Source: Pseudorhodobacter sp. E13 | GTDB taxonomy: Bacteria; Pseudomonadota; Alphaproteobacteria; Rhodobacterales; Rhodobacteraceae | Direction: 5' to 3' | Assembly: GCF_003991405.1 (NCBI RefSeq) | Contig: NZ_RPEN01000141.1 | Coordinates: forward strand, 1-47,927 | DNA: 47,927 nucleotides | In this document: in pieces, positions 1 through 47,927 of the stretch | Position numbering within the stretch: position 1 is the first letter of the stretch | How the letters are laid out: the number at the start of each line of letters is the position of its first letter | The notes under the pieces: generated by a model | The model's input: only the letters and a program-made list of their open reading frames with translations | What the model was told of the DNA's origin: nothing | Databases searched by the model: none | Position numbers and translations under genes: made by a program

Positions 1-359
1 AACCTATAAACTTCAACGTTATCAGCGGCTTCTCCATCAGCTTCCGGCAACACCGCGTCTGTACCATTCCAATGCCATGGGAAGGCCATGCTTGATTGGG
101 TATTAATATCGATTTCACTACCGAGTTGTAGGATGCAATCTATACTAAAACCTTGGCTTAGGTCACGCATCCAATAGTCCGTCTCAGACACGGTCATCGA
201 TGTGGCAGGCGAAAACAGCAAGTTGATCGCATCCAGAACGGTAGTTTTTCCTGTATCTCCCCCTCCGAGGATCAAATTCATGCCCGCTGCGGGTTGCCAA
301 ACCAAGTCTTCGATTCCACGGAATTTGGATATCGAAAGTTTCAGTATTTTTGAAGGCAT
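1..359 (-). CDS. OLD/RecF-like AAA ATPase, N-terminal part (runs off the left edge)
   Basis: This frame is open from an ATG at 359 down to base 1, so 119 codons are visible. The start reads MPSKILKLSISKFRGIEDL and is followed by a Walker A motif GGGDTGKTT at residues 32-40, where a canonical P-loop has GxxxxGKT. This FRGI...N-L-I-L-G-G...GKT layout is typical of OLD-family and RecF/SMC-type ATPases that bind DNA and often carry a C-terminal TOPRIM nuclease. Walker B and any nuclease domain lie outside the window. The upstream context (cagggtgtacc before the ATG) gives a weak Shine-Dalgarno. OLD-type ATPases are common in phage-defence islands, which fits the integrase-bounded region, but the exact subfamily cannot be set from the N-terminus. 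Confidence 0.8.
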   Translation of the reverse strand, partial: MPSKILKLSISKFRGIEDLVWQPAAGMNLILGGGDTGKTTVLDAINLLFSPATSMTVSETDYWMRDLSQGFSIDCILQLGSEIDINTQSSMAFPWHWNGTDAVLPEADGEAADNVEVYR

Positions 360-467
360 GGTACACCCTGATTTTAGATAAGACACATCATTTTTGCAAG
401 TACGCCAGGCGCTTAGGTACATCAAACCAAACCAAGAGCATGCATGGCAAATGAAATATTTTCGATC

Positions 468-545
468 CTACGGTAAATCGACCTCTATCCCAGTCCTGAA
501 CTGGGTCTCGAAGGTGTTCCATCCGTTGGACAGGTGCCCAGCCAT
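468..545 (-). pseudogene. 25-codon remnant carrying the AGxLS-WNTF tail
   Basis: A short reading frame of 25 codons encodes MAGHLSNGWNTFE and then about a dozen further residues. An in-frame TAA lies immediately upstream of its ATG, so it is unlikely to be a free-standing gene. The same C-terminal motif ends two complete proteins in this window: the 337-aa coiled-coil protein (AGQLSREWNTF) and the serine recombinase at 41044-42771 (AGELVSEWNTF). It therefore looks like the cut-off 3' end of a relative of one of these, or an old frameshifted extension of the neighbouring gene at 604-1239. Confidence 0.5.
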
Positions 546-603
546 AGCCTTTTAAGTCGCTCGCAGAGCGGTTTTTTGGCGATTTTGACGCGTGAAATTC
601 GTG

Positions 604-1239
604 TTACTTTCGCCCTCGTTTTCGGTTCAATCGTCCTTGTTTTCGCTGGGCTTTCAGTTGTTTAGCGGCTAATCGCGTAGAGGCTTGTGCCAGGCTTGCT
701 CGCGTGGACTTTTGAAAATCAGAGCTTGATCTAACCTGGTCGAGCTGAACCACGTTTTGGCTATCGGGCGTACCTTGCGCGGCTTTGGACGTGATGTGGT
801 CAAAAATTTCAGAGGGTTCGAGACCGGTTTTGAACAGGTTGAAAAACAAACCAGCTTGAGGCGAGATTAGGGGTTTGTGGTCATAGAGTTGGGCTATCAC
901 GCTGACAAGATTCTGCAACGCCTCGTAATTCACATAATTATTCGCGTCGATAAGATCGTAGGCACTCAAGTCGAAGCCTGGTGCACAAGTCTGAATGGGG
1001 CGGGTGTTTGTAGCCCCTTGGGTGTCCGTGCGGCGGGCAAATTCTTGCCATTGCATGGGGGTAGTGAGCCACAACTGAACATAGTCAAAATAGGCAGCTA
1101 AGGGGAAGGCATCAAATCCTTCCTTTTGAGCCGAAGCAGGCAGAAGCCGAGAGAGCTGAACCCCTTGATCACCCTTGCGCACGTTGACAAAAATCTCCCC
1201 GGAGGGACCAGGATAGGCACCGAAGGCAGCGGTTTGCAT
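604..1239 (-). CDS. hypothetical protein with strongly basic C-terminus
   Basis: I do not recognise this 211-residue protein. It lacks a signal peptide or membrane segment. The middle is mixed alpha/beta in character (around DLSAYDLIDANNYVNYEAL), and the last 30 residues are very basic, ending in KQGRLNRKRGRK, which would suit nucleic-acid binding. It is the third gene of the leftward run that starts with a small signal-peptide-like protein (2881-3525) and continues with a 496-residue coiled-coil protein (1329-2819), so it is probably co-transcribed with them. No counterpart is present in the second cassette at 6904-9555. Confidence 0.65.
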   Translation of the reverse strand: MQTAAFGAYPGPSGEIFVNVRKGDQGVQLSRLLPASAQKEGFDAFPLAAYFDYVQLWLTTPMQWQEFARRTDTQGATNTRPIQTCAPGFDLSAYDLIDANNYVNYEALQNLVSVIAQLYDHKPLISPQAGLFFNLFKTGLEPSEIFDHITSKAAQGTPDSQNVVQLDQVRSSSDFQKSTRASLAQASTRLAAKQLKAQRKQGRLNRKRGRK

Positions 1240-1328
1240 GAAAGAGGGGAGTAGTTCGTCTCAATTATGGCGGAGATCACGTCAACCGACAAATCGGTAG
1301 GCAAGTTTTGGCCGCTCCTGATCGTTTG

Positions 1329-2819
1329 CTAAGCGGCACTGCGGCTGAAGTTTTCTTCCCCAGTCCACAAACCAAGTCGATTAGCCTCGACCATTGTTGC
1401 AAATACATCCCAGTTAAAATCCCCGCTGTCGTCTATAATGCCTTGGCGTCGATAGTCGGCGCGCATCTGGTCAGGGTTCACATCACCGATAACGGCATCC
1501 CCCTTAGAGTTCTGAAACTGCATTAAGTAGGGAATGCGATCGAGATCACTTTGATCGAGAAGTTCACCGTCATGGCCTGCGAGACCCCCAAAGAAAATCT
1601 GGCACAAACGCTGTGTGCGATTGAAATCATCCGGCATACGCACATCAAGCACGCCGCCGCCTCGTTCTAACATGTTTCGACCCGGGTACATCATTTCAGC
1701 CATATTTACGTCGTGCAACTGGCTCATCATCTGTCCTGCTAGCCCATACATGGCCATATCTTCGGCTGTGGCATTATCAGGCAGGATGACGGTAAAGCTG
1801 CCGACTTCTTCATCAAAACGCATCGCTCGATCGCCTTGATCTGTGAGCCCGATCGCTTGCCCCGCACGTATCTCTTCGAATTCACCGGGTTGTAAAAAAA
1901 TAGGTTCTTCACGCAGTTCGCCCGTTTCTGGGTCACGCACCATACGAGTACCGACGCCTTGTTCAAACACCTCGGTCATTTCCGAGCCGGTGGTAACTTC
2001 TAGTGGGCGGCGTTCAATACCCAAGCTAGCGGCAATGGCTTCCTGCGTGGCCTGTGTCACCCCAGAAGGGAGTTGGCTATTGGGACTATCGAAAATGAAC
2101 GCCCGTGCAAATCGCACTGGGTCGGGCACGCCTTGGCTCATGTCGAGCTGATTGATGCGTTGACGAACCAAGGGCGCGTCTTGCGGAACCTGATCAGCAA
2201 TAGCGATGATTTGGCTGAAGGACTGCAGGCGGGCTTTTTCCGATGCGGGCACCCGTTCATCAGCAATTAAGCGCTGAATCTTCTCGGTATTTGGTAGTCC
2301 GGTCAATTCGTTAACGGCCTCTTGGTAAGAAACTTCCGTGGCTTTAACGGCAGCCGTTTCGGCGGCTTCAGCTTGTTCTAACCTTGCTTGAGAAGCCTCG
2401 GTTTGCGTTTCTTCAGCTTGGCGCTGCGCTCGCCGCTCTCGCCGTTGAACCCCACGTACAACAATTTCTGCCAGTTCAGATTGAGTTTCACTTTCCCCCA
2501 ATACGTAGTTGGGTTCCACCGTTTGAATCCGTGTTTGGTGCTCGGCCAAAATGTCGGTAGCCAGTTCGGCGTTTTCATCGCACGGCTCAAGGCCACAGTA
2601 ATTCCAGTCAGTCTGAACGGCGAGTAAAATATCTGCCCGAGTTTTTTCGGGTTCTTCAGCCGCTACATGGGCGGCTTCAGCTTGTTGTCGAGCCGTGCGT
2701 GAAGCGTCGGCAGCCGCTACGACACTCTCTAGTGGGGGAGTAGCTTCAGCGGCTCTGGGAGCCGATTGCGCTCGAAGCTCCAAGCCGCCAAATGGATTAT
2801 CGGCACCACCTAAAGGCAT
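1329..2819 (-). CDS. large cassette protein: N-terminal coiled coil plus unknown globular domain
   Basis: This 496-residue protein has an Ala/Glu/Gln-rich first half (roughly residues 20-60 and 125-165) that should form coiled coils, and a non-repetitive second half (about 190-496) with an acidic, globular look. No catalytic motif is recognisable and there is no signal peptide. It lies 61 bp downstream of the small signal-peptide-like gene at 2881-3525, and its position matches that of the 337-residue coiled-coil protein (6904-7917) in the paralogous cassette, so the two may do equivalent jobs. The C-terminus (FNWDVFATM...) is only loosely like the WNTF tail. Scaffold, effector or structural roles are all possible; I assign none. 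Confidence 0.7.
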   Translation of the reverse strand: MPLGGADNPFGGLELRAQSAPRAAEATPPLESVVAAADASRTARQQAEAAHVAAEEPEKTRADILLAVQTDWNYCGLEPCDENAELATDILAEHQTRIQTVEPNYVLGESETQSELAEIVVRGVQRRERRAQRQAEETQTEASQARLEQAEAAETAAVKATEVSYQEAVNELTGLPNTEKIQRLIADERVPASEKARLQSFSQIIAIADQVPQDAPLVRQRINQLDMSQGVPDPVRFARAFIFDSPNSQLPSGVTQATQEAIAASLGIERRPLEVTTGSEMTEVFEQGVGTRMVRDPETGELREEPIFLQPGEFEEIRAGQAIGLTDQGDRAMRFDEEVGSFTVILPDNATAEDMAMYGLAGQMMSQLHDVNMAEMMYPGRNMLERGGGVLDVRMPDDFNRTQRLCQIFFGGLAGHDGELLDQSDLDRIPYLMQFQNSKGDAVIGDVNPDQMRADYRRQGIIDDSGDFNWDVFATMVEANRLGLWTGEENFSRSAA

Positions 2820-2880
2820 GGGAAATAGTTAATATTCTCCACATTTTACCACAAAAAACGGTCTTCGGCAAACCTGCCTA

Positions 2881-3525
2881 TTAGTTGAGCCCGACTTCGG
2901 CACGAGCGCCATTGATGATACTGGTAGTGATCGCGGAAATTCTCGCTTCTGCGGCTGCTTGTTGTGCGTTAAGCGCGGCTATACGTGTTTGGCTGGCGGC
3001 CATTTCCCCAGCATGACGCATAGAGCCTTGAAGCTCTTCGTTGCAAAACATCTCTCCTGTGCGGTATAAATTAACATTCTCTGACGGGTCGACGCGCCCG
3101 TTTCCGTTTTTATCAACAACGGCAAGTTCTTCGGCAATACAGGCTGAATAATTGGCCTGAATTTCCTGAAAAGTGGTGGGGTCAATGCCGAGAGGGTATT
3201 GCCCAGGAGGATAGATTTCGAGCAACACACGCTCTCCAATCTGTGTTACATACGCTCCAACGTCACCAGCTCCACATTCTTCAGAAATTCCGTCACCGAA
3301 ATATTGGGTAAGTTCGTCAGCTCGCCCTCTATGGACCCGACCTTGATCGTCAAAAATGTAGGCCATGTTTTGCGGTGTAAGCTCGGTTTCTAACACTTCA
3401 CCATTAGCAATTGGAGCGCAGTAATCAGCGAATTCACCTGCGTCAGCTCGATCTGGCATGGCAGCCACAGCAGCGCCGATTGCAAGCGCCCCTCCAAAGC
3501 CGGTACCAAGTTTTCCAAAACCCAT
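2881..3525 (-). CDS. small cassette protein with signal-like N-terminus and EF-hand loop
   Basis: The start was placed at the ATG at 3525. Longer readings run back through the antisense of the recombinase gene and are not credible. The N-terminus MGFGKLGTGFGG plus an alanine-rich stretch ending RADA at residue 29 resembles a signal peptide, though it has little positive charge. Residues 138-149 (DKNGNGRVDPSE) match the canonical 12-residue EF-hand calcium loop, with D, N, N, V, D and E at the expected positions. The paralogue at 8015-8752 shares the FGKL...GAA N-terminus but not the EF-hand. No clear ribosome binding site precedes the ATG. The product is probably exported and calcium-responsive, with unknown function. 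Confidence 0.7.
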   Translation of the reverse strand: MGFGKLGTGFGGALAIGAAVAAMPDRADAGEFADYCAPIANGEVLETELTPQNMAYIFDDQGRVHRGRADELTQYFGDGISEECGAGDVGAYVTQIGERVLLEIYPPGQYPLGIDPTTFQEIQANYSACIAEELAVVDKNGNGRVDPSENVNLYRTGEMFCNEELQGSMRHAGEMAASQTRIAALNAQQAAAEARISAITTSIINGARAEVGLN

Positions 3526-3577
3526 TTTTGAGATAACGTTATAGTTAACTCTATTTTCTATCCAATTGGTGCTTTTT

Positions 3578-3636
3578 GTCAAACTTTCTTGACAGAAAAA
3601 AACTTGACGTAAGGCGTTTTTGACCAGTCTGATGCC
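3578..3636. promoter_or_regulatory. 59-bp TTGAC-rich block, cassette 1 copy
   Basis: The block lies between recombinase gene 1 and the small-protein gene. On the plus strand it contains one GTCAA word and three direct TTGAC words at about 15-bp spacing, then TTTGACCAGTC. A 59-bp block with the same layout occurs at 8802-8860, in the same place in cassette 2. The leftward TTGACA (complement of the first GTCAA region), followed 16 bp later by TAGAAA, also makes a plausible sigma-70 promoter for the small-protein gene. The block could be an operator, an accessory binding site for the recombinase, or both. Confidence 0.55.
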
Positions 3637-3686
3637 TCCACGTTCCGCTGATTTATTGCGATAGAGCGGTAAAAAGTGGGTTAACA

Positions 3687-4340
3687 TCAAAGTGGCTTTT
3701 CGCCAAAGCCGCGCATCAACGAATGCCGTAAGGCGGCTACTTCCGCCTTGGCTTGGGTGATACCCAAATACTCGACGGTGTTGCCGATCGACTTGTGGCC
3801 CAGCAATCGGGAAATCAGAGCGATATCTTCGCCCGCCCAATACATGTGTGCGGGTTTGCTGCGTCGGATCGAGTGACTGGAAAATTCTGATGGGTCGTGT
3901 CCCAGTTCTCTCGCCCAGTTTTTGATTATCTCCGCGTAGTGTGGGCGCGAGATCGGTGGGGCATCGGTCGGCTTGCTGCGGGTGAACAGGTAATGCGCTG
4001 GTTGTTTGCCGCTGACCGAGATCCAGCGCTCTAGATAGTAGCGGGTGGCAGGGGTGAGCACCGGCTGGACGATTGTTTGGGTTTTGCGCTGCCGACGAGC
4101 GATCATGGTCCGAACTGGTCCAGTAGAGTTGCGCACCTGCCAGACCTGTGTGGCGAGTAGATCGCTGGCCCTTAGCATCGTGTCCAAGGCGAATGACAGC
4201 AGCGCCAGATCGTGCCAGTTGGTTGCAACCACTAGTTTGGCTTCGATCTGGGCCAGTTCTTCCGCGCTGAAAGCCCTCTTCTGGCCAACGATATGACCGC
4301 GATTCCAGGCCTGCTTTTTTTGTGAGCGGATCGACCGCAT
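3687..4340 (-). CDS. short single-domain tyrosine recombinase (cassette 1)
   Basis: This 217-residue protein consists almost entirely of the tyrosine-recombinase catalytic domain. The active-site set is visible: Arg57 (MLRASDLL), Lys86 (RRQRKTQ), His156 and Arg159 (SSHSIRR), His182 (LGHKSI) and nucleophile Tyr191 (EYLGI). It lacks the usual N-terminal core-binding domain, which gives it the size of the FimB/FimE inversion recombinases. The N-terminus (AWNRGHIVGQK) matches a widespread family of roughly 200-residue proteobacterial integrases. A second copy lies at 8905-9555 and is colinear with it residue for residue. The start is 22 bp from inverted-repeat site A, one of a pair 130 bp apart, so its likely substrate is the segment just upstream. 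No good Shine-Dalgarno is seen. Confidence 0.88.
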   Translation of the reverse strand: MRSIRSQKKQAWNRGHIVGQKRAFSAEELAQIEAKLVVATNWHDLALLSFALDTMLRASDLLATQVWQVRNSTGPVRTMIARRQRKTQTIVQPVLTPATRYYLERWISVSGKQPAHYLFTRSKPTDAPPISRPHYAEIIKNWARELGHDPSEFSSHSIRRSKPAHMYWAGEDIALISRLLGHKSIGNTVEYLGITQAKAEVAALRHSLMRGFGEKPL

Positions 4341-4361
4341 GAGATGAAGGGGTTAGAGTTT

Positions 4362-4514
4362 CGCTTTCGCCAAAAGCGAAGGTATTCTGAGCCGATACAC
4401 CCGGAGGGCAACCGCTTAGCATTGGCTCCGGAACCGGAGGCTCGACCATGTTACCAGAAGAAACGACGCAAAAACAGCCTGCTAAGGGTTTCGCTTTTGG
4501 CGAAAGCAAAGGTC
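4362..4514. repeat. paired inverted sites A and B: candidate invertible segment, cassette 1
   Basis: Site A begins at 4362 with CGCTTTCGCCAAAAGCGA and site B at 4492 with CGCTTTTGGCGAAAGCA, exactly 130 bp apart. Bases 4363-4380 and 4490-4507 are an exact 18-bp inverted repeat. Each site is itself built of two arms (CGCTTT / AAAGCG) around an asymmetric core of about six bases, the usual form of a tyrosine-recombinase crossover site. Both sites are followed by AAGGT. The 109 bp between the repeats encode nothing obvious and contain a CTCCGG/CCGGAG inverted repeat. The segment lies between recombinase 1 and the 3' end of the ParE gene. Alternative hairpin-terminator roles are possible. Confidence 0.65.
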
Positions 4515-4551
4515 AAATTATGACACCAAGCTGGGCTTGAGGTAAACGGAA

Positions 4552-4869
4552 TTACTCATCGTCGGTCAAATCGGCTAAACGCGCTGTTTGGTGCATTCGT
4601 TCGTGCAAGATTGCCATTATCCCGATGCGCCCATCATCAAGTTGTTTCCAGTAAATGTAGTGGTGTTCGTAACGGGTAACCCAAGCCTTGATTTCAAATT
4701 CGGTCGGCACAGGTCGCCACAAAACCTCTTTCGAAACAATGGCCTCGAAGCGAGCAAATAGACCCGACAGATATTTATCTGCCTGTTCGTCCCCCCATTT
4801 TTCTGTCGTGTAAGCGTACAAATCGTCGATGGCAGCGTTTGCCGAAGCCTCAATAAAGTAGGACTTCAT
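4552..4869 (-). CDS. parE: ParE/RelE-superfamily toxin
   Basis: This 105-residue protein has the ParE pattern: an N-terminal helix-rich stretch (AAIDDLYAYTTEKWGDEQA), a central strand region around WVTRYEHHYIYWK, and a C-terminal I-LHERMH strand. ParE toxins act on DNA gyrase, and related RelE-fold toxins cut mRNA; the ParD-type partner makes gyrase the more likely target. Its ATG overlaps the stop of the upstream antitoxin gene by four bases, the standard coupling in parDE operons. The 3' end lies 38 bp from inverted site B of cassette 1. Confidence 0.85.
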   Translation of the reverse strand: MKSYFIEASANAAIDDLYAYTTEKWGDEQADKYLSGLFARFEAIVSKEVLWRPVPTEFEIKAWVTRYEHHYIYWKQLDDGRIGIMAILHERMHQTARLADLTDDE

Positions 4870-5129
4870 GCGGTTCGTTTTTTGTATCGCGCCTTAACGT
4901 CCGCCAGACTCGTTTCGACATAAGCCTCATCTGGCTGTGCGAAGGCATCTTGCAAGGTCGCTTTTAGCTTGGTGAAGGCGCGCTGTTCTTCTCGCTCCCG
5001 GTCCCGGCGGATCAGGTCTCGCACATACTCGCTGGCGTTGTCGTAGTCTCCCTCCGCGCCCACGCGCGTGGTGACAAACTCAGTCAAGGGGGTCGTCAGC
5101 CGAACAGACAAGTTCATAGGTTTGGACAT
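4866..5129 (-). CDS. parD: ParD-like ribbon-helix-helix antitoxin
   Basis: This 87-residue protein begins with a ribbon-helix-helix DNA-binding segment (MNLSVRLTTPLTEFV, then YDNASEYVRDLIRRD). It ends with a charged, probably disordered tail that would wrap the toxin. It is first in the operon, ahead of the overlapping parE gene. ParD proteins usually repress their own promoter; that promoter should lie at about 5130-5200. Together with parE it is a likely stabilisation module for this island. Confidence 0.85.
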   Translation of the reverse strand: MSKPMNLSVRLTTPLTEFVTTRVGAEGDYDNASEYVRDLIRRDREREEQRAFTKLKATLQDAFAQPDEAYVETSLADVKARYKKRTA

Positions 5130-5200
5130 AAAAAGTTGCTCCTCGTCCAGATTATACAGGAATATCCAGTCAAAGCAAGGTTTTCAACGGTCAAACGTAT

Positions 5201-5692
5201 CTATTTGAGTGACTTTTCAAAGACTACGCGATCTTTTCCTTTACCCTTTAAGTCACGCGTAACCCAAAGATCATTTTCTTGGTAGTCCGCAGGTGAATTT
5301 ACAAAACCTAGTCTCCGCCAAAGCGCTATCGCATTACTATTCGCCGCCTCCGAGGTGAGCCACATTTTATTGTATCCATGTTCTCTTACAGCAAGCTCGA
5401 GATGCTCCATCAGAACCTTGCCTACCCCAGTCCCTCTGAACTTTGAAGAAACGGCAACATCTTGAATATAGCAATCACCACTGTTGGTCACTTGATTCAA
5501 TACGGCAACAACTACACCCGCGATCTCTCCAGATATCTCGGCAACCAAACAGGTCTCCGAAAAAAAACGACTATAAAGCCAATAGTCCGACAAAGTTCGA
5601 GCAGACACAAACGGGCCAGCCTCGGAGATCAAGTCTCTAACTTCCTGAATGTCATCTTGCAACAAGCTGCGAATTTTCACTTTTTCGGTCAT
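5201..5692 (-). CDS. GNAT-family N-acetyltransferase
   Basis: This 163-residue protein has the GNAT order of motifs: an acceptor-side N-terminus (YWLYSRFFSETCLVAE), the central strand and the acetyl-CoA loop (IQDVAVSSKFRGTGVGKVLM, where R/Q-x-x-G-x-G/A reads RGTGVG), then the C-terminal LWRRLGF strand. The stretch around the first motif somewhat resembles the diaminobutyrate acetyltransferase EctA, but no ectoine genes are present. It starts 4 bp after the stop of the HTH-barrel fusion gene, so the two are co-transcribed and probably act together. The substrate is unknown; small-molecule or protein acetylation are both possible. Confidence 0.85.
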   Translation of the reverse strand: MTEKVKIRSLLQDDIQEVRDLISEAGPFVSARTLSDYWLYSRFFSETCLVAEISGEIAGVVVAVLNQVTNSGDCYIQDVAVSSKFRGTGVGKVLMEHLELAVREHGYNKMWLTSEAANSNAIALWRRLGFVNSPADYQENDLWVTRDLKGKGKDRVVFEKSLK

Positions 5693-5696
5693 TTTT

Positions 5697-6725
5697 TTAA
5701 GTCCTGAGAATTCGTTTTATTCTTCGAATCGTGTCTGCTGGGGTTGGGGAATTTAAAATGGATGAGCCCACAATCACAACATTCCACCTTTGATCCAATG
5801 CTAGCGCAACTTGTGTGGCTGTAAAGCCTCCGGATATGGCCAATGGTATAGTAAAGTCAGCTGGAAGCGATTTTAATATTTCCATAATGTCGATAAAAAT
5901 ATTCGATGAATCTAAATTGCGAATAATGGCAACCATATCAGCTCCATAAGCTTCACTTTCAGCCATCAGCTTTGCTATGTTTTCGTGTGAAAGAATTGCC
6001 ACCGATATGCCAACCTTATGTTTTCTTGCGCTGTCAATGGCACGAGAGATCCTTTTTTCATTTGACAATCCAATTACCTGAACGATGTCTGCTCCCGAAT
6101 TTGCTGCAAGCTGAATTTGTTGCTCAATCCAGTCAGAAGATGCAAATTCGGCGACGATTGGAATACCTGGGGCGTAATTCTTCACATCACGTATTATTCC
6201 CATGCCATATTTTTGAAAAACGGGATCTCCAATTTCTAAGAAGTCCACGTTTTCTTTCGCAGCGATTAAGGCGAATTTCTTGAGCTCTACACGATTAGCT
6301 ACATCAAGAGCGAACTGCAGACGCCTCCCGCTAATTTTGTCACAAAAAATTTGCGGATCCACCGGATGAAAGAACGGACCTTGTATCGGTTCGTGTTCGT
6401 CTAGCTTAATCGGAGCATAGCACTCCGACAGTTCTGCATCACTTATCTCTAAAGCAATCACCAAACTATCTATCGTTTTCTGATGAGGACTATGAATGCG
6501 ACCATTCTCAATTTGAGAGATTTTCGCTTTTCCTCCAACGTTACCGAATGCAAGCGCGGCTAAATCCTGCTGCGACAGACCCTCTATACCACGCTTCTTC
6601 CTCACCAAACGTCCGAAGTTTACACCAAATGGAACCTGCAGAACCCAAACTTTCCTAAACTTTTGAGAACGTAAACCCGTCCCTTGCCAGCCTACATTAC
6701 AAACACACGCAACAAAAGGCCACAC
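5697..6725 (-). CDS. XRE-type HTH fused to a hexulose-phosphate-synthase-like TIM barrel
   Basis: The 342-residue protein has a Cro/C1-type helix-turn-helix at about residues 48-92 (LSQQDLAALAF...ISQIENGR). A barrel of the 3-hexulose-6-phosphate synthase / OMP decarboxylase superfamily follows from about 134 to the end. Family landmarks are LQFALDVAN (135-144), FLEIGDPV (162-169), the SGADIVQVIG strand, the ISGG loop and VVIVGSS near the end. The catalytic D-x-K-x-x-D of active members is replaced by E193-F-A-S-S-D198, so the lysine is missing and enzymatic activity is doubtful. A ligand-sensing regulator is more likely. The first 30 or so residues are odd (MWPFVACVCN...), and a later non-ATG start is possible. 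It is coupled to the downstream GNAT gene. Confidence 0.82.
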   Translation of the reverse strand: MWPFVACVCNVGWQGTGLRSQKFRKVWVLQVPFGVNFGRLVRKKRGIEGLSQQDLAALAFGNVGGKAKISQIENGRIHSPHQKTIDSLVIALEISDAELSECYAPIKLDEHEPIQGPFFHPVDPQIFCDKISGRRLQFALDVANRVELKKFALIAAKENVDFLEIGDPVFQKYGMGIIRDVKNYAPGIPIVAEFASSDWIEQQIQLAANSGADIVQVIGLSNEKRISRAIDSARKHKVGISVAILSHENIAKLMAESEAYGADMVAIIRNLDSSNIFIDIMEILKSLPADFTIPLAISGGFTATQVALALDQRWNVVIVGSSILNSPTPADTIRRIKRILRT

Positions 6726-6743
6726 ACAAAAAGGGGTAAAAGA

Positions 6744-6845
6744 ATGAATTATAACAATGACCTAATCACCTTTCTCAATGGTATCGTTATAGGGCTGGTC
6801 ACAAACGCACTATGGATGATCATCATAGAGTCGATCCTCAACTAA
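6744..6845 (+). CDS. 33-residue single-span membrane peptide
   Basis: The frame encodes MNYNNDLITF followed by a hydrophobic span (about residues 11-29, including GIVIGLVTNALWMIII) and a short ESILN tail. AAAAAGGGG lies 8-14 bp before the ATG and serves as a strong Shine-Dalgarno. The gene is divergent from the HTH-barrel gene, with 18 bp between start codons, and a strong stem-loop follows at 6861. A very short hydrophobic peptide next to an HTH regulator could be a type I toxin-like or small regulatory membrane protein; nothing in the sequence settles which. Confidence 0.55.
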   Translation: MNYNNDLITFLNGIVIGLVTNALWMIIIESILN

Positions 6846-6860
6846 GAGCGGACTCACTTC

Positions 6861-6896
6861 TCAGGACACAGGGCACTATGGTGGGCTGTGTCCTGA
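6861..6896. terminator. stem-loop terminator between convergent genes
   Basis: A perfect 11-bp stem (TCAGGACACAG at 6861-6871 and CTGTGTCCTGA at 6886-6896) encloses a 14-base loop. It sits between the rightward 33-codon gene and the leftward coiled-coil gene ending at 6904, where a bidirectional terminator is expected. The U-tract is poor on both sides, so termination may be incomplete. Confidence 0.6.
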
Positions 6897-6903
6897 TTGT
6901 AAC

Positions 6904-7917
6904 TCACGATAAACCCTCCTCGTGACCAGTCATACAGAGCGCTTTGAAGGTGTTCCATTCTCTGGACAGCTGCCCAGCCACTTTCGCCCGAACCTCACGG
7001 CGACGATCCTCGTCGGCGATCCCGGCGTCGATGCGTGCAAACACGTCGCGATAGACGTCGGCTTTGCTTTGGGAAGCGAGGTTCAACGTCACGGTTTCGG
7101 TCAGGTTACCGCCAAAAACCTGTTGCACTTCTTGCGGTGTGAAGACGGTTTGGAGCGCGGCGAGTTCGGCTTCATACTTAGCAAAATGAGTTTCGGCCAA
7201 GTCTCGTTGCGCTTTGGTTGGCAGCTGTTCCGTTGCTCGCTGCCTGTATTCATGAAGTTTCCCCCGAGGTAATTCTCGAATAAAATTCTGAACTTCAGCC
7301 GAATTAGCATCGGCTCTTTCAGCTTCTGCATCAGCATGAGCCGTGGCGGTTTCACCACGAGCTGTTTCAGCATCAGCATGAGCCGTGGCGGCATCCCGTT
7401 CAGTTGTCACATCCGACAATGTTTTATTCAAACCATCGTTCCGATGTGCGCGCACTGCATTGGCGGATTGTTCGCTTTCAATCGCCGCGTCAATATCCGC
7501 CTCGCGGGTTTCAACGGCGGTTTCACCCTCCATCGCGGTTTCTAAAGTCGCTTGTTTGACGGCGACGGCCTCGGTGACTGGTGCTTCAGGGGCTTGGCTT
7601 GATTGCCCGAGAGCTTCGCACAAAATTCCGACGCAACGCTCGCGAATACGCGGCGGCATAGGTAGCGGGCGACTGAACGCCACCTGCAAATGGCGGTTTT
7701 CCAGCAAAGTGGCTGGATCAGTTTCAGAAAGAGGCAGGTTTTCTTCGGCGCATACCAACTGCAACCGGCCTTCGGGCGTTTGGTTCAAATCGTCGGCACA
7801 CTCACTGGCCAACTCGCTACAAGCACTCTGAGTTTCGGCGCCTACTTCGGCTTGCAGCCGTGTTTTCTCAGCAGCGCTGAGTTCGGGAAAATCGGACGCG
7901 GAGAAACGCTCGGACAT
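6904..7917 (-). CDS. coiled-coil cassette protein with AGQLS-EWNTF tail (cassette 2)
   Basis: This 337-residue protein has a helical N-terminal region with four cysteines, a central low-complexity coiled coil (about residues 165-215) built on DAETARGETATAHA-type repeats, and a C-terminal helical domain. It ends in VAGQLSREWNTFKALC..., a tail shared with the serine recombinase at 41044-42771 and with the remnant at 468-545. The coiled-coil segment is nearly identical, at DNA level, to part of the upstream gene 8015-8752. It has no signal peptide. It is the last gene of cassette 2, 97 bp downstream of that gene. Function unknown; a cytoplasmic partner of the exported-looking protein is one possibility. 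Confidence 0.72.
   Translation of the reverse strand: MSERFSASDFPELSAAEKTRLQAEVGAETQSACSELASECADDLNQTPEGRLQLVCAEENLPLSETDPATLLENRHLQVAFSRPLPMPPRIRERCVGILCEALGQSSQAPEAPVTEAVAVKQATLETAMEGETAVETREADIDAAIESEQSANAVRAHRNDGLNKTLSDVTTERDAATAHADAETARGETATAHADAEAERADANSAEVQNFIRELPRGKLHEYRQRATEQLPTKAQRDLAETHFAKYEAELAALQTVFTPQEVQQVFGGNLTETVTLNLASQSKADVYRDVFARIDAGIADEDRRREVRAKVAGQLSREWNTFKALCMTGHEEGLS
7298..7391. repeat. coiled-coil coding repeat shared with 8067-8160 (copy 1)
   Basis: This stretch begins with a 31-bp segment (7298-7328, starting GCCGAATTAGCATCGG) identical to 8067-8097. It then continues as short tandem units (CATCAGCATGAGCCGTGG, TTTCACCACGAGC) that occur in different number and order in the neighbouring gene. 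Both copies encode ADAE/TARGE coiled-coil repeats. Repeat exchange or gene conversion between the two adjacent genes is the simplest explanation. Confidence 0.8.
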
Positions 7918-8014
7918 TTAGATAAGTTCTTGTGATTATATCACAAAAAGGCACTTCTACCAAGTTTTCACCAGTTGCTTTGAGACAGCGCTGAGCTGCA
8001 TGGCTACGTATGGC

Positions 8015-8752
8015 TTAGTTTGTGGCCGCGTCTTCTGCTGCTACGCGTTGCAGCGCGGCCAAAACAGCCGAATTAGCATCGGCTCTTTCAGCTTCTGTTT
8101 CACCACGAGCTGTTTCAGCATCAGCATGAGCCGTGGCGGTTTCACCACGAGCCGTTTCTGATTCCAACTCAGTTGTCACATCCGAGATAGTTTTATCCAA
8201 ATCAGCGGCTTCTGCGTCGAGACGCTGACCGCTGGCTTGTTCGCTTTCAAGAACCTCTTCTTTGTTAGCAACGCGGGTTTCAGCGGCAATTCGCCGTTCA
8301 CGGACTTCGGCGATCTGCACATCAAGCGCCGCTAACTGCACCGCCTCAGTTCCCGCTGCACAGGTTTGTTGGCTGGCATCGTCTGGAGCGTAATCGCAAA
8401 ATACGGGTTCAGCGATCAATTCGGCTGCTGTCAGGCCGATGTCATCTTCCAGAGGCTGAAGACGTTGATGGGTTTCGCGCACCACGCTATCTAGTTGGGC
8501 GCGGGTCAGGGTAACAATTGCTTGTGCGACGCAAATATCGCGCGCTTCGCCACCGGCGATGCAGGATTCTGCTTTTTCAATCGTATCGCCAACCAAAATC
8601 TGAGCGTTCGGAACACCATTAACATTGACGGCCACCTTTTCGCCGTTGCTAAGGGTGAAGGCGACGTCCGTTTCGGCTTTCGCCCCCTCTGGAGTGCCTG
8701 CTAGTGCGGCACCTACCGCGAGAACGCCAGCCAGTTTGCCAAATCCCGCCAT
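8015..8752 (-). CDS. small cassette protein with signal-like N-terminus and coiled coil (cassette 2)
   Basis: The start was placed at the ATG at 8752, because longer readings run through antisense of the recombinase. The 245-residue product begins MAGFGKLAGVLAVGAALAG with a probable cleavage after AKA at residue 26. The cassette 1 protein at 2881-3525 begins in the same style (FGKL...GAA). A middle region with four cysteines (ESCIAGGEARDICV, FCDYA, QTCAAG) suggests an oxidising, extracytoplasmic location. The C-terminal 80 residues are a coiled coil of ETARGETATAHADAE repeats shared with the downstream gene. The function is unknown. Confidence 0.7.
   Translation of the reverse strand: MAGFGKLAGVLAVGAALAGTPEGAKAETDVAFTLSNGEKVAVNVNGVPNAQILVGDTIEKAESCIAGGEARDICVAQAIVTLTRAQLDSVVRETHQRLQPLEDDIGLTAAELIAEPVFCDYAPDDASQQTCAAGTEAVQLAALDVQIAEVRERRIAAETRVANKEEVLESEQASGQRLDAEAADLDKTISDVTTELESETARGETATAHADAETARGETEAERADANSAVLAALQRVAAEDAATN
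8067..8160. repeat. coiled-coil coding repeat shared with 7298-7391 (copy 2)
   Basis: This is the partner of the repeat at 7298-7391: the first 31 bp are identical, then the CATGAGCCGTGG and TTTCACCACGAGC units are rearranged. It codes for the C-terminal coiled coil of the gene at 8015-8752. A further shared stretch (CAGTTGTCACATCCGA) follows at about 8170 here and 7401 in the other copy. Confidence 0.8.
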
Positions 8753-8801
8753 GAAAAGAAGGGTTAATACAACCCTATTATCTAATGAAATCATAGGTTT
8801 C

Positions 8802-8860
8802 GTCAAATTTTGTTGACAAAAAACTTTTGACTTAGGGGCAATTTGACCAGTCAGAACGCC
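8802..8860. promoter_or_regulatory. 59-bp TTGAC-rich block, cassette 2 copy
   Basis: This is the counterpart of 3578-3636, of the same length and in the same place between recombinase and small-protein gene. It carries GTCAAA, then TTGACA, TTTTGAC and TTTGACCAGTC on the plus strand. GTCAAA at 8802 and TTTGAC further on form outer inverted arms, with an inner TTTTGT/ACAAAA palindrome. Conservation of the block while the rest of the intergenic region diverges argues for protein binding, by the recombinase or a regulator. Confidence 0.55.
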
Positions 8861-8904
8861 AAGCCAGTCGCGGCGCTTCTTGCGGCCTTGTGGCATTGTG
8901 CGGG

Positions 8905-9555
8905 TCATTTTCTTTTGGGATTGCCCCGCATCATCGGATGGCGCAATGCCGCCGTTTCGGCCTTGGCCTGCGTGATGCCCAAATACTCGATGGTGGCCGC
9001 AATCGACTTGTGCCCCAGCAGGCGCGAGATCAGGGCGATGTCCTCGCCGGCCCAATACATGTGCGCCGGTTTGCTGCGCCGGATGGAGTGGCTGGAAAAA
9101 GCGCCCGGTTCGTGCCCGAGCCAGGTCGCCCAGCCTTTGATCAGATCGGCATAGTGGCCGCGGGTGATCGGCTCGGCCTTCGCCTCCTTCGACCGGGTGA
9201 ACACAAAATCCTGCGGAGCCTTTCCGCTCACCCTCAGCCAGCGCTGCAGGTAGTCCCGCGTGGGCGGTGTCAGCACCGGATTGACGATGTGGCGCGTCTT
9301 GCGTTGCCGCCGCGCAATCAGGGTGCGGATCGATCCGTTCGGATAGGCCACCTGCCAGACTTGCGTGGTCAGCAGATCGCTGGCGCGGAACATCGTGTCG
9401 AGCCCAAAGCTGAGCAGCGCCAGATCGTGCCAGTTCTCTTGCGCCAGCAGCATCGCCTCGATCTGGGCGATTTCCTCCAGCGCAAAGGCGCGTTTCTGCC
9501 CCGCCACCAGCCCCTTGTTCCAGGGCGCCCGAGAGCCGGAATTCGTCGTCGTCAT
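8905..9555 (-). CDS. short single-domain tyrosine recombinase (cassette 2)
   Basis: This 216-residue protein aligns without gaps to the recombinase at 3687-4340 through the catalytic domain: Arg57 (MFRASDLL), Lys86, His156 and Arg159 (SSHSIRR), His182 (LGHKSI) and Tyr191 (EYLGI). The long block SKPAHMYWAGEDIALISRLL is identical in both. Like its paralogue it lacks an N-terminal core-binding domain. Its ATG lies 22 bp from site C, the same distance as in cassette 1, and site D lies 130 bp beyond C. This matching spacing supports the sites as its substrates. It faces away from the 56-codon gene at 9743. Confidence 0.88.
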   Translation of the reverse strand: MTTTNSGSRAPWNKGLVAGQKRAFALEEIAQIEAMLLAQENWHDLALLSFGLDTMFRASDLLTTQVWQVAYPNGSIRTLIARRQRKTRHIVNPVLTPPTRDYLQRWLRVSGKAPQDFVFTRSKEAKAEPITRGHYADLIKGWATWLGHEPGAFSSHSIRRSKPAHMYWAGEDIALISRLLGHKSIAATIEYLGITQAKAETAALRHPMMRGNPKRK

Positions 9556-9576
9556 TCAGTGTGGCGACCGGTGTCC

Positions 9577-9735
9577 CGCTTTTTTCAAAAGCGAGGGTAT
9601 TTTGACAAAAAGGGATTTCTCACCAAGGGGCCTTGAGCCCGCTGATACTCCGGTCGAGCCACATGGTACATGAAGATTACGTTAAGAAACAGTCGCTTGC
9701 GCCCCTCGCTTCTGAAATTAGCAAGGGTATGGTGA
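9577..9735. repeat. paired inverted sites C and D: candidate invertible segment, cassette 2
   Basis: Site C starts at 9577 (CGCTTTTTTCAAAAGCG, then AGGGTATTTTGA). Site D starts at 9707 (CGCTTCTGAAATTAGC, then AAGGGTATGGTGA), exactly 130 bp later, as for A and B in cassette 1. Read as inverted repeats, 9578-9593 and the complement of 9707-9722 match at 13 of 16 bases, including the core TTTCA. The core differs from that of cassette 1 but is complementary within the pair. Part of the intervening DNA (CTCCGGTCGAGCCA...TGGTACATGAAG) resembles the cassette 1 segment. A rightward TTGACA lies inside at 9603, but no good -10 element follows it. Confidence 0.6.
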
Positions 9736-9742
9736 GCGCAAG

Positions 9743-9913
9743 ATGTTCGCAAAAGCCTATAGTTTCTCCGCCCATTCGGCCGTCACCATCATGACCGAAG
9801 CCCAACTGGCCGACCTGATCGAAGAACGGCGAGAGCGGGGAATGAGCGAAGAAACACTCGCGTTGTTCGAGGACTGGCATCGGGCACGGCTGGGTCAAGG
9901 GCGGAGCGAATGA
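9743..9913 (+). CDS. 56-residue hypothetical protein
   Basis: The frame encodes MFAKAYSFSAHS and then a helical, charged segment (MTEAQLADLIEERRERGM...LFEDWHRARLG). A weak GGTGAG precedes the start. It lies just outside site D, so inversion of the C-D segment could change its transcription. It is convergent with the gene ending at 9925. I do not recognise the family; the translated composition is typical of a real small protein. Confidence 0.5.
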   Translation: MFAKAYSFSAHSAVTIMTEAQLADLIEERRERGMSEETLALFEDWHRARLGQGRSE

Positions 9914-9924
9914 CCCACCAGCCC

Positions 9925-10539
9925 CTAACGCTCCAGATCCTCCCACTGTCGCGAGCGCAATGCCTGTCTGACGGTTTGCGCCTCTTGCCGGGAAACGCGA
10001 TTGCTCATGACCGCTTCGTCAATGTCGGCCTCAGAAAGGTGGCGCAGCAAAAAGCCCATACGCTGCTGCAAGCCTGTCATTTCCAGTTCAACGGCGCGGG
10101 GGTCGATCTTTTCGATCTGCGCCTCTTGCCAGCGGTTGAACCGCGCCCGAGCGGCAGCCAGTTGGCCGCGTGCGCGTTTGGCGGCGGTCACGGCCAGCAC
10201 CTGCCGTTCCTGTGCCACTTGCATCGCGCGTGTGTGCTCAGTCACTGCCCGTCGCATGTCCGACAAACGCTTGCGAGCTGGGCTTTGATACCCCCAAAGG
10301 CTCACCCCCGGTTCGTGCTTTTGCATTCGTGCCAACAGGTCCTCGGTCTCTGTGCGAGCCTGCAAGCGACGTGCATAGGCGTCACGGGCTTCCTCTTCGT
10401 TCTTGAGAATGCGTTCCACGTCACGTTCCACTCGGGCGATTTCGGCCTGTTTGTCGGACCATTGGCGGGATTGCGTCTCCAATCGCCGGAAATGCCCGTC
10501 CAGCGCCGCGTAGCACACCACCAAATCCGTTTTTGTCAT
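9925..10539 (-). CDS. coiled-coil hypothetical protein
   Basis: The start was placed at the ATG at 10539 (MTKTDLVVCY), because GGAGGT lies 6 bp upstream. A longer reading to 10737 would overlap the divergent excisionase gene. The 204-residue product is almost wholly helical, with Arg/Glu/Gln-rich heptads (WSDKQAEIARVERDVERIL, RARFNRWQEAQIEKID). It carries no catalytic motif, signal peptide or membrane span. It is divergent from the xis/int pair and may belong to the island core. Function unknown. Confidence 0.68.
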   Translation of the reverse strand: MTKTDLVVCYAALDGHFRRLETQSRQWSDKQAEIARVERDVERILKNEEEARDAYARRLQARTETEDLLARMQKHEPGVSLWGYQSPARKRLSDMRRAVTEHTRAMQVAQERQVLAVTAAKRARGQLAAARARFNRWQEAQIEKIDPRAVELEMTGLQQRMGFLLRHLSEADIDEAVMSNRVSRQEAQTVRQALRSRQWEDLER

Positions 10540-10697
10540 CGCCAGACCTCCGATCTGGGCGAGGCTAGAAGAATTGACCACATGCCTGTGAGGCGTGGGA
10601 GGCCACGTCTCTGGTTGGAAGCTCATATCCGGGTAGTTTGGCAACACGTTACTGAAAGGGGCCCGAGGGCTCCTCCCAAACACAGAAGAGGTCAAAC

Positions 10698-10976
10698 ATG
10701 CCGGAACGACCCTATACGCCGGACACACTTGCAGCACGTTGGCAGTGTTCTGCCGAAACCGTGCGCAATCTTATCAAACAAGGAAAACTGGAAGGCTTCC
10801 GTCTGGGACGCATGTTCCGCATCCCGGCGCAAGCCGTGGAGGAATATGAACAATGCCTGATCTCACCATTGGCCGATTGCGGGGCGGTTTCTGCGTCTCG
10901 TGGTACGAAGGCGGTAAACGTCGACGCTATCAGCTTGAGGCATGCTCCCGAAAGGAAGCCGAGGCCGAAGCGCTAG
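10698..10976 (+). CDS. xis: excisionase-like MerR/HTH_17 DNA-binding protein
   Basis: The first 55 residues are a winged helix-turn-helix of the excisionase type (YTPDTLAARWQCSAETVRNLI...LEGFRLGRMFRIP), which bends DNA at attachment sites. GAGG lies 7 bp before the ATG. The reading frame continues 41 codons past the start of the integrase gene, giving an unusually long 124-base overlap. The extra tail has no recognisable fold, and the family normally ends near VEEYE. In this position it should act as recombination directionality factor for the following integrase. Confidence 0.8.
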   Translation: MPERPYTPDTLAARWQCSAETVRNLIKQGKLEGFRLGRMFRIPAQAVEEYEQCLISPLADCGAVSASRGTKAVNVDAISLRHAPERKPRPKR

Positions 10977-11854
10977 ATCTGTTCAACCGGCATCGCAGCA
11001 TTGCCGGTGCGCTTACCGTCACCGATATCTGGCACGCCTATCGCGAACAGAAGGCTGGACGGCAAATCACCGAAAGAATGAAGTACAGCGGCAAGCCAGT
11101 ATTGGCGCATTTCGGTGCATTCCGACCGGATCAGATTTCGACCGAACTGTGCCGCGAGTATCACCGCAAACGTGAAGCCTTAGGTCGCCAACCCGGAACG
11201 GTGTGGACTGAACTCAGCCATCTGCGGATTGCGCTGAATTGGGCCGTCAAACAGCGTTTGGTCGAGTATACGCCGCCCATCGAACGTCCAACGCCACCGG
11301 CTCCGAAAGACCGCTACCTGACCCATGCGGAAATCGACCGGCTGCTGGCGACGAAGATGGAACCGCATATCCGGCTGGCCATCATATTGATGCTATCGAC
11401 GGCGGCGCGGGTGACGGCGGTGCTGGAACTTACCTGGGACCGGGTGGACCTGGATCGTGGACAAATCGACTTGCGGAAGAACGCCACCGGACCAAGGAAA
11501 GGCCGGGCGGTAGTTCCGATCAACGCTGGCTTGCGGGACGCTCTGCAAGAAGCCCAGCAAGCCGCGCTATCGGATCATGTCATCGAGTGGGCCGGCGGCC
11601 CGGTCAAGAGCATCAAAAAGGGCTTTGCCAGCGTGGCGACTCGCGCTGGTTTGCAAGGCGTTACGCCTCATGTGCTGCGGCATACCTGCGCCGTCCACAT
11701 GGCAGAGGGCGGTGTCCCGATGGCCGAGATCAGCCAGTATCTCGGCCATTCCAGCACCGACATCACTGCCCGGGTCTATGCGCGCTACAGCCCGCAACAC
11801 CTTTTGAAAGCTGCAGAAATTGTGGATTTCACGCGACCCAGAGTTGCCGTCTAG
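10853..11854 (+). CDS. int: tyrosine integrase of the tRNA-Pro island
   Basis: This 333-residue integrase has a SAM-like core-binding domain (about residues 50-145) followed by the catalytic domain. The active-site residues visible are Arg in STAARVTAVLEL, H-x-L-R in TPHVLRHTC, the LGHSS histidine, and Tyr in ARVYARYS. Its start is embedded in the end of the excisionase gene. The gene points toward the tRNA-Pro 3' fragment 54 bp downstream, as expected for an island integrase beside its attachment site. It is unrelated in layout to the two short recombinases of the cassettes. Confidence 0.93.
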   Translation: MPDLTIGRLRGGFCVSWYEGGKRRRYQLEACSRKEAEAEALDLFNRHRSIAGALTVTDIWHAYREQKAGRQITERMKYSGKPVLAHFGAFRPDQISTELCREYHRKREALGRQPGTVWTELSHLRIALNWAVKQRLVEYTPPIERPTPPAPKDRYLTHAEIDRLLATKMEPHIRLAIILMLSTAARVTAVLELTWDRVDLDRGQIDLRKNATGPRKGRAVVPINAGLRDALQEAQQAALSDHVIEWAGGPVKSIKKGFASVATRAGLQGVTPHVLRHTCAVHMAEGGVPMAEISQYLGHSSTDITARVYARYSPQHLLKAAEIVDFTRPRVAV

Positions 11855-11907
11855 GTTCGCCGAACCAAGGAATTCTGTTTTTCTCAAGGCTAAGTCCTTG
11901 ATTTTAC

Positions 11908-11952
11908 TGGTCGGAGTGAGAGGATTCGAACCTCCGGCCCCTGCCTCCCGAA
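11908..11952 (-). other. attachment site: 3' half of tRNA-Pro(CGG)
   Basis: Read on the minus strand the sequence runs from the anticodon loop TTCGGGA through the 3' anticodon stem GGCAG, the variable loop, the T-arm GGTTCGAATCC and the acceptor strand CACTCCG to ACCA. The 5' half of the tRNA is missing, so this is not a functional gene. It is the duplicated 3' segment left by integrase-mediated insertion into a tRNA-Pro gene, and it marks the integrase-proximal end of the left island. A perfect 10-bp inverted repeat (GCCTCCCGAA / TTCGGGAGGC, 11943-11968) spans its edge. Confidence 0.82.
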
Positions 11953-11968
11953 TTTGCGTTCGGGAGGC

Positions 11969-12403
11969 TAAGTTATTGATTTTTGGTCAAAGGAGCACTG
12001 TTTATTTCAGCCATATTCCCGGTTTGTTCACGGTATTTCGGTCTGTTTGGGTTCGCTGAACTTAAGAGCACTGATTTTGACCTTGAGAGACCTGTTTGTC
12101 GGTGAATGCGCCCAAAAGAGCCACAGACCCGAAAGACAGCGCTCTTAAGTTCATGGCGCTCGCGTCAACCCGGTTTTCTTCATAATTGGCTACGATGTTG
12201 CGAGGACACCGCGTGAAGCCAGAGAAAACTCATCACTTTGAACTCTCTCATCCCTGTAAGCCTTGCGAGACGAACTCAAGCTGTCCGGAACTCGTTACAC
12301 AGGTTCCCAAAATGCGAATTGAAATGCGCGGTGCGCACGTTGTCCATAGTGTTCAACCGTGGTAACAAATCTGGTAACGCATCTGTGAGTCGAGGCCATA
12401 TCT
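11969..12403. other. intergenic region upstream of the large exoprotein
   Basis: No convincing gene is present in these 435 bp. The region contains a perfect 12-bp inverted repeat (GAACTTAAGAGC at 12058-12069, GCTCTTAAGTTC at 12141-12152) with a 71-bp spacer. The promoter of the exoprotein gene is expected near the right end, but I see no strong sigma-70 consensus. It may include remnants from the island junction. Confidence 0.4.
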
Positions 12404-15400
12404 TTGTTGTTTTTTAAGTTTGTTTCTCCTTGGCGTTTCTTGCGCAACCGTCCCTTAAAGCTCGCTCGCAAAATCCACCAGGGCTTCACGCTTTTGACCT
12501 GCCTGGTTGTGGCGCTGCAACCGATGATGGTGGAGCTGGCGCAGGCGCAAGAGATCATCATTGATCCCAACGGCAATGTAGGGTTCAAGCCCAGCCTGCA
12601 GCGCACGTCGCGCCCACAGGTGGTGGATATTGCGCGGCCCAATGCGGGGGGCGTATCACACAACCAATATCGTGAGTTCAACGTGCCTGATGAAGGCACG
12701 GTGCTGAACAACTCTCAAGGTGCAACCAGTACACATGTCGCAGGTGCGATCTCTGGAAACCCGAACCTGTCTGGCGGCACGGCTTCGACCATCGTCAATG
12801 AGGTGACCTCTACGTCCAGCTCCACCCTGACGGGGTCGATTGAGGTTGCCGGGGATCGCGCCGGGGTGATTATTGCCAACCCCAATGGCGTTCTGTGTAA
12901 CGGCTGTAACTTTCTCAATGCCAGCAATGGCACACTGACCACTGGCGTGCCGGTTATTGATGGCGGCAATGTGCGTCTCGATGTGACGCAAGGGGCTGTG
13001 ACCATCGGGCGCCGCGGGCTTGATGGCTCCAGCACGCCCAATGTCAATCTTATTGGCCGCACGGTTGTGGTGGATGGCAAAGTCACGGCGATTGATGGGA
13101 TCAACGTACAAGGCGGGGCCCAAAGCTATGACCTGACCAATGGGCGTCGTCTGTCCACGCTGACCGGCACGGGTGCAGCACCGGATTTCGTCGTCGATGG
13201 CACGGAATACGGGGCCATGGAAGCGGGGCGCATCCAAATCATCGGCAATGAGCAGGGTTTGGGGGTGCGCACGCTTGGCTCAGTGCAGTCCAATGCAGGT
13301 GGGATTCAGATCGCTGGTCAAGGCGATACGACCGTGCGTTCGGTGGCGGCGCAAGGCGCTGTCGCTCTTGACGCCGGCAATGGCACCTTGACGCTGGAAC
13401 GAGATATCACCTCAGCCACATCGACGGTCACTGCTTTTGCCTTGAACGATGTGGCAACGACAGCTCGCACAGGGCTTTACGGTTTTGCAGGTGTGAGCAT
13501 CACCGCCCAGACTGGCGAATTGAGTTTTGGTGGTGATCTGCAATCCGGCGCAGATGTGACGCTCTATGGTGGTCAGAGACTGACTTTTGCGGGTTATGGC
13601 ACCTCGACGGGCGGGTTCACCTTCAGCGGCGAGACCGAGATCGTCATTGAGGGCGCGACGATTGTGGCAAACGCTGTGGAGGCCATCGAGGGAGGCGCGC
13701 GTCTCACACTACGCGACACGGCTGTGTTCAGCCGTGAGGACTTCCACATCGAGACAGGCGATTTTGAACTGGGCCGTGATGTGACAGTGGCAGGCCTTTC
13801 AGATGCCACCCCTTCGAAGCTTGTGGTGACCGCCAGCGGGAGTTTCCGTAACAGTGCGGATCTGCGACGCCACGATTTCGCGTCCATCAGCTTTGGTGGC
13901 GACCTTTACAATGAAGCGGGCGGGATCATTGAAGGCGTGCGTCTTGCGATCCTGTCCGACGCGGATATCCACAATGCTGGGGTTATTTCCGGCACGACCA
14001 GCCTGACGCTGGATGTCGCCAGTTTGTTTAACAATGAGACAGGAGTGATCCTGGCCAAAAGCGGCGTCATCAACACCAGCTCAGCGCTTGTCAACGAAGG
14101 TGTTATTAGCAGCGACGTCAAATTGACACTCACTTCTGAGGGCAGCCTGCACAATGATGGCTACATCCAGGCCCACCGCGCCTATCTCTCAGCGCCTGAT
14201 CTTAATAATAGCGCCACCGGTGAGATTAGGGTCAGTGACTACGGCGAGATTACGTCGGAAGGCGTCTTTGCGAATGGCGGAATTCTGGCCTCACTTGGGG
14301 CGTTCCGGATCATCGCGGCTGGGTTTGAAAACGCCGGCGTGGTCAATGTCGACAACTATTTTGAGGTCATTGCGGGTCATATTTTGAACGAGACCACAGT
14401 GATCGCAGGCGACCGGATTGTCTTCCGAGCCTCGGAGGCCATCCGCAACGAAGGCACGCTGGCGAGCTATGGCAATCTTTATCTCAGCGCGGGCGGCGCG
14501 GTGATCAACTCCGGCCACCTCCTGGCAGATGGAACCGTGGATATAGGCGGAGCGTCATTTGACAATGCGAGCGGTGCGCTTTTGCGCGCGAGGAAGGCTG
14601 GCATCTCAACGTCCATCCTGCGCAATGCAGGTGAGGTGTTCCTGATCGACGATTTCTCCAACGGCTCGTTCGCGCTCTTTGAGAACGCCGGGGTTTTCGC
14701 CACACAGGGCAGAATAACACTGGTCGGCCGCGACGCCGATGCAGAAGCGCGGTTTCTGGCAGGCAGCGCTCTGATCTCTGGACTTGGGACGGGCACGGAC
14801 TTTGGCGACGATCCTGACTTCACGCAAGAGGTTGATTTGACCAAGAGCCTGCGCGGGTTGGTGACGGCAGCGGTCTCCAGTTCGGGTAACAGCCGTGCCA
14901 AGGCGGCGTCAGCGATTGACGGCGAGGTTTCGCGCTACAACCGGGCTGAGACCGGCAGCGGGGCAGAGGAGTGGATTGAGGTCGATCTGGCCAGCGCACT
15001 TGTCCTTACTGAAATTGTCCTGAGCAATCCGTCCTACAACCGGGCGGAAACCAATGCCAGTCTGATTGGTGCCGAGATTGTTGTCTATGATGCCACGCAC
15101 CAGGAGGTCTATCGTAGTGCGCCGATCACGGATGCGGGGGATGCCGAGGCGCTGAACATCGCGCTGCCGGAGAATGTCGAAGGTCGCTATGTGCGTCTGG
15201 AGCACTCCGGGCAGTCTCTCTATGTCTCCGAGGTAAAGGTATTCGGGCATCTGAGCAGCGAGGCACTGGCGCTTTACGAGGCCGCACCTCAAAGCCTGAA
15301 GACCCGCGAAGACATTGCGATCTCCTTTGCCAATCTGCTCATTGAGGGTCGGATTGCCGCCGGCGGGGATCTGAGCCTGTCAGGGCCAGACCATCTGCTG

Positions 15401-18400
15401 ATTGATGGGCAACTTCAGGCGGGCGAAAACCTCTCGCTGAGCGCGCCAGTGATCGAGGTCACGTCGGTCGCACGGATGACCGCGGGAGGACTTGGCAAAC
15501 TCTCGGCAGGGGACAGGTTTGTCAACGCAGGCGTCTTGAGCCTGAGCGGTCAACTTGAGCTCGGCAGTGGCTTTGGGGATTTTGTCAATACGGGCGTGGT
15601 CACAGCCTCCGCAACCGCCAACCGCTTCACACTCCACAATGGCAGCTTTGTGAATGAAGGCGTGTTTCAGACGCTTGGAAACAGCATCATCACGGCGGCC
15701 AGTTTCACCAATAGCGGGCACCTGCAAGCGGGCGGGCGGCTTGAGCTGACGGCAGAACGATTTGCCTACGAAAGCTATCTCGACAGGTATGGTAACGAGC
15801 GGTTCGGGTGGGTGTCTCAAGGAGCGGGCGACATTCTAAACACGGGTACGCTTCTCTCTGGCGGCGACACCCGCCTTTATGCGGGCAGTATTCGCTTTGA
15901 CCCAGACAGCTATTTGGGCGCGGCCCATCTCAAAGTCACCGCCGATCACTTTGATAACGCCGGCCTCGTGGCGCTTTCCGGTGAGGGATCAAATACCTGG
16001 ACGCTGACTGATAGCCTGTTGCAAACGGGCACGACCTACGCGGATGGCCCGCTGTCCGTGGTGGCGGGCAGGCTGGAAATCGGTGCCGGCAGCCTGCTGG
16101 CCAGTGCATCAAGACTGTCGCTAGGTGTAGAAGGCACACTTCTTTCGAGCGGGGCCCTGACCGGGGCGGATGTATCTCTAAGCGCGGCGTCTATCATCGG
16201 CACGGGCTCATCTCTCGTGACCGGCAGTGACCGCGTGACCATCAAGGCCACAAGTACTTTTGAATATGCCGGCGAGCTGGTGTCCGGTGGAGCTATGTCG
16301 GTGTCTGCGGACAGCTTTGATCTCGCGGGCAATACATTTGGCCAGGTTCTGTCGTTCAAGGCAGCAACCTCAGGTCACACCCGTGGTAATGTCTACGCCT
16401 CGGATGGTTTGAGTGTCGTCGTGACAGAGGCATTCACAAATGCGGGTTTTCTGGAGGCCCGCAGCAGCCTGTCTCTCTCCGCGACCCAGATCGTCAACGA
16501 AAGCCTCGCGACGCTCTCTGGCACCAGTATCGATCTGCGGGCCAACGCCATCCTGACCAATGCGGGTCGCATTGCTGCGGCGAATATGATCAATGTGAAC
16601 GTGGGCGGCACATTCACAAACGCAGCCGGGGCTGAGATCGAAGCGGTCTCTATGGGGCTCAGTGCCGACACGTTCACCAACTTCGGAGAGATCGACGCCT
16701 ACGGGCTCTTTGGGCGCGTGAACCAATCGGTGAACAATTATGGCGCGATCACCACAGAGACCTATATGGGCTTTGACGCGGCAGAGTTTGTGAATCAAAG
16801 CGGTGGGCAGCTGCACTCACATGGTCATCTGTTCATTGACGCGGGTGCCGCGGGCCTGACCACCAGGGTGAACAGCCGGATCATCGGCGAGAGCGTTGAT
16901 CTTCGGGTTGGCGCGCTGAGCAATGCCGGGCTCATCGACGCCAGCTCGGTTCTGAACATAGCCGATGTGGACGGCGCGATCCACAACATGTCCACCGGCT
17001 CCCTGCAAGGTGCGACGATAGCTTTGCTTGCCGACGGGGAGTTCCGCAACGATGGTGTGATCGGCGATGTTTTGGCAACGGATGTGCTCAACATCTCAGC
17101 TGATTTGAACGCTCAAAACACAGGTCTTGCCACTGCAAAAGAGCTGCGCCTCCTGTCGCGCGGTCAGATCACCAACTCAGGCACTCTGACCGCCAGCAGC
17201 TTTCTTGGGGTCAAGTCCCGGGATGCCGGGATTGTGAACAATGGCTTGATGGATGGGCGCGATGTGCTTCTCGAGGCGCGGACAGACCTGATCAACCACG
17301 GCAGTCTTCGGGCCGAAGAAGACCTTGTGGCTGAACTGTCAGGGAGTATTACCAATGCTGGTTCTCAAGCCAATATCACCGCACGCGACGTCAGCCTCAT
17401 TGCGCGCAACGACGTATTGAATGAGGCCAGCCTGACAGCAACCACATCTTTGGCGTTAGCGTCAGTATCGGGGAGCATCACCAATCGCGGTCAATTGGAA
17501 GGGGCGGACATCTCTCTGGTTGCCCAGCGTGGGACGGTGGTTTCCCACAGCGCTATCTCAGGCCGGGACAATGTTGGTATTGAAGCGAGTGATATCCAGC
17601 TGAAACAGGCCGTCGCAGCCCCAAACCAGATCGTGCTGTCTGCTACAAAATCGATTGAGCTTTCTGGCAGCGCATCCACGAAAGACCTCTATGTCGGTGC
17701 AGGCGGTATGCTGCGCGCCAATGGCGGCGCTCTGCGCGGATGGAACCTCACACAGCTCATTGTCGGAGATATCGACCGCTTTGATGGCAATTACGCAAGC
17801 GCCACCAAGCAGCGCAAGCTTGGGATCATCGGCGGGCCGCTCCATGATGTCGTGGTTCAAATCGGTGCTAATCTTGGAATGGCTGGAACCAGAACCGAAC
17901 GGTGGTCCGGATCTGGATCTTATTCGTTTGACGGTTACAAGTGGGTCTACGACCCCAAGATATTCCAAGGATATGGGTATAGCGGTTATGTCTTTGAGCA
18001 CACTGATCTCGCTGCAAGTGGTTCGGTTTCTATCAGAGCAGAAACCATCAATCTCTCCGGTAAATTGATTGCGGGTGAAGACCTGCTCATCCGGGGTGGA
18101 GACAGTTATCATGACGGTTTAGAGGTCTCCAATGCGACGTTACAAGCGGGTCGCGATATTTTCCTCACTGGAAGTGGGAAGCACTTTCATGCCCGTGAGG
18201 ATGTAGAGATATCTCCGGGTAACAGTCTCAAGATTGCTCGCCTTGGCAACGCAACAGCCGGAAGCGTGAACATCAGTGAATGGTTAACCTCGTCTGACTT
18301 GTATTTTGATTTAGAGGTCTATGCAGATTACATAGGGGTTCACTCAAGCCATCGCTTTGTAGGGCACGACATCACATTATTGGCGCGCCACACTATTGGC

Positions 18401-21400
18401 CAACGAAACCAAGTTATCGTTGCGGACAAGATCACATATGCTGCTGAAACTGGGCAGGTGTATGTCTCCTTCGATCCATTCCAATGGCGCGCAGCCAATC
18501 CAAATGCACGCGCGACATCAAGCCGTTGGGATGTGAGCACCGCTGGCTTGCGCGGAGAAACCCTGGTCGCAGGCAGCGGCGGTATCTCACTTTATGCGGG
18601 GGGCGACATCCGCCTGACCTCCGGCAAGTTCTACTCCTACAGTGATATCGACCTGACCGCAGGAAATAACATCATCAGTGAGCCGCTTTATCGCGCTAAC
18701 ACACGCGGAAGCGGCAATGTGCCTGGATATGTCGGCTGGAGCTTCTCGGACAAATATCGCGACGCGGGCAACTGGCGGCCCACCAGTGCGGATAATGTGG
18801 AACGTATCGTAGATGGGGCGCTGCACCTGACCGAAGAGGTGCGCAGCTCACAGCTCAGCAATGTCGAGGAATACCGCGCCTATACCAACCAGATCACCGC
18901 ACGCCAAAATGTGAACATCATCGCCGGCGGCCATGCCGCCTTCCTGGGTACGCCGATAAAAGCGCACTATGGAGATGTCACCATTGAGGCGGATGAGGGC
19001 ATCAGCCTGGCCGCCGCCTGGGGCTACCGTGAGTTCTCCGATGAATGGTCATGGTCCAGCAGCAGCTGGTTCACCAAGCGCCGCTACTATCGCTCGGTCT
19101 ATCAGTACGACGATATCTACACGCGCCCCGAAATCAGTGCAGCGCGCGGCGATGTCAGCCTGCGCTCCGAGGGCGATGTGATTGCCGCAGGGGCCAAAAT
19201 CACTGCAGGCGGTGATCTCACCATTGCCTCGGCCCAGAGCAATATCCTGCTGGGCACCTACCGGGAGCGCTATGTGCGCTCTGCGATTTATAACAAGACC
19301 AGCAGCTTCCTTGGCATCACCTATAACAAGTCCAAGACCTCGATTAGCATTGATGCCGAGCTTGGTACCGGAAGTGAATTCCAGGCTGACAGCCAGCTGA
19401 CCCTTCAGGCCGAGAACGACATCCGCATTATTGGCGGGCGCTTTGAGGCCAACCGCGTGCGGCTCGAAGCAGGACGCAATCTCTATATTGACGGTGCCAT
19501 CGATGCCATCCGTCTGGAGAAGTTCACCCAGAACACCAATCTCGTGACCATCACCACGATCCAGGAAGGCTATGACCGGGAAACCGTCGCCTTCCCCGAG
19601 ATTGTCTCCACGCAAGTCCCTGAGTTCTCCGTAGGGGGCGACGTGCATATCGCGGGCTGGCGTGGGGTGGATATCAACCGCTCCCTGGCGCGCACAATCT
19701 CCAACCGCGACTTCGACAACGCCCTTGCCAATCTCTACACACCTGCAGCCCTGGAGGGGGCGCAGGCAGCAGCGGGGAGCATCGACGCCAAGTACTTGCG
19801 TGACTACGACCTGCCCGGGGCCTCCGATGGCCAGCAATTCGCCTATCTCGACACTCTAATCCAGGATTACGGCGCGACCTATCACACCATCGCTCTGCGG
19901 GATCGTGAATGGTATGACAAGCAGGTCCAACTCACCCCCGCCTTCCGGGCATTGCTGCAGATCGCTGTCACCTACGCCACCGGTGGATCCGGACTGGGGC
20001 TTTTCGGCAGTGCCGGAACCAGTGTCGGGACCTCCCAGACCTTATTCCAGATCGCGGCGCAGCAGAGCTTCAACAGCTTCACCGTCAGTGTCATTGATGG
20101 GGCGATCACCGGTCAGTTCGATCTGGGCGACGCGCTGCAGACCGCGCTCATCGCTGGCGGCACTTCCTATATCTCCGGTCATCTGAGCAATGAGCTCGGG
20201 CTCAGCACCACGCCCACCAGCATCGATCAGGCGGGTAGCCTGCAAGCCTATTTTGCGCCGGATGCGATTGTCGATCGCTTTGGCAACCGCGTCCTCAACC
20301 AAGTGGTTACCAACGCAGTGCGCGGGGAAGACCTCTTTGAGGGCTTCGATGATCTGGCCCGTACCTTCCTGATTTCCGAGACACTGGCCGTCGCGCAGTT
20401 CGGCATCGGTGAGCTCGGCCATGGCAATGCCGATTGGGAAGGCTCGTTCGGTCATCTCCTGCTCCACGGCGGTGTGGGCTGCGTGGCTCTCGAAGCCCTC
20501 AACGGCAATTGTGCCGCGGGCTTTGCTTCAGGCGCTAGCTCGTCGCTGCTGGCGGGGGCAGACAATCTCTCGAATGATCAAAAACAGGCTCTGGCTCCAT
20601 TGGTGGGGGCCATTGCCGCGTTCCCATTTGCGGACGGCGAGGCGACAAACGTCAGCTTCGGCAGCACAATTGGTGAATCGGCAATCAACAACAATTACTT
20701 GAGCCACAGCGAGTTGGTTCAGGCGCAGAATGATTTGCGAAACTGCATCCAGGCAAACGGCGATTGTTTTGAGATTGCGGAACGCTATCTTGCCTTGAGT
20801 GCACGCAATGATGCCGCATTCGCAGCGTGTGATGGCAATCGGCGTTGCGAAGAATACCATCTAAAGCGTATCGTCGCGGCTGATCTTTCCGGCCAATATG
20901 CCGACTTTGTCAGATTACTGGGCCTTTCCAACGCACGGCTGACGCTCTCGAGCTTTGACGCGTTCCAATATGGCCGTGCTCAAGAGGTTGCTTCCAGCCA
21001 TGATTGGAATCGTCTGCAACAACTTGGACAAGAACAATTCCGGGCTGAATTTGTACTGACACATTGTGGCGGACAGGATGGTACAACATGCAGCACCCGC
21101 TTCGACAACGAGATTATACGCCTTGAAGCAGACGCCGCGCGACGCGCAGCCAATCTGGAGGCCATGGAGGACTTTGTTGGTGAACTGACCAGTGTGATCC
21201 TGCTCGCTGGTGGCGGTGGATTAGTTGGGGTCAGTGTCCGGCAAGCCGTTCGAGGCGCTGTGGCGTTCTGCGGGCGAAATCCAACCTGCATTGCCATGAC
21301 GCTCGGGCGGGAGGGAGCTGAAGTAACACTTGCGGAGTTTGCGGCAGGCGGAGCAGCGGTGTCTCAAGCTGGCGGTTCGAAACTCCTCGATGACGTGATC

Positions 21401-21859
21401 GAAGCGAGCGCCGATATCGTTAGGCTGGGAAGAACTACGCCAAACCGCATCGTATCGCCTCCAGAGGTTCCAGTCGGGCATTATGACACGATTTACCCCC
21501 GTGGCTTGGGTGCCGCAAACGGACCACTCCCCGACGGCTACGTGTACGTTTCTCGTTGGGTATCTCCAGCAGAAGCTCGACTGTGGTTGGATAATCAGGG
21601 AACAGCTATTCCATCTGCTGTTGGACATGTTCCCGGCGCAACAACCCCGCGAGTTTTTGTTACTCAACAGTTCGATGGTGGGGTCCCACCAGGAGCGACC
21701 GGTAGTATTCGAATAGATTTTGCGGCACCGGAAGCAATGATGCATGGCGGGACTGGAAGTAACACAGGCCTGGATCGTGTAATTTTCCAACCCGCCACGA
21801 GTACTCCGATCCACAATGTCCGAATTCATGTTCCGGACGGCGTCACAATTCCAAATTGA
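12404..21859 (+). CDS. giant filamentous TPS exoprotein with CdiA-like C-terminal toxin module
   Basis: This 3151-residue protein starts at a TTG preceded by GAGG. It has an extended signal peptide (cleavage near AQA at residue 48) and a TPS secretion domain with NPNG at 159-162. A long filamentous stretch follows, made of haemagglutinin-type beta-helix repeats (ITNAGT-, LSAGG-like). An inserted discoidin/F5/8C-like domain lies at about 815-950 (EEWIEVDLASALVLTEIVL...YVRLEHSG). A DUF637-like hydrophobic region at about 2500-2600 precedes a VENN-like pre-toxin motif (INNNYLSHS, about 2760). The last 390 residues carry paired cysteines, a hydrophobic segment and an end domain (DGYVYVSRWVSPAEARLW...RVFVTQQ) vaguely like ADP-ribosyltransferase toxins. 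It should be exported by the FhaC homologue at 22805-24502. Adhesion plus contact-dependent inhibition is the likely role. Confidence 0.9.
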   Translation: MLFFKFVSPWRFLRNRPLKLARKIHQGFTLLTCLVVALQPMMVELAQAQEIIIDPNGNVGFKPSLQRTSRPQVVDIARPNAGGVSHNQYREFNVPDEGTVLNNSQGATSTHVAGAISGNPNLSGGTASTIVNEVTSTSSSTLTGSIEVAGDRAGVIIANPNGVLCNGCNFLNASNGTLTTGVPVIDGGNVRLDVTQGAVTIGRRGLDGSSTPNVNLIGRTVVVDGKVTAIDGINVQGGAQSYDLTNGRRLSTLTGTGAAPDFVVDGTEYGAMEAGRIQIIGNEQGLGVRTLGSVQSNAGGIQIAGQGDTTVRSVAAQGAVALDAGNGTLTLERDITSATSTVTAFALNDVATTARTGLYGFAGVSITAQTGELSFGGDLQSGADVTLYGGQRLTFAGYGTSTGGFTFSGETEIVIEGATIVANAVEAIEGGARLTLRDTAVFSREDFHIETGDFELGRDVTVAGLSDATPSKLVVTASGSFRNSADLRRHDFASISFGGDLYNEAGGIIEGVRLAILSDADIHNAGVISGTTSLTLDVASLFNNETGVILAKSGVINTSSALVNEGVISSDVKLTLTSEGSLHNDGYIQAHRAYLSAPDLNNSATGEIRVSDYGEITSEGVFANGGILASLGAFRIIAAGFENAGVVNVDNYFEVIAGHILNETTVIAGDRIVFRASEAIRNEGTLASYGNLYLSAGGAVINSGHLLADGTVDIGGASFDNASGALLRARKAGISTSILRNAGEVFLIDDFSNGSFALFENAGVFATQGRITLVGRDADAEARFLAGSALISGLGTGTDFGDDPDFTQEVDLTKSLRGLVTAAVSSSGNSRAKAASAIDGEVSRYNRAETGSGAEEWIEVDLASALVLTEIVLSNPSYNRAETNASLIGAEIVVYDATHQEVYRSAPITDAGDAEALNIALPENVEGRYVRLEHSGQSLYVSEVKVFGHLSSEALALYEAAPQSLKTREDIAISFANLLIEGRIAAGGDLSLSGPDHLLIDGQLQAGENLSLSAPVIEVTSVARMTAGGLGKLSAGDRFVNAGVLSLSGQLELGSGFGDFVNTGVVTASATANRFTLHNGSFVNEGVFQTLGNSIITAASFTNSGHLQAGGRLELTAERFAYESYLDRYGNERFGWVSQGAGDILNTGTLLSGGDTRLYAGSIRFDPDSYLGAAHLKVTADHFDNAGLVALSGEGSNTWTLTDSLLQTGTTYADGPLSVVAGRLEIGAGSLLASASRLSLGVEGTLLSSGALTGADVSLSAASIIGTGSSLVTGSDRVTIKATSTFEYAGELVSGGAMSVSADSFDLAGNTFGQVLSFKAATSGHTRGNVYASDGLSVVVTEAFTNAGFLEARSSLSLSATQIVNESLATLSGTSIDLRANAILTNAGRIAAANMINVNVGGTFTNAAGAEIEAVSMGLSADTFTNFGEIDAYGLFGRVNQSVNNYGAITTETYMGFDAAEFVNQSGGQLHSHGHLFIDAGAAGLTTRVNSRIIGESVDLRVGALSNAGLIDASSVLNIADVDGAIHNMSTGSLQGATIALLADGEFRNDGVIGDVLATDVLNISADLNAQNTGLATAKELRLLSRGQITNSGTLTASSFLGVKSRDAGIVNNGLMDGRDVLLEARTDLINHGSLRAEEDLVAELSGSITNAGSQANITARDVSLIARNDVLNEASLTATTSLALASVSGSITNRGQLEGADISLVAQRGTVVSHSAISGRDNVGIEASDIQLKQAVAAPNQIVLSATKSIELSGSASTKDLYVGAGGMLRANGGALRGWNLTQLIVGDIDRFDGNYASATKQRKLGIIGGPLHDVVVQIGANLGMAGTRTERWSGSGSYSFDGYKWVYDPKIFQGYGYSGYVFEHTDLAASGSVSIRAETINLSGKLIAGEDLLIRGGDSYHDGLEVSNATLQAGRDIFLTGSGKHFHAREDVEISPGNSLKIARLGNATAGSVNISEWLTSSDLYFDLEVYADYIGVHSSHRFVGHDITLLARHTIGQRNQVIVADKITYAAETGQVYVSFDPFQWRAANPNARATSSRWDVSTAGLRGETLVAGSGGISLYAGGDIRLTSGKFYSYSDIDLTAGNNIISEPLYRANTRGSGNVPGYVGWSFSDKYRDAGNWRPTSADNVERIVDGALHLTEEVRSSQLSNVEEYRAYTNQITARQNVNIIAGGHAAFLGTPIKAHYGDVTIEADEGISLAAAWGYREFSDEWSWSSSSWFTKRRYYRSVYQYDDIYTRPEISAARGDVSLRSEGDVIAAGAKITAGGDLTIASAQSNILLGTYRERYVRSAIYNKTSSFLGITYNKSKTSISIDAELGTGSEFQADSQLTLQAENDIRIIGGRFEANRVRLEAGRNLYIDGAIDAIRLEKFTQNTNLVTITTIQEGYDRETVAFPEIVSTQVPEFSVGGDVHIAGWRGVDINRSLARTISNRDFDNALANLYTPAALEGAQAAAGSIDAKYLRDYDLPGASDGQQFAYLDTLIQDYGATYHTIALRDREWYDKQVQLTPAFRALLQIAVTYATGGSGLGLFGSAGTSVGTSQTLFQIAAQQSFNSFTVSVIDGAITGQFDLGDALQTALIAGGTSYISGHLSNELGLSTTPTSIDQAGSLQAYFAPDAIVDRFGNRVLNQVVTNAVRGEDLFEGFDDLARTFLISETLAVAQFGIGELGHGNADWEGSFGHLLLHGGVGCVALEALNGNCAAGFASGASSSLLAGADNLSNDQKQALAPLVGAIAAFPFADGEATNVSFGSTIGESAINNNYLSHSELVQAQNDLRNCIQANGDCFEIAERYLALSARNDAAFAACDGNRRCEEYHLKRIVAADLSGQYADFVRLLGLSNARLTLSSFDAFQYGRAQEVASSHDWNRLQQLGQEQFRAEFVLTHCGGQDGTTCSTRFDNEIIRLEADAARRAANLEAMEDFVGELTSVILLAGGGGLVGVSVRQAVRGAVAFCGRNPTCIAMTLGREGAEVTLAEFAAGGAAVSQAGGSKLLDDVIEASADIVRLGRTTPNRIVSPPEVPVGHYDTIYPRGLGAANGPLPDGYVYVSRWVSPAEARLWLDNQGTAIPSAVGHVPGATTPRVFVTQQFDGGVPPGATGSIRIDFAAPEAMMHGGTGSNTGLDRVIFQPATSTPIHNVRIHVPDGVTIPN

Positions 21860-21869
21860 GGTTGCAGGA

Positions 21870-22172
21870 ATGATACGAATTCCGAATAGGGCATTAGTGA
21901 TCAGGCGCGCAGCACTTGAAAGCCTTTCACTTGCAAGTGGCGATTTCGCGCAAATGATGGCTTTTGATAGCCCTAGTGATGAAACAACTAGCCTGTTAGT
22001 ATACGGGCCATACTTTGACTTTGAGTCGTTGGCAGAAGTTGTTAGTAGGCTTGACCAAGCTGGTCTCCAATACTGGGATGATTACATTGATCTGAAAGAA
22101 GACGTCCCAGAATGGATATCTCTGGCGGTTTTGAGCTCAGATCACCCAATTTCGACCGCTGGTCTGACATAG
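21870..22172 (+). CDS. probable immunity protein for the exoprotein toxin
   Basis: The start was placed at ATG 21870 (MIRIPNRALV), with GAGG 8 bp upstream overlapping the exoprotein stop; a longer reading would overlap the toxin gene. The 100-residue acidic protein (FDSPSDETTSLLVYGPYFDFESLAE..., YWDDYIDLKEDVPEW) has no signal peptide. Its place 10 bp after a CdiA-like toxin gene, its small size and its acidity are the hallmarks of a CdiI-type immunity protein. The family is not recognised; the assignment rests on context. Confidence 0.65.
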   Translation: MIRIPNRALVIRRAALESLSLASGDFAQMMAFDSPSDETTSLLVYGPYFDFESLAEVVSRLDQAGLQYWDDYIDLKEDVPEWISLAVLSSDHPISTAGLT

Positions 22173-22258
22173 CTAATTCCCGATGCGAGCGTGATTACAG
22201 TTCCAATAGGCGCGACATCCGAACAGGTCAGTGTGGCTATTTCGAAGGCTTTGCAATA

Positions 22259-22426
22259 ATGAGCCGCCTCCATTTTTATGTAACTCCTGCTGACTTGTTA
22301 GCTGTCTGCAAGAACGTCGAAGCAAAGTTGGAGTTGAAAATTCTGCCCACGTTCGAGGTGCCGGAGGAAGACTATGCTGGCGAATTCACCGTCTATCATC
22401 GCTTCGAAGACTGGATATCTACCTAG
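22259..22426 (+). CDS. short ORF, possible truncated orphan immunity protein
   Basis: The 55-codon frame (MSRLHFYVTPADLLAVCKN...YHRFEDWIST) reads like the N-terminal part of a soluble alpha/beta protein and then stops. The DNA is AT-richer than the exoprotein body. CdiA loci often keep remnants of earlier toxin-immunity modules behind the current one, and this could be such a relic. No family was recognised. Confidence 0.4.
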   Translation: MSRLHFYVTPADLLAVCKNVEAKLELKILPTFEVPEEDYAGEFTVYHRFEDWIST

Positions 22427-22464
22427 CGACTCTTTCATTAATCCTCGGCCCCTGCAGTAAGAAA

Positions 22465-22794
22465 ATGAAAATACACGTAGATAAAGCTGATATTTACCGC
22501 GAGGTTTACACACCTCAGGGCAAACTTGTCATATTAAATTGGATTTCCGTTAAAGAGAAATATGGCGTTTCAACCTCTGACAATCTTTGGCTAATTGATG
22601 ATAGTGGCGAACGAATTTGGATTGCAACAAAGACGGAGACACCGGGAAAACCATATCTGCTTGCGTACAAAGAACCCTTCACAGAGATAGTTCATAACAC
22701 TGAAGGGGCGTGGGTTGGAATAACCTATTCTGGGGATAACTTTTTGATAGATTTAAATAATGGATTTTGTCAGCACAAGGGCTGGGGCAAATAG
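22465..22794 (+). CDS. hypothetical protein, possible second immunity gene
   Basis: This 109-residue soluble protein is beta-rich (KLVILNWISVKEKYG, NLWLIDDSGERIWIATK, GITYSGDNFLIDLNNGF). It follows the toxin and first immunity gene in the same direction and shares their low-GC character. It stops 10 bp before the convergent transporter gene ends. It may be an orphan immunity protein or an unrelated passenger gene. I do not recognise the family. Confidence 0.5.
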   Translation: MKIHVDKADIYREVYTPQGKLVILNWISVKEKYGVSTSDNLWLIDDSGERIWIATKTETPGKPYLLAYKEPFTEIVHNTEGAWVGITYSGDNFLIDLNNGFCQHKGWGK

Positions 22795-22804
22795 TAAACG
22801 AAAC

Positions 22805-24502
22805 TCACCATGTTTTCACATCCGCCCTGATTTGGACCACGGGATCACCGATCCCAAAACTATTGCCTTCGATGAGCGGCACACCGACGGTGCCTGAGAG
22901 GGTGAACCGCTTGTGATAATACGACAGGCCGATCCCGAAGCCTGCGGCTTTTTCAGTGACGTCGCGGGCGCGATCATGGGTGACCCCCATATCCAGGAAG
23001 AGATGTGTCTGGGTCTTGGCCGCCACCTTGCCAGCGATCTCTTCAGGCAGGAAGTTCCAGATGTTAGGCGTGAGGTAGAGATCATTGCGCATGTTGAGGC
23101 CCATATCGCCTGTGGCGACAGAGGCCTCATAGCCCCGCACAGTTGAGAACGACCCTAGTGACAATTGCTCCGTGCCATAGAGCGTATGCGGGCTCCATTG
23201 GGCACGCAGATCGGTGACCAGGGTGCCTGCCTGCCCAAGCGCGCCCTGACGCTGCCAGCCGGCGTTGATCTTGAAGAACTGCGCGCGGGGAATGTCTGAA
23301 CCAACGCCAGGCGCGTCCTTGTCGGCCCCAAAGAGCGTGGTGCCAAAGGTCAGCGTCGCGTCATAGGAATTCCGGGCCTTTTCTCCGAGGCGGAGATGTT
23401 TGACGCCAAGGTTGAAGGTCGTGAGGTTCTGCGGCGTCAGGCGCAGATCGTTGATGAAGCGGTCACTTTTGCGCAGCCGCAACCCGAAGTTCAGCTCGGT
23501 TGTGGACGTCTGATCGCGATGCGCAACATAGCGGGCTTTCAGGCCAGCGGTACGGGAGGTGCCAAAGAGCTCGGAAAGCGCATTGAGCGGTGTCAGGTAC
23601 TCGGAATAGGCAAGCTCCGTCTCAAATGTCCAATAGCCATAAGGAACAGAGCCGTTAATGCTGAGCGCGTTGGTGTTTTCTGATCCGGAATAGCCAAAGG
23701 TCCAGGCATCATTGGCCCCGAAGAGATCGTCCACTTCGAGATCGAAGGAGAGCCTGTTGCGCCCGGTGCTTTCTGAGCCCTGATTGTCCAGCCGCGCATA
23801 GCCGCGCACACGATCTTCTTGCACCCGCTGGACAATGACATAGGAGCCGCCGGGCTCTGCGCCCGGTTGCAGTTTCAGGATCGCCTCGACCGAGGCCAGG
23901 CGGTTCATCTGATCAAGCCCTTGCTCGAAGTCGCGGAGCTGGAAGAGCTCGCCTTCCGCATTTGGAAAGGCGGTTTTGAGCTGCCGCTCGCCACGCTTGC
24001 TTTCGATCTGCTGCTCGGCATCGATCAGCAGAATGTCCTCGACCGTGCCTTCGAGCATGGTGAGGGTCAGTTCACCCGCGGCGAGGTTCTGCGGCGGGAT
24101 ATAGGTCTTGGAGGTGATATAGCCCTGATCGGCATAGGTGGCATCCAGCTCGCGCATCACCGCCTGGATATCCGCGCCTTGCATACAGCGAGGGACGTAT
24201 TTGCTGGTGATGGCCGCGAGCTCTTCGGGTGAGAGGAGCGTGACACCCTCTACGGTCAACCGATTGATCTGGAAACAGGGTCCGCCTCTCGCTTGGGCGG
24301 GTCCTGGATCAGGTGCGCCGCCGCGCCGCTCAAGCGTGCCAAGTTCATTGGTACGCTGTTCCAGCTGCCTGCGGCGTTCTTCTTCGAGTATTGGGTCCGG
24401 CACTTGCTGCGCCAGGAGTGGCGCGCTGGTTGCAAACGTGAGGGCGAGGACCATACTTGCCTTGGCGATGCAGCCTCGCCCATATGCGCTTATACCACGC
24501 AC
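22805..24502 (-). CDS. two-partner secretion outer-membrane transporter (FhaC/ShlB type)
   Basis: This 565-residue protein begins with a signal peptide (cleavage near LLAQQ, about 32). It continues with a Pro/Glu-rich linker, a POTRA region (about 75-235, FQINRLTVEGVTLLS...) and a C-terminal beta barrel with the conserved VRGY motif (STVRGYEAS, about 455). These are the defining features of TpsB transporters, which move TPS exoproteins across the outer membrane. It starts 4 bp after the second exoprotein gene and is co-transcribed with it. It probably also serves the giant exoprotein at 12404-21859, which has no other partner in view. The barrel ends in Lys-Thr-Trp rather than the usual Phe. 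Confidence 0.93.
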   Translation of the reverse strand: MRGISAYGRGCIAKASMVLALTFATSAPLLAQQVPDPILEEERRRQLEQRTNELGTLERRGGAPDPGPAQARGGPCFQINRLTVEGVTLLSPEELAAITSKYVPRCMQGADIQAVMRELDATYADQGYITSKTYIPPQNLAAGELTLTMLEGTVEDILLIDAEQQIESKRGERQLKTAFPNAEGELFQLRDFEQGLDQMNRLASVEAILKLQPGAEPGGSYVIVQRVQEDRVRGYARLDNQGSESTGRNRLSFDLEVDDLFGANDAWTFGYSGSENTNALSINGSVPYGYWTFETELAYSEYLTPLNALSELFGTSRTAGLKARYVAHRDQTSTTELNFGLRLRKSDRFINDLRLTPQNLTTFNLGVKHLRLGEKARNSYDATLTFGTTLFGADKDAPGVGSDIPRAQFFKINAGWQRQGALGQAGTLVTDLRAQWSPHTLYGTEQLSLGSFSTVRGYEASVATGDMGLNMRNDLYLTPNIWNFLPEEIAGKVAAKTQTHLFLDMGVTHDRARDVTEKAAGFGIGLSYYHKRFTLSGTVGVPLIEGNSFGIGDPVVQIRADVKTW

Positions 24503-24506
24503 GCGC

Positions 24507-26951
24507 CTACTGCCGGATCAGCGGCAGGTCCGCGAAGAACCCGATGGTGTGATTGGGTGCGTCTGAATAGGCATCCGGCGCGCGAACAATTTCCTGGCCA
24601 TTTTCAAGCTCGACGCTGCCCCCGGCAGTGAGCGTACCGCCTGTGATCTTGGCGGGACGATCACTGGTGACGGTGATATTGCCGGTGTCGGCCACAATGG
24701 AACCGAACTGATCGCGCAGGAACACCCAGGCGGCTTTAGAAGCCCAGAAGTTGTAAAGCCCAGCTGGGCGGGTCACCAATGTGGGCACAAGAGCGGCTTC
24801 GAGCTCAACGTCCCCTGAGATGATTTCCACGTTGCCAATGGCCAAGACAGAGCCTGCGCGGTTATAGAACTTCTCCGTAGCCTCGATCCTGACATTCTCT
24901 GAGGCGTTAAGGCGTCCACCAAAGTAAGCAACAGAGCCCTCGCCATCATAAGAACAGGTCAGAACGCAGGTCCTGCGCACATAGACCTTGCCCGAGCCAA
25001 GGCCGATGGTTTCGACGCGCAGGGCTTTGATTTCCAGATCGCCATCATTGGCATTGATATCACCGCCCTGGTTGATGAGAGAGCCGCTGGCCTCGATGCT
25101 CACGCCGTCCGTGGCTGTGATCGCCGCGAGTTGATCGGTATTCTCCAGGGTGCCGTAATCATAGGAGACGTAGGACTCGCGCTTGCGCTTGATCCAGAGC
25201 GTCCACCACTGGCGTTTGCCCTTGCGGGTGTATTGCACCACTTCGGGGTCTACGGCTCCGTTGGGCGCGTCTACTATATTGAGCACGTCCCCTTCAGCAA
25301 TGAGCTTCACATCGCCATTGGCCAGGATACGGCCACGGTTGTTCTCGATGTTCACGCCGGTGCGGATCGAAACATCGCCTCCGGCCCCAAATATGACGGC
25401 CAGGTCTTCTGCGGTGGTGTTGATCAAACTGCCTTTAACATTGAGCGTGACAGCTCCTGTGCTTTCCGTCTCGGCACTGTCCTTGAGGCCATCGACCTGC
25501 ACGCCGCCCTGGATCAGGCTGCCGGTATTGGTCAGATGACCCGCGGAGTTCACGCCGAATGTGGTCAGAATGAAGCTGCCATTCTCGGCCTTGAACTCGC
25601 TGCGTCGTGTACCTTTGGCAAGCGTGGCCTCATCGGCGGTGACCAGCAAATGGCCAAAGGCATTGGCCACTGTGCCTGTGGCAGTGAACGCTCCTTTGGT
25701 ATCGAGCTGGATCGATCCTTCCGTGGTGCCAAGCGTGCTCTCAGAAAGGCTCAGGCGCTGATCGGCACTGACCAGGAGATTGCGATGCGCGGCAAAGCTG
25801 CTGCCTGCATCGGCAAAAGTCCCTTTGGCCTGGAGCACGATATCGCCCGTGGTAGAGGTCAGGCTGGTTGTACCATCCTCGGTTATGCCAAAGCTCAGAT
25901 TGCCTTCCGAGCTCAGAAACAGGGTCTGTCCACTCAGGGCAAAATCAAGCCCGGTGAGGCCATCTCCAGTGGCCTCTGTCGCAGCCATGCTAATCGGACC
26001 CTCAGAGGCCGTGAGTGTGCTATTATCAAGCGTAATCGAACGCGCCGAGGCCGAAATCCCCGCTGGGGCCTCAATCTTGGCCCCGCTGAGATCAATCCGC
26101 CCATCGGCACTGAGGGTAAAGCTGCGCGCCGTGGCATAGCCTTCACCGGCAAAGCGCACCCCTGCGCCTTGATCGCTGACCTCGATGCCGACGCGATTGG
26201 CGCGCAATACACCGGGTCGGGTGATCTCCACCAGCACGGCCCCCTCCGAGGTGGCACCTGCGCCGGTGATATTGCCCCAGCTGAGGCCGGTATTGCCGGG
26301 CAGCACCGCACTATCAAATTCTGTGCTGGAGCTACCAGCGGCCAAGCGAATGCTGGCTCCCGCGTTTGTGCTTTCATTGGTGATCGGGCCATCAACCCGG
26401 ATCGAATGGGCAATGAGATCAATCGCATCCATCTGGCCGGACAGGCCACCGCCTTTGACGGTGATGGTGCCGCCATTCACGGTCGAGACCAAATTGTCTT
26501 GGAAAATACCCGGCGCGATCTGGCGCTGTGTGGTGGAGATTTGCCCTGTGGTGAGCGCCACGCGGCCTGTGTTCACAAAGCGGCCCCCATCAATGACGAT
26601 GCCATTGGGATTGGCCACGATAACATGGGCGCGTTGCCCCAGCACTTCGACAGGACCTTCGATGTCCGTGCGGGACGTGCCAGTGACCTCGTTGACGATG
26701 GTCCGCGCAGCTTCGGTGCGGTTGTCGAGCTGCACGCCCGGTTTGGGCACGCTGAAATCGCGGTAGCGGTTCAAGCTCACGCCATCCGATGTGGTGGGCG
26801 CAATGCCCACTGTGACAGAGCCATCGGCATTGACCACCACATTCGTGTTGGTGCTGCCGTCAGAGACGATCTGGGCAACAAGACTTGCGGGTGAAAAAGA
26901 AAAAAGGACGGCCAACGTGAATGCGCTGGCCCTAGAGGATGTTTTCTTCAA
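24507..26951 (-). CDS. second TPS exoprotein, filamentous haemagglutinin family
   Basis: With the TTG at 26951 the product is 814 residues and starts LKKTSSRASAF..., giving a clean signal peptide that ends near VAQ. The open frame continues upstream to 27137, but that part overlaps the Sel1 gene and a palindromic repeat and is unlikely to be coding. The TPS domain is clear: LNRYRDFSV, TIVNEVTGTS and VIVANPNGIVIDG (NPNG at about 114-117). The rest is beta-helix repeats with a short CVLTCSYDGEG insertion. There is no C-terminal toxin domain. It sits directly upstream of its transporter gene (4-bp gap). Likely a surface-bound or released adhesin. Confidence 0.85.
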   Translation of the reverse strand: MKKTSSRASAFTLAVLFSFSPASLVAQIVSDGSTNTNVVVNADGSVTVGIAPTTSDGVSLNRYRDFSVPKPGVQLDNRTEAARTIVNEVTGTSRTDIEGPVEVLGQRAHVIVANPNGIVIDGGRFVNTGRVALTTGQISTTQRQIAPGIFQDNLVSTVNGGTITVKGGGLSGQMDAIDLIAHSIRVDGPITNESTNAGASIRLAAGSSSTEFDSAVLPGNTGLSWGNITGAGATSEGAVLVEITRPGVLRANRVGIEVSDQGAGVRFAGEGYATARSFTLSADGRIDLSGAKIEAPAGISASARSITLDNSTLTASEGPISMAATEATGDGLTGLDFALSGQTLFLSSEGNLSFGITEDGTTSLTSTTGDIVLQAKGTFADAGSSFAAHRNLLVSADQRLSLSESTLGTTEGSIQLDTKGAFTATGTVANAFGHLLVTADEATLAKGTRRSEFKAENGSFILTTFGVNSAGHLTNTGSLIQGGVQVDGLKDSAETESTGAVTLNVKGSLINTTAEDLAVIFGAGGDVSIRTGVNIENNRGRILANGDVKLIAEGDVLNIVDAPNGAVDPEVVQYTRKGKRQWWTLWIKRKRESYVSYDYGTLENTDQLAAITATDGVSIEASGSLINQGGDINANDGDLEIKALRVETIGLGSGKVYVRRTCVLTCSYDGEGSVAYFGGRLNASENVRIEATEKFYNRAGSVLAIGNVEIISGDVELEAALVPTLVTRPAGLYNFWASKAAWVFLRDQFGSIVADTGNITVTSDRPAKITGGTLTAGGSVELENGQEIVRAPDAYSDAPNHTIGFFADLPLIRQ

Positions 26952-26984
26952 CCGGATACAGGAGAATGCTGTCTCCCCCTGTGA

Positions 26985-27040
26985 TCGAACGCGTTTCCTG
27001 TTCCATCCTGAATTCAATGGAACAAAACACGCTCTAGAAC
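26985..27040. repeat. palindromic intergenic repeat, copy 1
   Basis: The sequence TCGAACGCGTTTCCTGTTCCA...TGAATTCAATGGAACA...CGCTCTA is partly palindromic (TGTTCCAT / ATGGAACA around GAATTC). It recurs in opposite orientation at 29260-29312. It lies between the Sel1 gene and the second exoprotein gene, in the longer open frame of the latter. Similar GAGCG...GAATTC...CGCTC elements are common as repeats in alphaproteobacterial intergenic regions. Confidence 0.65.
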
Positions 27041-27084
27041 TTAGTCCCAAACGAGGGGCACGGGCACCAAACACAGCCATGGCA

Positions 27085-27912
27085 TCAGTTGCTGCGTGCT
27101 TCAGCGGCCCTGGCCTCGGCCGCTGCGATCCAGTCACGGGCCGCTTTCTGGGCCTGGGTGATTTCCTCTGAACTCAGATCGGCTTCGATGCGATCTCGCA
27201 GGGCAGGAGCGTCTGGGTGCGCTCGGGCCGCGGCGATATTGGCATAAGTATAGGCTTGCAGCTTATCCGCTTCCGTGCCGGTGCCTGTTTCCAGGGCGAG
27301 CGCCACCTCATAGAGACCCATCGGGTTGCCTTGCTCAGCTGTGGTGGAAAAGAGTTCGTAAGCCCTGGCCGCATCGGCTTCGACACCATCACCGGTCTTA
27401 TAGGCAAGACCAAGGAAGTTCGTGGCCGCGATATGCCCTTGTTCTGAGGCTTGCTGCCAGTACGCGCGGGCTTTGGCCGGGTCCTTGGCAACACCTTTGC
27501 CATCGCCATAGGCTGCGCCGCAATTGAATTGCGCATTGGCCTCGCCGGCATCAGCGGCTTTGCAGATAAGCTCTGCCCCTTGCGCATAGTCTCGGATCAC
27601 CCCCTGGCCATCGAGATACATCAGCCCCAGGCGGTTCTGTGCCAGAGCGCTGTCCTGAGCGGCGGCGACCTTAAAAAGCTCAGCGGCTTGCGCAATATTT
27701 GCCTGCGTGCCCAACCCAAGCTCAAACATACGGCCCAGGTAAAACGCGCCGTCCGCATTGCCTTCGTCAAAGCTCGCTTGGAACTCGCGTGCAGCGGTTT
27801 GTGCATCGCCGACTTCAAGAGCCGCAATCCCTGCAGGAATGTCCGCCAAAACAACACCCGCGCTCAGCACAGAAAACCCGATAACCAATGACAAACGCGA
27901 GATAATTTGCAT
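27085..27912 (-). CDS. periplasmic Sel1-repeat protein
   Basis: The 275-residue protein has a signal peptide (MQIISRLSLVIGF..., cleavage near VLA/D at about 24). About five Sel1-like repeats follow (for example GAFYLGRMFELGLGTQ, AQNRLGLMYLDGQGV, ATNFLGLAYKTGDGV), each a two-helix hairpin. Sel1 proteins are scaffolds for protein-protein contacts. It is first in the leftward run Sel1 - exoprotein - transporter and may assist exoprotein folding or regulation in the periplasm, but a palindromic repeat in the gap could separate transcription. Confidence 0.88.
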   Translation of the reverse strand: MQIISRLSLVIGFSVLSAGVVLADIPAGIAALEVGDAQTAAREFQASFDEGNADGAFYLGRMFELGLGTQANIAQAAELFKVAAAQDSALAQNRLGLMYLDGQGVIRDYAQGAELICKAADAGEANAQFNCGAAYGDGKGVAKDPAKARAYWQQASEQGHIAATNFLGLAYKTGDGVEADAARAYELFSTTAEQGNPMGLYEVALALETGTGTEADKLQAYTYANIAAARAHPDAPALRDRIEADLSSEEITQAQKAARDWIAAAEARAAEARSN

Positions 27913-27988
27913 GTGTAACTTCCTTCAATCGACGTGGCGCTGTTAAACGGATGAATTATCGGAAATAGCCTTCACCCGCAATCAAAAC

Positions 27989-28261
27989 CTAACTCTCACT
28001 GGCGCGATACCCGCGCTTGTGTTTCTGGTTGGCAATATCCGCCAGGGCATCAACTGCCTGGCCTTCATCTGAATGGTGATCAATGCGCAGCTGGCCGGAG
28101 CTGCCGACGCGCCCCCATTCCCGCACAAGACTGGCCCCACCGAACAGATCGCGCTGCACAGTCATCAGATAAAACCGGCGCATGTTCTTTGCTGGATCAA
28201 CCCGGCGCAGATGCAGCCGATCGGGGAAGATGTCAAACTGAGGGTCGTCAAATTCCATCAA
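27989..28261 (-). CDS. WGR-domain protein
   Basis: The 90-residue protein is a stand-alone WGR domain: LHLRRVDPAKNMRRFYLMTVQRDLFGGASLVREWGRVGSS..., with the Trp-Gly-Arg triplet at about 49-51. WGR domains bind DNA or DNA ends in PARPs and occur alone in many Rhodobacterales. Its start overlaps the stop of the upstream gene by four bases, so the two are translationally coupled. Confidence 0.88.
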   Translation of the reverse strand: MMEFDDPQFDIFPDRLHLRRVDPAKNMRRFYLMTVQRDLFGGASLVREWGRVGSSGQLRIDHHSDEGQAVDALADIANQKHKRGYRASES

Positions 28262-28914
28262 TGCACTATGTCCGGTTTTTCGGCCCTATAGGTCTCAAGC
28301 AGATGCGCCCGTGCGGCCTTGCAGGACTGGATCACAGTATTGATCTCTGTTTCCGCGATACGGGTCAGCTCACGGATATGCTTCAGGGTCTCACCCAGAC
28401 TGTCCGTGCTGGCCGGGGCGGGTGGACATGCGCAGAGCTCGTGAGTGCCCGCCATCATGGCGCGTATCTCGGACAGGTTCCCCACGGCTTTATGCGCTGT
28501 TTCGGGGAATTCCATGTAATCCTTCCCCGCGAACAGGCCTTCGATAAAGCCATCCAGCTCCTGGCGGCGGAATTTTGATAACCGGGCCAGATGCTCATAG
28601 CTGGGCGGGGCAGCCTTGATCCGTGTCAGTTGAAACGGATTCTGACGCTTCTGATGTTTGCTCAGACCGTTCCAGAGCCCGCCCATCAGCCCACTCACAA
28701 GCAGGCGGGCATCTTCCGTATCTTCGAACTCGGGGAGTTCTCCACCCCAAAGCGCTTTGATTTCCTGCATGGGCGTTGCGGCCATGTCCGGCGTCGCGAT
28801 ATTGCCCATGAACCGCGCCCGCACCTCATGGAAGCGCAATGGGCAGTTGTGCTTTTCCAAAAGCACCTTGAGAACCTGGTCACTCAGACGATCAAGCTTC
28901 GATGCTTTGGCCAT
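28258..28914 (-). CDS. hypothetical protein coupled to the WGR gene
   Basis: This 218-residue soluble protein has helical character (LDRLSDQVLKVLLEKHNCPL, FRRQELDGFIEGLFAGKDYMEFP) and a Pro-rich linker near CACPPAPAS before a C-terminal helix bundle. It resembles no enzyme I know. The four-base overlap with the WGR gene suggests joint function, perhaps a DNA-associated complex. Confidence 0.75.
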   Translation of the reverse strand: MAKASKLDRLSDQVLKVLLEKHNCPLRFHEVRARFMGNIATPDMAATPMQEIKALWGGELPEFEDTEDARLLVSGLMGGLWNGLSKHQKRQNPFQLTRIKAAPPSYEHLARLSKFRRQELDGFIEGLFAGKDYMEFPETAHKAVGNLSEIRAMMAGTHELCACPPAPASTDSLGETLKHIRELTRIAETEINTVIQSCKAARAHLLETYRAEKPDIVH

Positions 28915-29057
28915 TTCACCGGAATTCTCCCTTTGACGGTTGTGGCAGATGTGTCCTGCGCCACGGTTTTAAGAAAATCTTGTGGATAACCAGATCGCAA
29001 GACTTGGACTCTCAAATTATCCCGCTACGCTCGCCATAAGCAAGCAGGGGGAATGCA

Positions 29058-29234
29058 ATGCTGCCGAAAAACTCACGAGACGCCACCTGTGTGTGGTGCG
29101 GTGCTGATGCACCGGACGAAACCGCCGGGTGCGGCAACTGCGGGGAAAGCGCTCCGCCGCCGCCCAATCGTCAGGCAAATCGTACCAACCCGGTTTTCAA
29201 ATCCTGTCGCTCAGGAAACATGCAGGCTGCATGA
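29058..29234 (+). CDS. short zinc-ribbon ORF, possibly truncated
   Basis: The 58-codon frame contains CVWCGADAP...CGNCGE near its start, a CxxC...CxxC zinc-ribbon signature, then a Pro-rich stretch. AGGGGGA lies 6 bp upstream of the chosen ATG. Zinc ribbons of this type usually head longer proteins, and the frame stops shortly before the palindromic repeat copy 2, so it may be a broken gene. Confidence 0.45.
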   Translation: MLPKNSRDATCVWCGADAPDETAGCGNCGESAPPPPNRQANRTNPVFKSCRSGNMQAA

Positions 29235-29648
29235 GCCACGGCAGCAAACGCCCCGTGAATTAGAGCGCGATTCGATGTATTGAATTCAGACTGGAACAGG
29301 AAACGCGTTCGAGCGTAGACAGAGGCCGCGTTCTCTTGTTTTTGAATGAACAAAACAACCTCTAATGCGGGCTGGCTTCGCGTACTTTCTTGCTTGAATG
29401 AGGCGTCCTTCGCGGCACGGCAGTGCCTCGAACGCGAACTCAGCCAACCAAGACTCCATGATCCTGGGAACTGTGGTGAACCAGCCGCCGCGCAAGGGGT
29501 CTCTTCCGTGGGCCGACCGGGGTCTACCCTTGGCGCTACAGTACGAGACTGACCCGCCATCCTGCTGGATTGCTTGGGCAGACGTCGAACCGCCGCGCGT
29601 GTCACAAAATGCGCCAATTCGATTTGGCCGTCCGAGCGATCCTACGCT
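29235..29648. other. non-coding stretch with palindromic repeat copy 2
   Basis: About 410 bp without a supported gene. It holds the second palindromic repeat (29260-29312) and then sequence with no recognisable feature. Frames here are short and lack ribosome binding sites. A remnant of a lost gene is possible. Confidence 0.4.
29260..29312. repeat. palindromic intergenic repeat, copy 2
   Basis: TTAGAGCGCGATTC...ATTGAATTCAG..TGGAACAGGAAACGCGTTCGA matches the complement of 26985-27040 along most of its length, including the run TGGAACAGGAAACGCG. The two copies lie in opposite orientation 2.2 kb apart, on either side of the Sel1, WGR and hypothetical genes. Confidence 0.65.
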
Positions 29649-30641
29649 ATGATGCGGGTGATGAACTTTGTCTCAAATCGATTTCGGATTACAGGCGCGC
29701 TTCTGAGCGTCTTTGGCCTTGTTGTGGGTGCAACGGCTTCGGCCCTTTCCTGGGACGAAGAGATTGTGGCAGGCAGCACGTCCATTAAGGCCGCGCATAT
29801 GCACGAATTGCGCGGCGCTATCGAGGCAGTGGACGCCAAGATCAAATGGCAGGATGGATCGGGCAACGACATTTACTATGCTGACGGTCAAGTGGGCATT
29901 GGCACGGCCACGCCCAATGTCGCTCTACAGATCACAGGCAACGAGGCGGCGCGGATTGTCAGCGCCACGCAGAATGTTTCCAATGCCAGTGCCGAGGATG
30001 TGGGCGCATCTTCTACCGTGCAGAGCAATGGGGCCGGTGTTTCACTCACGGCCTTTGGCAGTAATGCCACGGGGAGCTATCGTGCCTTGCCAAAGTCAGG
30101 CGCCGTGTTTTTGCGATCCGTCAGCAATCCCGCGCCATCTGCGTTTCTCATCGGGACCGGCGGCAATGTGCCCCTGCGCTTCTTCACCAATGACTATGAG
30201 CGCATGACCGTCACCTCAGGCGGCAATGTGGGGATCAACACCACAAATCCCACTGAACGGTTGCATGTAAATGGTGGTGGCCTGTTCAGTGGCGATCTGC
30301 AGGCCCGCAGCTTGGATGTGGATTGGGGCGTGGATGTGGGTCGCGATTTAAATGTGGGTTATGGGGCGACTATCAATTACGGACTTGATGTCGGCTATGG
30401 TCTGACGGTCGGGTATGGGGCGACCATCAACTACAATCTGATCGTCAATCGAAGGATCGGTGTAGGAACGGCCACTCCGGCAGAAAAACTCCATGTTGTG
30501 GGAAATGCTCAGATCGACGGCACCCTGAAGCTGGGCACGCATCATATCTGCCAGGCTGACGATGAAGGAAAACTGCGTTACACGGGCGGTCGGGTGTCAT
30601 TCTGTGATGGGAGTGCCTGGCAGCTCCTGGCGATTGAATAG
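29649..30641 (+). CDS. secreted tail-fibre-like surface protein
   Basis: The start was placed at ATG 29649 (MMRVMNFVSNRF). The 330-residue product has a signal peptide ending near ASA. Three copies follow of the phage tail-fibre/endosialidase-chaperone motif VGIGTATPNVALQITG, VGINTTNPTERLHVNG and IGVGTATPAEKLHVVG. Between the last two lies a run of short repeats (DVGRDLNVGYGATINY, DVGYGLTVGYGATINY) likely to form a narrow beta-solenoid. Two cysteines near the C-terminus may form a disulphide. It is probably a trimeric surface fibre; the final chaperone domain is absent. Confidence 0.75.
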   Translation: MMRVMNFVSNRFRITGALLSVFGLVVGATASALSWDEEIVAGSTSIKAAHMHELRGAIEAVDAKIKWQDGSGNDIYYADGQVGIGTATPNVALQITGNEAARIVSATQNVSNASAEDVGASSTVQSNGAGVSLTAFGSNATGSYRALPKSGAVFLRSVSNPAPSAFLIGTGGNVPLRFFTNDYERMTVTSGGNVGINTTNPTERLHVNGGGLFSGDLQARSLDVDWGVDVGRDLNVGYGATINYGLDVGYGLTVGYGATINYNLIVNRRIGVGTATPAEKLHVVGNAQIDGTLKLGTHHICQADDEGKLRYTGGRVSFCDGSAWQLLAIE

Positions 30642-30813
30642 CGCAAGTATTCTGCCAGACGCCGCCCGCTTTGGCTGACCCGACCACAAACTGGGGGATT
30701 TGCTGTCGGGTCGCCGAGCAGTACCGCGCCCCTGCTGCATCGGGCGCAAATGCGACGTAACAAGAGATCCTCACAGGATGCAACAGTTTGTTGTGTCCTC
30801 GCGCGCGCATGCC

Positions 30814-31257
30814 TCAGGATGTGGTATCGTCATCATCCTGATCGGTCTTGATGAAAAACACCCCATGCTCAGCAAAGCTCACAAAGATGGCCTGAACCGC
30901 TGCCGTGCCAAAACCGGCTGCAATTTGCTGGTCAATGGCCCGCGCCACGTCCTCGCTTGATTGCTGTTGGAACATTTCCCGATGCCGGGCGGTGAGCGTG
31001 GCGCGCATCAGCTGATCAAACTCCCCCTCTGAAAACGCCGGAAAGGGCGTGTCGGATGGGGTGATTGTTTCGAAGCCCATTTCAATGCATTGATGATATA
31101 CCGCCTCGGACATACGCGTAAAAAGCAGGTCATCCGCCAGCGATTTCGCGTAATGGCCGATCAGGCTGAAATCGGGTGCAATATCAGACGGGATGTCGTT
31201 CAAGGATCCTTTCCTTTCCAGATAGATGCGGTCTTTGCCAAAGCGGAGGCGGAACAT
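30814..31257 (-). CDS. hypothetical protein
   Basis: This 147-residue soluble protein (MFRLRFGKDRIYLERKGS...) has mixed helical character (MSEAVYHQCIEMGFE, LMRATLTARHREMFQQQSSEDVARAID) and a very acidic end (DQDDDDTTS). There is no motif I recognise. It is co-directional with the CHAT-kinase-phosphatase genes but 330 bp from them. Confidence 0.6.
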   Translation of the reverse strand: MFRLRFGKDRIYLERKGSLNDIPSDIAPDFSLIGHYAKSLADDLLFTRMSEAVYHQCIEMGFETITPSDTPFPAFSEGEFDQLMRATLTARHREMFQQQSSEDVARAIDQQIAAGFGTAAVQAIFVSFAEHGVFFIKTDQDDDDTTS

Positions 31258-31585
31258 CGGGTATGTCCTGTTTTTTTCTGAGCGCCCTGCGTTGCCTTAC
31301 CGCGGTTGGGCTTCAGATCTTTGCCCCCGACGGCGCGGTTGCTCTGGTGATTCAGAATAAGCCGTTCGTTTAAAGGGGTAAACTCAAATGTCGCGCTGGC
31401 CTGATGTGCTTTGCGGAACGCTTGAGTACTGACCACTTTCCGGGCTCGCTGTTGGAGTGTCGGTGCGAAGGAACACTGAACCAGAATTTTCAGTTGAGGC
31501 CGCCTCATGGCTTCCGGTCAAACCTGCCGCTGTGCGTTGTTCAGTTTCGTGCTACGGCAATTTCTGCCCCGTTTAAAACGTTCGA
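31258..31585. other. gap downstream of the CHAT gene
   Basis: About 330 bp. A leftward 102-codon frame at 31200-31508 (TFEFTPLNERLILNHQSNR...) overlaps the next gene start and has no clear ribosome binding site. It may be a degraded or unrecognised small gene. No terminator or repeat stands out. Confidence 0.3.
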
Positions 31586-33535
31586 TCACGTCTCAAAACA
31601 CACCAGACCCGCCCAATCGAAGGTCGATGGTGCCTTTTTGGTTTTGGAGGATAGCCCTGTCTCTGTCCAGCGTAGCGTGCTCTGTGTGTTGGGAGCATTT
31701 GCAGTATGGAAGCGCTTTTGTGCGTGATGTAACGCGCGTTTTGCATTCGGGTACGTCAGCAGCTCTTCATAGAACAGGGTGGCAAGGCGCGCGGCGGACG
31801 CATCTGACAGGGGCCAGAGCGCGGCTACAACGTCACCGGCCCCGGCCTCAAGAAAGCTGCGTGCGAGGGACGCAGGATCAAAGCCGTTTTCCCAAACATC
31901 CGATAAGCCGGTTTCGCAAGCGGCCAAAAACACGAGTGCGCCGTGCGACAGGCGAGAATGGCCGGTGATTTCGCCTGCGGTAAGGATGGCTCGATTGCGC
32001 AGGACTATCCCGTCAGCATCGCCGTCCGACCAGTGGAACCGGCCATGGGTGGCGAAGTGCACGTGGGAATAGGTCTCACCATTGCCAAGCGCCTTGAGCA
32101 CCCGATCCTTTGTGGCCTCCTCCCCGATCAAAACGGTGCTTTGTGGGAATTGAGCGGTGATGGCCAGGGCTTCAGCCCGTGCAAATGGCAGGTTGTCGTC
32201 TGGGTCGGCTACCATGAGGATGTTTGCAGGCATCAGGTCTCTTGAATGCCGCTCTCTTGGAGACGCGGGAATTTTGTTGCTGACGGGCAAAGCAAGGCAA
32301 AGTGGCCCGGTGTCAGAGAGAGGCACGAGGTGTACTGGCAAGTGACCCAGCAGGTTGGTGCGCGTGAGCGTGAGAGAATTCAGTGTGCCGGAGCGGATCA
32401 GGTGTTCGATGCGGCGCAGAACCGGTGCTATGGCTCGCGCCAGCTTTTTGGTGGTCACATCGATGATGGTACCAAAACCCGCTTCCTGGTTTTCCACCAG
32501 GACCGTGAGATAGGCTGGCAACCAGGTGTCTTCGCCTTTGGCAAGCAAGGTGAGCAGGCCATTGCGGGTCAGCTCTGGCAGATCGAAGCGTTCGTGGGTT
32601 TCTCCCAGCCGCAGAAACGCCTGTGTCGGAAAATCCAGTGGCGGAACAATGAAAATGAGATGCGCTTCCCCGGGCACAAGGGGGTGAGGGGGTGGCGCGT
32701 CCGGGACTGCACGTTTGAGAAGCAGTTCGGAACGCTCCAAGGCGGCGTGGTCTCCAGCGGTGCGCGCCAGTATGAGCACGCAGAGCGACTGGATTTTGTC
32801 AAAGAGCGTCGTGATGTCGGCTTGGGCGGAGGCCAGATGATCGTTGCGAACGCAATCGAAGAGGTCATCGAATTGTGCAATGAGCGCTGCGGCACCGCGC
32901 CAGTCTCCTAGAAGCGAACGAAGGACGATTTGATTGCTGAGAATTCGCAATCGCTCGGGTTCGGCATCGTGTTGTTCGAGCTCTGCCAAGGCACTGGCGA
33001 AGGCTGTTTCGGCGTTTCTGAGGCCGCCCGGGTCGTTGGGGTTTCGGGCGATCCAGGCCGCGCCCAGATCATTGTAGATCGACGCCGCCAATCCGTGTCG
33101 AACATCCGGTGGCAGGGATTTTCCGAGGATTTCGCCGGTGTCTTCGTAGTCGGCCAGAACAAGCGCCAAGGCATCCACGGTGTCGGCTGATTGTTTGGGC
33201 TTCTTTTCCAAAGCGAATTCGGTGTAGGCGATGCCGAGCCTTCTGAGATCATCGCCGATCAGGGCCAGTTCCACATTCGCGGATTTGTGTTGGCGTGCTT
33301 CTGAGAGAACGCCGAGCGCGGTTTCGATCTTGTGTGGGGTGAGCCAGTTGGAATGCGCGATGATCTGGAATTTCAATTCCAACAGCGGGCCGGCTTCATC
33401 GGGGGCCAGCCCGCGCTCAAGAATGCCATCGATCAGTTCCAGCTTCTGGTTTTCGGCCGCTTCGGAAACGCTCGGAGCATTGAGCCAGTCGAACACATCT
33501 CCGATGGTCACCTCGATGTTGTCGTTGTCGCTCAT
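31586..33535 (-). CDS. CHAT-domain cysteine peptidase with helical repeat N-terminus
   Basis: The start was chosen at ATG 33535 (MSDNDNIEV), with AAAGG 8 bp upstream. Residues 1-400 are helical, TPR-like repeats. The C-terminal CHAT domain shows the catalytic His in VHFATHGRFHW (about 495) and Cys in FLAACETGLSD (about 538). CHAT proteases are caspase-like enzymes used as effectors in bacterial conflict and programmed-death systems. The gene lies 25 bp downstream of the kinase gene, in the leftward operon phosphatase - kinase - CHAT. Phosphorylation-dependent activation of proteolysis is a plausible but unproven arrangement. Confidence 0.9.
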   Translation of the reverse strand: MSDNDNIEVTIGDVFDWLNAPSVSEAAENQKLELIDGILERGLAPDEAGPLLELKFQIIAHSNWLTPHKIETALGVLSEARQHKSANVELALIGDDLRRLGIAYTEFALEKKPKQSADTVDALALVLADYEDTGEILGKSLPPDVRHGLAASIYNDLGAAWIARNPNDPGGLRNAETAFASALAELEQHDAEPERLRILSNQIVLRSLLGDWRGAAALIAQFDDLFDCVRNDHLASAQADITTLFDKIQSLCVLILARTAGDHAALERSELLLKRAVPDAPPPHPLVPGEAHLIFIVPPLDFPTQAFLRLGETHERFDLPELTRNGLLTLLAKGEDTWLPAYLTVLVENQEAGFGTIIDVTTKKLARAIAPVLRRIEHLIRSGTLNSLTLTRTNLLGHLPVHLVPLSDTGPLCLALPVSNKIPASPRERHSRDLMPANILMVADPDDNLPFARAEALAITAQFPQSTVLIGEEATKDRVLKALGNGETYSHVHFATHGRFHWSDGDADGIVLRNRAILTAGEITGHSRLSHGALVFLAACETGLSDVWENGFDPASLARSFLEAGAGDVVAALWPLSDASAARLATLFYEELLTYPNAKRALHHAQKRFHTANAPNTQSTLRWTETGLSSKTKKAPSTFDWAGLVCFET

Positions 33536-33560
33536 CCGCCGCACCTTTCATACGCCGAGC

Positions 33561-34841
33561 CTATCGCGCGGAAATTCCAAGCGCTACTTTCGTATCCGCC
33601 AGGGTCAGGACGGCGCCGTCAAGGGCTTTGCCCGGCAGTGCCGTCACAAGCCGCGAAAGAAGCTGCTCTCCCCTTCCTTTCACTGCGATCAACGTGCCGT
33701 TACGGCCCAGGTTTTCGAGGTGGAGATCGTTGCCGATGATGGCGAGTGCCAGATGTTCGGACGACACGAAGGCACTGGCACCAGGGATGTTGCTGCGCCC
33801 AAGGATCAGCCGCTCGCCGCGTTTGAAAGTGAATTCCGTGGCTTCAGGCTTCGACAATGCCCGCAGCCGAATAGTGAGTTGGTCCTGTGCCTTTGCTGAA
33901 AGCAGAGGCTGGTAGCTTTGGCCACACCAGGGGCAGGTATTGCGCTTGCCAGCGACAAACACATGGCCACATTTGTGTTGCACCATATTCTGTAAAGCGC
34001 GTCCCAGGGCGAGGCGCCAGTCATTTGCCGAAGGTCGGCCTGCTGGAGTTGCGTTAAAGGCTTTGTCGAACAGGAGCGGCAGATCATTTCCTAAGGCGGT
34101 GATCGGCGTTTCACCTTTCTTGGGTCTGCGGCGGCGCTCCGGCCACTTGCCGCTCATCATCACCTTGTCGAATTTCGCGGGAGTCGCAACCTTGAGCCCA
34201 TCGGTCGGATGGCGGTTGAGCAGCACACAGCTCAAAAGCACCGTCCAGGCAAAGCGGTCGCTGTTTATGGTTGCCGCAATCGGCTTCTTCTGGTTTCGGG
34301 CCGTGCGGATTTCCGGGGCGAGAAAGGGGTGCTGGCCGACCATGGTGGGCTGGGGCACGAAAGGGTCTTGCGCGGCAAACCCATCAGTGTCGATCACCCA
34401 GACGTCGCCCTCGGGTGTGATGGTAAAATTTGAAGGCGCAACATCGCCATGGGCCAACCCTTGGGCTTCAAGACGCGACCAGTGGCAGGCCAATATCCAG
34501 GCGGTTTCCAACCGTTCGGGAAACCGGCGCGGCCGGTCCTGGTCAAGCGCCACGCCCGGGGCACGCAAGGTGAGATAGCCCAGCTCGCCGCGTTTTTCAC
34601 GCGGAACCAGTGGCGGGCAGACCTGCGGCAGACTTGCACCGATCTGATTGTCGACCATGTAGCGCAGCCGGGCTTTTCCATTGGCATTTTTGTCATCGGG
34701 ACGATCCAGAACTTTGTAGATCGCAGGCAATCCCGTGATCTCATCCTCTGCATGATACACTTTGCCTTGTCCGCCGCCATCAAAGCTGTCTTTGACGACG
34801 CGGAATTTTCGGCCTCCAAAACTCAAGACGTGCTTGCTCAT
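33561..34841 (-). CDS. TerY-P-type Ser/Thr protein kinase with zinc ribbon and FHA domain
   Basis: The 426-residue protein has a kinase domain: Gly loop GGGQGKV (22-28), Lys43, catalytic HGDVAPSNF (131-139, the H-x-D...N motif) and DTDG (151-154) for DFG. A zinc ribbon follows with Cys291, His293, Cys303 and Cys306, then an FHA phosphopeptide-binding domain (about 320-426, LILGRSN...SSEHLALAII). Kinase plus zinc ribbon beside PP2C and vWA genes is the known TerY-P triad. The FHA domain would read phosphothreonine marks made by this or another kinase. It overlaps the PP2C stop by four bases. Confidence 0.9.
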   Translation of the reverse strand: MSKHVLSFGGRKFRVVKDSFDGGGQGKVYHAEDEITGLPAIYKVLDRPDDKNANGKARLRYMVDNQIGASLPQVCPPLVPREKRGELGYLTLRAPGVALDQDRPRRFPERLETAWILACHWSRLEAQGLAHGDVAPSNFTITPEGDVWVIDTDGFAAQDPFVPQPTMVGQHPFLAPEIRTARNQKKPIAATINSDRFAWTVLLSCVLLNRHPTDGLKVATPAKFDKVMMSGKWPERRRRPKKGETPITALGNDLPLLFDKAFNATPAGRPSANDWRLALGRALQNMVQHKCGHVFVAGKRNTCPWCGQSYQPLLSAKAQDQLTIRLRALSKPEATEFTFKRGERLILGRSNIPGASAFVSSEHLALAIIGNDLHLENLGRNGTLIAVKGRGEQLLSRLVTALPGKALDGAVLTLADTKVALGISAR

Positions 34842-36247
34842 GCCTGGGCCTCCTCGTTCTCAACCAACATGACGGTGAGGGTCAGGTTGTCGGAATGGAG
34901 CGGCTGGCCAGTTTCCTTGTCTTTGAGGCTTTCGAGGTGGCTCAGCAGATTGTCGCAGAAGATCTCAGGCCCGGCCTTGTGGATTTGCTCGACGATTTGT
35001 TTGTGGCGTGCCGCGAGGCCATGGAGGTTGAACAAATCGCCCGCCCCATCGGACATGGTGAAGATCAGGCTGCCGGGTTCTACACGCATGGAGCCCAATC
35101 GGGGGGTGAATGTTCGCCCAGCTTCAAGATGGGCGGTGATGACATTTGACGGCATGTTTGGCGCGTGATGCGGGGCCATCAGGTCCTGTGCCACGCCATC
35201 GGGGTGAATGATGCAAATGCGACCATCTCCAAGGCTGGTCCATGTCAGACGGTCGCCATCGACCAATGCCAGCAACGCTGTAGTCAGCCCCTCGATGCCG
35301 TCTTCTTCCATTTGATTTGGGCAGCTAGCGAGGGCATCTAGCAAAGCCTGTTCGGCGGATAGTCCAACGGTGAGCCCCATGGTGACGCGGGATTTCAGCT
35401 TGCGGGAACAATAGCGCGCGGCGGTACGACCGCCGGGCCGCCCGCCCACGCCGTCGCAGGTAGCTGCGAAGGCGATGCCGTCGGCAACGTCTCGTACGGC
35501 ATAGGCATCCTGGTTTTCTTTGCGGACTTGCCCGCAATGGGACGCCCCGCCAACCGTCACCCGCCAGGGACTCCGCACGTCTTCCTGTTCTTCACCGCTG
35601 ATGTTGTCGTCCATGTCTCCGTCCTTGCTTTCCTGCATCTCCTGTTCCGTGGTCTCGGCGTGTTTCTCGCGCCGTATCGCGCGCAGCTCGCGCCAGATGA
35701 GCCAGGCAACCCCGGCCAGGAGCAATTGCGGCAGCGCGGCGAAAAACTCGTTGAGAGATGGAAAACTGATCAGGACTTCTGGCCGCCAGCTGGGTTGGGC
35801 CGTTTCAGCGGATGGATTGGTGCGAATGGTCAGCGGTGGATGCGGATCGACACGCGGCAGGGCAATCGCATCGCGAGGCGCACCATCCTCCGCGCTTTCC
35901 TTCTCTTCATTGCTGGTCTCGGGCAAGTCCAACGGCTGCCAAACAGGTGGATCGGGTGGAAACTGCAGCGTCGCAGGTGGGTTCAGTTTTTCGGGGATCG
36001 CGTAGACATCGGCGTTCACGGTGTCGGGCAGAACGAACATCAATGCGGCCAGCGCGACGCCAATCATGAGGTGCGAGCGGCCTGTTTTCTGCTGCGGTTG
36101 GCCACCATGAATGAGTGCTAGCAGTTGTTCGGCTTGCGCATTGCGGGTGGCGATCATTTGTTCGGGCGTGTCAGGATCAAACCCCAGGCGTGCCGATTGT
36201 ACCTGGCAGGCATCGCTGATGGGCCAGCGGCGAATGTCGGAAGACAT
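34838..36247 (-). CDS. membrane-anchored PP2C-family protein phosphatase
   Basis: The 469-residue protein has two hydrophobic segments (about 59-80, and about 170-192 with FFAALPQLLLAGVAWLIW) separated by a Pro-rich region. A C-terminal PP2C domain follows from about 230: RKENQDAY, FAATCDGVGGRPGG (metal-binding Asp-Gly) and FTMSDGAGDLF. It would reverse the phosphorylation carried out by the adjacent kinase. The N-terminus (MSSDIRRWPISDACQ...RNAQAEQLLALIHGG) may be a docking module, as the two membrane spans would place residues 80-170 in the periplasm. It is first in the leftward operon. Confidence 0.9.
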   Translation of the reverse strand: MSSDIRRWPISDACQVQSARLGFDPDTPEQMIATRNAQAEQLLALIHGGQPQQKTGRSHLMIGVALAALMFVLPDTVNADVYAIPEKLNPPATLQFPPDPPVWQPLDLPETSNEEKESAEDGAPRDAIALPRVDPHPPLTIRTNPSAETAQPSWRPEVLISFPSLNEFFAALPQLLLAGVAWLIWRELRAIRREKHAETTEQEMQESKDGDMDDNISGEEQEDVRSPWRVTVGGASHCGQVRKENQDAYAVRDVADGIAFAATCDGVGGRPGGRTAARYCSRKLKSRVTMGLTVGLSAEQALLDALASCPNQMEEDGIEGLTTALLALVDGDRLTWTSLGDGRICIIHPDGVAQDLMAPHHAPNMPSNVITAHLEAGRTFTPRLGSMRVEPGSLIFTMSDGAGDLFNLHGLAARHKQIVEQIHKAGPEIFCDNLLSHLESLKDKETGQPLHSDNLTLTVMLVENEEAQA

Positions 36248-36384
36248 GTGAGATTTCCTTTCTCAAAACGGGTTTCGGATGACCCAGCTTTGAGAGGGGG
36301 CGGGAGTTGCGGGCAGGCGTGGTTCCCCACACCCCAGTGTTTTGAGGCCCGATGGAATCGCCGTTCATTTCCGCGCGCAGCGTC

Positions 36385-36406
36385 AACGCGTGGGATCCCA
36401 CGCGTT
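36385..36406. promoter_or_regulatory. perfect 22-bp palindrome in the divergent promoter region
   Basis: Two 11-bp arms, AACGCGTGGGA and TCCCACGCGTT, abut without spacer. The palindrome lies 138 bp from the phosphatase start and 69 bp from the vWA start, in the 227-bp gap between the two divergent operons. A dimeric regulator binding here could control both sides at once. A hairpin in the vWA leader RNA is the alternative. Confidence 0.6.
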
Positions 36407-36474
36407 TTGCGACTCGGGGCGCTCTGATCCTCTGGCCTCGCTGCAATGTCGCAGTGAGAGAAAGGAAAACACCC

Positions 36475-37167
36475 ATGGGAAACACAATGGATTTCGACGC
36501 GGCAATGGCCGGTCAGCAACCGGAAAACCCCACACCATCCGACAATGTATTTGCCGACTTGGAACCGCCTGAAGAAGCCTTCAAGGACATGAACATCAAA
36601 TACGGGCGGCAGCACGTTGTGATCATGCTCGACAATTCGGGCTCAATGAGCAGCAGCGGCAAAATTGATGAATGCAATCTGGCCAAGAACGGGTTGGTGA
36701 AAGAAACGGCTGTCCCGGCAAACAAAGATGGCTTTTTAATCACTGAAATTCCGTTCAACGATCGCGCCAAACGGACGGTTTTCGCGCAATCAGCGGTCGG
36801 CCTCACCCTGAAACCGGGCCATGCCAGCGGCGGCACCAATTTCGAGGCAGCGCTTCAGCTGGGCCTGCAATCGGTGCAGGAGCTGGACAAACGTCCCAAT
36901 TCCGATGGCTACAAGTTCTACCGCCCGGTCATGATCCTGATGTCGGACGGGCACAGTCATGCCAGTGACGCGATCATCCGACAGGCCAAGGAAGAGGCGG
37001 ATATCATCTGCATCGCCTTTGGGATGGATGCCAACACCGCCATGCTGGAAAAGATCGCCTCAGACGGGAAAGCGCACCGGGTTTCGACCAATGGCGGGGA
37101 TCTCCAAAAATTCCTCGCCAAGGTTGGCCAGACGCTGAGCGATACGTTCCAATCTGCCCGGATCTGA
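36475..37167 (+). CDS. vWA-domain protein, TerY-like
   Basis: The start was placed at ATG 36475 (MGNTMDFDAAM), with AAGGA 9 bp upstream. The 230-residue protein is a single von Willebrand A domain with the full MIDAS: D53-x-S55-x-S57 (DNSGSMS), T121 (GGTNFEAAL) and D158 (LMSDGHSH). TerY-type vWA proteins act with a kinase and PP2C in tellurite/stress-related phosphorylation modules; both partners are encoded divergently next door. It is first in the rightward operon. Confidence 0.9.
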   Translation: MGNTMDFDAAMAGQQPENPTPSDNVFADLEPPEEAFKDMNIKYGRQHVVIMLDNSGSMSSSGKIDECNLAKNGLVKETAVPANKDGFLITEIPFNDRAKRTVFAQSAVGLTLKPGHASGGTNFEAALQLGLQSVQELDKRPNSDGYKFYRPVMILMSDGHSHASDAIIRQAKEEADIICIAFGMDANTAMLEKIASDGKAHRVSTNGGDLQKFLAKVGQTLSDTFQSARI

Positions 37168-37200
37168 TCGGCTATGTCCCGATATTGAAATGACCACGAC

Positions 37201-37245
37201 ACGCCCTTGGCTCTGAGCTTTGCCGGTAGTCAGGGGCGCGTTTTT
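37201..37245 (+). terminator. possible terminator after the vWA gene
   Basis: ACGCCC at 37201 and GGGCGCGT near 37234, followed by TTTTT, could form an imperfect stem with a T-run. It would partly separate the vWA gene from the following genes. Weak evidence. Confidence 0.35.
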
Positions 37246-37275
37246 CGTTGAAGATCAGCAGTGAAAGGAAAGACC

Positions 37276-38355
37276 ATGCGCGATGATCAAAACCCAATTG
37301 CAGGCCTTGGGCATAACAACCCGCCAGTTCGCGATTTTCCGAAACCGCCCCGCATTCGGAAAGAGGATATCGACAAGTTGGGCAACAAACAGAAATTCGG
37401 GAAGCGCAAACATGTGGGTGATACGTTCAAGATGATCCACGCCTTTGGTGGTCTGATGGAGACCCTGGGGCGTCAGGAACCGGCTCCGTTCTTCGAGCAA
37501 ATCTATGAACCCGATGCAAAAGAACTCGAAGATATCAGTAAGAAACGGGTTCTGGTCGAGGACGATGACAAACGCCCGCCCAGAAGCTGGCGCGAGGATC
37601 GCGGCCAGAAAATCCGCTGTGGCCAGATCAGCGTGTCGATCCTAGAAGCAGAGCACATGCTCTATCATCTGAGCGTGGGCGCCGGCAAAGAGGCTGCGTC
37701 ACTGTTCTCGCCCGAGGATATGGTACGCCTCACACCGAGCCAGATCATCGACCGGATTCTGGAAGCCTCACCCGGAATGATTGCGCCGCCCAGAAACCCG
37801 GTGCTGCTGCTGAAACTTCTGGCCGAGCTGCAGGGGGACGGCGCGCCGGAAATCAAACTGGCGAACACGTCTTTGCGTTTGTCGAACCAAGGCGATGGGC
37901 GCGGTGACAATCTGCGCGTGAAAGACGATCTGCTACGCATCACGCCGGGCCAGGAATTTATGCTGGATATCCGCTTTGATGCGCCGAAGGAAACGCAGAT
38001 CTATGTGTTTGAGTTCAGCACGACGGCGCTGGAAGACACTGAGAATGGCGATGAAGTTCTGGCTTTGCCGATGCCCTATCTGGAGCCAAGCGCAACAGGC
38101 GTCTACGTGCTGAATTGCGAGAAAAAGCCGATCCGGGCCCGCTCCGCACCCGGCACCTTCGGGTTTGCTGCGATCACCTTCCGACCCGGCAAAGACAAAG
38201 ATGCGCCCCCTCTGACCTCGTTGCTGGGCGAAGCGGCCACTGCACAGGAATGGCGGCGTGAAGAGCTGAACGCGGTCATCCAGGTTCTGCGTTGGGAATT
38301 GGTGCAAGACCAACCACGGCTGTCCCTCGGCATTCTGGACTATGTGAAAGGCTGA
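37276..38355 (+). CDS. hypothetical protein with GLGHNNPP motif and DUF4384-like C-terminus
   Basis: The start was placed at ATG 37276 (MRDDQNPIAGLGHNNPP), with AAGGAAAG upstream. The GLGHNNPP motif near the N-terminus is frequent in small alphaproteobacterial proteins. The C-terminal 140 residues (LRITPGQEFMLDIRFDAP, IYVFEFSTTAL, APGTFGFAAITF) look like the beta-sandwich DUF4384 domain, which often accompanies caspase-like proteases and kinases in bacterial signalling loci. The protein lies between the vWA gene and the HExxH gene, to which it is coupled by a 1-bp gap. Role unknown. Confidence 0.7.
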   Translation: MRDDQNPIAGLGHNNPPVRDFPKPPRIRKEDIDKLGNKQKFGKRKHVGDTFKMIHAFGGLMETLGRQEPAPFFEQIYEPDAKELEDISKKRVLVEDDDKRPPRSWREDRGQKIRCGQISVSILEAEHMLYHLSVGAGKEAASLFSPEDMVRLTPSQIIDRILEASPGMIAPPRNPVLLLKLLAELQGDGAPEIKLANTSLRLSNQGDGRGDNLRVKDDLLRITPGQEFMLDIRFDAPKETQIYVFEFSTTALEDTENGDEVLALPMPYLEPSATGVYVLNCEKKPIRARSAPGTFGFAAITFRPGKDKDAPPLTSLLGEAATAQEWRREELNAVIQVLRWELVQDQPRLSLGILDYVKG

Positions 38356-38356
38356 G

Positions 38357-40132
38357 ATGGCAAAAACGCCCCAATCCGACAGGCACGAGCTCCAAGGCAA
38401 TCTGGAGCTCTTGCTTGATGGCGACGCCAAAACCGCCACTGGCCGCTTCGATCACCTGGGCTGGGACATGCACGCAGGTGGCGGGGAAACGAACTGGACG
38501 TCCTTGATCGCATCCTTGCATGAGACCTGCCATTTTGAGCTCAACCAATCGACGGCCTACGGCGCGTTACTGATGGCACAGGCCTATCTGATGCGGGAAT
38601 TGGGCGGCGCAAAACAATTGATCCGGCTGGAGGGGCTGAGGGACCGATGCCGGAATTGCCATGAGATCTATGCCACGCTGCAATCGCTGATGATCGCCCA
38701 AGATGCGGGGGTGATGCGGGATGCGTTCGTAGAGGCCTATCTCGATTATCGCGACTGGCTGGAACAGGGCGAGGCATTGATTGCAGGGCTTCATAGCCGT
38801 TTTGCGCGCATGGCCGCACTGGCCGCCGTGATCAAGGGGTGTTTTCAGACACCTGTCCTCGTTTACGCTACACAAATCGGCCTGGAAGACTACGTGGTCG
38901 ATGACTTGCCGCAGGACGACTTTCCTGATCAGAGACTGGCAATACTGACCCCAATGCTGACCGAAGATTTCTGGCAAACCGCCGTGAACGATTTCCTCAC
39001 GCAAACCGAAGATGACACGGCCAAGGCCCTGCTGACCAGCGCCGAGACAGCGGAGACGTCCAGCAGGGAAGCTGACCAAACCTTGCTCGGGATTGAGTTC
39101 GAACCGTTCTCAGTTGAACTAAGCGCATTTCTGGAAACCCGCATCGCACAGCTGGTCGAACGCGCCGGTCAAGCCAGCCTGCATTCCACTGATTACGTCT
39201 CCTATTGCCAACCGCTCCTGGATCAATGCGACGCGCTGGCACCCTTCAAAACCGCCACATCCACATTGCGTCTGCCATCCTCAGATAAGGGCAGCGATAC
39301 GGACGCGCTGGAGGCGCAATTGTCAGAAACCCTGGTCACTGGCCCGCCGATACCGGCCCGGGTTTGCCTGTTCGACGATTTGCCTCGAACTGACTGGGAT
39401 CGCTTCATTTCGCGCCATGAGGATCGAGAGGTCATTTTTGTGGCCTCGCGGACCAAAGATCGCCTCAAACAACAATATGATCTGGACGCATCCGCAATGC
39501 AGGCGCTGGAGCAAATCCGGCAGGACTATCTGGTCTATATGGTGAAAGCGGTCAAACGCAACGGCCAGCATGTCATGGATATCTGTCTCTTCAGCAAACC
39601 CGGGCAACTTCTGATCATCGACCGGATCCTCAAAAAAGGCATCCTGGCCTCAACCTCAATGCTGCTCTTGTCAGACAAGCACTGGCAGGAGCAGTGGCAC
39701 GACCCCATCGCCAATGCCGCCACTCAGATCATCCTGTTTGACCTGTCGCCGCTTGATCACCTGGAACGGTCACTGGCCACATTGTTCGCAGACATCTCCT
39801 ACAAGAAATACCGCATTGAGCAGGGCGAGATCGAGCTGGCCTGTCTGGTTTTTGCTGCAAGCGCACCAAACTTGACCTCGATATTCGTTGCCCCCTGTAG
39901 CGACGCCGTTGCGAATGGCATCATCCGGCACGTTGAGACGGATGACCGTCTGAACAAGTCTGACAGCACCAGTTGGAGTCCAGACGGCCCGGTGTTCGAC
40001 CAGCTAAGCGATGCAATGCCACTGCTCCTGAGCGCGCTGTTCCTGCATGAGACGCGGTTTGACTTCAAAGCGCTGCAGTCAGAATTCGGCGCACTGGGAT
40101 TCGAAGACGGGCGCTTTCTGACGACCGAATAG
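38357..40132 (+). CDS. 591-residue protein with HExxH motif, unknown family
   Basis: The ATG is 1 bp after the previous stop, so translation is coupled. Residues 55-59 read HETCH, followed by FELNQSTAYGALLM; an H-E-x-x-H helix with this LNxxT-YG continuation suggests a zincin-type metallopeptidase, though the third metal ligand is not obvious. The remainder is helical to about 320, then an alpha/beta region (RVCLFDDLPRTDW, REVIFVASRTKDRL) to the end. There is no signal peptide or membrane span. In context it may be the substrate-processing or effector component of the TerY-P/CHAT locus. Confidence 0.65.
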   Translation: MAKTPQSDRHELQGNLELLLDGDAKTATGRFDHLGWDMHAGGGETNWTSLIASLHETCHFELNQSTAYGALLMAQAYLMRELGGAKQLIRLEGLRDRCRNCHEIYATLQSLMIAQDAGVMRDAFVEAYLDYRDWLEQGEALIAGLHSRFARMAALAAVIKGCFQTPVLVYATQIGLEDYVVDDLPQDDFPDQRLAILTPMLTEDFWQTAVNDFLTQTEDDTAKALLTSAETAETSSREADQTLLGIEFEPFSVELSAFLETRIAQLVERAGQASLHSTDYVSYCQPLLDQCDALAPFKTATSTLRLPSSDKGSDTDALEAQLSETLVTGPPIPARVCLFDDLPRTDWDRFISRHEDREVIFVASRTKDRLKQQYDLDASAMQALEQIRQDYLVYMVKAVKRNGQHVMDICLFSKPGQLLIIDRILKKGILASTSMLLLSDKHWQEQWHDPIANAATQIILFDLSPLDHLERSLATLFADISYKKYRIEQGEIELACLVFAASAPNLTSIFVAPCSDAVANGIIRHVETDDRLNKSDSTSWSPDGPVFDQLSDAMPLLLSALFLHETRFDFKALQSEFGALGFEDGRFLTTE

Positions 40133-40165
40133 ACGGGCAAAACCATGCTGTCGAAACCAACCCTA

Positions 40166-40579
40166 TCAAAACAGCGACAATTGCCGCGACTCCTCGACAT
40201 AGCGCTGCCAGTCGGCGCTCCTGGACGCATCATCCAGCCAGTCCGACACGAACGCCACGACATCGCCACCCCAATCGGCGAAGGGGTCTTCGCCGTGCAA
40301 AAACAGCGAGCGATAACCGGTTGCCGTGACCGGCAGCTTCACCTTTCCTTCCGAGCGCAGCTCAACATGATGGGTGCGCAAGCCGGCGCAACGACCAAGC
40401 CAGCAGGCATTGTAGCGGATGTGCAGACCGATGCCCTGCCATTCAGAGGTGAATTCGAAATAACCGGGGTCTTCGGTGACAGTATCCACTGCATTGCCCA
40501 CCTCCTCAGTGACCACACGTGTTTTGTCTTCGACGGAGTTTTGTGTAGTTTCACGGGCCCGATCCGAACTTTTCTCCAT
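40166..40579 (-). CDS. conserved mobile-element hypothetical protein
   Basis: The 137-residue protein has the pattern YFEFTSEWQGIGLHIRYN, HHVELRSEG, LPVTATGYRSLFL and a QLSLF end. This arrangement occurs in many proteobacterial plasmid and island proteins of unknown function (W-x-GI-IRY...H-ELR...LPVT-TGYRS). It is convergent with the HExxH gene and may mark the left edge of the mobilizable element to the right. Confidence 0.7.
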   Translation of the reverse strand: MEKSSDRARETTQNSVEDKTRVVTEEVGNAVDTVTEDPGYFEFTSEWQGIGLHIRYNACWLGRCAGLRTHHVELRSEGKVKLPVTATGYRSLFLHGEDPFADWGGDVVAFVSDWLDDASRSADWQRYVEESRQLSLF

Positions 40580-40815
40580 GCCACAAGGCTACGCGGCAAC
40601 GGCAGAAAGCCAATATCTGCACAGCTCTTGCGCGTGCGCCAACGGGTGGGTGGGGCAGCCCGGCACGGGCGGGAAAGCCTCGCCCGCAACCCAGCGGCAC
40701 AAATCTGCAGATGCTGCCCGCTCGACTTCATTAAGACTTCATTAAGTTTTTCGGCGTGCTCGAGACGCGTGACGCCGCGCGGTCGATAGGCTTTGGTCAA
40801 CATAATTTCAAAACC

Positions 40816-41055
40816 ATGACAGATAATTACCGACACAACCAAGGTCCGGATAACGGCCAAAACAACGAGCACCGCATCACCATTTCCGCCGCGCGCCGGA
40901 TGCTCGGAATGCTGGGCCGCAACTACTCTGACGACGACATGGTCGAAATCATCAACGTGCTCTACGGCATTGCTGAAGAAGGATTTGAGATCTACCGCGA
41001 CATCGACACTGATGGTAAGTGGAATGGTCCGAGAATTGATGATTCAGATGAGTAG
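40816..41055 (+). CDS. small acidic hypothetical protein
   Basis: The start was placed at ATG 40816 (MTDNYRHNQGPDNG); an upstream ATG at 40756 adds 20 residues with poor coding character. The 79-residue protein has a helical middle (ISAARRMLGMLGRNYSDDDMVEIINVLYGIAEEGFEIYRDI) and an acidic DDSDE end. Its last 12 bases overlap the 3' end of the convergent serine recombinase gene. Confidence 0.6.
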   Translation: MTDNYRHNQGPDNGQNNEHRITISAARRMLGMLGRNYSDDDMVEIINVLYGIAEEGFEIYRDIDTDGKWNGPRIDDSDE

Positions 41056-42771
41056 GAACGCCAGGACTTCGGCCTCAAAGGTGTTCCATTCAGAAACCAG
41101 TTCCCCAGCCAACTGTTCTCTATCGACTCCGACATCCCGGTTAAGCCGGTACAGGAGCGTCAATTCGGGTGTTCCATCGACCAGATCACGGTAGGTTGGA
41201 TGCTTTTTGAAGATAAACCCCCACAGATTCTCGATCTTCTCCTTGGTGGGCGCGTTCATCGCATGCTCCGTGGGGTGTTCCATCAGCTTTTTTGCGACGT
41301 CGAAGTAAGCGTCGATTTCGTCCTCTCGGATGGTCGTTGACGTCAGCTTCTTTCGGGTTGCCTTGATCGTCGCCTCCAATTCCTCAACTTGGGCCTCAAG
41401 CTTCTGCTGAACCAAGCGGGAGTTACTGGTCGCGATGCGGTCCAGCAAAGATTCCTGTCGGCCCTCAAGGGCAGCAATATGCTGAGTGATTTGATCGCTT
41501 TCGCTCTTTCGGGCGCGGTTTTTCTGGATCCAAACGTCTCTCACAACTTCCCGGAACAGCGGCAGAAAACCGGGCTTGGCCTGTAGTCGGTCCAAATAAT
41601 TGGCAACAGTCTTCTCGAACTCGTTCTTGTTAACGCCAAAGTATCTGTGACCACGGCTGCAATGATAGTATCCGAAGTAATTCCCTGACTTTCCTTTCGA
41701 GCGCGATGCCACCAAGGGACGGGCACATTCCGGACAGGTGACGACGTGGCGGAGCAGGAATTCGGGATTGTGGCGACGGCTGACGTAGGTCTCACGGTCT
41801 TCCGAAATTTCAAGAGAACCGTCCTTGTGTTGTTTGATGCGTACCTTGCCACGGTTGGCTCGGTTGAACAGGTCAATTGAAATCAACGGCTCAATTGGAG
41901 CTAGTACTGGCTTGTCCTGATTCCAGCGCTCGCAGCGGACACCGCAGTAGATCAGTCGAGAAATGTAGCGGTTTAGCTGCTTAGGACAAAGCTGCTTCTG
42001 CCGGGTCTGCCCTAGTACGCGCCTTGTATCCTTGTCATAGATATTCGTTGGGCGGGATTGATAGCCCATCGCGTTGATTGCTTCGCAGATCGCATCGTCG
42101 CGCCAGCCACCTTCAGCTTTCAGCTCGAACATTCGGACAATCCAAGGCCCTTCCAACTCGTGGGGCACCAGGATGGTCTTCTTCTTGCCGTCTTCGGTGG
42201 TGATCTTCCGATTGCGATATCCGAAATTTGCGGCGCGACATTGATACCCGTCACGCGTCAATTGAATCTGCTGTCCGATTGTGCGTGTCAGAATATCGGA
42301 TGCTTCGGCGCGGGCCTTCTCTGCCATGAAGATTTCAGCGTAATGGCTCGGAGATTCGATAGACCACTGATACTCAACGCCGAGATGCTCCAATCGGTTT
42401 CGTTCCGGCTGGATGATGCCGGTTGTGTCGACCAGCCGCACGTTTAGTTCCCTCAACTGACGTTTCAGGGCAAGATAAATTTCAGTACCACCCCTAGTGA
42501 AGCGGTCGATATCGCCCACAATCACCGCGTCTATGTCGCGGTTTTCCGACAAAAATTCGAAGAGTTCGTCGAGGATACGGCGATCTGACTTGCGACCGGA
42601 GTAGTGCTCGATGAAATATCGGACGATATCGATCCGTTCTCGTCGCGCCACGAATTCTACCTTGCGGCGCTGTGTTTCGATGCTCTCGCCTTCTTGGAAC
42701 TGCTTGTCCGTAGACACCCGCAACAACGCCACCCCGAACCGTTGTGCCGAAGTCGTTGGGGGAATGGACAT
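41044..42771 (-). CDS. large serine recombinase
   Basis: The 575-residue protein starts at ATG 42771 (MSIPPTTSAQRFG). The resolvase domain shows catalytic Ser20 in ALLRVSTDKQ and DRFTRGG. A recombinase domain (GYRNRKITTEDG...) and a zinc-ribbon region (CPECARPLVAS...CSRGHRYFG) follow, then a coiled coil (about 430-500). Such enzymes integrate and excise mobile elements without host factors. Its end AGELVSEWNTFEAEV is shared with cassette proteins of the left island. It points away from the mobilization genes and toward the probable element boundary near 41,050. Confidence 0.92.
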   Translation of the reverse strand: MSIPPTTSAQRFGVALLRVSTDKQFQEGESIETQRRKVEFVARRERIDIVRYFIEHYSGRKSDRRILDELFEFLSENRDIDAVIVGDIDRFTRGGTEIYLALKRQLRELNVRLVDTTGIIQPERNRLEHLGVEYQWSIESPSHYAEIFMAEKARAEASDILTRTIGQQIQLTRDGYQCRAANFGYRNRKITTEDGKKKTILVPHELEGPWIVRMFELKAEGGWRDDAICEAINAMGYQSRPTNIYDKDTRRVLGQTRQKQLCPKQLNRYISRLIYCGVRCERWNQDKPVLAPIEPLISIDLFNRANRGKVRIKQHKDGSLEISEDRETYVSRRHNPEFLLRHVVTCPECARPLVASRSKGKSGNYFGYYHCSRGHRYFGVNKNEFEKTVANYLDRLQAKPGFLPLFREVVRDVWIQKNRARKSESDQITQHIAALEGRQESLLDRIATSNSRLVQQKLEAQVEELEATIKATRKKLTSTTIREDEIDAYFDVAKKLMEHPTEHAMNAPTKEKIENLWGFIFKKHPTYRDLVDGTPELTLLYRLNRDVGVDREQLAGELVSEWNTFEAEVLAFLLI

Positions 42772-42781
42772 CTGGAAAGGT

Positions 42782-43042
42782 TCAAGTACGAGGTTTGAGG
42801 CTGGTGTGCTGGCGGCAAAGATTATTCCAGAGCAGCAAGCTATCACCGCATAACATCGTAGCCGGTGACCGTGCGATCAGGCGCAGCCGTTCGAGTTCCG
42901 TTTCGGTCAGGGTTTCGATCTGCAAACCCATTGGCAGTTTGTTCAACAATGCCTGCAGCTCGGCCATTTCGTCGGCCTTGGCCTGCAAGAGCGCCATTTC
43001 CTCGGGAGTGATTTCCGTCAGCCGGGCAGATCGGTTCCTCAT
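42782..43042 (-). CDS. small helical hypothetical protein
   Basis: The 86-residue protein is mostly helical (EEMALLQAKADEMAELQALLNKL, TETELERLRLIARSP) with no motif recognised. It is immediately upstream of the serine recombinase gene (10-bp gap) in the same direction, so it may be co-expressed; an accessory or directionality role is conceivable but unsupported. Confidence 0.6.
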   Translation of the reverse strand: MRNRSARLTEITPEEMALLQAKADEMAELQALLNKLPMGLQIETLTETELERLRLIARSPATMLCGDSLLLWNNLCRQHTSLKPRT

Positions 43043-43107
43043 GTTTGGTAATTTTATTTTTAGAGCAACGGTTCAGCAAGCCAATCCGTGACAAACTGCC
43101 TTGCACG

Positions 43108-43530
43108 TCATGGCGAAAGCAAGTGTCGACTCCTTTGCCGCGATTGCTGGGTCAACTCCAACTCGCGGTACTGTTTGCCAACGCTGTGGCCGCGTTCATA
43201 GGTTTCGACTTCTGTGTGTGAATATCCATCGGGAATGGAATCTTTGCCATCAAAGCCGTCTCGCCAGCCTCGCTCAAAGACCCGGCCACGTGGCACTTGT
43301 TCGCCAGGGATTAATTTAGATCGACAGGACAACTCATAGGCGATCCCGTCTTCGTGCCTTCGCAGGGCGTGATTGTAGGTTTGCCGATACGCAGCCATGT
43401 AGGCCACCCGATACTGAGTGGACATCAGAGACTTCAAGAAACGTGGTCGCGGCTGCCGTGGGAGATCAAAGGCTACGTCGAACTCAGCATCATTGCGGGC
43501 GTCGTGGTGTCCATCCCAACTAGCGCTCAT
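43108..43530 (-). CDS. small GYxxG-motif protein 1
   Basis: The start was chosen at ATG 43530 (MSASWDGHHD), which overlaps the upstream gene end by 11 bp. The 140-residue product contains two or more short motifs of the form aromatic-x-x-G-aromatic-x-x-G: VFERGWRDGFDGKD and TYERGHSVGKQY. The next two genes upstream carry the same kind of motif, so the three are probably paralogues. They follow the coupling-protein gene in one leftward operon. Function unknown. Confidence 0.65.
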   Translation of the reverse strand: MSASWDGHHDARNDAEFDVAFDLPRQPRPRFLKSLMSTQYRVAYMAAYRQTYNHALRRHEDGIAYELSCRSKLIPGEQVPRGRVFERGWRDGFDGKDSIPDGYSHTEVETYERGHSVGKQYRELELTQQSRQRSRHLLSP

Positions 43531-43774
43531 GGCTTTTCTCCTGTTCCTCTCTAGCCGCTTGCATCGTTTCAGCATTGGCGCGCCATTCCATGAGCGTCCG
43601 AAAATCGTCTTTTCCTTTGGCGTACCCTTGCTCATAGGCATCGTAGAAGGTGGGAACCAACTTTGGGGCTAGCAGGATCAGCTCCATCGGTGTGCGCATG
43701 GCGCGCGGTTTCCCGTCGATTCCTCGGGCGTAACCCTCGGTGAATCCTGCATCGCGAATTTCGTTTTTGTTCAT
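43520..43774 (-). CDS. small GYxxG-motif protein 2
   Basis: This 84-residue protein begins MNKNEIRDAGFTEGYARGIDG and repeats the motif at DAYEQGYAKGKDD. It is charged, soluble, and probably helical between the motifs. It overlaps the downstream gene by 11 bp and lies 11 bp after the next small gene, in the tandem trio behind traG. No known family was recognised. Confidence 0.65.
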   Translation of the reverse strand: MNKNEIRDAGFTEGYARGIDGKPRAMRTPMELILLAPKLVPTFYDAYEQGYAKGKDDFRTLMEWRANAETMQAAREEQEKSHER

Positions 43775-43785
43775 GCCGATATTTC

Positions 43786-44052
43786 CTAGTCGCGTTCAAA
43801 GTCCTGGTCGTCATTTTGCATGCGATGAAGCCGAACGCTTCCGCTGACCGTGAGCGGCAGAGTTCGACGGTGGTGCCTGCCGGTCATGAAACCGAGTTCA
43901 TAGCCAGCTCGATAAGCGTGCAGATCGCGACCCGACCCGAATATTTCGTCTTCTTGGGTTCTTTGCTGTGTCCGGCCTTCGAGGGCATCAAACCAGCCGT
44001 CAGAATAGCCTTCATCACGGGCGCTTTTCTCTCGGGATTCCATGGGGTTCAT
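43786..44052 (-). CDS. small GYxxG-motif protein 3
   Basis: The 88-residue protein has ARDEGYSDGWFDALEGR near the start and AYRAGYELGFMTGRHH in the middle, the same doubled motif as the two genes downstream. It begins 2 bp after the traG stop and so is translationally coupled to it. Tandem duplication of a short gene is the likely origin of the trio. Confidence 0.65.
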   Translation of the reverse strand: MNPMESREKSARDEGYSDGWFDALEGRTQQRTQEDEIFGSGRDLHAYRAGYELGFMTGRHHRRTLPLTVSGSVRLHRMQNDDQDFERD

Positions 44053-44054
44053 AG

Positions 44055-45701
44055 CTACAGTTGAATGAGACGAGGTGTGCGTCCGCCCGTTTGAGGCAAC
44101 GGTGCGGGCGATTTCTTTGCGCGATGGCGTAGATCGGCGCGCTGGTAGTACCGTTTGGTTTTCAACAGGATGGGCAAACGGTTCGAGTACAAAAGCAGTG
44201 CTTGATTTTCATCCATACGGATGATGTCGCTGGCCGCCATCAGGGGAGCCTTGTCGGTTCGACCGAGCCGTGCTTCCAGATTTCTGGCGGTGTCGAGGGA
44301 CGTGCCGGGCAAATAGATTTCGCTGCCTAGCCCCTCGATGATGGTGCGGGCGTTGTGCGGGCCGTAGCGCCCCTCCAGCTGGGCCAGTGATTGTAGAAAG
44401 AGGGAATAGCTGACCTTGTATTTGCGGGCAGTGGTGGCAAATACCTCAAAGCCAGGGATCTGCAGGTGCCCAAATTCGTCAAGGAACAGCCAGACCGGGC
44501 GACCGGGATTGGCTGGATCCTTCAAAAGCGACTTGAATAGGTCGGCATAGAACAGGTTGAGCAGAAAGGCGTAGAGCTCCATCTGTGTCTGGTTGACCAT
44601 CACATAGAGCGCGATCGGTTGCTGGCGTAGCTCGCTAAATTTGAGGGTATTGGTGGCAGTCAACGCGGCCATTTCCGGCGTCGCGATAGCATCAAGTGCA
44701 ACATCGGCTGTCATAAGGACAGACTGAATGGTCTTCAGGTTTCCCTGCACGAAAGCCCGATACGCGGCGAACGTGCTCTGGTCATTTTGCGTGGCGGCCA
44801 AAACGAAGCGATCGATCTGGCCGAGTTGCCCTTGCGGTGCGACATGGGCATCAAAACCCAGGACCAGGCGGCGGAGATTTGCTAGGTTCCGAAAGGCTGG
44901 ATCGGGCTGATTCAACAGGCACTGCGCTAGAATACGGATCAGTTTTTCAGCTGATTGATCCCAGAAAGGATCGTGAGCGGCTTGCCCCATGGTGCGACCG
45001 CTTGCTGAGCGGACAAGAGTCTTGGCCAAATCTGCCAGATGTTGAGGGGCGGTAGCGTTGGCAAGTGGGTTGTAGGTTTCGGAATGGGCCGGATCCATCA
45101 GGTTTAGAACGCGGATCAGGTAACCGCGGCTGGCCAAGTATCCCGAGCTGGCCTGATAGAGCTCGCCCGAGGTATCAGAGATCACGAAACTTGGCTGCTT
45201 GTTCGGAGGGGACAACAAGTTGGGCAGCACGAAGGTCGAGCTTTTGCCGCGTCCCATACCGCCCTGAACCAACAAGCTCTCGTAGCCTGCCGTCTCGGTC
45301 AGGCGCGCCGACCGGCCGTCAACCAGAGGCCCTTGATTGGACGCATTTAGCAAGCGCCAACGCTCGAACCAGCCCATGAAGCGGGTTGATGGCAGGTTCA
45401 GTCCGGCCAGCCAGCCAAACGATAGGCCAAAGGCTTTCAGCAGTAGGCCTAGGCCCTTGAGAAGGCCGATCAACAACAAGCCGATCAGTTTGAAGAATCC
45501 GACGAAGATCGAGGTTACGAATTCCCAGATTCCCCGAAACAGTTGATTGACGCCCCGCTGGAAGGCAGGCCATGCAAAGTAGGCGACCACTGCGACCAGC
45601 AGTAACCCTGCCGGAGTGAGCGACAACAGGAACACTGGAACCAGCGGAAGGATCGACACGATCAGAATGACTTTTAGAAAACCTTGGTTGAATGCTTTCA
45701 T
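44055..45701 (-). CDS. traG: type IV coupling protein, TraG/VirD4 family
   Basis: The start was chosen at ATG 45701 (MKAFNQGFLK) because GGAGA lies 7 bp upstream. The 548-residue protein has several N-terminal hydrophobic segments (to about residue 100), Walker A GGMGRGKS at 147-154 and Walker B VWLFLDEFGHL at about 388. VirD4-type proteins bring the relaxase-DNA complex to a type IV secretion channel. It lies downstream of the relaxase gene. No VirB/mating-pore genes are in the window, so the element is probably mobilizable rather than self-transmissible. Confidence 0.92.
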   Translation of the reverse strand: MKAFNQGFLKVILIVSILPLVPVFLLSLTPAGLLLVAVVAYFAWPAFQRGVNQLFRGIWEFVTSIFVGFFKLIGLLLIGLLKGLGLLLKAFGLSFGWLAGLNLPSTRFMGWFERWRLLNASNQGPLVDGRSARLTETAGYESLLVQGGMGRGKSSTFVLPNLLSPPNKQPSFVISDTSGELYQASSGYLASRGYLIRVLNLMDPAHSETYNPLANATAPQHLADLAKTLVRSASGRTMGQAAHDPFWDQSAEKLIRILAQCLLNQPDPAFRNLANLRRLVLGFDAHVAPQGQLGQIDRFVLAATQNDQSTFAAYRAFVQGNLKTIQSVLMTADVALDAIATPEMAALTATNTLKFSELRQQPIALYVMVNQTQMELYAFLLNLFYADLFKSLLKDPANPGRPVWLFLDEFGHLQIPGFEVFATTARKYKVSYSLFLQSLAQLEGRYGPHNARTIIEGLGSEIYLPGTSLDTARNLEARLGRTDKAPLMAASDIIRMDENQALLLYSNRLPILLKTKRYYQRADLRHRAKKSPAPLPQTGGRTPRLIQL

Positions 45702-45789
45702 GCTCGCGTCTCCTTGGAATTCGTCCAGCCCTGCACGGTCTTTGTGCATGGCCATTCCCGGCTACCGCGTTCGGTGAATGGTGTAAGGA

Positions 45790-45809
45790 GACGGGGTTCC
45801 GCTAACCCC
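45790..45809. repeat. hairpin and 12-bp repeat between relaxase and traG
   Basis: GACGGGGTTCCG (45790-45801) recurs at 47299-47310, so the two copies bracket mobA and mobC. Here it forms part of a perfect stem, GGGGTT-CCGCT-AACCCC (45793-45809). It could be a terminator without T-run, or a relaxosome or oriT-like binding site. Confidence 0.4.
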
Positions 45810-46717
45810 TAGAAGCGCTCTGGCAGATCGCGTTCAGGATCGACCAGTTGCTCGCGCGCGGCTACACCCATCCGCCGTCGAAGAATTTGCTGGGCGCGGG
45901 CGTCGAGGGGCGGATTTTCATTGGGCACGGTCCGACCGCCGCGTACCAAGTCGATCGCCAATAACGCGTCGGAAAGACCCAATGTTTGCAAACGATAGCG
46001 TTTCCCGGTTCCCCGGTCGATAACGCCGATAGTCTTCCCGCGCTCATACAGCTCAAAATCATTCTGGTTCAATAGCTTGATCAGATCAGAACGATCGGAA
46101 GCCAAGCCAATCGCCTCCTGGACCTGCTGATAGACCTGCTGCTTTCTCGACGGTTTCTTGGTCCGTCGTACCATCTCTCCTTCTCGGCATGGTTGCCTCG
46201 GGGACTGTTTTTCATGCTCGTGCCCGTAGATCACCCGCGCTTTCAGCTGAGGGAGGTTTTCCGCTCGCCAGCGTTCCAGATCCCGCTGAACGTGTGCAAA
46301 GATGGACCGCTCCATCCGCACGCGTCGGTCTGAGCGGACGGAATTGGCGGAGATCATCAGATGAATATGAGGGAACTCCGTGTCATGATGAACCCGCCCC
46401 CATGCCAGTTGATGCGGAGCGCGTTGCTGGCAATATTTCTCGGCAAGCGCGTGTAAGGCAGTCTCGACGGTATCAGCTGCCAAGTGCGGCTGCGGCTCCA
46501 GCACGATCACCTCGTGATACAGGGCGTTGCCGCCCTTGCGCTCGGGCAAGTAGCGGTAGTTGTCCAAAAACTGCGCGACAATTGGCGCAGTGTCGCGGCC
46601 GTCGGCGTAGAGATTTCGCACGAAGGAGGTGCCGGAAGCCGGACCTGGTTCGCGCCCTATGTAGGACGCAAGTTGCGCGAAGGTCGGTGTCTTCCGCGAC
46701 ATGGATTTAATGATCAT
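45809..46717 (-). CDS. mobA: MobA/VirD2-type relaxase
   Basis: With the ATG at 46717 the protein is 302 residues and overlaps the mobC end by 11 bp. The metal-binding histidine triad is visible: His111 and PHIHL (His117, His119) in VHHDTEFPHIHLMIS. A candidate nucleophile tyrosine lies near the N-terminus (SYIGRE, about Tyr19). The C-terminal part (RKQQVYQQVQEAIGLASDR...) may be a regulatory or translocation segment. It nicks at oriT and leads the strand into the recipient with help from MobC and TraG. Confidence 0.88.
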   Translation of the reverse strand: MIIKSMSRKTPTFAQLASYIGREPGPASGTSFVRNLYADGRDTAPIVAQFLDNYRYLPERKGGNALYHEVIVLEPQPHLAADTVETALHALAEKYCQQRAPHQLAWGRVHHDTEFPHIHLMISANSVRSDRRVRMERSIFAHVQRDLERWRAENLPQLKARVIYGHEHEKQSPRQPCREGEMVRRTKKPSRKQQVYQQVQEAIGLASDRSDLIKLLNQNDFELYERGKTIGVIDRGTGKRYRLQTLGLSDALLAIDLVRGGRTVPNENPPLDARAQQILRRRMGVAAREQLVDPERDLPERF

Positions 46718-47228
46718 TCTCGATGCCAGAGAGCACCTTGATCGTCGTGCCATCGTCGAACTTGGTGACCGCGGCTTCAAGCATCGAAAGTTGCTGCATG
46801 GTTTTGACCGTCAGTGTGTCATCCGATTGCTTCAAGGCACCTTGCTTGCGGTTCTGAATGTAACCGAGGCGCGCAAGTTGATTTAAGTTGTTGCCGATGC
46901 GCCGAAGTTCAGCGACCAGTTCCCGTTGCAGATCGGCGATCTCGCCGGTCGCAATCGCGCGATCGCTGCAATAAGCCTGCGACTCTGCCCAAACTTGGCC
47001 CCATACAGACCGCCCAGCGTCGTCTGCGCGCAACTGGGCCGCTTCGTATTCATCTGGTGAGACCGTACCAAAGATCCGTTTCACCTTCTTCGAATAGCTC
47101 TGCCAATACTGGCGGCGGTAGGAGGCGCGTTCTGCTTCCTCAGACTTCTCCCGCGCGTGGGTCGCATCCGAGGATAAACGCAAGCCTTGGCTCAGAGCCC
47201 GACCGATCCCGATGGGTTTGTTTCTCAT
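46707..47228 (-). CDS. mobC: MobC-family mobilization protein
   Basis: This 173-residue protein has the MobC hallmark LRRIGNNLNQLARLGY (about 108-123), preceded by a helical region. MobC proteins help melt oriT and direct the relaxase. It is the first gene of the leftward operon mobC - mobA - traG - three small genes. The expected oriT lies upstream at about 47229-47403. Confidence 0.85.
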   Translation of the reverse strand: MRNKPIGIGRALSQGLRLSSDATHAREKSEEAERASYRRQYWQSYSKKVKRIFGTVSPDEYEAAQLRADDAGRSVWGQVWAESQAYCSDRAIATGEIADLQRELVAELRRIGNNLNQLARLGYIQNRKQGALKQSDDTLTVKTMQQLSMLEAAVTKFDDGTTIKVLSGIENDH

Positions 47229-47403
47229 GGAATATCCGAAGTCTACCGCCGCATGACATTGGCAGCAAACTTTGTGCAGACTTCGCGGTCATGGTAGGGA
47301 CGGGGTTCCGTCGACTGCTGGACACCAAGGAAATTCGGAGCTTTCTCTAGACGCTAGTCGTGGATAAGGTAGCATAAACGCGAGCAAATTTAGTTGGAAC
47401 CTC
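47229..47403. other. divergent intergenic region, probable oriT location
   Basis: The gap separates divergent mobC and hsdM. It contains GACGGGGTTCCG at 47299-47310 (also at 45790), and a GTCGACTGCTGGACACC stretch after it. Position immediately upstream of mob genes is typical of oriT, but no known nic consensus was recognised. Confidence 0.35.
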
Positions 47404-47823
47404 ATGACCGAAGCGCAGAAACAACGACTTGAAAGCCAGCTTTGGAAGATCGCGAACGAACTTCGCGGCAAGATGGACGCTGACCAGTTCCGCGACTACA
47501 TTCTCGGCTTCATTTTCTACAAGTACCTGTCCGAGAAGCAGTACATCTTCGCCAACAAGCTCCTCGAAACCGAGGAGGTGAAGGACTACCGCCTCGTCAC
47601 CGACGCGGATGACCTTGAAGCCATCCGAGAGGAAAGCCTCGAGAAGCTTGGGTACTTCCTGAAGCCACAAGAGCTTTTTTCGGCCATCGCAGCGCGTGGG
47701 AACGTCAAGGTCGATGAGGATGACGAAGAGACTGCTGGCAACTTCATACTCGAGGATCTCCAAAGCATCCTGAATGCCATCGAGCAGAGCACGATGGGAA
47801 GTGAGAGTGAAGACGACTGTTGA
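47404..47823 (+). pseudogene. hsdM: type I restriction-modification methyltransferase hsdM, truncated by an IS
   Basis: The frame encodes the HsdM N-terminal helical domain: MTEAQKQRLESQLWKIANEL, DQFRDYILGFIFYKYLS and LFSAIAARG. It ends after 139 residues with a Cys codon and TGA that belong to the inserted element. A full HsdM is about 500 residues and needs the downstream SAM-binding domain with NPPF motif, which is not here. Host type I modification from this locus should be inactive unless an intact copy resumes beyond the window. Confidence 0.85.
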
Positions 47824-47927
47824 TTGCCACTGAGAATTGACCCGGCATTGTCACCGAGAACTGACCCACCCAGTGGTTATGTTCTGCGTGTCATGATGGC
47901 GTCAATGCTGGTGTTTCCTTCCGTTTC
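47818..47927. mobile_element. left end of an IS21-like insertion sequence (partial)
   Basis: Coding homology to HsdM stops at 47817, and the following sequence starts TGTTGATTGCCACTGAG. Two near-copies lie in tandem: GCCACTGAGAATTGACCC (47826-47843) and GTCACCGAGAACTGACCC (47850-47867). Multiple internal terminal repeats behind a TGT end are characteristic of the IS21 family. No transposase is visible before the window ends. Confidence 0.7.

Follow-up and report, generated by a model that had tools for sequence, protein, structure and literature searches.

The window, i.e., the whole 47,927-nucleotide stretch of contig NZ_RPEN01000141.1 from Pseudorhodobacter sp. E13, harbors two copies of one arrangement, termed cassettes 1 and 2 (C1 and C2), in which a small tyrosine recombinase gene is preceded by a pair of inverted sites and followed by a gene designated as gene A (A2 in cassette 2), with genes B and C lying further behind in cassette 1 (Table 1). 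The sites of the second copy occupy positions 9575-9725, beside a recombinase gene of its own. Both cassette recombinases matched PF00589 (E 1.1e-19 and 5.9e-18), which places them among the tyrosine recombinases. The initial annotation had described the enzyme of cassette 1 as a protein lacking a core-binding domain, and only the catalytic domain was indeed found, at residues 38-193. R57, K86, H156, and R159 are invariant in an alignment of nine sequences, and H182 and Y191 are present wherever the sequence reaches; these six are taken by us to be the active-site residues. The small size and the missing core-binding domain are FimB/FimE-like traits, whereas the NCBIfam models of FimB/FimE-type invertases, NF007371 and NF007370, gave 21.2 of 222 and 20.7 of 221 bits, far below the cut-offs for tyrosine-type DNA invertases.

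The name gene A is positional, because the copies are only 18-66% identical to the copy in the related locus L035. The gene behind each of the two recombinases of the window possesses a signal-peptide-like start, as judged by eye. The start of gene A is devoid of a Shine-Dalgarno sequence in 8/8 loci (duplex energy +0.3 to +3.8), and the energies are mixed at the starts of the recombinase gene (-5.0 to +3.0, mean -0.2, n = 10) and of the small far-side gene (-7.3 to +0.8, mean -2.4, n = 6). A promoter-like sequence of its own precedes gene A in six loci, found by scan for cassette 1 and by eye for the others, and is absent in L039 and L045. TTGTCAA and TTTGAC boxes are repeated around the promoter-like TTGAC...TAGAAAAT before gene A, at 3540-3610 (-) and 8780-8860 (-) in the window as well as upstream of gene A in L044, L035, L048, and L038, and might constitute an operator. 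No Pfam, PHROG, or NCBIfam match was obtained for genes A, B, and C, apart from gene A2, which gave a weak SMC coiled-coil hit far under the cut-off. The predicted fold of gene B (pLDDT 68.3) had no match at E <= 0.001 in the PDB or viral models, its weak matches to Microviridae pilot proteins having E values of 0.29 and 0.79.

The far side of cassette 1, the only one of the 11 compared sequences in which ParE was found, is occupied by a parE/GNAT region. A different small gene lies on the far side of six loci (cassette 2, L038, L039, L040, L044, and L048). Before any counts were made, L036, L041, and L048 (identical over 3609 bp) were merged as one locus, as were L006 with L044 and L007 with L045, and L049 was treated as a duplicate of L039 on the basis of its upstream 200 nt only.

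Table 1. Positions of the features of cassettes 1 and 2 in the window.
Feature	Position	Strand	Description
Gene C	604-1239	-	211 aa; basic C-terminus; no family found
Gene B	1329-2819	-	496 aa; no family found
Gene A	2881-3525	-	214 aa; N-terminus resembles a signal peptide by eye
-1 frame, stop-free over the recombinase gene to the end of gene A	2881-4340	-	Flipped leader would give a 513-aa ORF
Promoter-like TTGACA-18-GAAAAT before gene A	3553-3582	-	Promoter scan
Tyrosine recombinase, cassette 1	3687-4340	-	217 aa; PF00589 match; presumed active-site residues
Recombinase-proximal site, cassette 1	4360-4380	-	Arm, core TGGCG (4368-4372), arm
Segment between the two cores, which would flip	4373-4497	.	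Deduced from site positions and cores
Shine-Dalgarno GGAGG of the leader	4436-4440	+	7 nt before ATG; duplex energy -9.5 kcal/mol
Leader ORF, cassette 1	4448-4540	+	30 codons; present outward orientation; crosses the distal site
Distal site, cassette 1	4490-4510	+	Arm, same core TGGCG (4498-4502), arm
Gene A2	8015-8752	-	245 aa
Stop-free -1 frame, cassette 2, through gene A2	8015-9555	-	Flipped ORF would be 540 aa
Recombinase, cassette 2	8905-9555	-	216 aa; 70% identical to cassette 1 recombinase
Proximal site, cassette 2	9575-9595	-	Core TGAAA on the - strand (9583-9587)
Leader ORF, cassette 2	9663-9794	+	43 codons outward
Distal site, cassette 2	9705-9725	+	Core TGAAA (9713-9717)
Conserved small far-side gene, cassette 2	9743-9913	+	56 aa; leader ORF overlaps its start
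Integrase	10853-11854	+	333 aa; PF00589; follows cassette 2

Paired sites with matched cores

An exact 18-bp inverted repeat at 4363-4380 and 4490-4507, each copy of which was said to be divided into two arms around a core, had been pointed out in the initial annotation, and both statements were confirmed in the sequence. Each copy is composed of an arm, a 5-bp core, and an arm, and the two sites of cassette 1, TTCGCTTT-TGGCG-AAAGCGAA and TTCGCTTT-TGGCG-AAAGCAAA, are mutually inverted and 130 bp apart from center to center. With the flanks included, the pair consists of 28-nt arms with 86% complementarity located 109 nt apart, and it headed the list of inverted pairs for bases 1-20000. With uniform base frequencies, chance alone would produce about 6e-5 exact 18-bp pairs in inverted orientation within 200 bp per 20 kb. 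Besides the two known sites, four of the cassette 1 type with two mismatches were found in the genome of the strain, and the reversed control pattern also gave four.

Inverted pairs at a spacing of 129-130 bp were disclosed in nine loci (C1, C2, L006, L041, L037, L038, L039, L040, and L007), the cores of which are TGGCG, TGAAA, TGACA (twice), TGGAA (twice), TGAAG, TAGAA, and TTCAA. The core is equal within the locus in 9/9, which was matched by 1 of 200,000 permutations, a figure that overstates independence because the loci are related. Only core positions +1 to +4 displayed 9/9 agreement within loci versus 0.33-0.61 between them, and at the arm positions beside the core the agreement within loci was no greater than that between loci. 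A core-masked scan furnished a tenth pair in L047, where TGGCA is present in both sites and the arms differ, and two inverted sites with an identical exchange region were found in all ten two-site loci. Together with TGGCA and with TGGGA in the one-site locus L035, nine different cores are represented, which suggests that one recombinase family has several kinds of sites that exclude each other; because their cores differ, cassettes 1 and 2 should flip independently.

Since the cores are matched within loci and differ between them, the two sites of a locus would recombine with each other, and since they are inverted, the product should be an inversion rather than an excision. Matched cores are what repeated strand exchange, or selection for exchange, would produce, and what operators or terminators would not.

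A leader in the opposite orientation was observed in L035, where a 63-bp stretch of leader plus site matches L041 (87%), and a 61-bp stretch L039 (89%), in reverse orientation, with the recombinase aligning forward. In the proximal site of L035, the inner arm is of the far type and the outer arm of the proximal type, as a flip would give. The far site was not found within the 6.5 kb of this locus; beyond the exact site it contains one match with two mismatches, and two or more matches occurred in 14 of 200 shuffles. The switch of L035 is probably locked. As to the inverted alleles in relatives that had been suggested as a check on the original proposal, this one relative has a flipped leader but has lost its far site, and no allele pair with both orientations of one locus was encountered among the relatives. 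None of the eight other genomes of the genus carries a close relative (1/9, the strain itself), so that no allele of the cassette 1 locus could be compared. An exact-arm scan upstream of 27 distant recombinases, which was insensitive because the diverged pair of L007 was also missed, revealed five with one 9-11-bp inverted pair at other positions, probably by chance.

The proposal of a candidate invertible switch at this place thus gains support from cores that match within and differ between loci, from the tenth pair, and from the flipped leader of L035. Cassette 1 is very probably an inversion switch, the segment of which would be expected to flip in the source strain under catalysis by the cassette 1 recombinase.

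Leader ORF and the frame across the recombinase gene

The interior of the segment had been regarded as free of coding content, which proved to be wrong, as a Shine-Dalgarno motif and an ATG open the leader ORF there. Each of the 10 other loci examined has a counterpart, and most leaders resemble M.HE...KKQ.L..LAF..SKG. The Shine-Dalgarno duplex energy of the leader is between -2.9 and -9.5 kcal/mol in 10/10 loci (mean -5.0), with -6.9 in L047. The flipping part comprises about 20 codons, which in the present orientation read away from the recombinase, and the outward leaders stop after 25-72 codons. Of the previous suggestion that a promoter or terminator is turned between the recombinase and ParE sides, the turning itself was retained, while the element turned appears to be a translation start together with the initial codons of an ORF. 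The recognition of coding content in the interior led to the proposal of a flipping start codon, the ON frame of which would overlap the invertase gene.

When the flip was computed, the leader ATG entered the recombinase gene at frame offset 1 in 10/10 loci, and likewise in L035 as found. The frame is open to the end of gene A in 7/7 complete computed loci plus L035, that is, in eight loci. The computed flipped ORFs contain 513 (C1), 540 (C2), 451 (L006), 455 (L038), 339 (L039), 462 (L041), and 424 (L007) aa, and the 468-aa frame of L035 through to the end of gene A is actual sequence.

Not a single -1-frame stop was present in nine recombinase genes versus 52.8 expected when synonymous codons were shuffled within each gene (2.7-12.1 per gene), the interrupted copy of L040 being left out of the stop counts. 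A 96-codon remnant in L047, with 0 versus 1.5 expected and not significant alone, brings the stop-free loci to 10/10. The remaining alternative frame of the recombinase genes contains stops as expected. In 28 control genes, 496 -1-frame stops were counted versus 559.6 expected; none has zero, and a deficit at P < 0.05 was noted in 9/28. None of 26 distant recombinases has zero either (L025 was too short and was left out), and L008, L031, and L034 have 1-2 where 6-10 were expected. These deficits imply that part of the lack of stops is a more general effect; a mild general bias exists, and it falls short of the effect in the close recombinases. In terms of codon choice, T-ending codons account for 0/300 positions in the close recombinases where T makes a stop and 276/1157 elsewhere, and the corresponding figures are 168/1003 and 900/3180 in about 26 distant recombinases. 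As a separate observation, a relaxed form of the stop-free constraint may be wider, as in the distant recombinases L034, L008, and L031.

Past the stop of the recombinase, no stop interrupts this frame for 170 nt in 8/8 loci, with shuffle probabilities of 0.03-0.08 each in the six informative ones; L039 and L007 are uninformative because the stretch lies in or almost wholly in gene A. The gap from the recombinase to gene A measures 161, 152, 152, 152, 155, 155, 11, or -4 nt, and the differences are always multiples of three. In the unflipped state of 7/9 loci, the frame extends upstream of the recombinase for 40-79 nt before it closes, with no in-frame ATG or GTG on the way; in the exceptions, C1 and L006, it stays open as far as the segment and includes in-frame ATGs. 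A TTG occurs at -4 in L039, and internal ATG or GTG codons are found in the -1 frame of most loci.

A conserved protein in the -1 frame was considered and rejected, as the frame is open but its amino acids are not conserved. The agreement at fourfold-degenerate sites was 0.409 versus 0.358 expected at saturation for pairs of recombinases and 0.331 versus 0.275 for four integrases, and this similar excess indicates that the overlapping amino acids are under no added constraint. A frame kept free of stops without sequence conservation leads us to infer that the selected property would be that ribosomes pass from the leader into gene A, the start of which has no Shine-Dalgarno sequence.

Proposed switch and competing readings

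Cassette 1 is likely to be a self-contained phase switch of a probably integrative element, in which the translation start flips and the ON frame overlaps the invertase gene as far as gene A. In the proposed mechanism, the small tyrosine recombinase would exchange strands at the two inverted sites 130 bp apart, whereby the intervening segment would flip together with its ribosome-binding site, start codon, and about 20 codons. The present orientation would be OFF, with the leader reading outward through the far site to its early stop, while the flipped orientation would be ON, with the leader start joined to the -1 frame, which spans the full length of the recombinase gene and continues in register until gene A ends, presumably yielding a polypeptide of 339-540 aa. 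Inversion is well supported by the comparison of loci, which revealed the paired cores, the common architecture, and the open frame, and the ON product and the role of gene A are presumptive. In the ON state, reading of the recombinase gene in the wrong frame may damp recombinase synthesis. The mature part of gene A might be released from the long product, and signal-peptide cleavage inside it is a speculative route. Several observations weigh against this reading: no allele pair with both orientations of one locus was encountered, no promoter was called inside the segment, a promoter-like site just outside the far site points inward, the -1-frame amino acids lack conservation, some control genes and distant recombinases are also short of stops, C1 and L006 have an open frame with ATGs even in the unflipped state, start codons within the frame are common, and gene A is highly variable and has a promoter-like sequence of its own in six loci.

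We lean slightly toward the narrower claim that the ON output is written over the switch's own invertase gene, with ribosomes sent via the -1 frame into a likely exported neighbor protein. Making the target and misreading the invertase would then be one act, and the ON state could therefore be self-stabilizing. If true, the invertase gene is kept stop-free in two frames across its close family, and the design is compact and self-referring, as one RNA serves the target and the invertase in competition; it would then become testable how a second frame of full length stays open without amino-acid conservation.

A plain invertible promoter, by which the segment would direct transcription to the recombinase and gene A or to the far side with the leader and the open frame being incidental, would be favored by the same evidence for inversion (matched cores, tenth pair, and L035 flip), and AAAATACC beside the proximal site in most loci could, by eye, be part of a -10 box. 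This explanation is nevertheless unlikely, since it leaves both the complete lack of stops and the 0/300 at-risk T-ending codons unexplained, as well as the location of gene A, which is always in the -1 frame despite gaps of 161, 152, 155, 11, or -4 nt. Moreover, no promoter was called inside the cassette 1 segment within the promoter types covered by the scan. Three promoter-like sites were found in the cassette 1 region versus 1.1 expected: one before gene A, one on the other strand, and one at 4546-4517 (-), which is situated just outside the far site and points inward.

It is very improbable that the repeats are two recombinase binding sites for autoregulation or DNA looping without inversion. 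Their location just upstream of the recombinase gene and their fixed spacing would suit such a function; operators, however, need no matching core, yet the cores match in 10/10 loci while the arms drift, and the leader is flipped in L035. Still harder to accept are attachment sites of an integron-like or cassette-inserting system, which would accord with a recombinase gene diverging from an outward-reading start and with the parE/GNAT region that follows in cassette 1. The recombinase scored far under the cut-off of the integron integrase model TIGR02249 (19.2 of 265 bits), and sites in inverted orientation lead to inversion, not excision. In addition, a scan for sites of the cassette type in 11 sequences found pairs only at this place and no array among the best six matches per sequence, the lesser matches scoring <= 14.9. 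Although each site of cassette 1 alone is a short imperfect palindrome, transcription terminators, which had been named as the refuting alternative, or a chance repeat are scarcely credible, given that neither copy was called as a terminator-like site (one was called in the cassette 1 region, at 3710-3694, versus 1.7 expected) and that arms and spacing are conserved and cores matched in ten loci.

Known phase switches mostly move promoters or swap gene parts, and the unusual part of the flipping translation start proposed here would be that its ON frame runs over the invertase gene. The fimS element with FimB/FimE, which governs the type 1 fimbriae of E. coli, is a promoter-moving switch. It shares with the present locus a small tyrosine recombinase adjoining a short segment between inverted sites, whereas here a translation start would be moved and the recombinase gene would be overlapped by the ON frame. 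The fimS switch is listed in PMC11868660. In the vsa locus of Mycoplasma pulmonis (HvsR), according to PMC2268961, inversion sets a promoter, a ribosome binding site, and a coding start before another gene part. The likeness lies in a coding-region start brought in front of another gene part, while the vsa start covers hundreds of nucleotides and is joined to silent vsa genes, in contrast with about 20 codons and a joined frame overlapping the recombinase gene here.

Shufflons with Rci exchange C-terminal parts among several segments. Inversion by a tyrosine recombinase changes an ORF in both cases, but the present locus has one segment, which carries the N-terminal start. Rci and Komano 1987 are mentioned in PMC8138268. 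The more than two sites and several segments of a shufflon were not seen here, each locus having two sites among the best six matches per sequence. Intragenic and other invertons, i.e., short flipping segments touching coding sequence, were reportedly described by Chanin et al. in 2024, a study cited in PMC11868660, and the present segment resembles them in touching coding sequence; none of those invertons is known to us to lie over the gene of its own recombinase. Searches of the open-licence literature brought up no paper describing a system of this kind, an absence that carries little weight.

Distribution of the loci and other contents of the window

Close relatives of the recombinase are rare. 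At E <= 1e-45, the 295 genomes of the family, own included, yielded the own genome, G186 (75%), and G126 (47%), along with a partial copy in G053. Close relatives were present in 3/390 genomes of the order, own included, in 1/385 of the class, which is the own genome, and in 2/33 of one other genus. Six loci were derived from genome_contigs, two of them assigned to Rhodobacteraceae, one to Amylibacter, and the others under broader names. Distant recombinases of similar size are common, occurring in 75/295 family genomes at E <= 1e-20, own included. No copies were retrieved from viral contigs by protein search, alignment, and two DNA patterns; plasmids and phages afforded only matches below 60% identity, and positions 4700-6313 of L035 had no DNA match in plasmids.

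Integrases related to that of L038, which consists of DUF6538 and PF00589 (domains tested on L038 only), adjoin tRNA-Ser in L038, tRNA-Thr in L039, tRNA-Phe in L044, and tRNA-Thr in L048, and an integrase remnant adjoins tRNA-Phe in L047. In L035, L037, L040, L045, L046, and the window, the search gave no tRNA. Owing to these integrases beside tRNAs, an integrative element is likely for the group of loci and is presumed by extension for the window.

Several other features of the window were recorded. A single ORF at 5697-6725 (-) joins a helix-turn-helix domain to an OMP-decarboxylase-like domain. A repeat with 72% identity links 470-544 with 6906-6980, the latter copy being the end of a 337-aa gene (6904-7917), the middle of which is like gene A2 (44% over 120 aa). 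Beside the 333-aa integrase lies a 3151-aa ORF at 12404-21859 (+), and a 22-nt inverted repeat (86%; 12057-12078 and 12132-12153) is located between the two. Further along, 22805-24502 (-) and 24507-27137 (-) encode a two-partner secretion pair consisting of a ShlB-type transporter and a TPS-domain protein.
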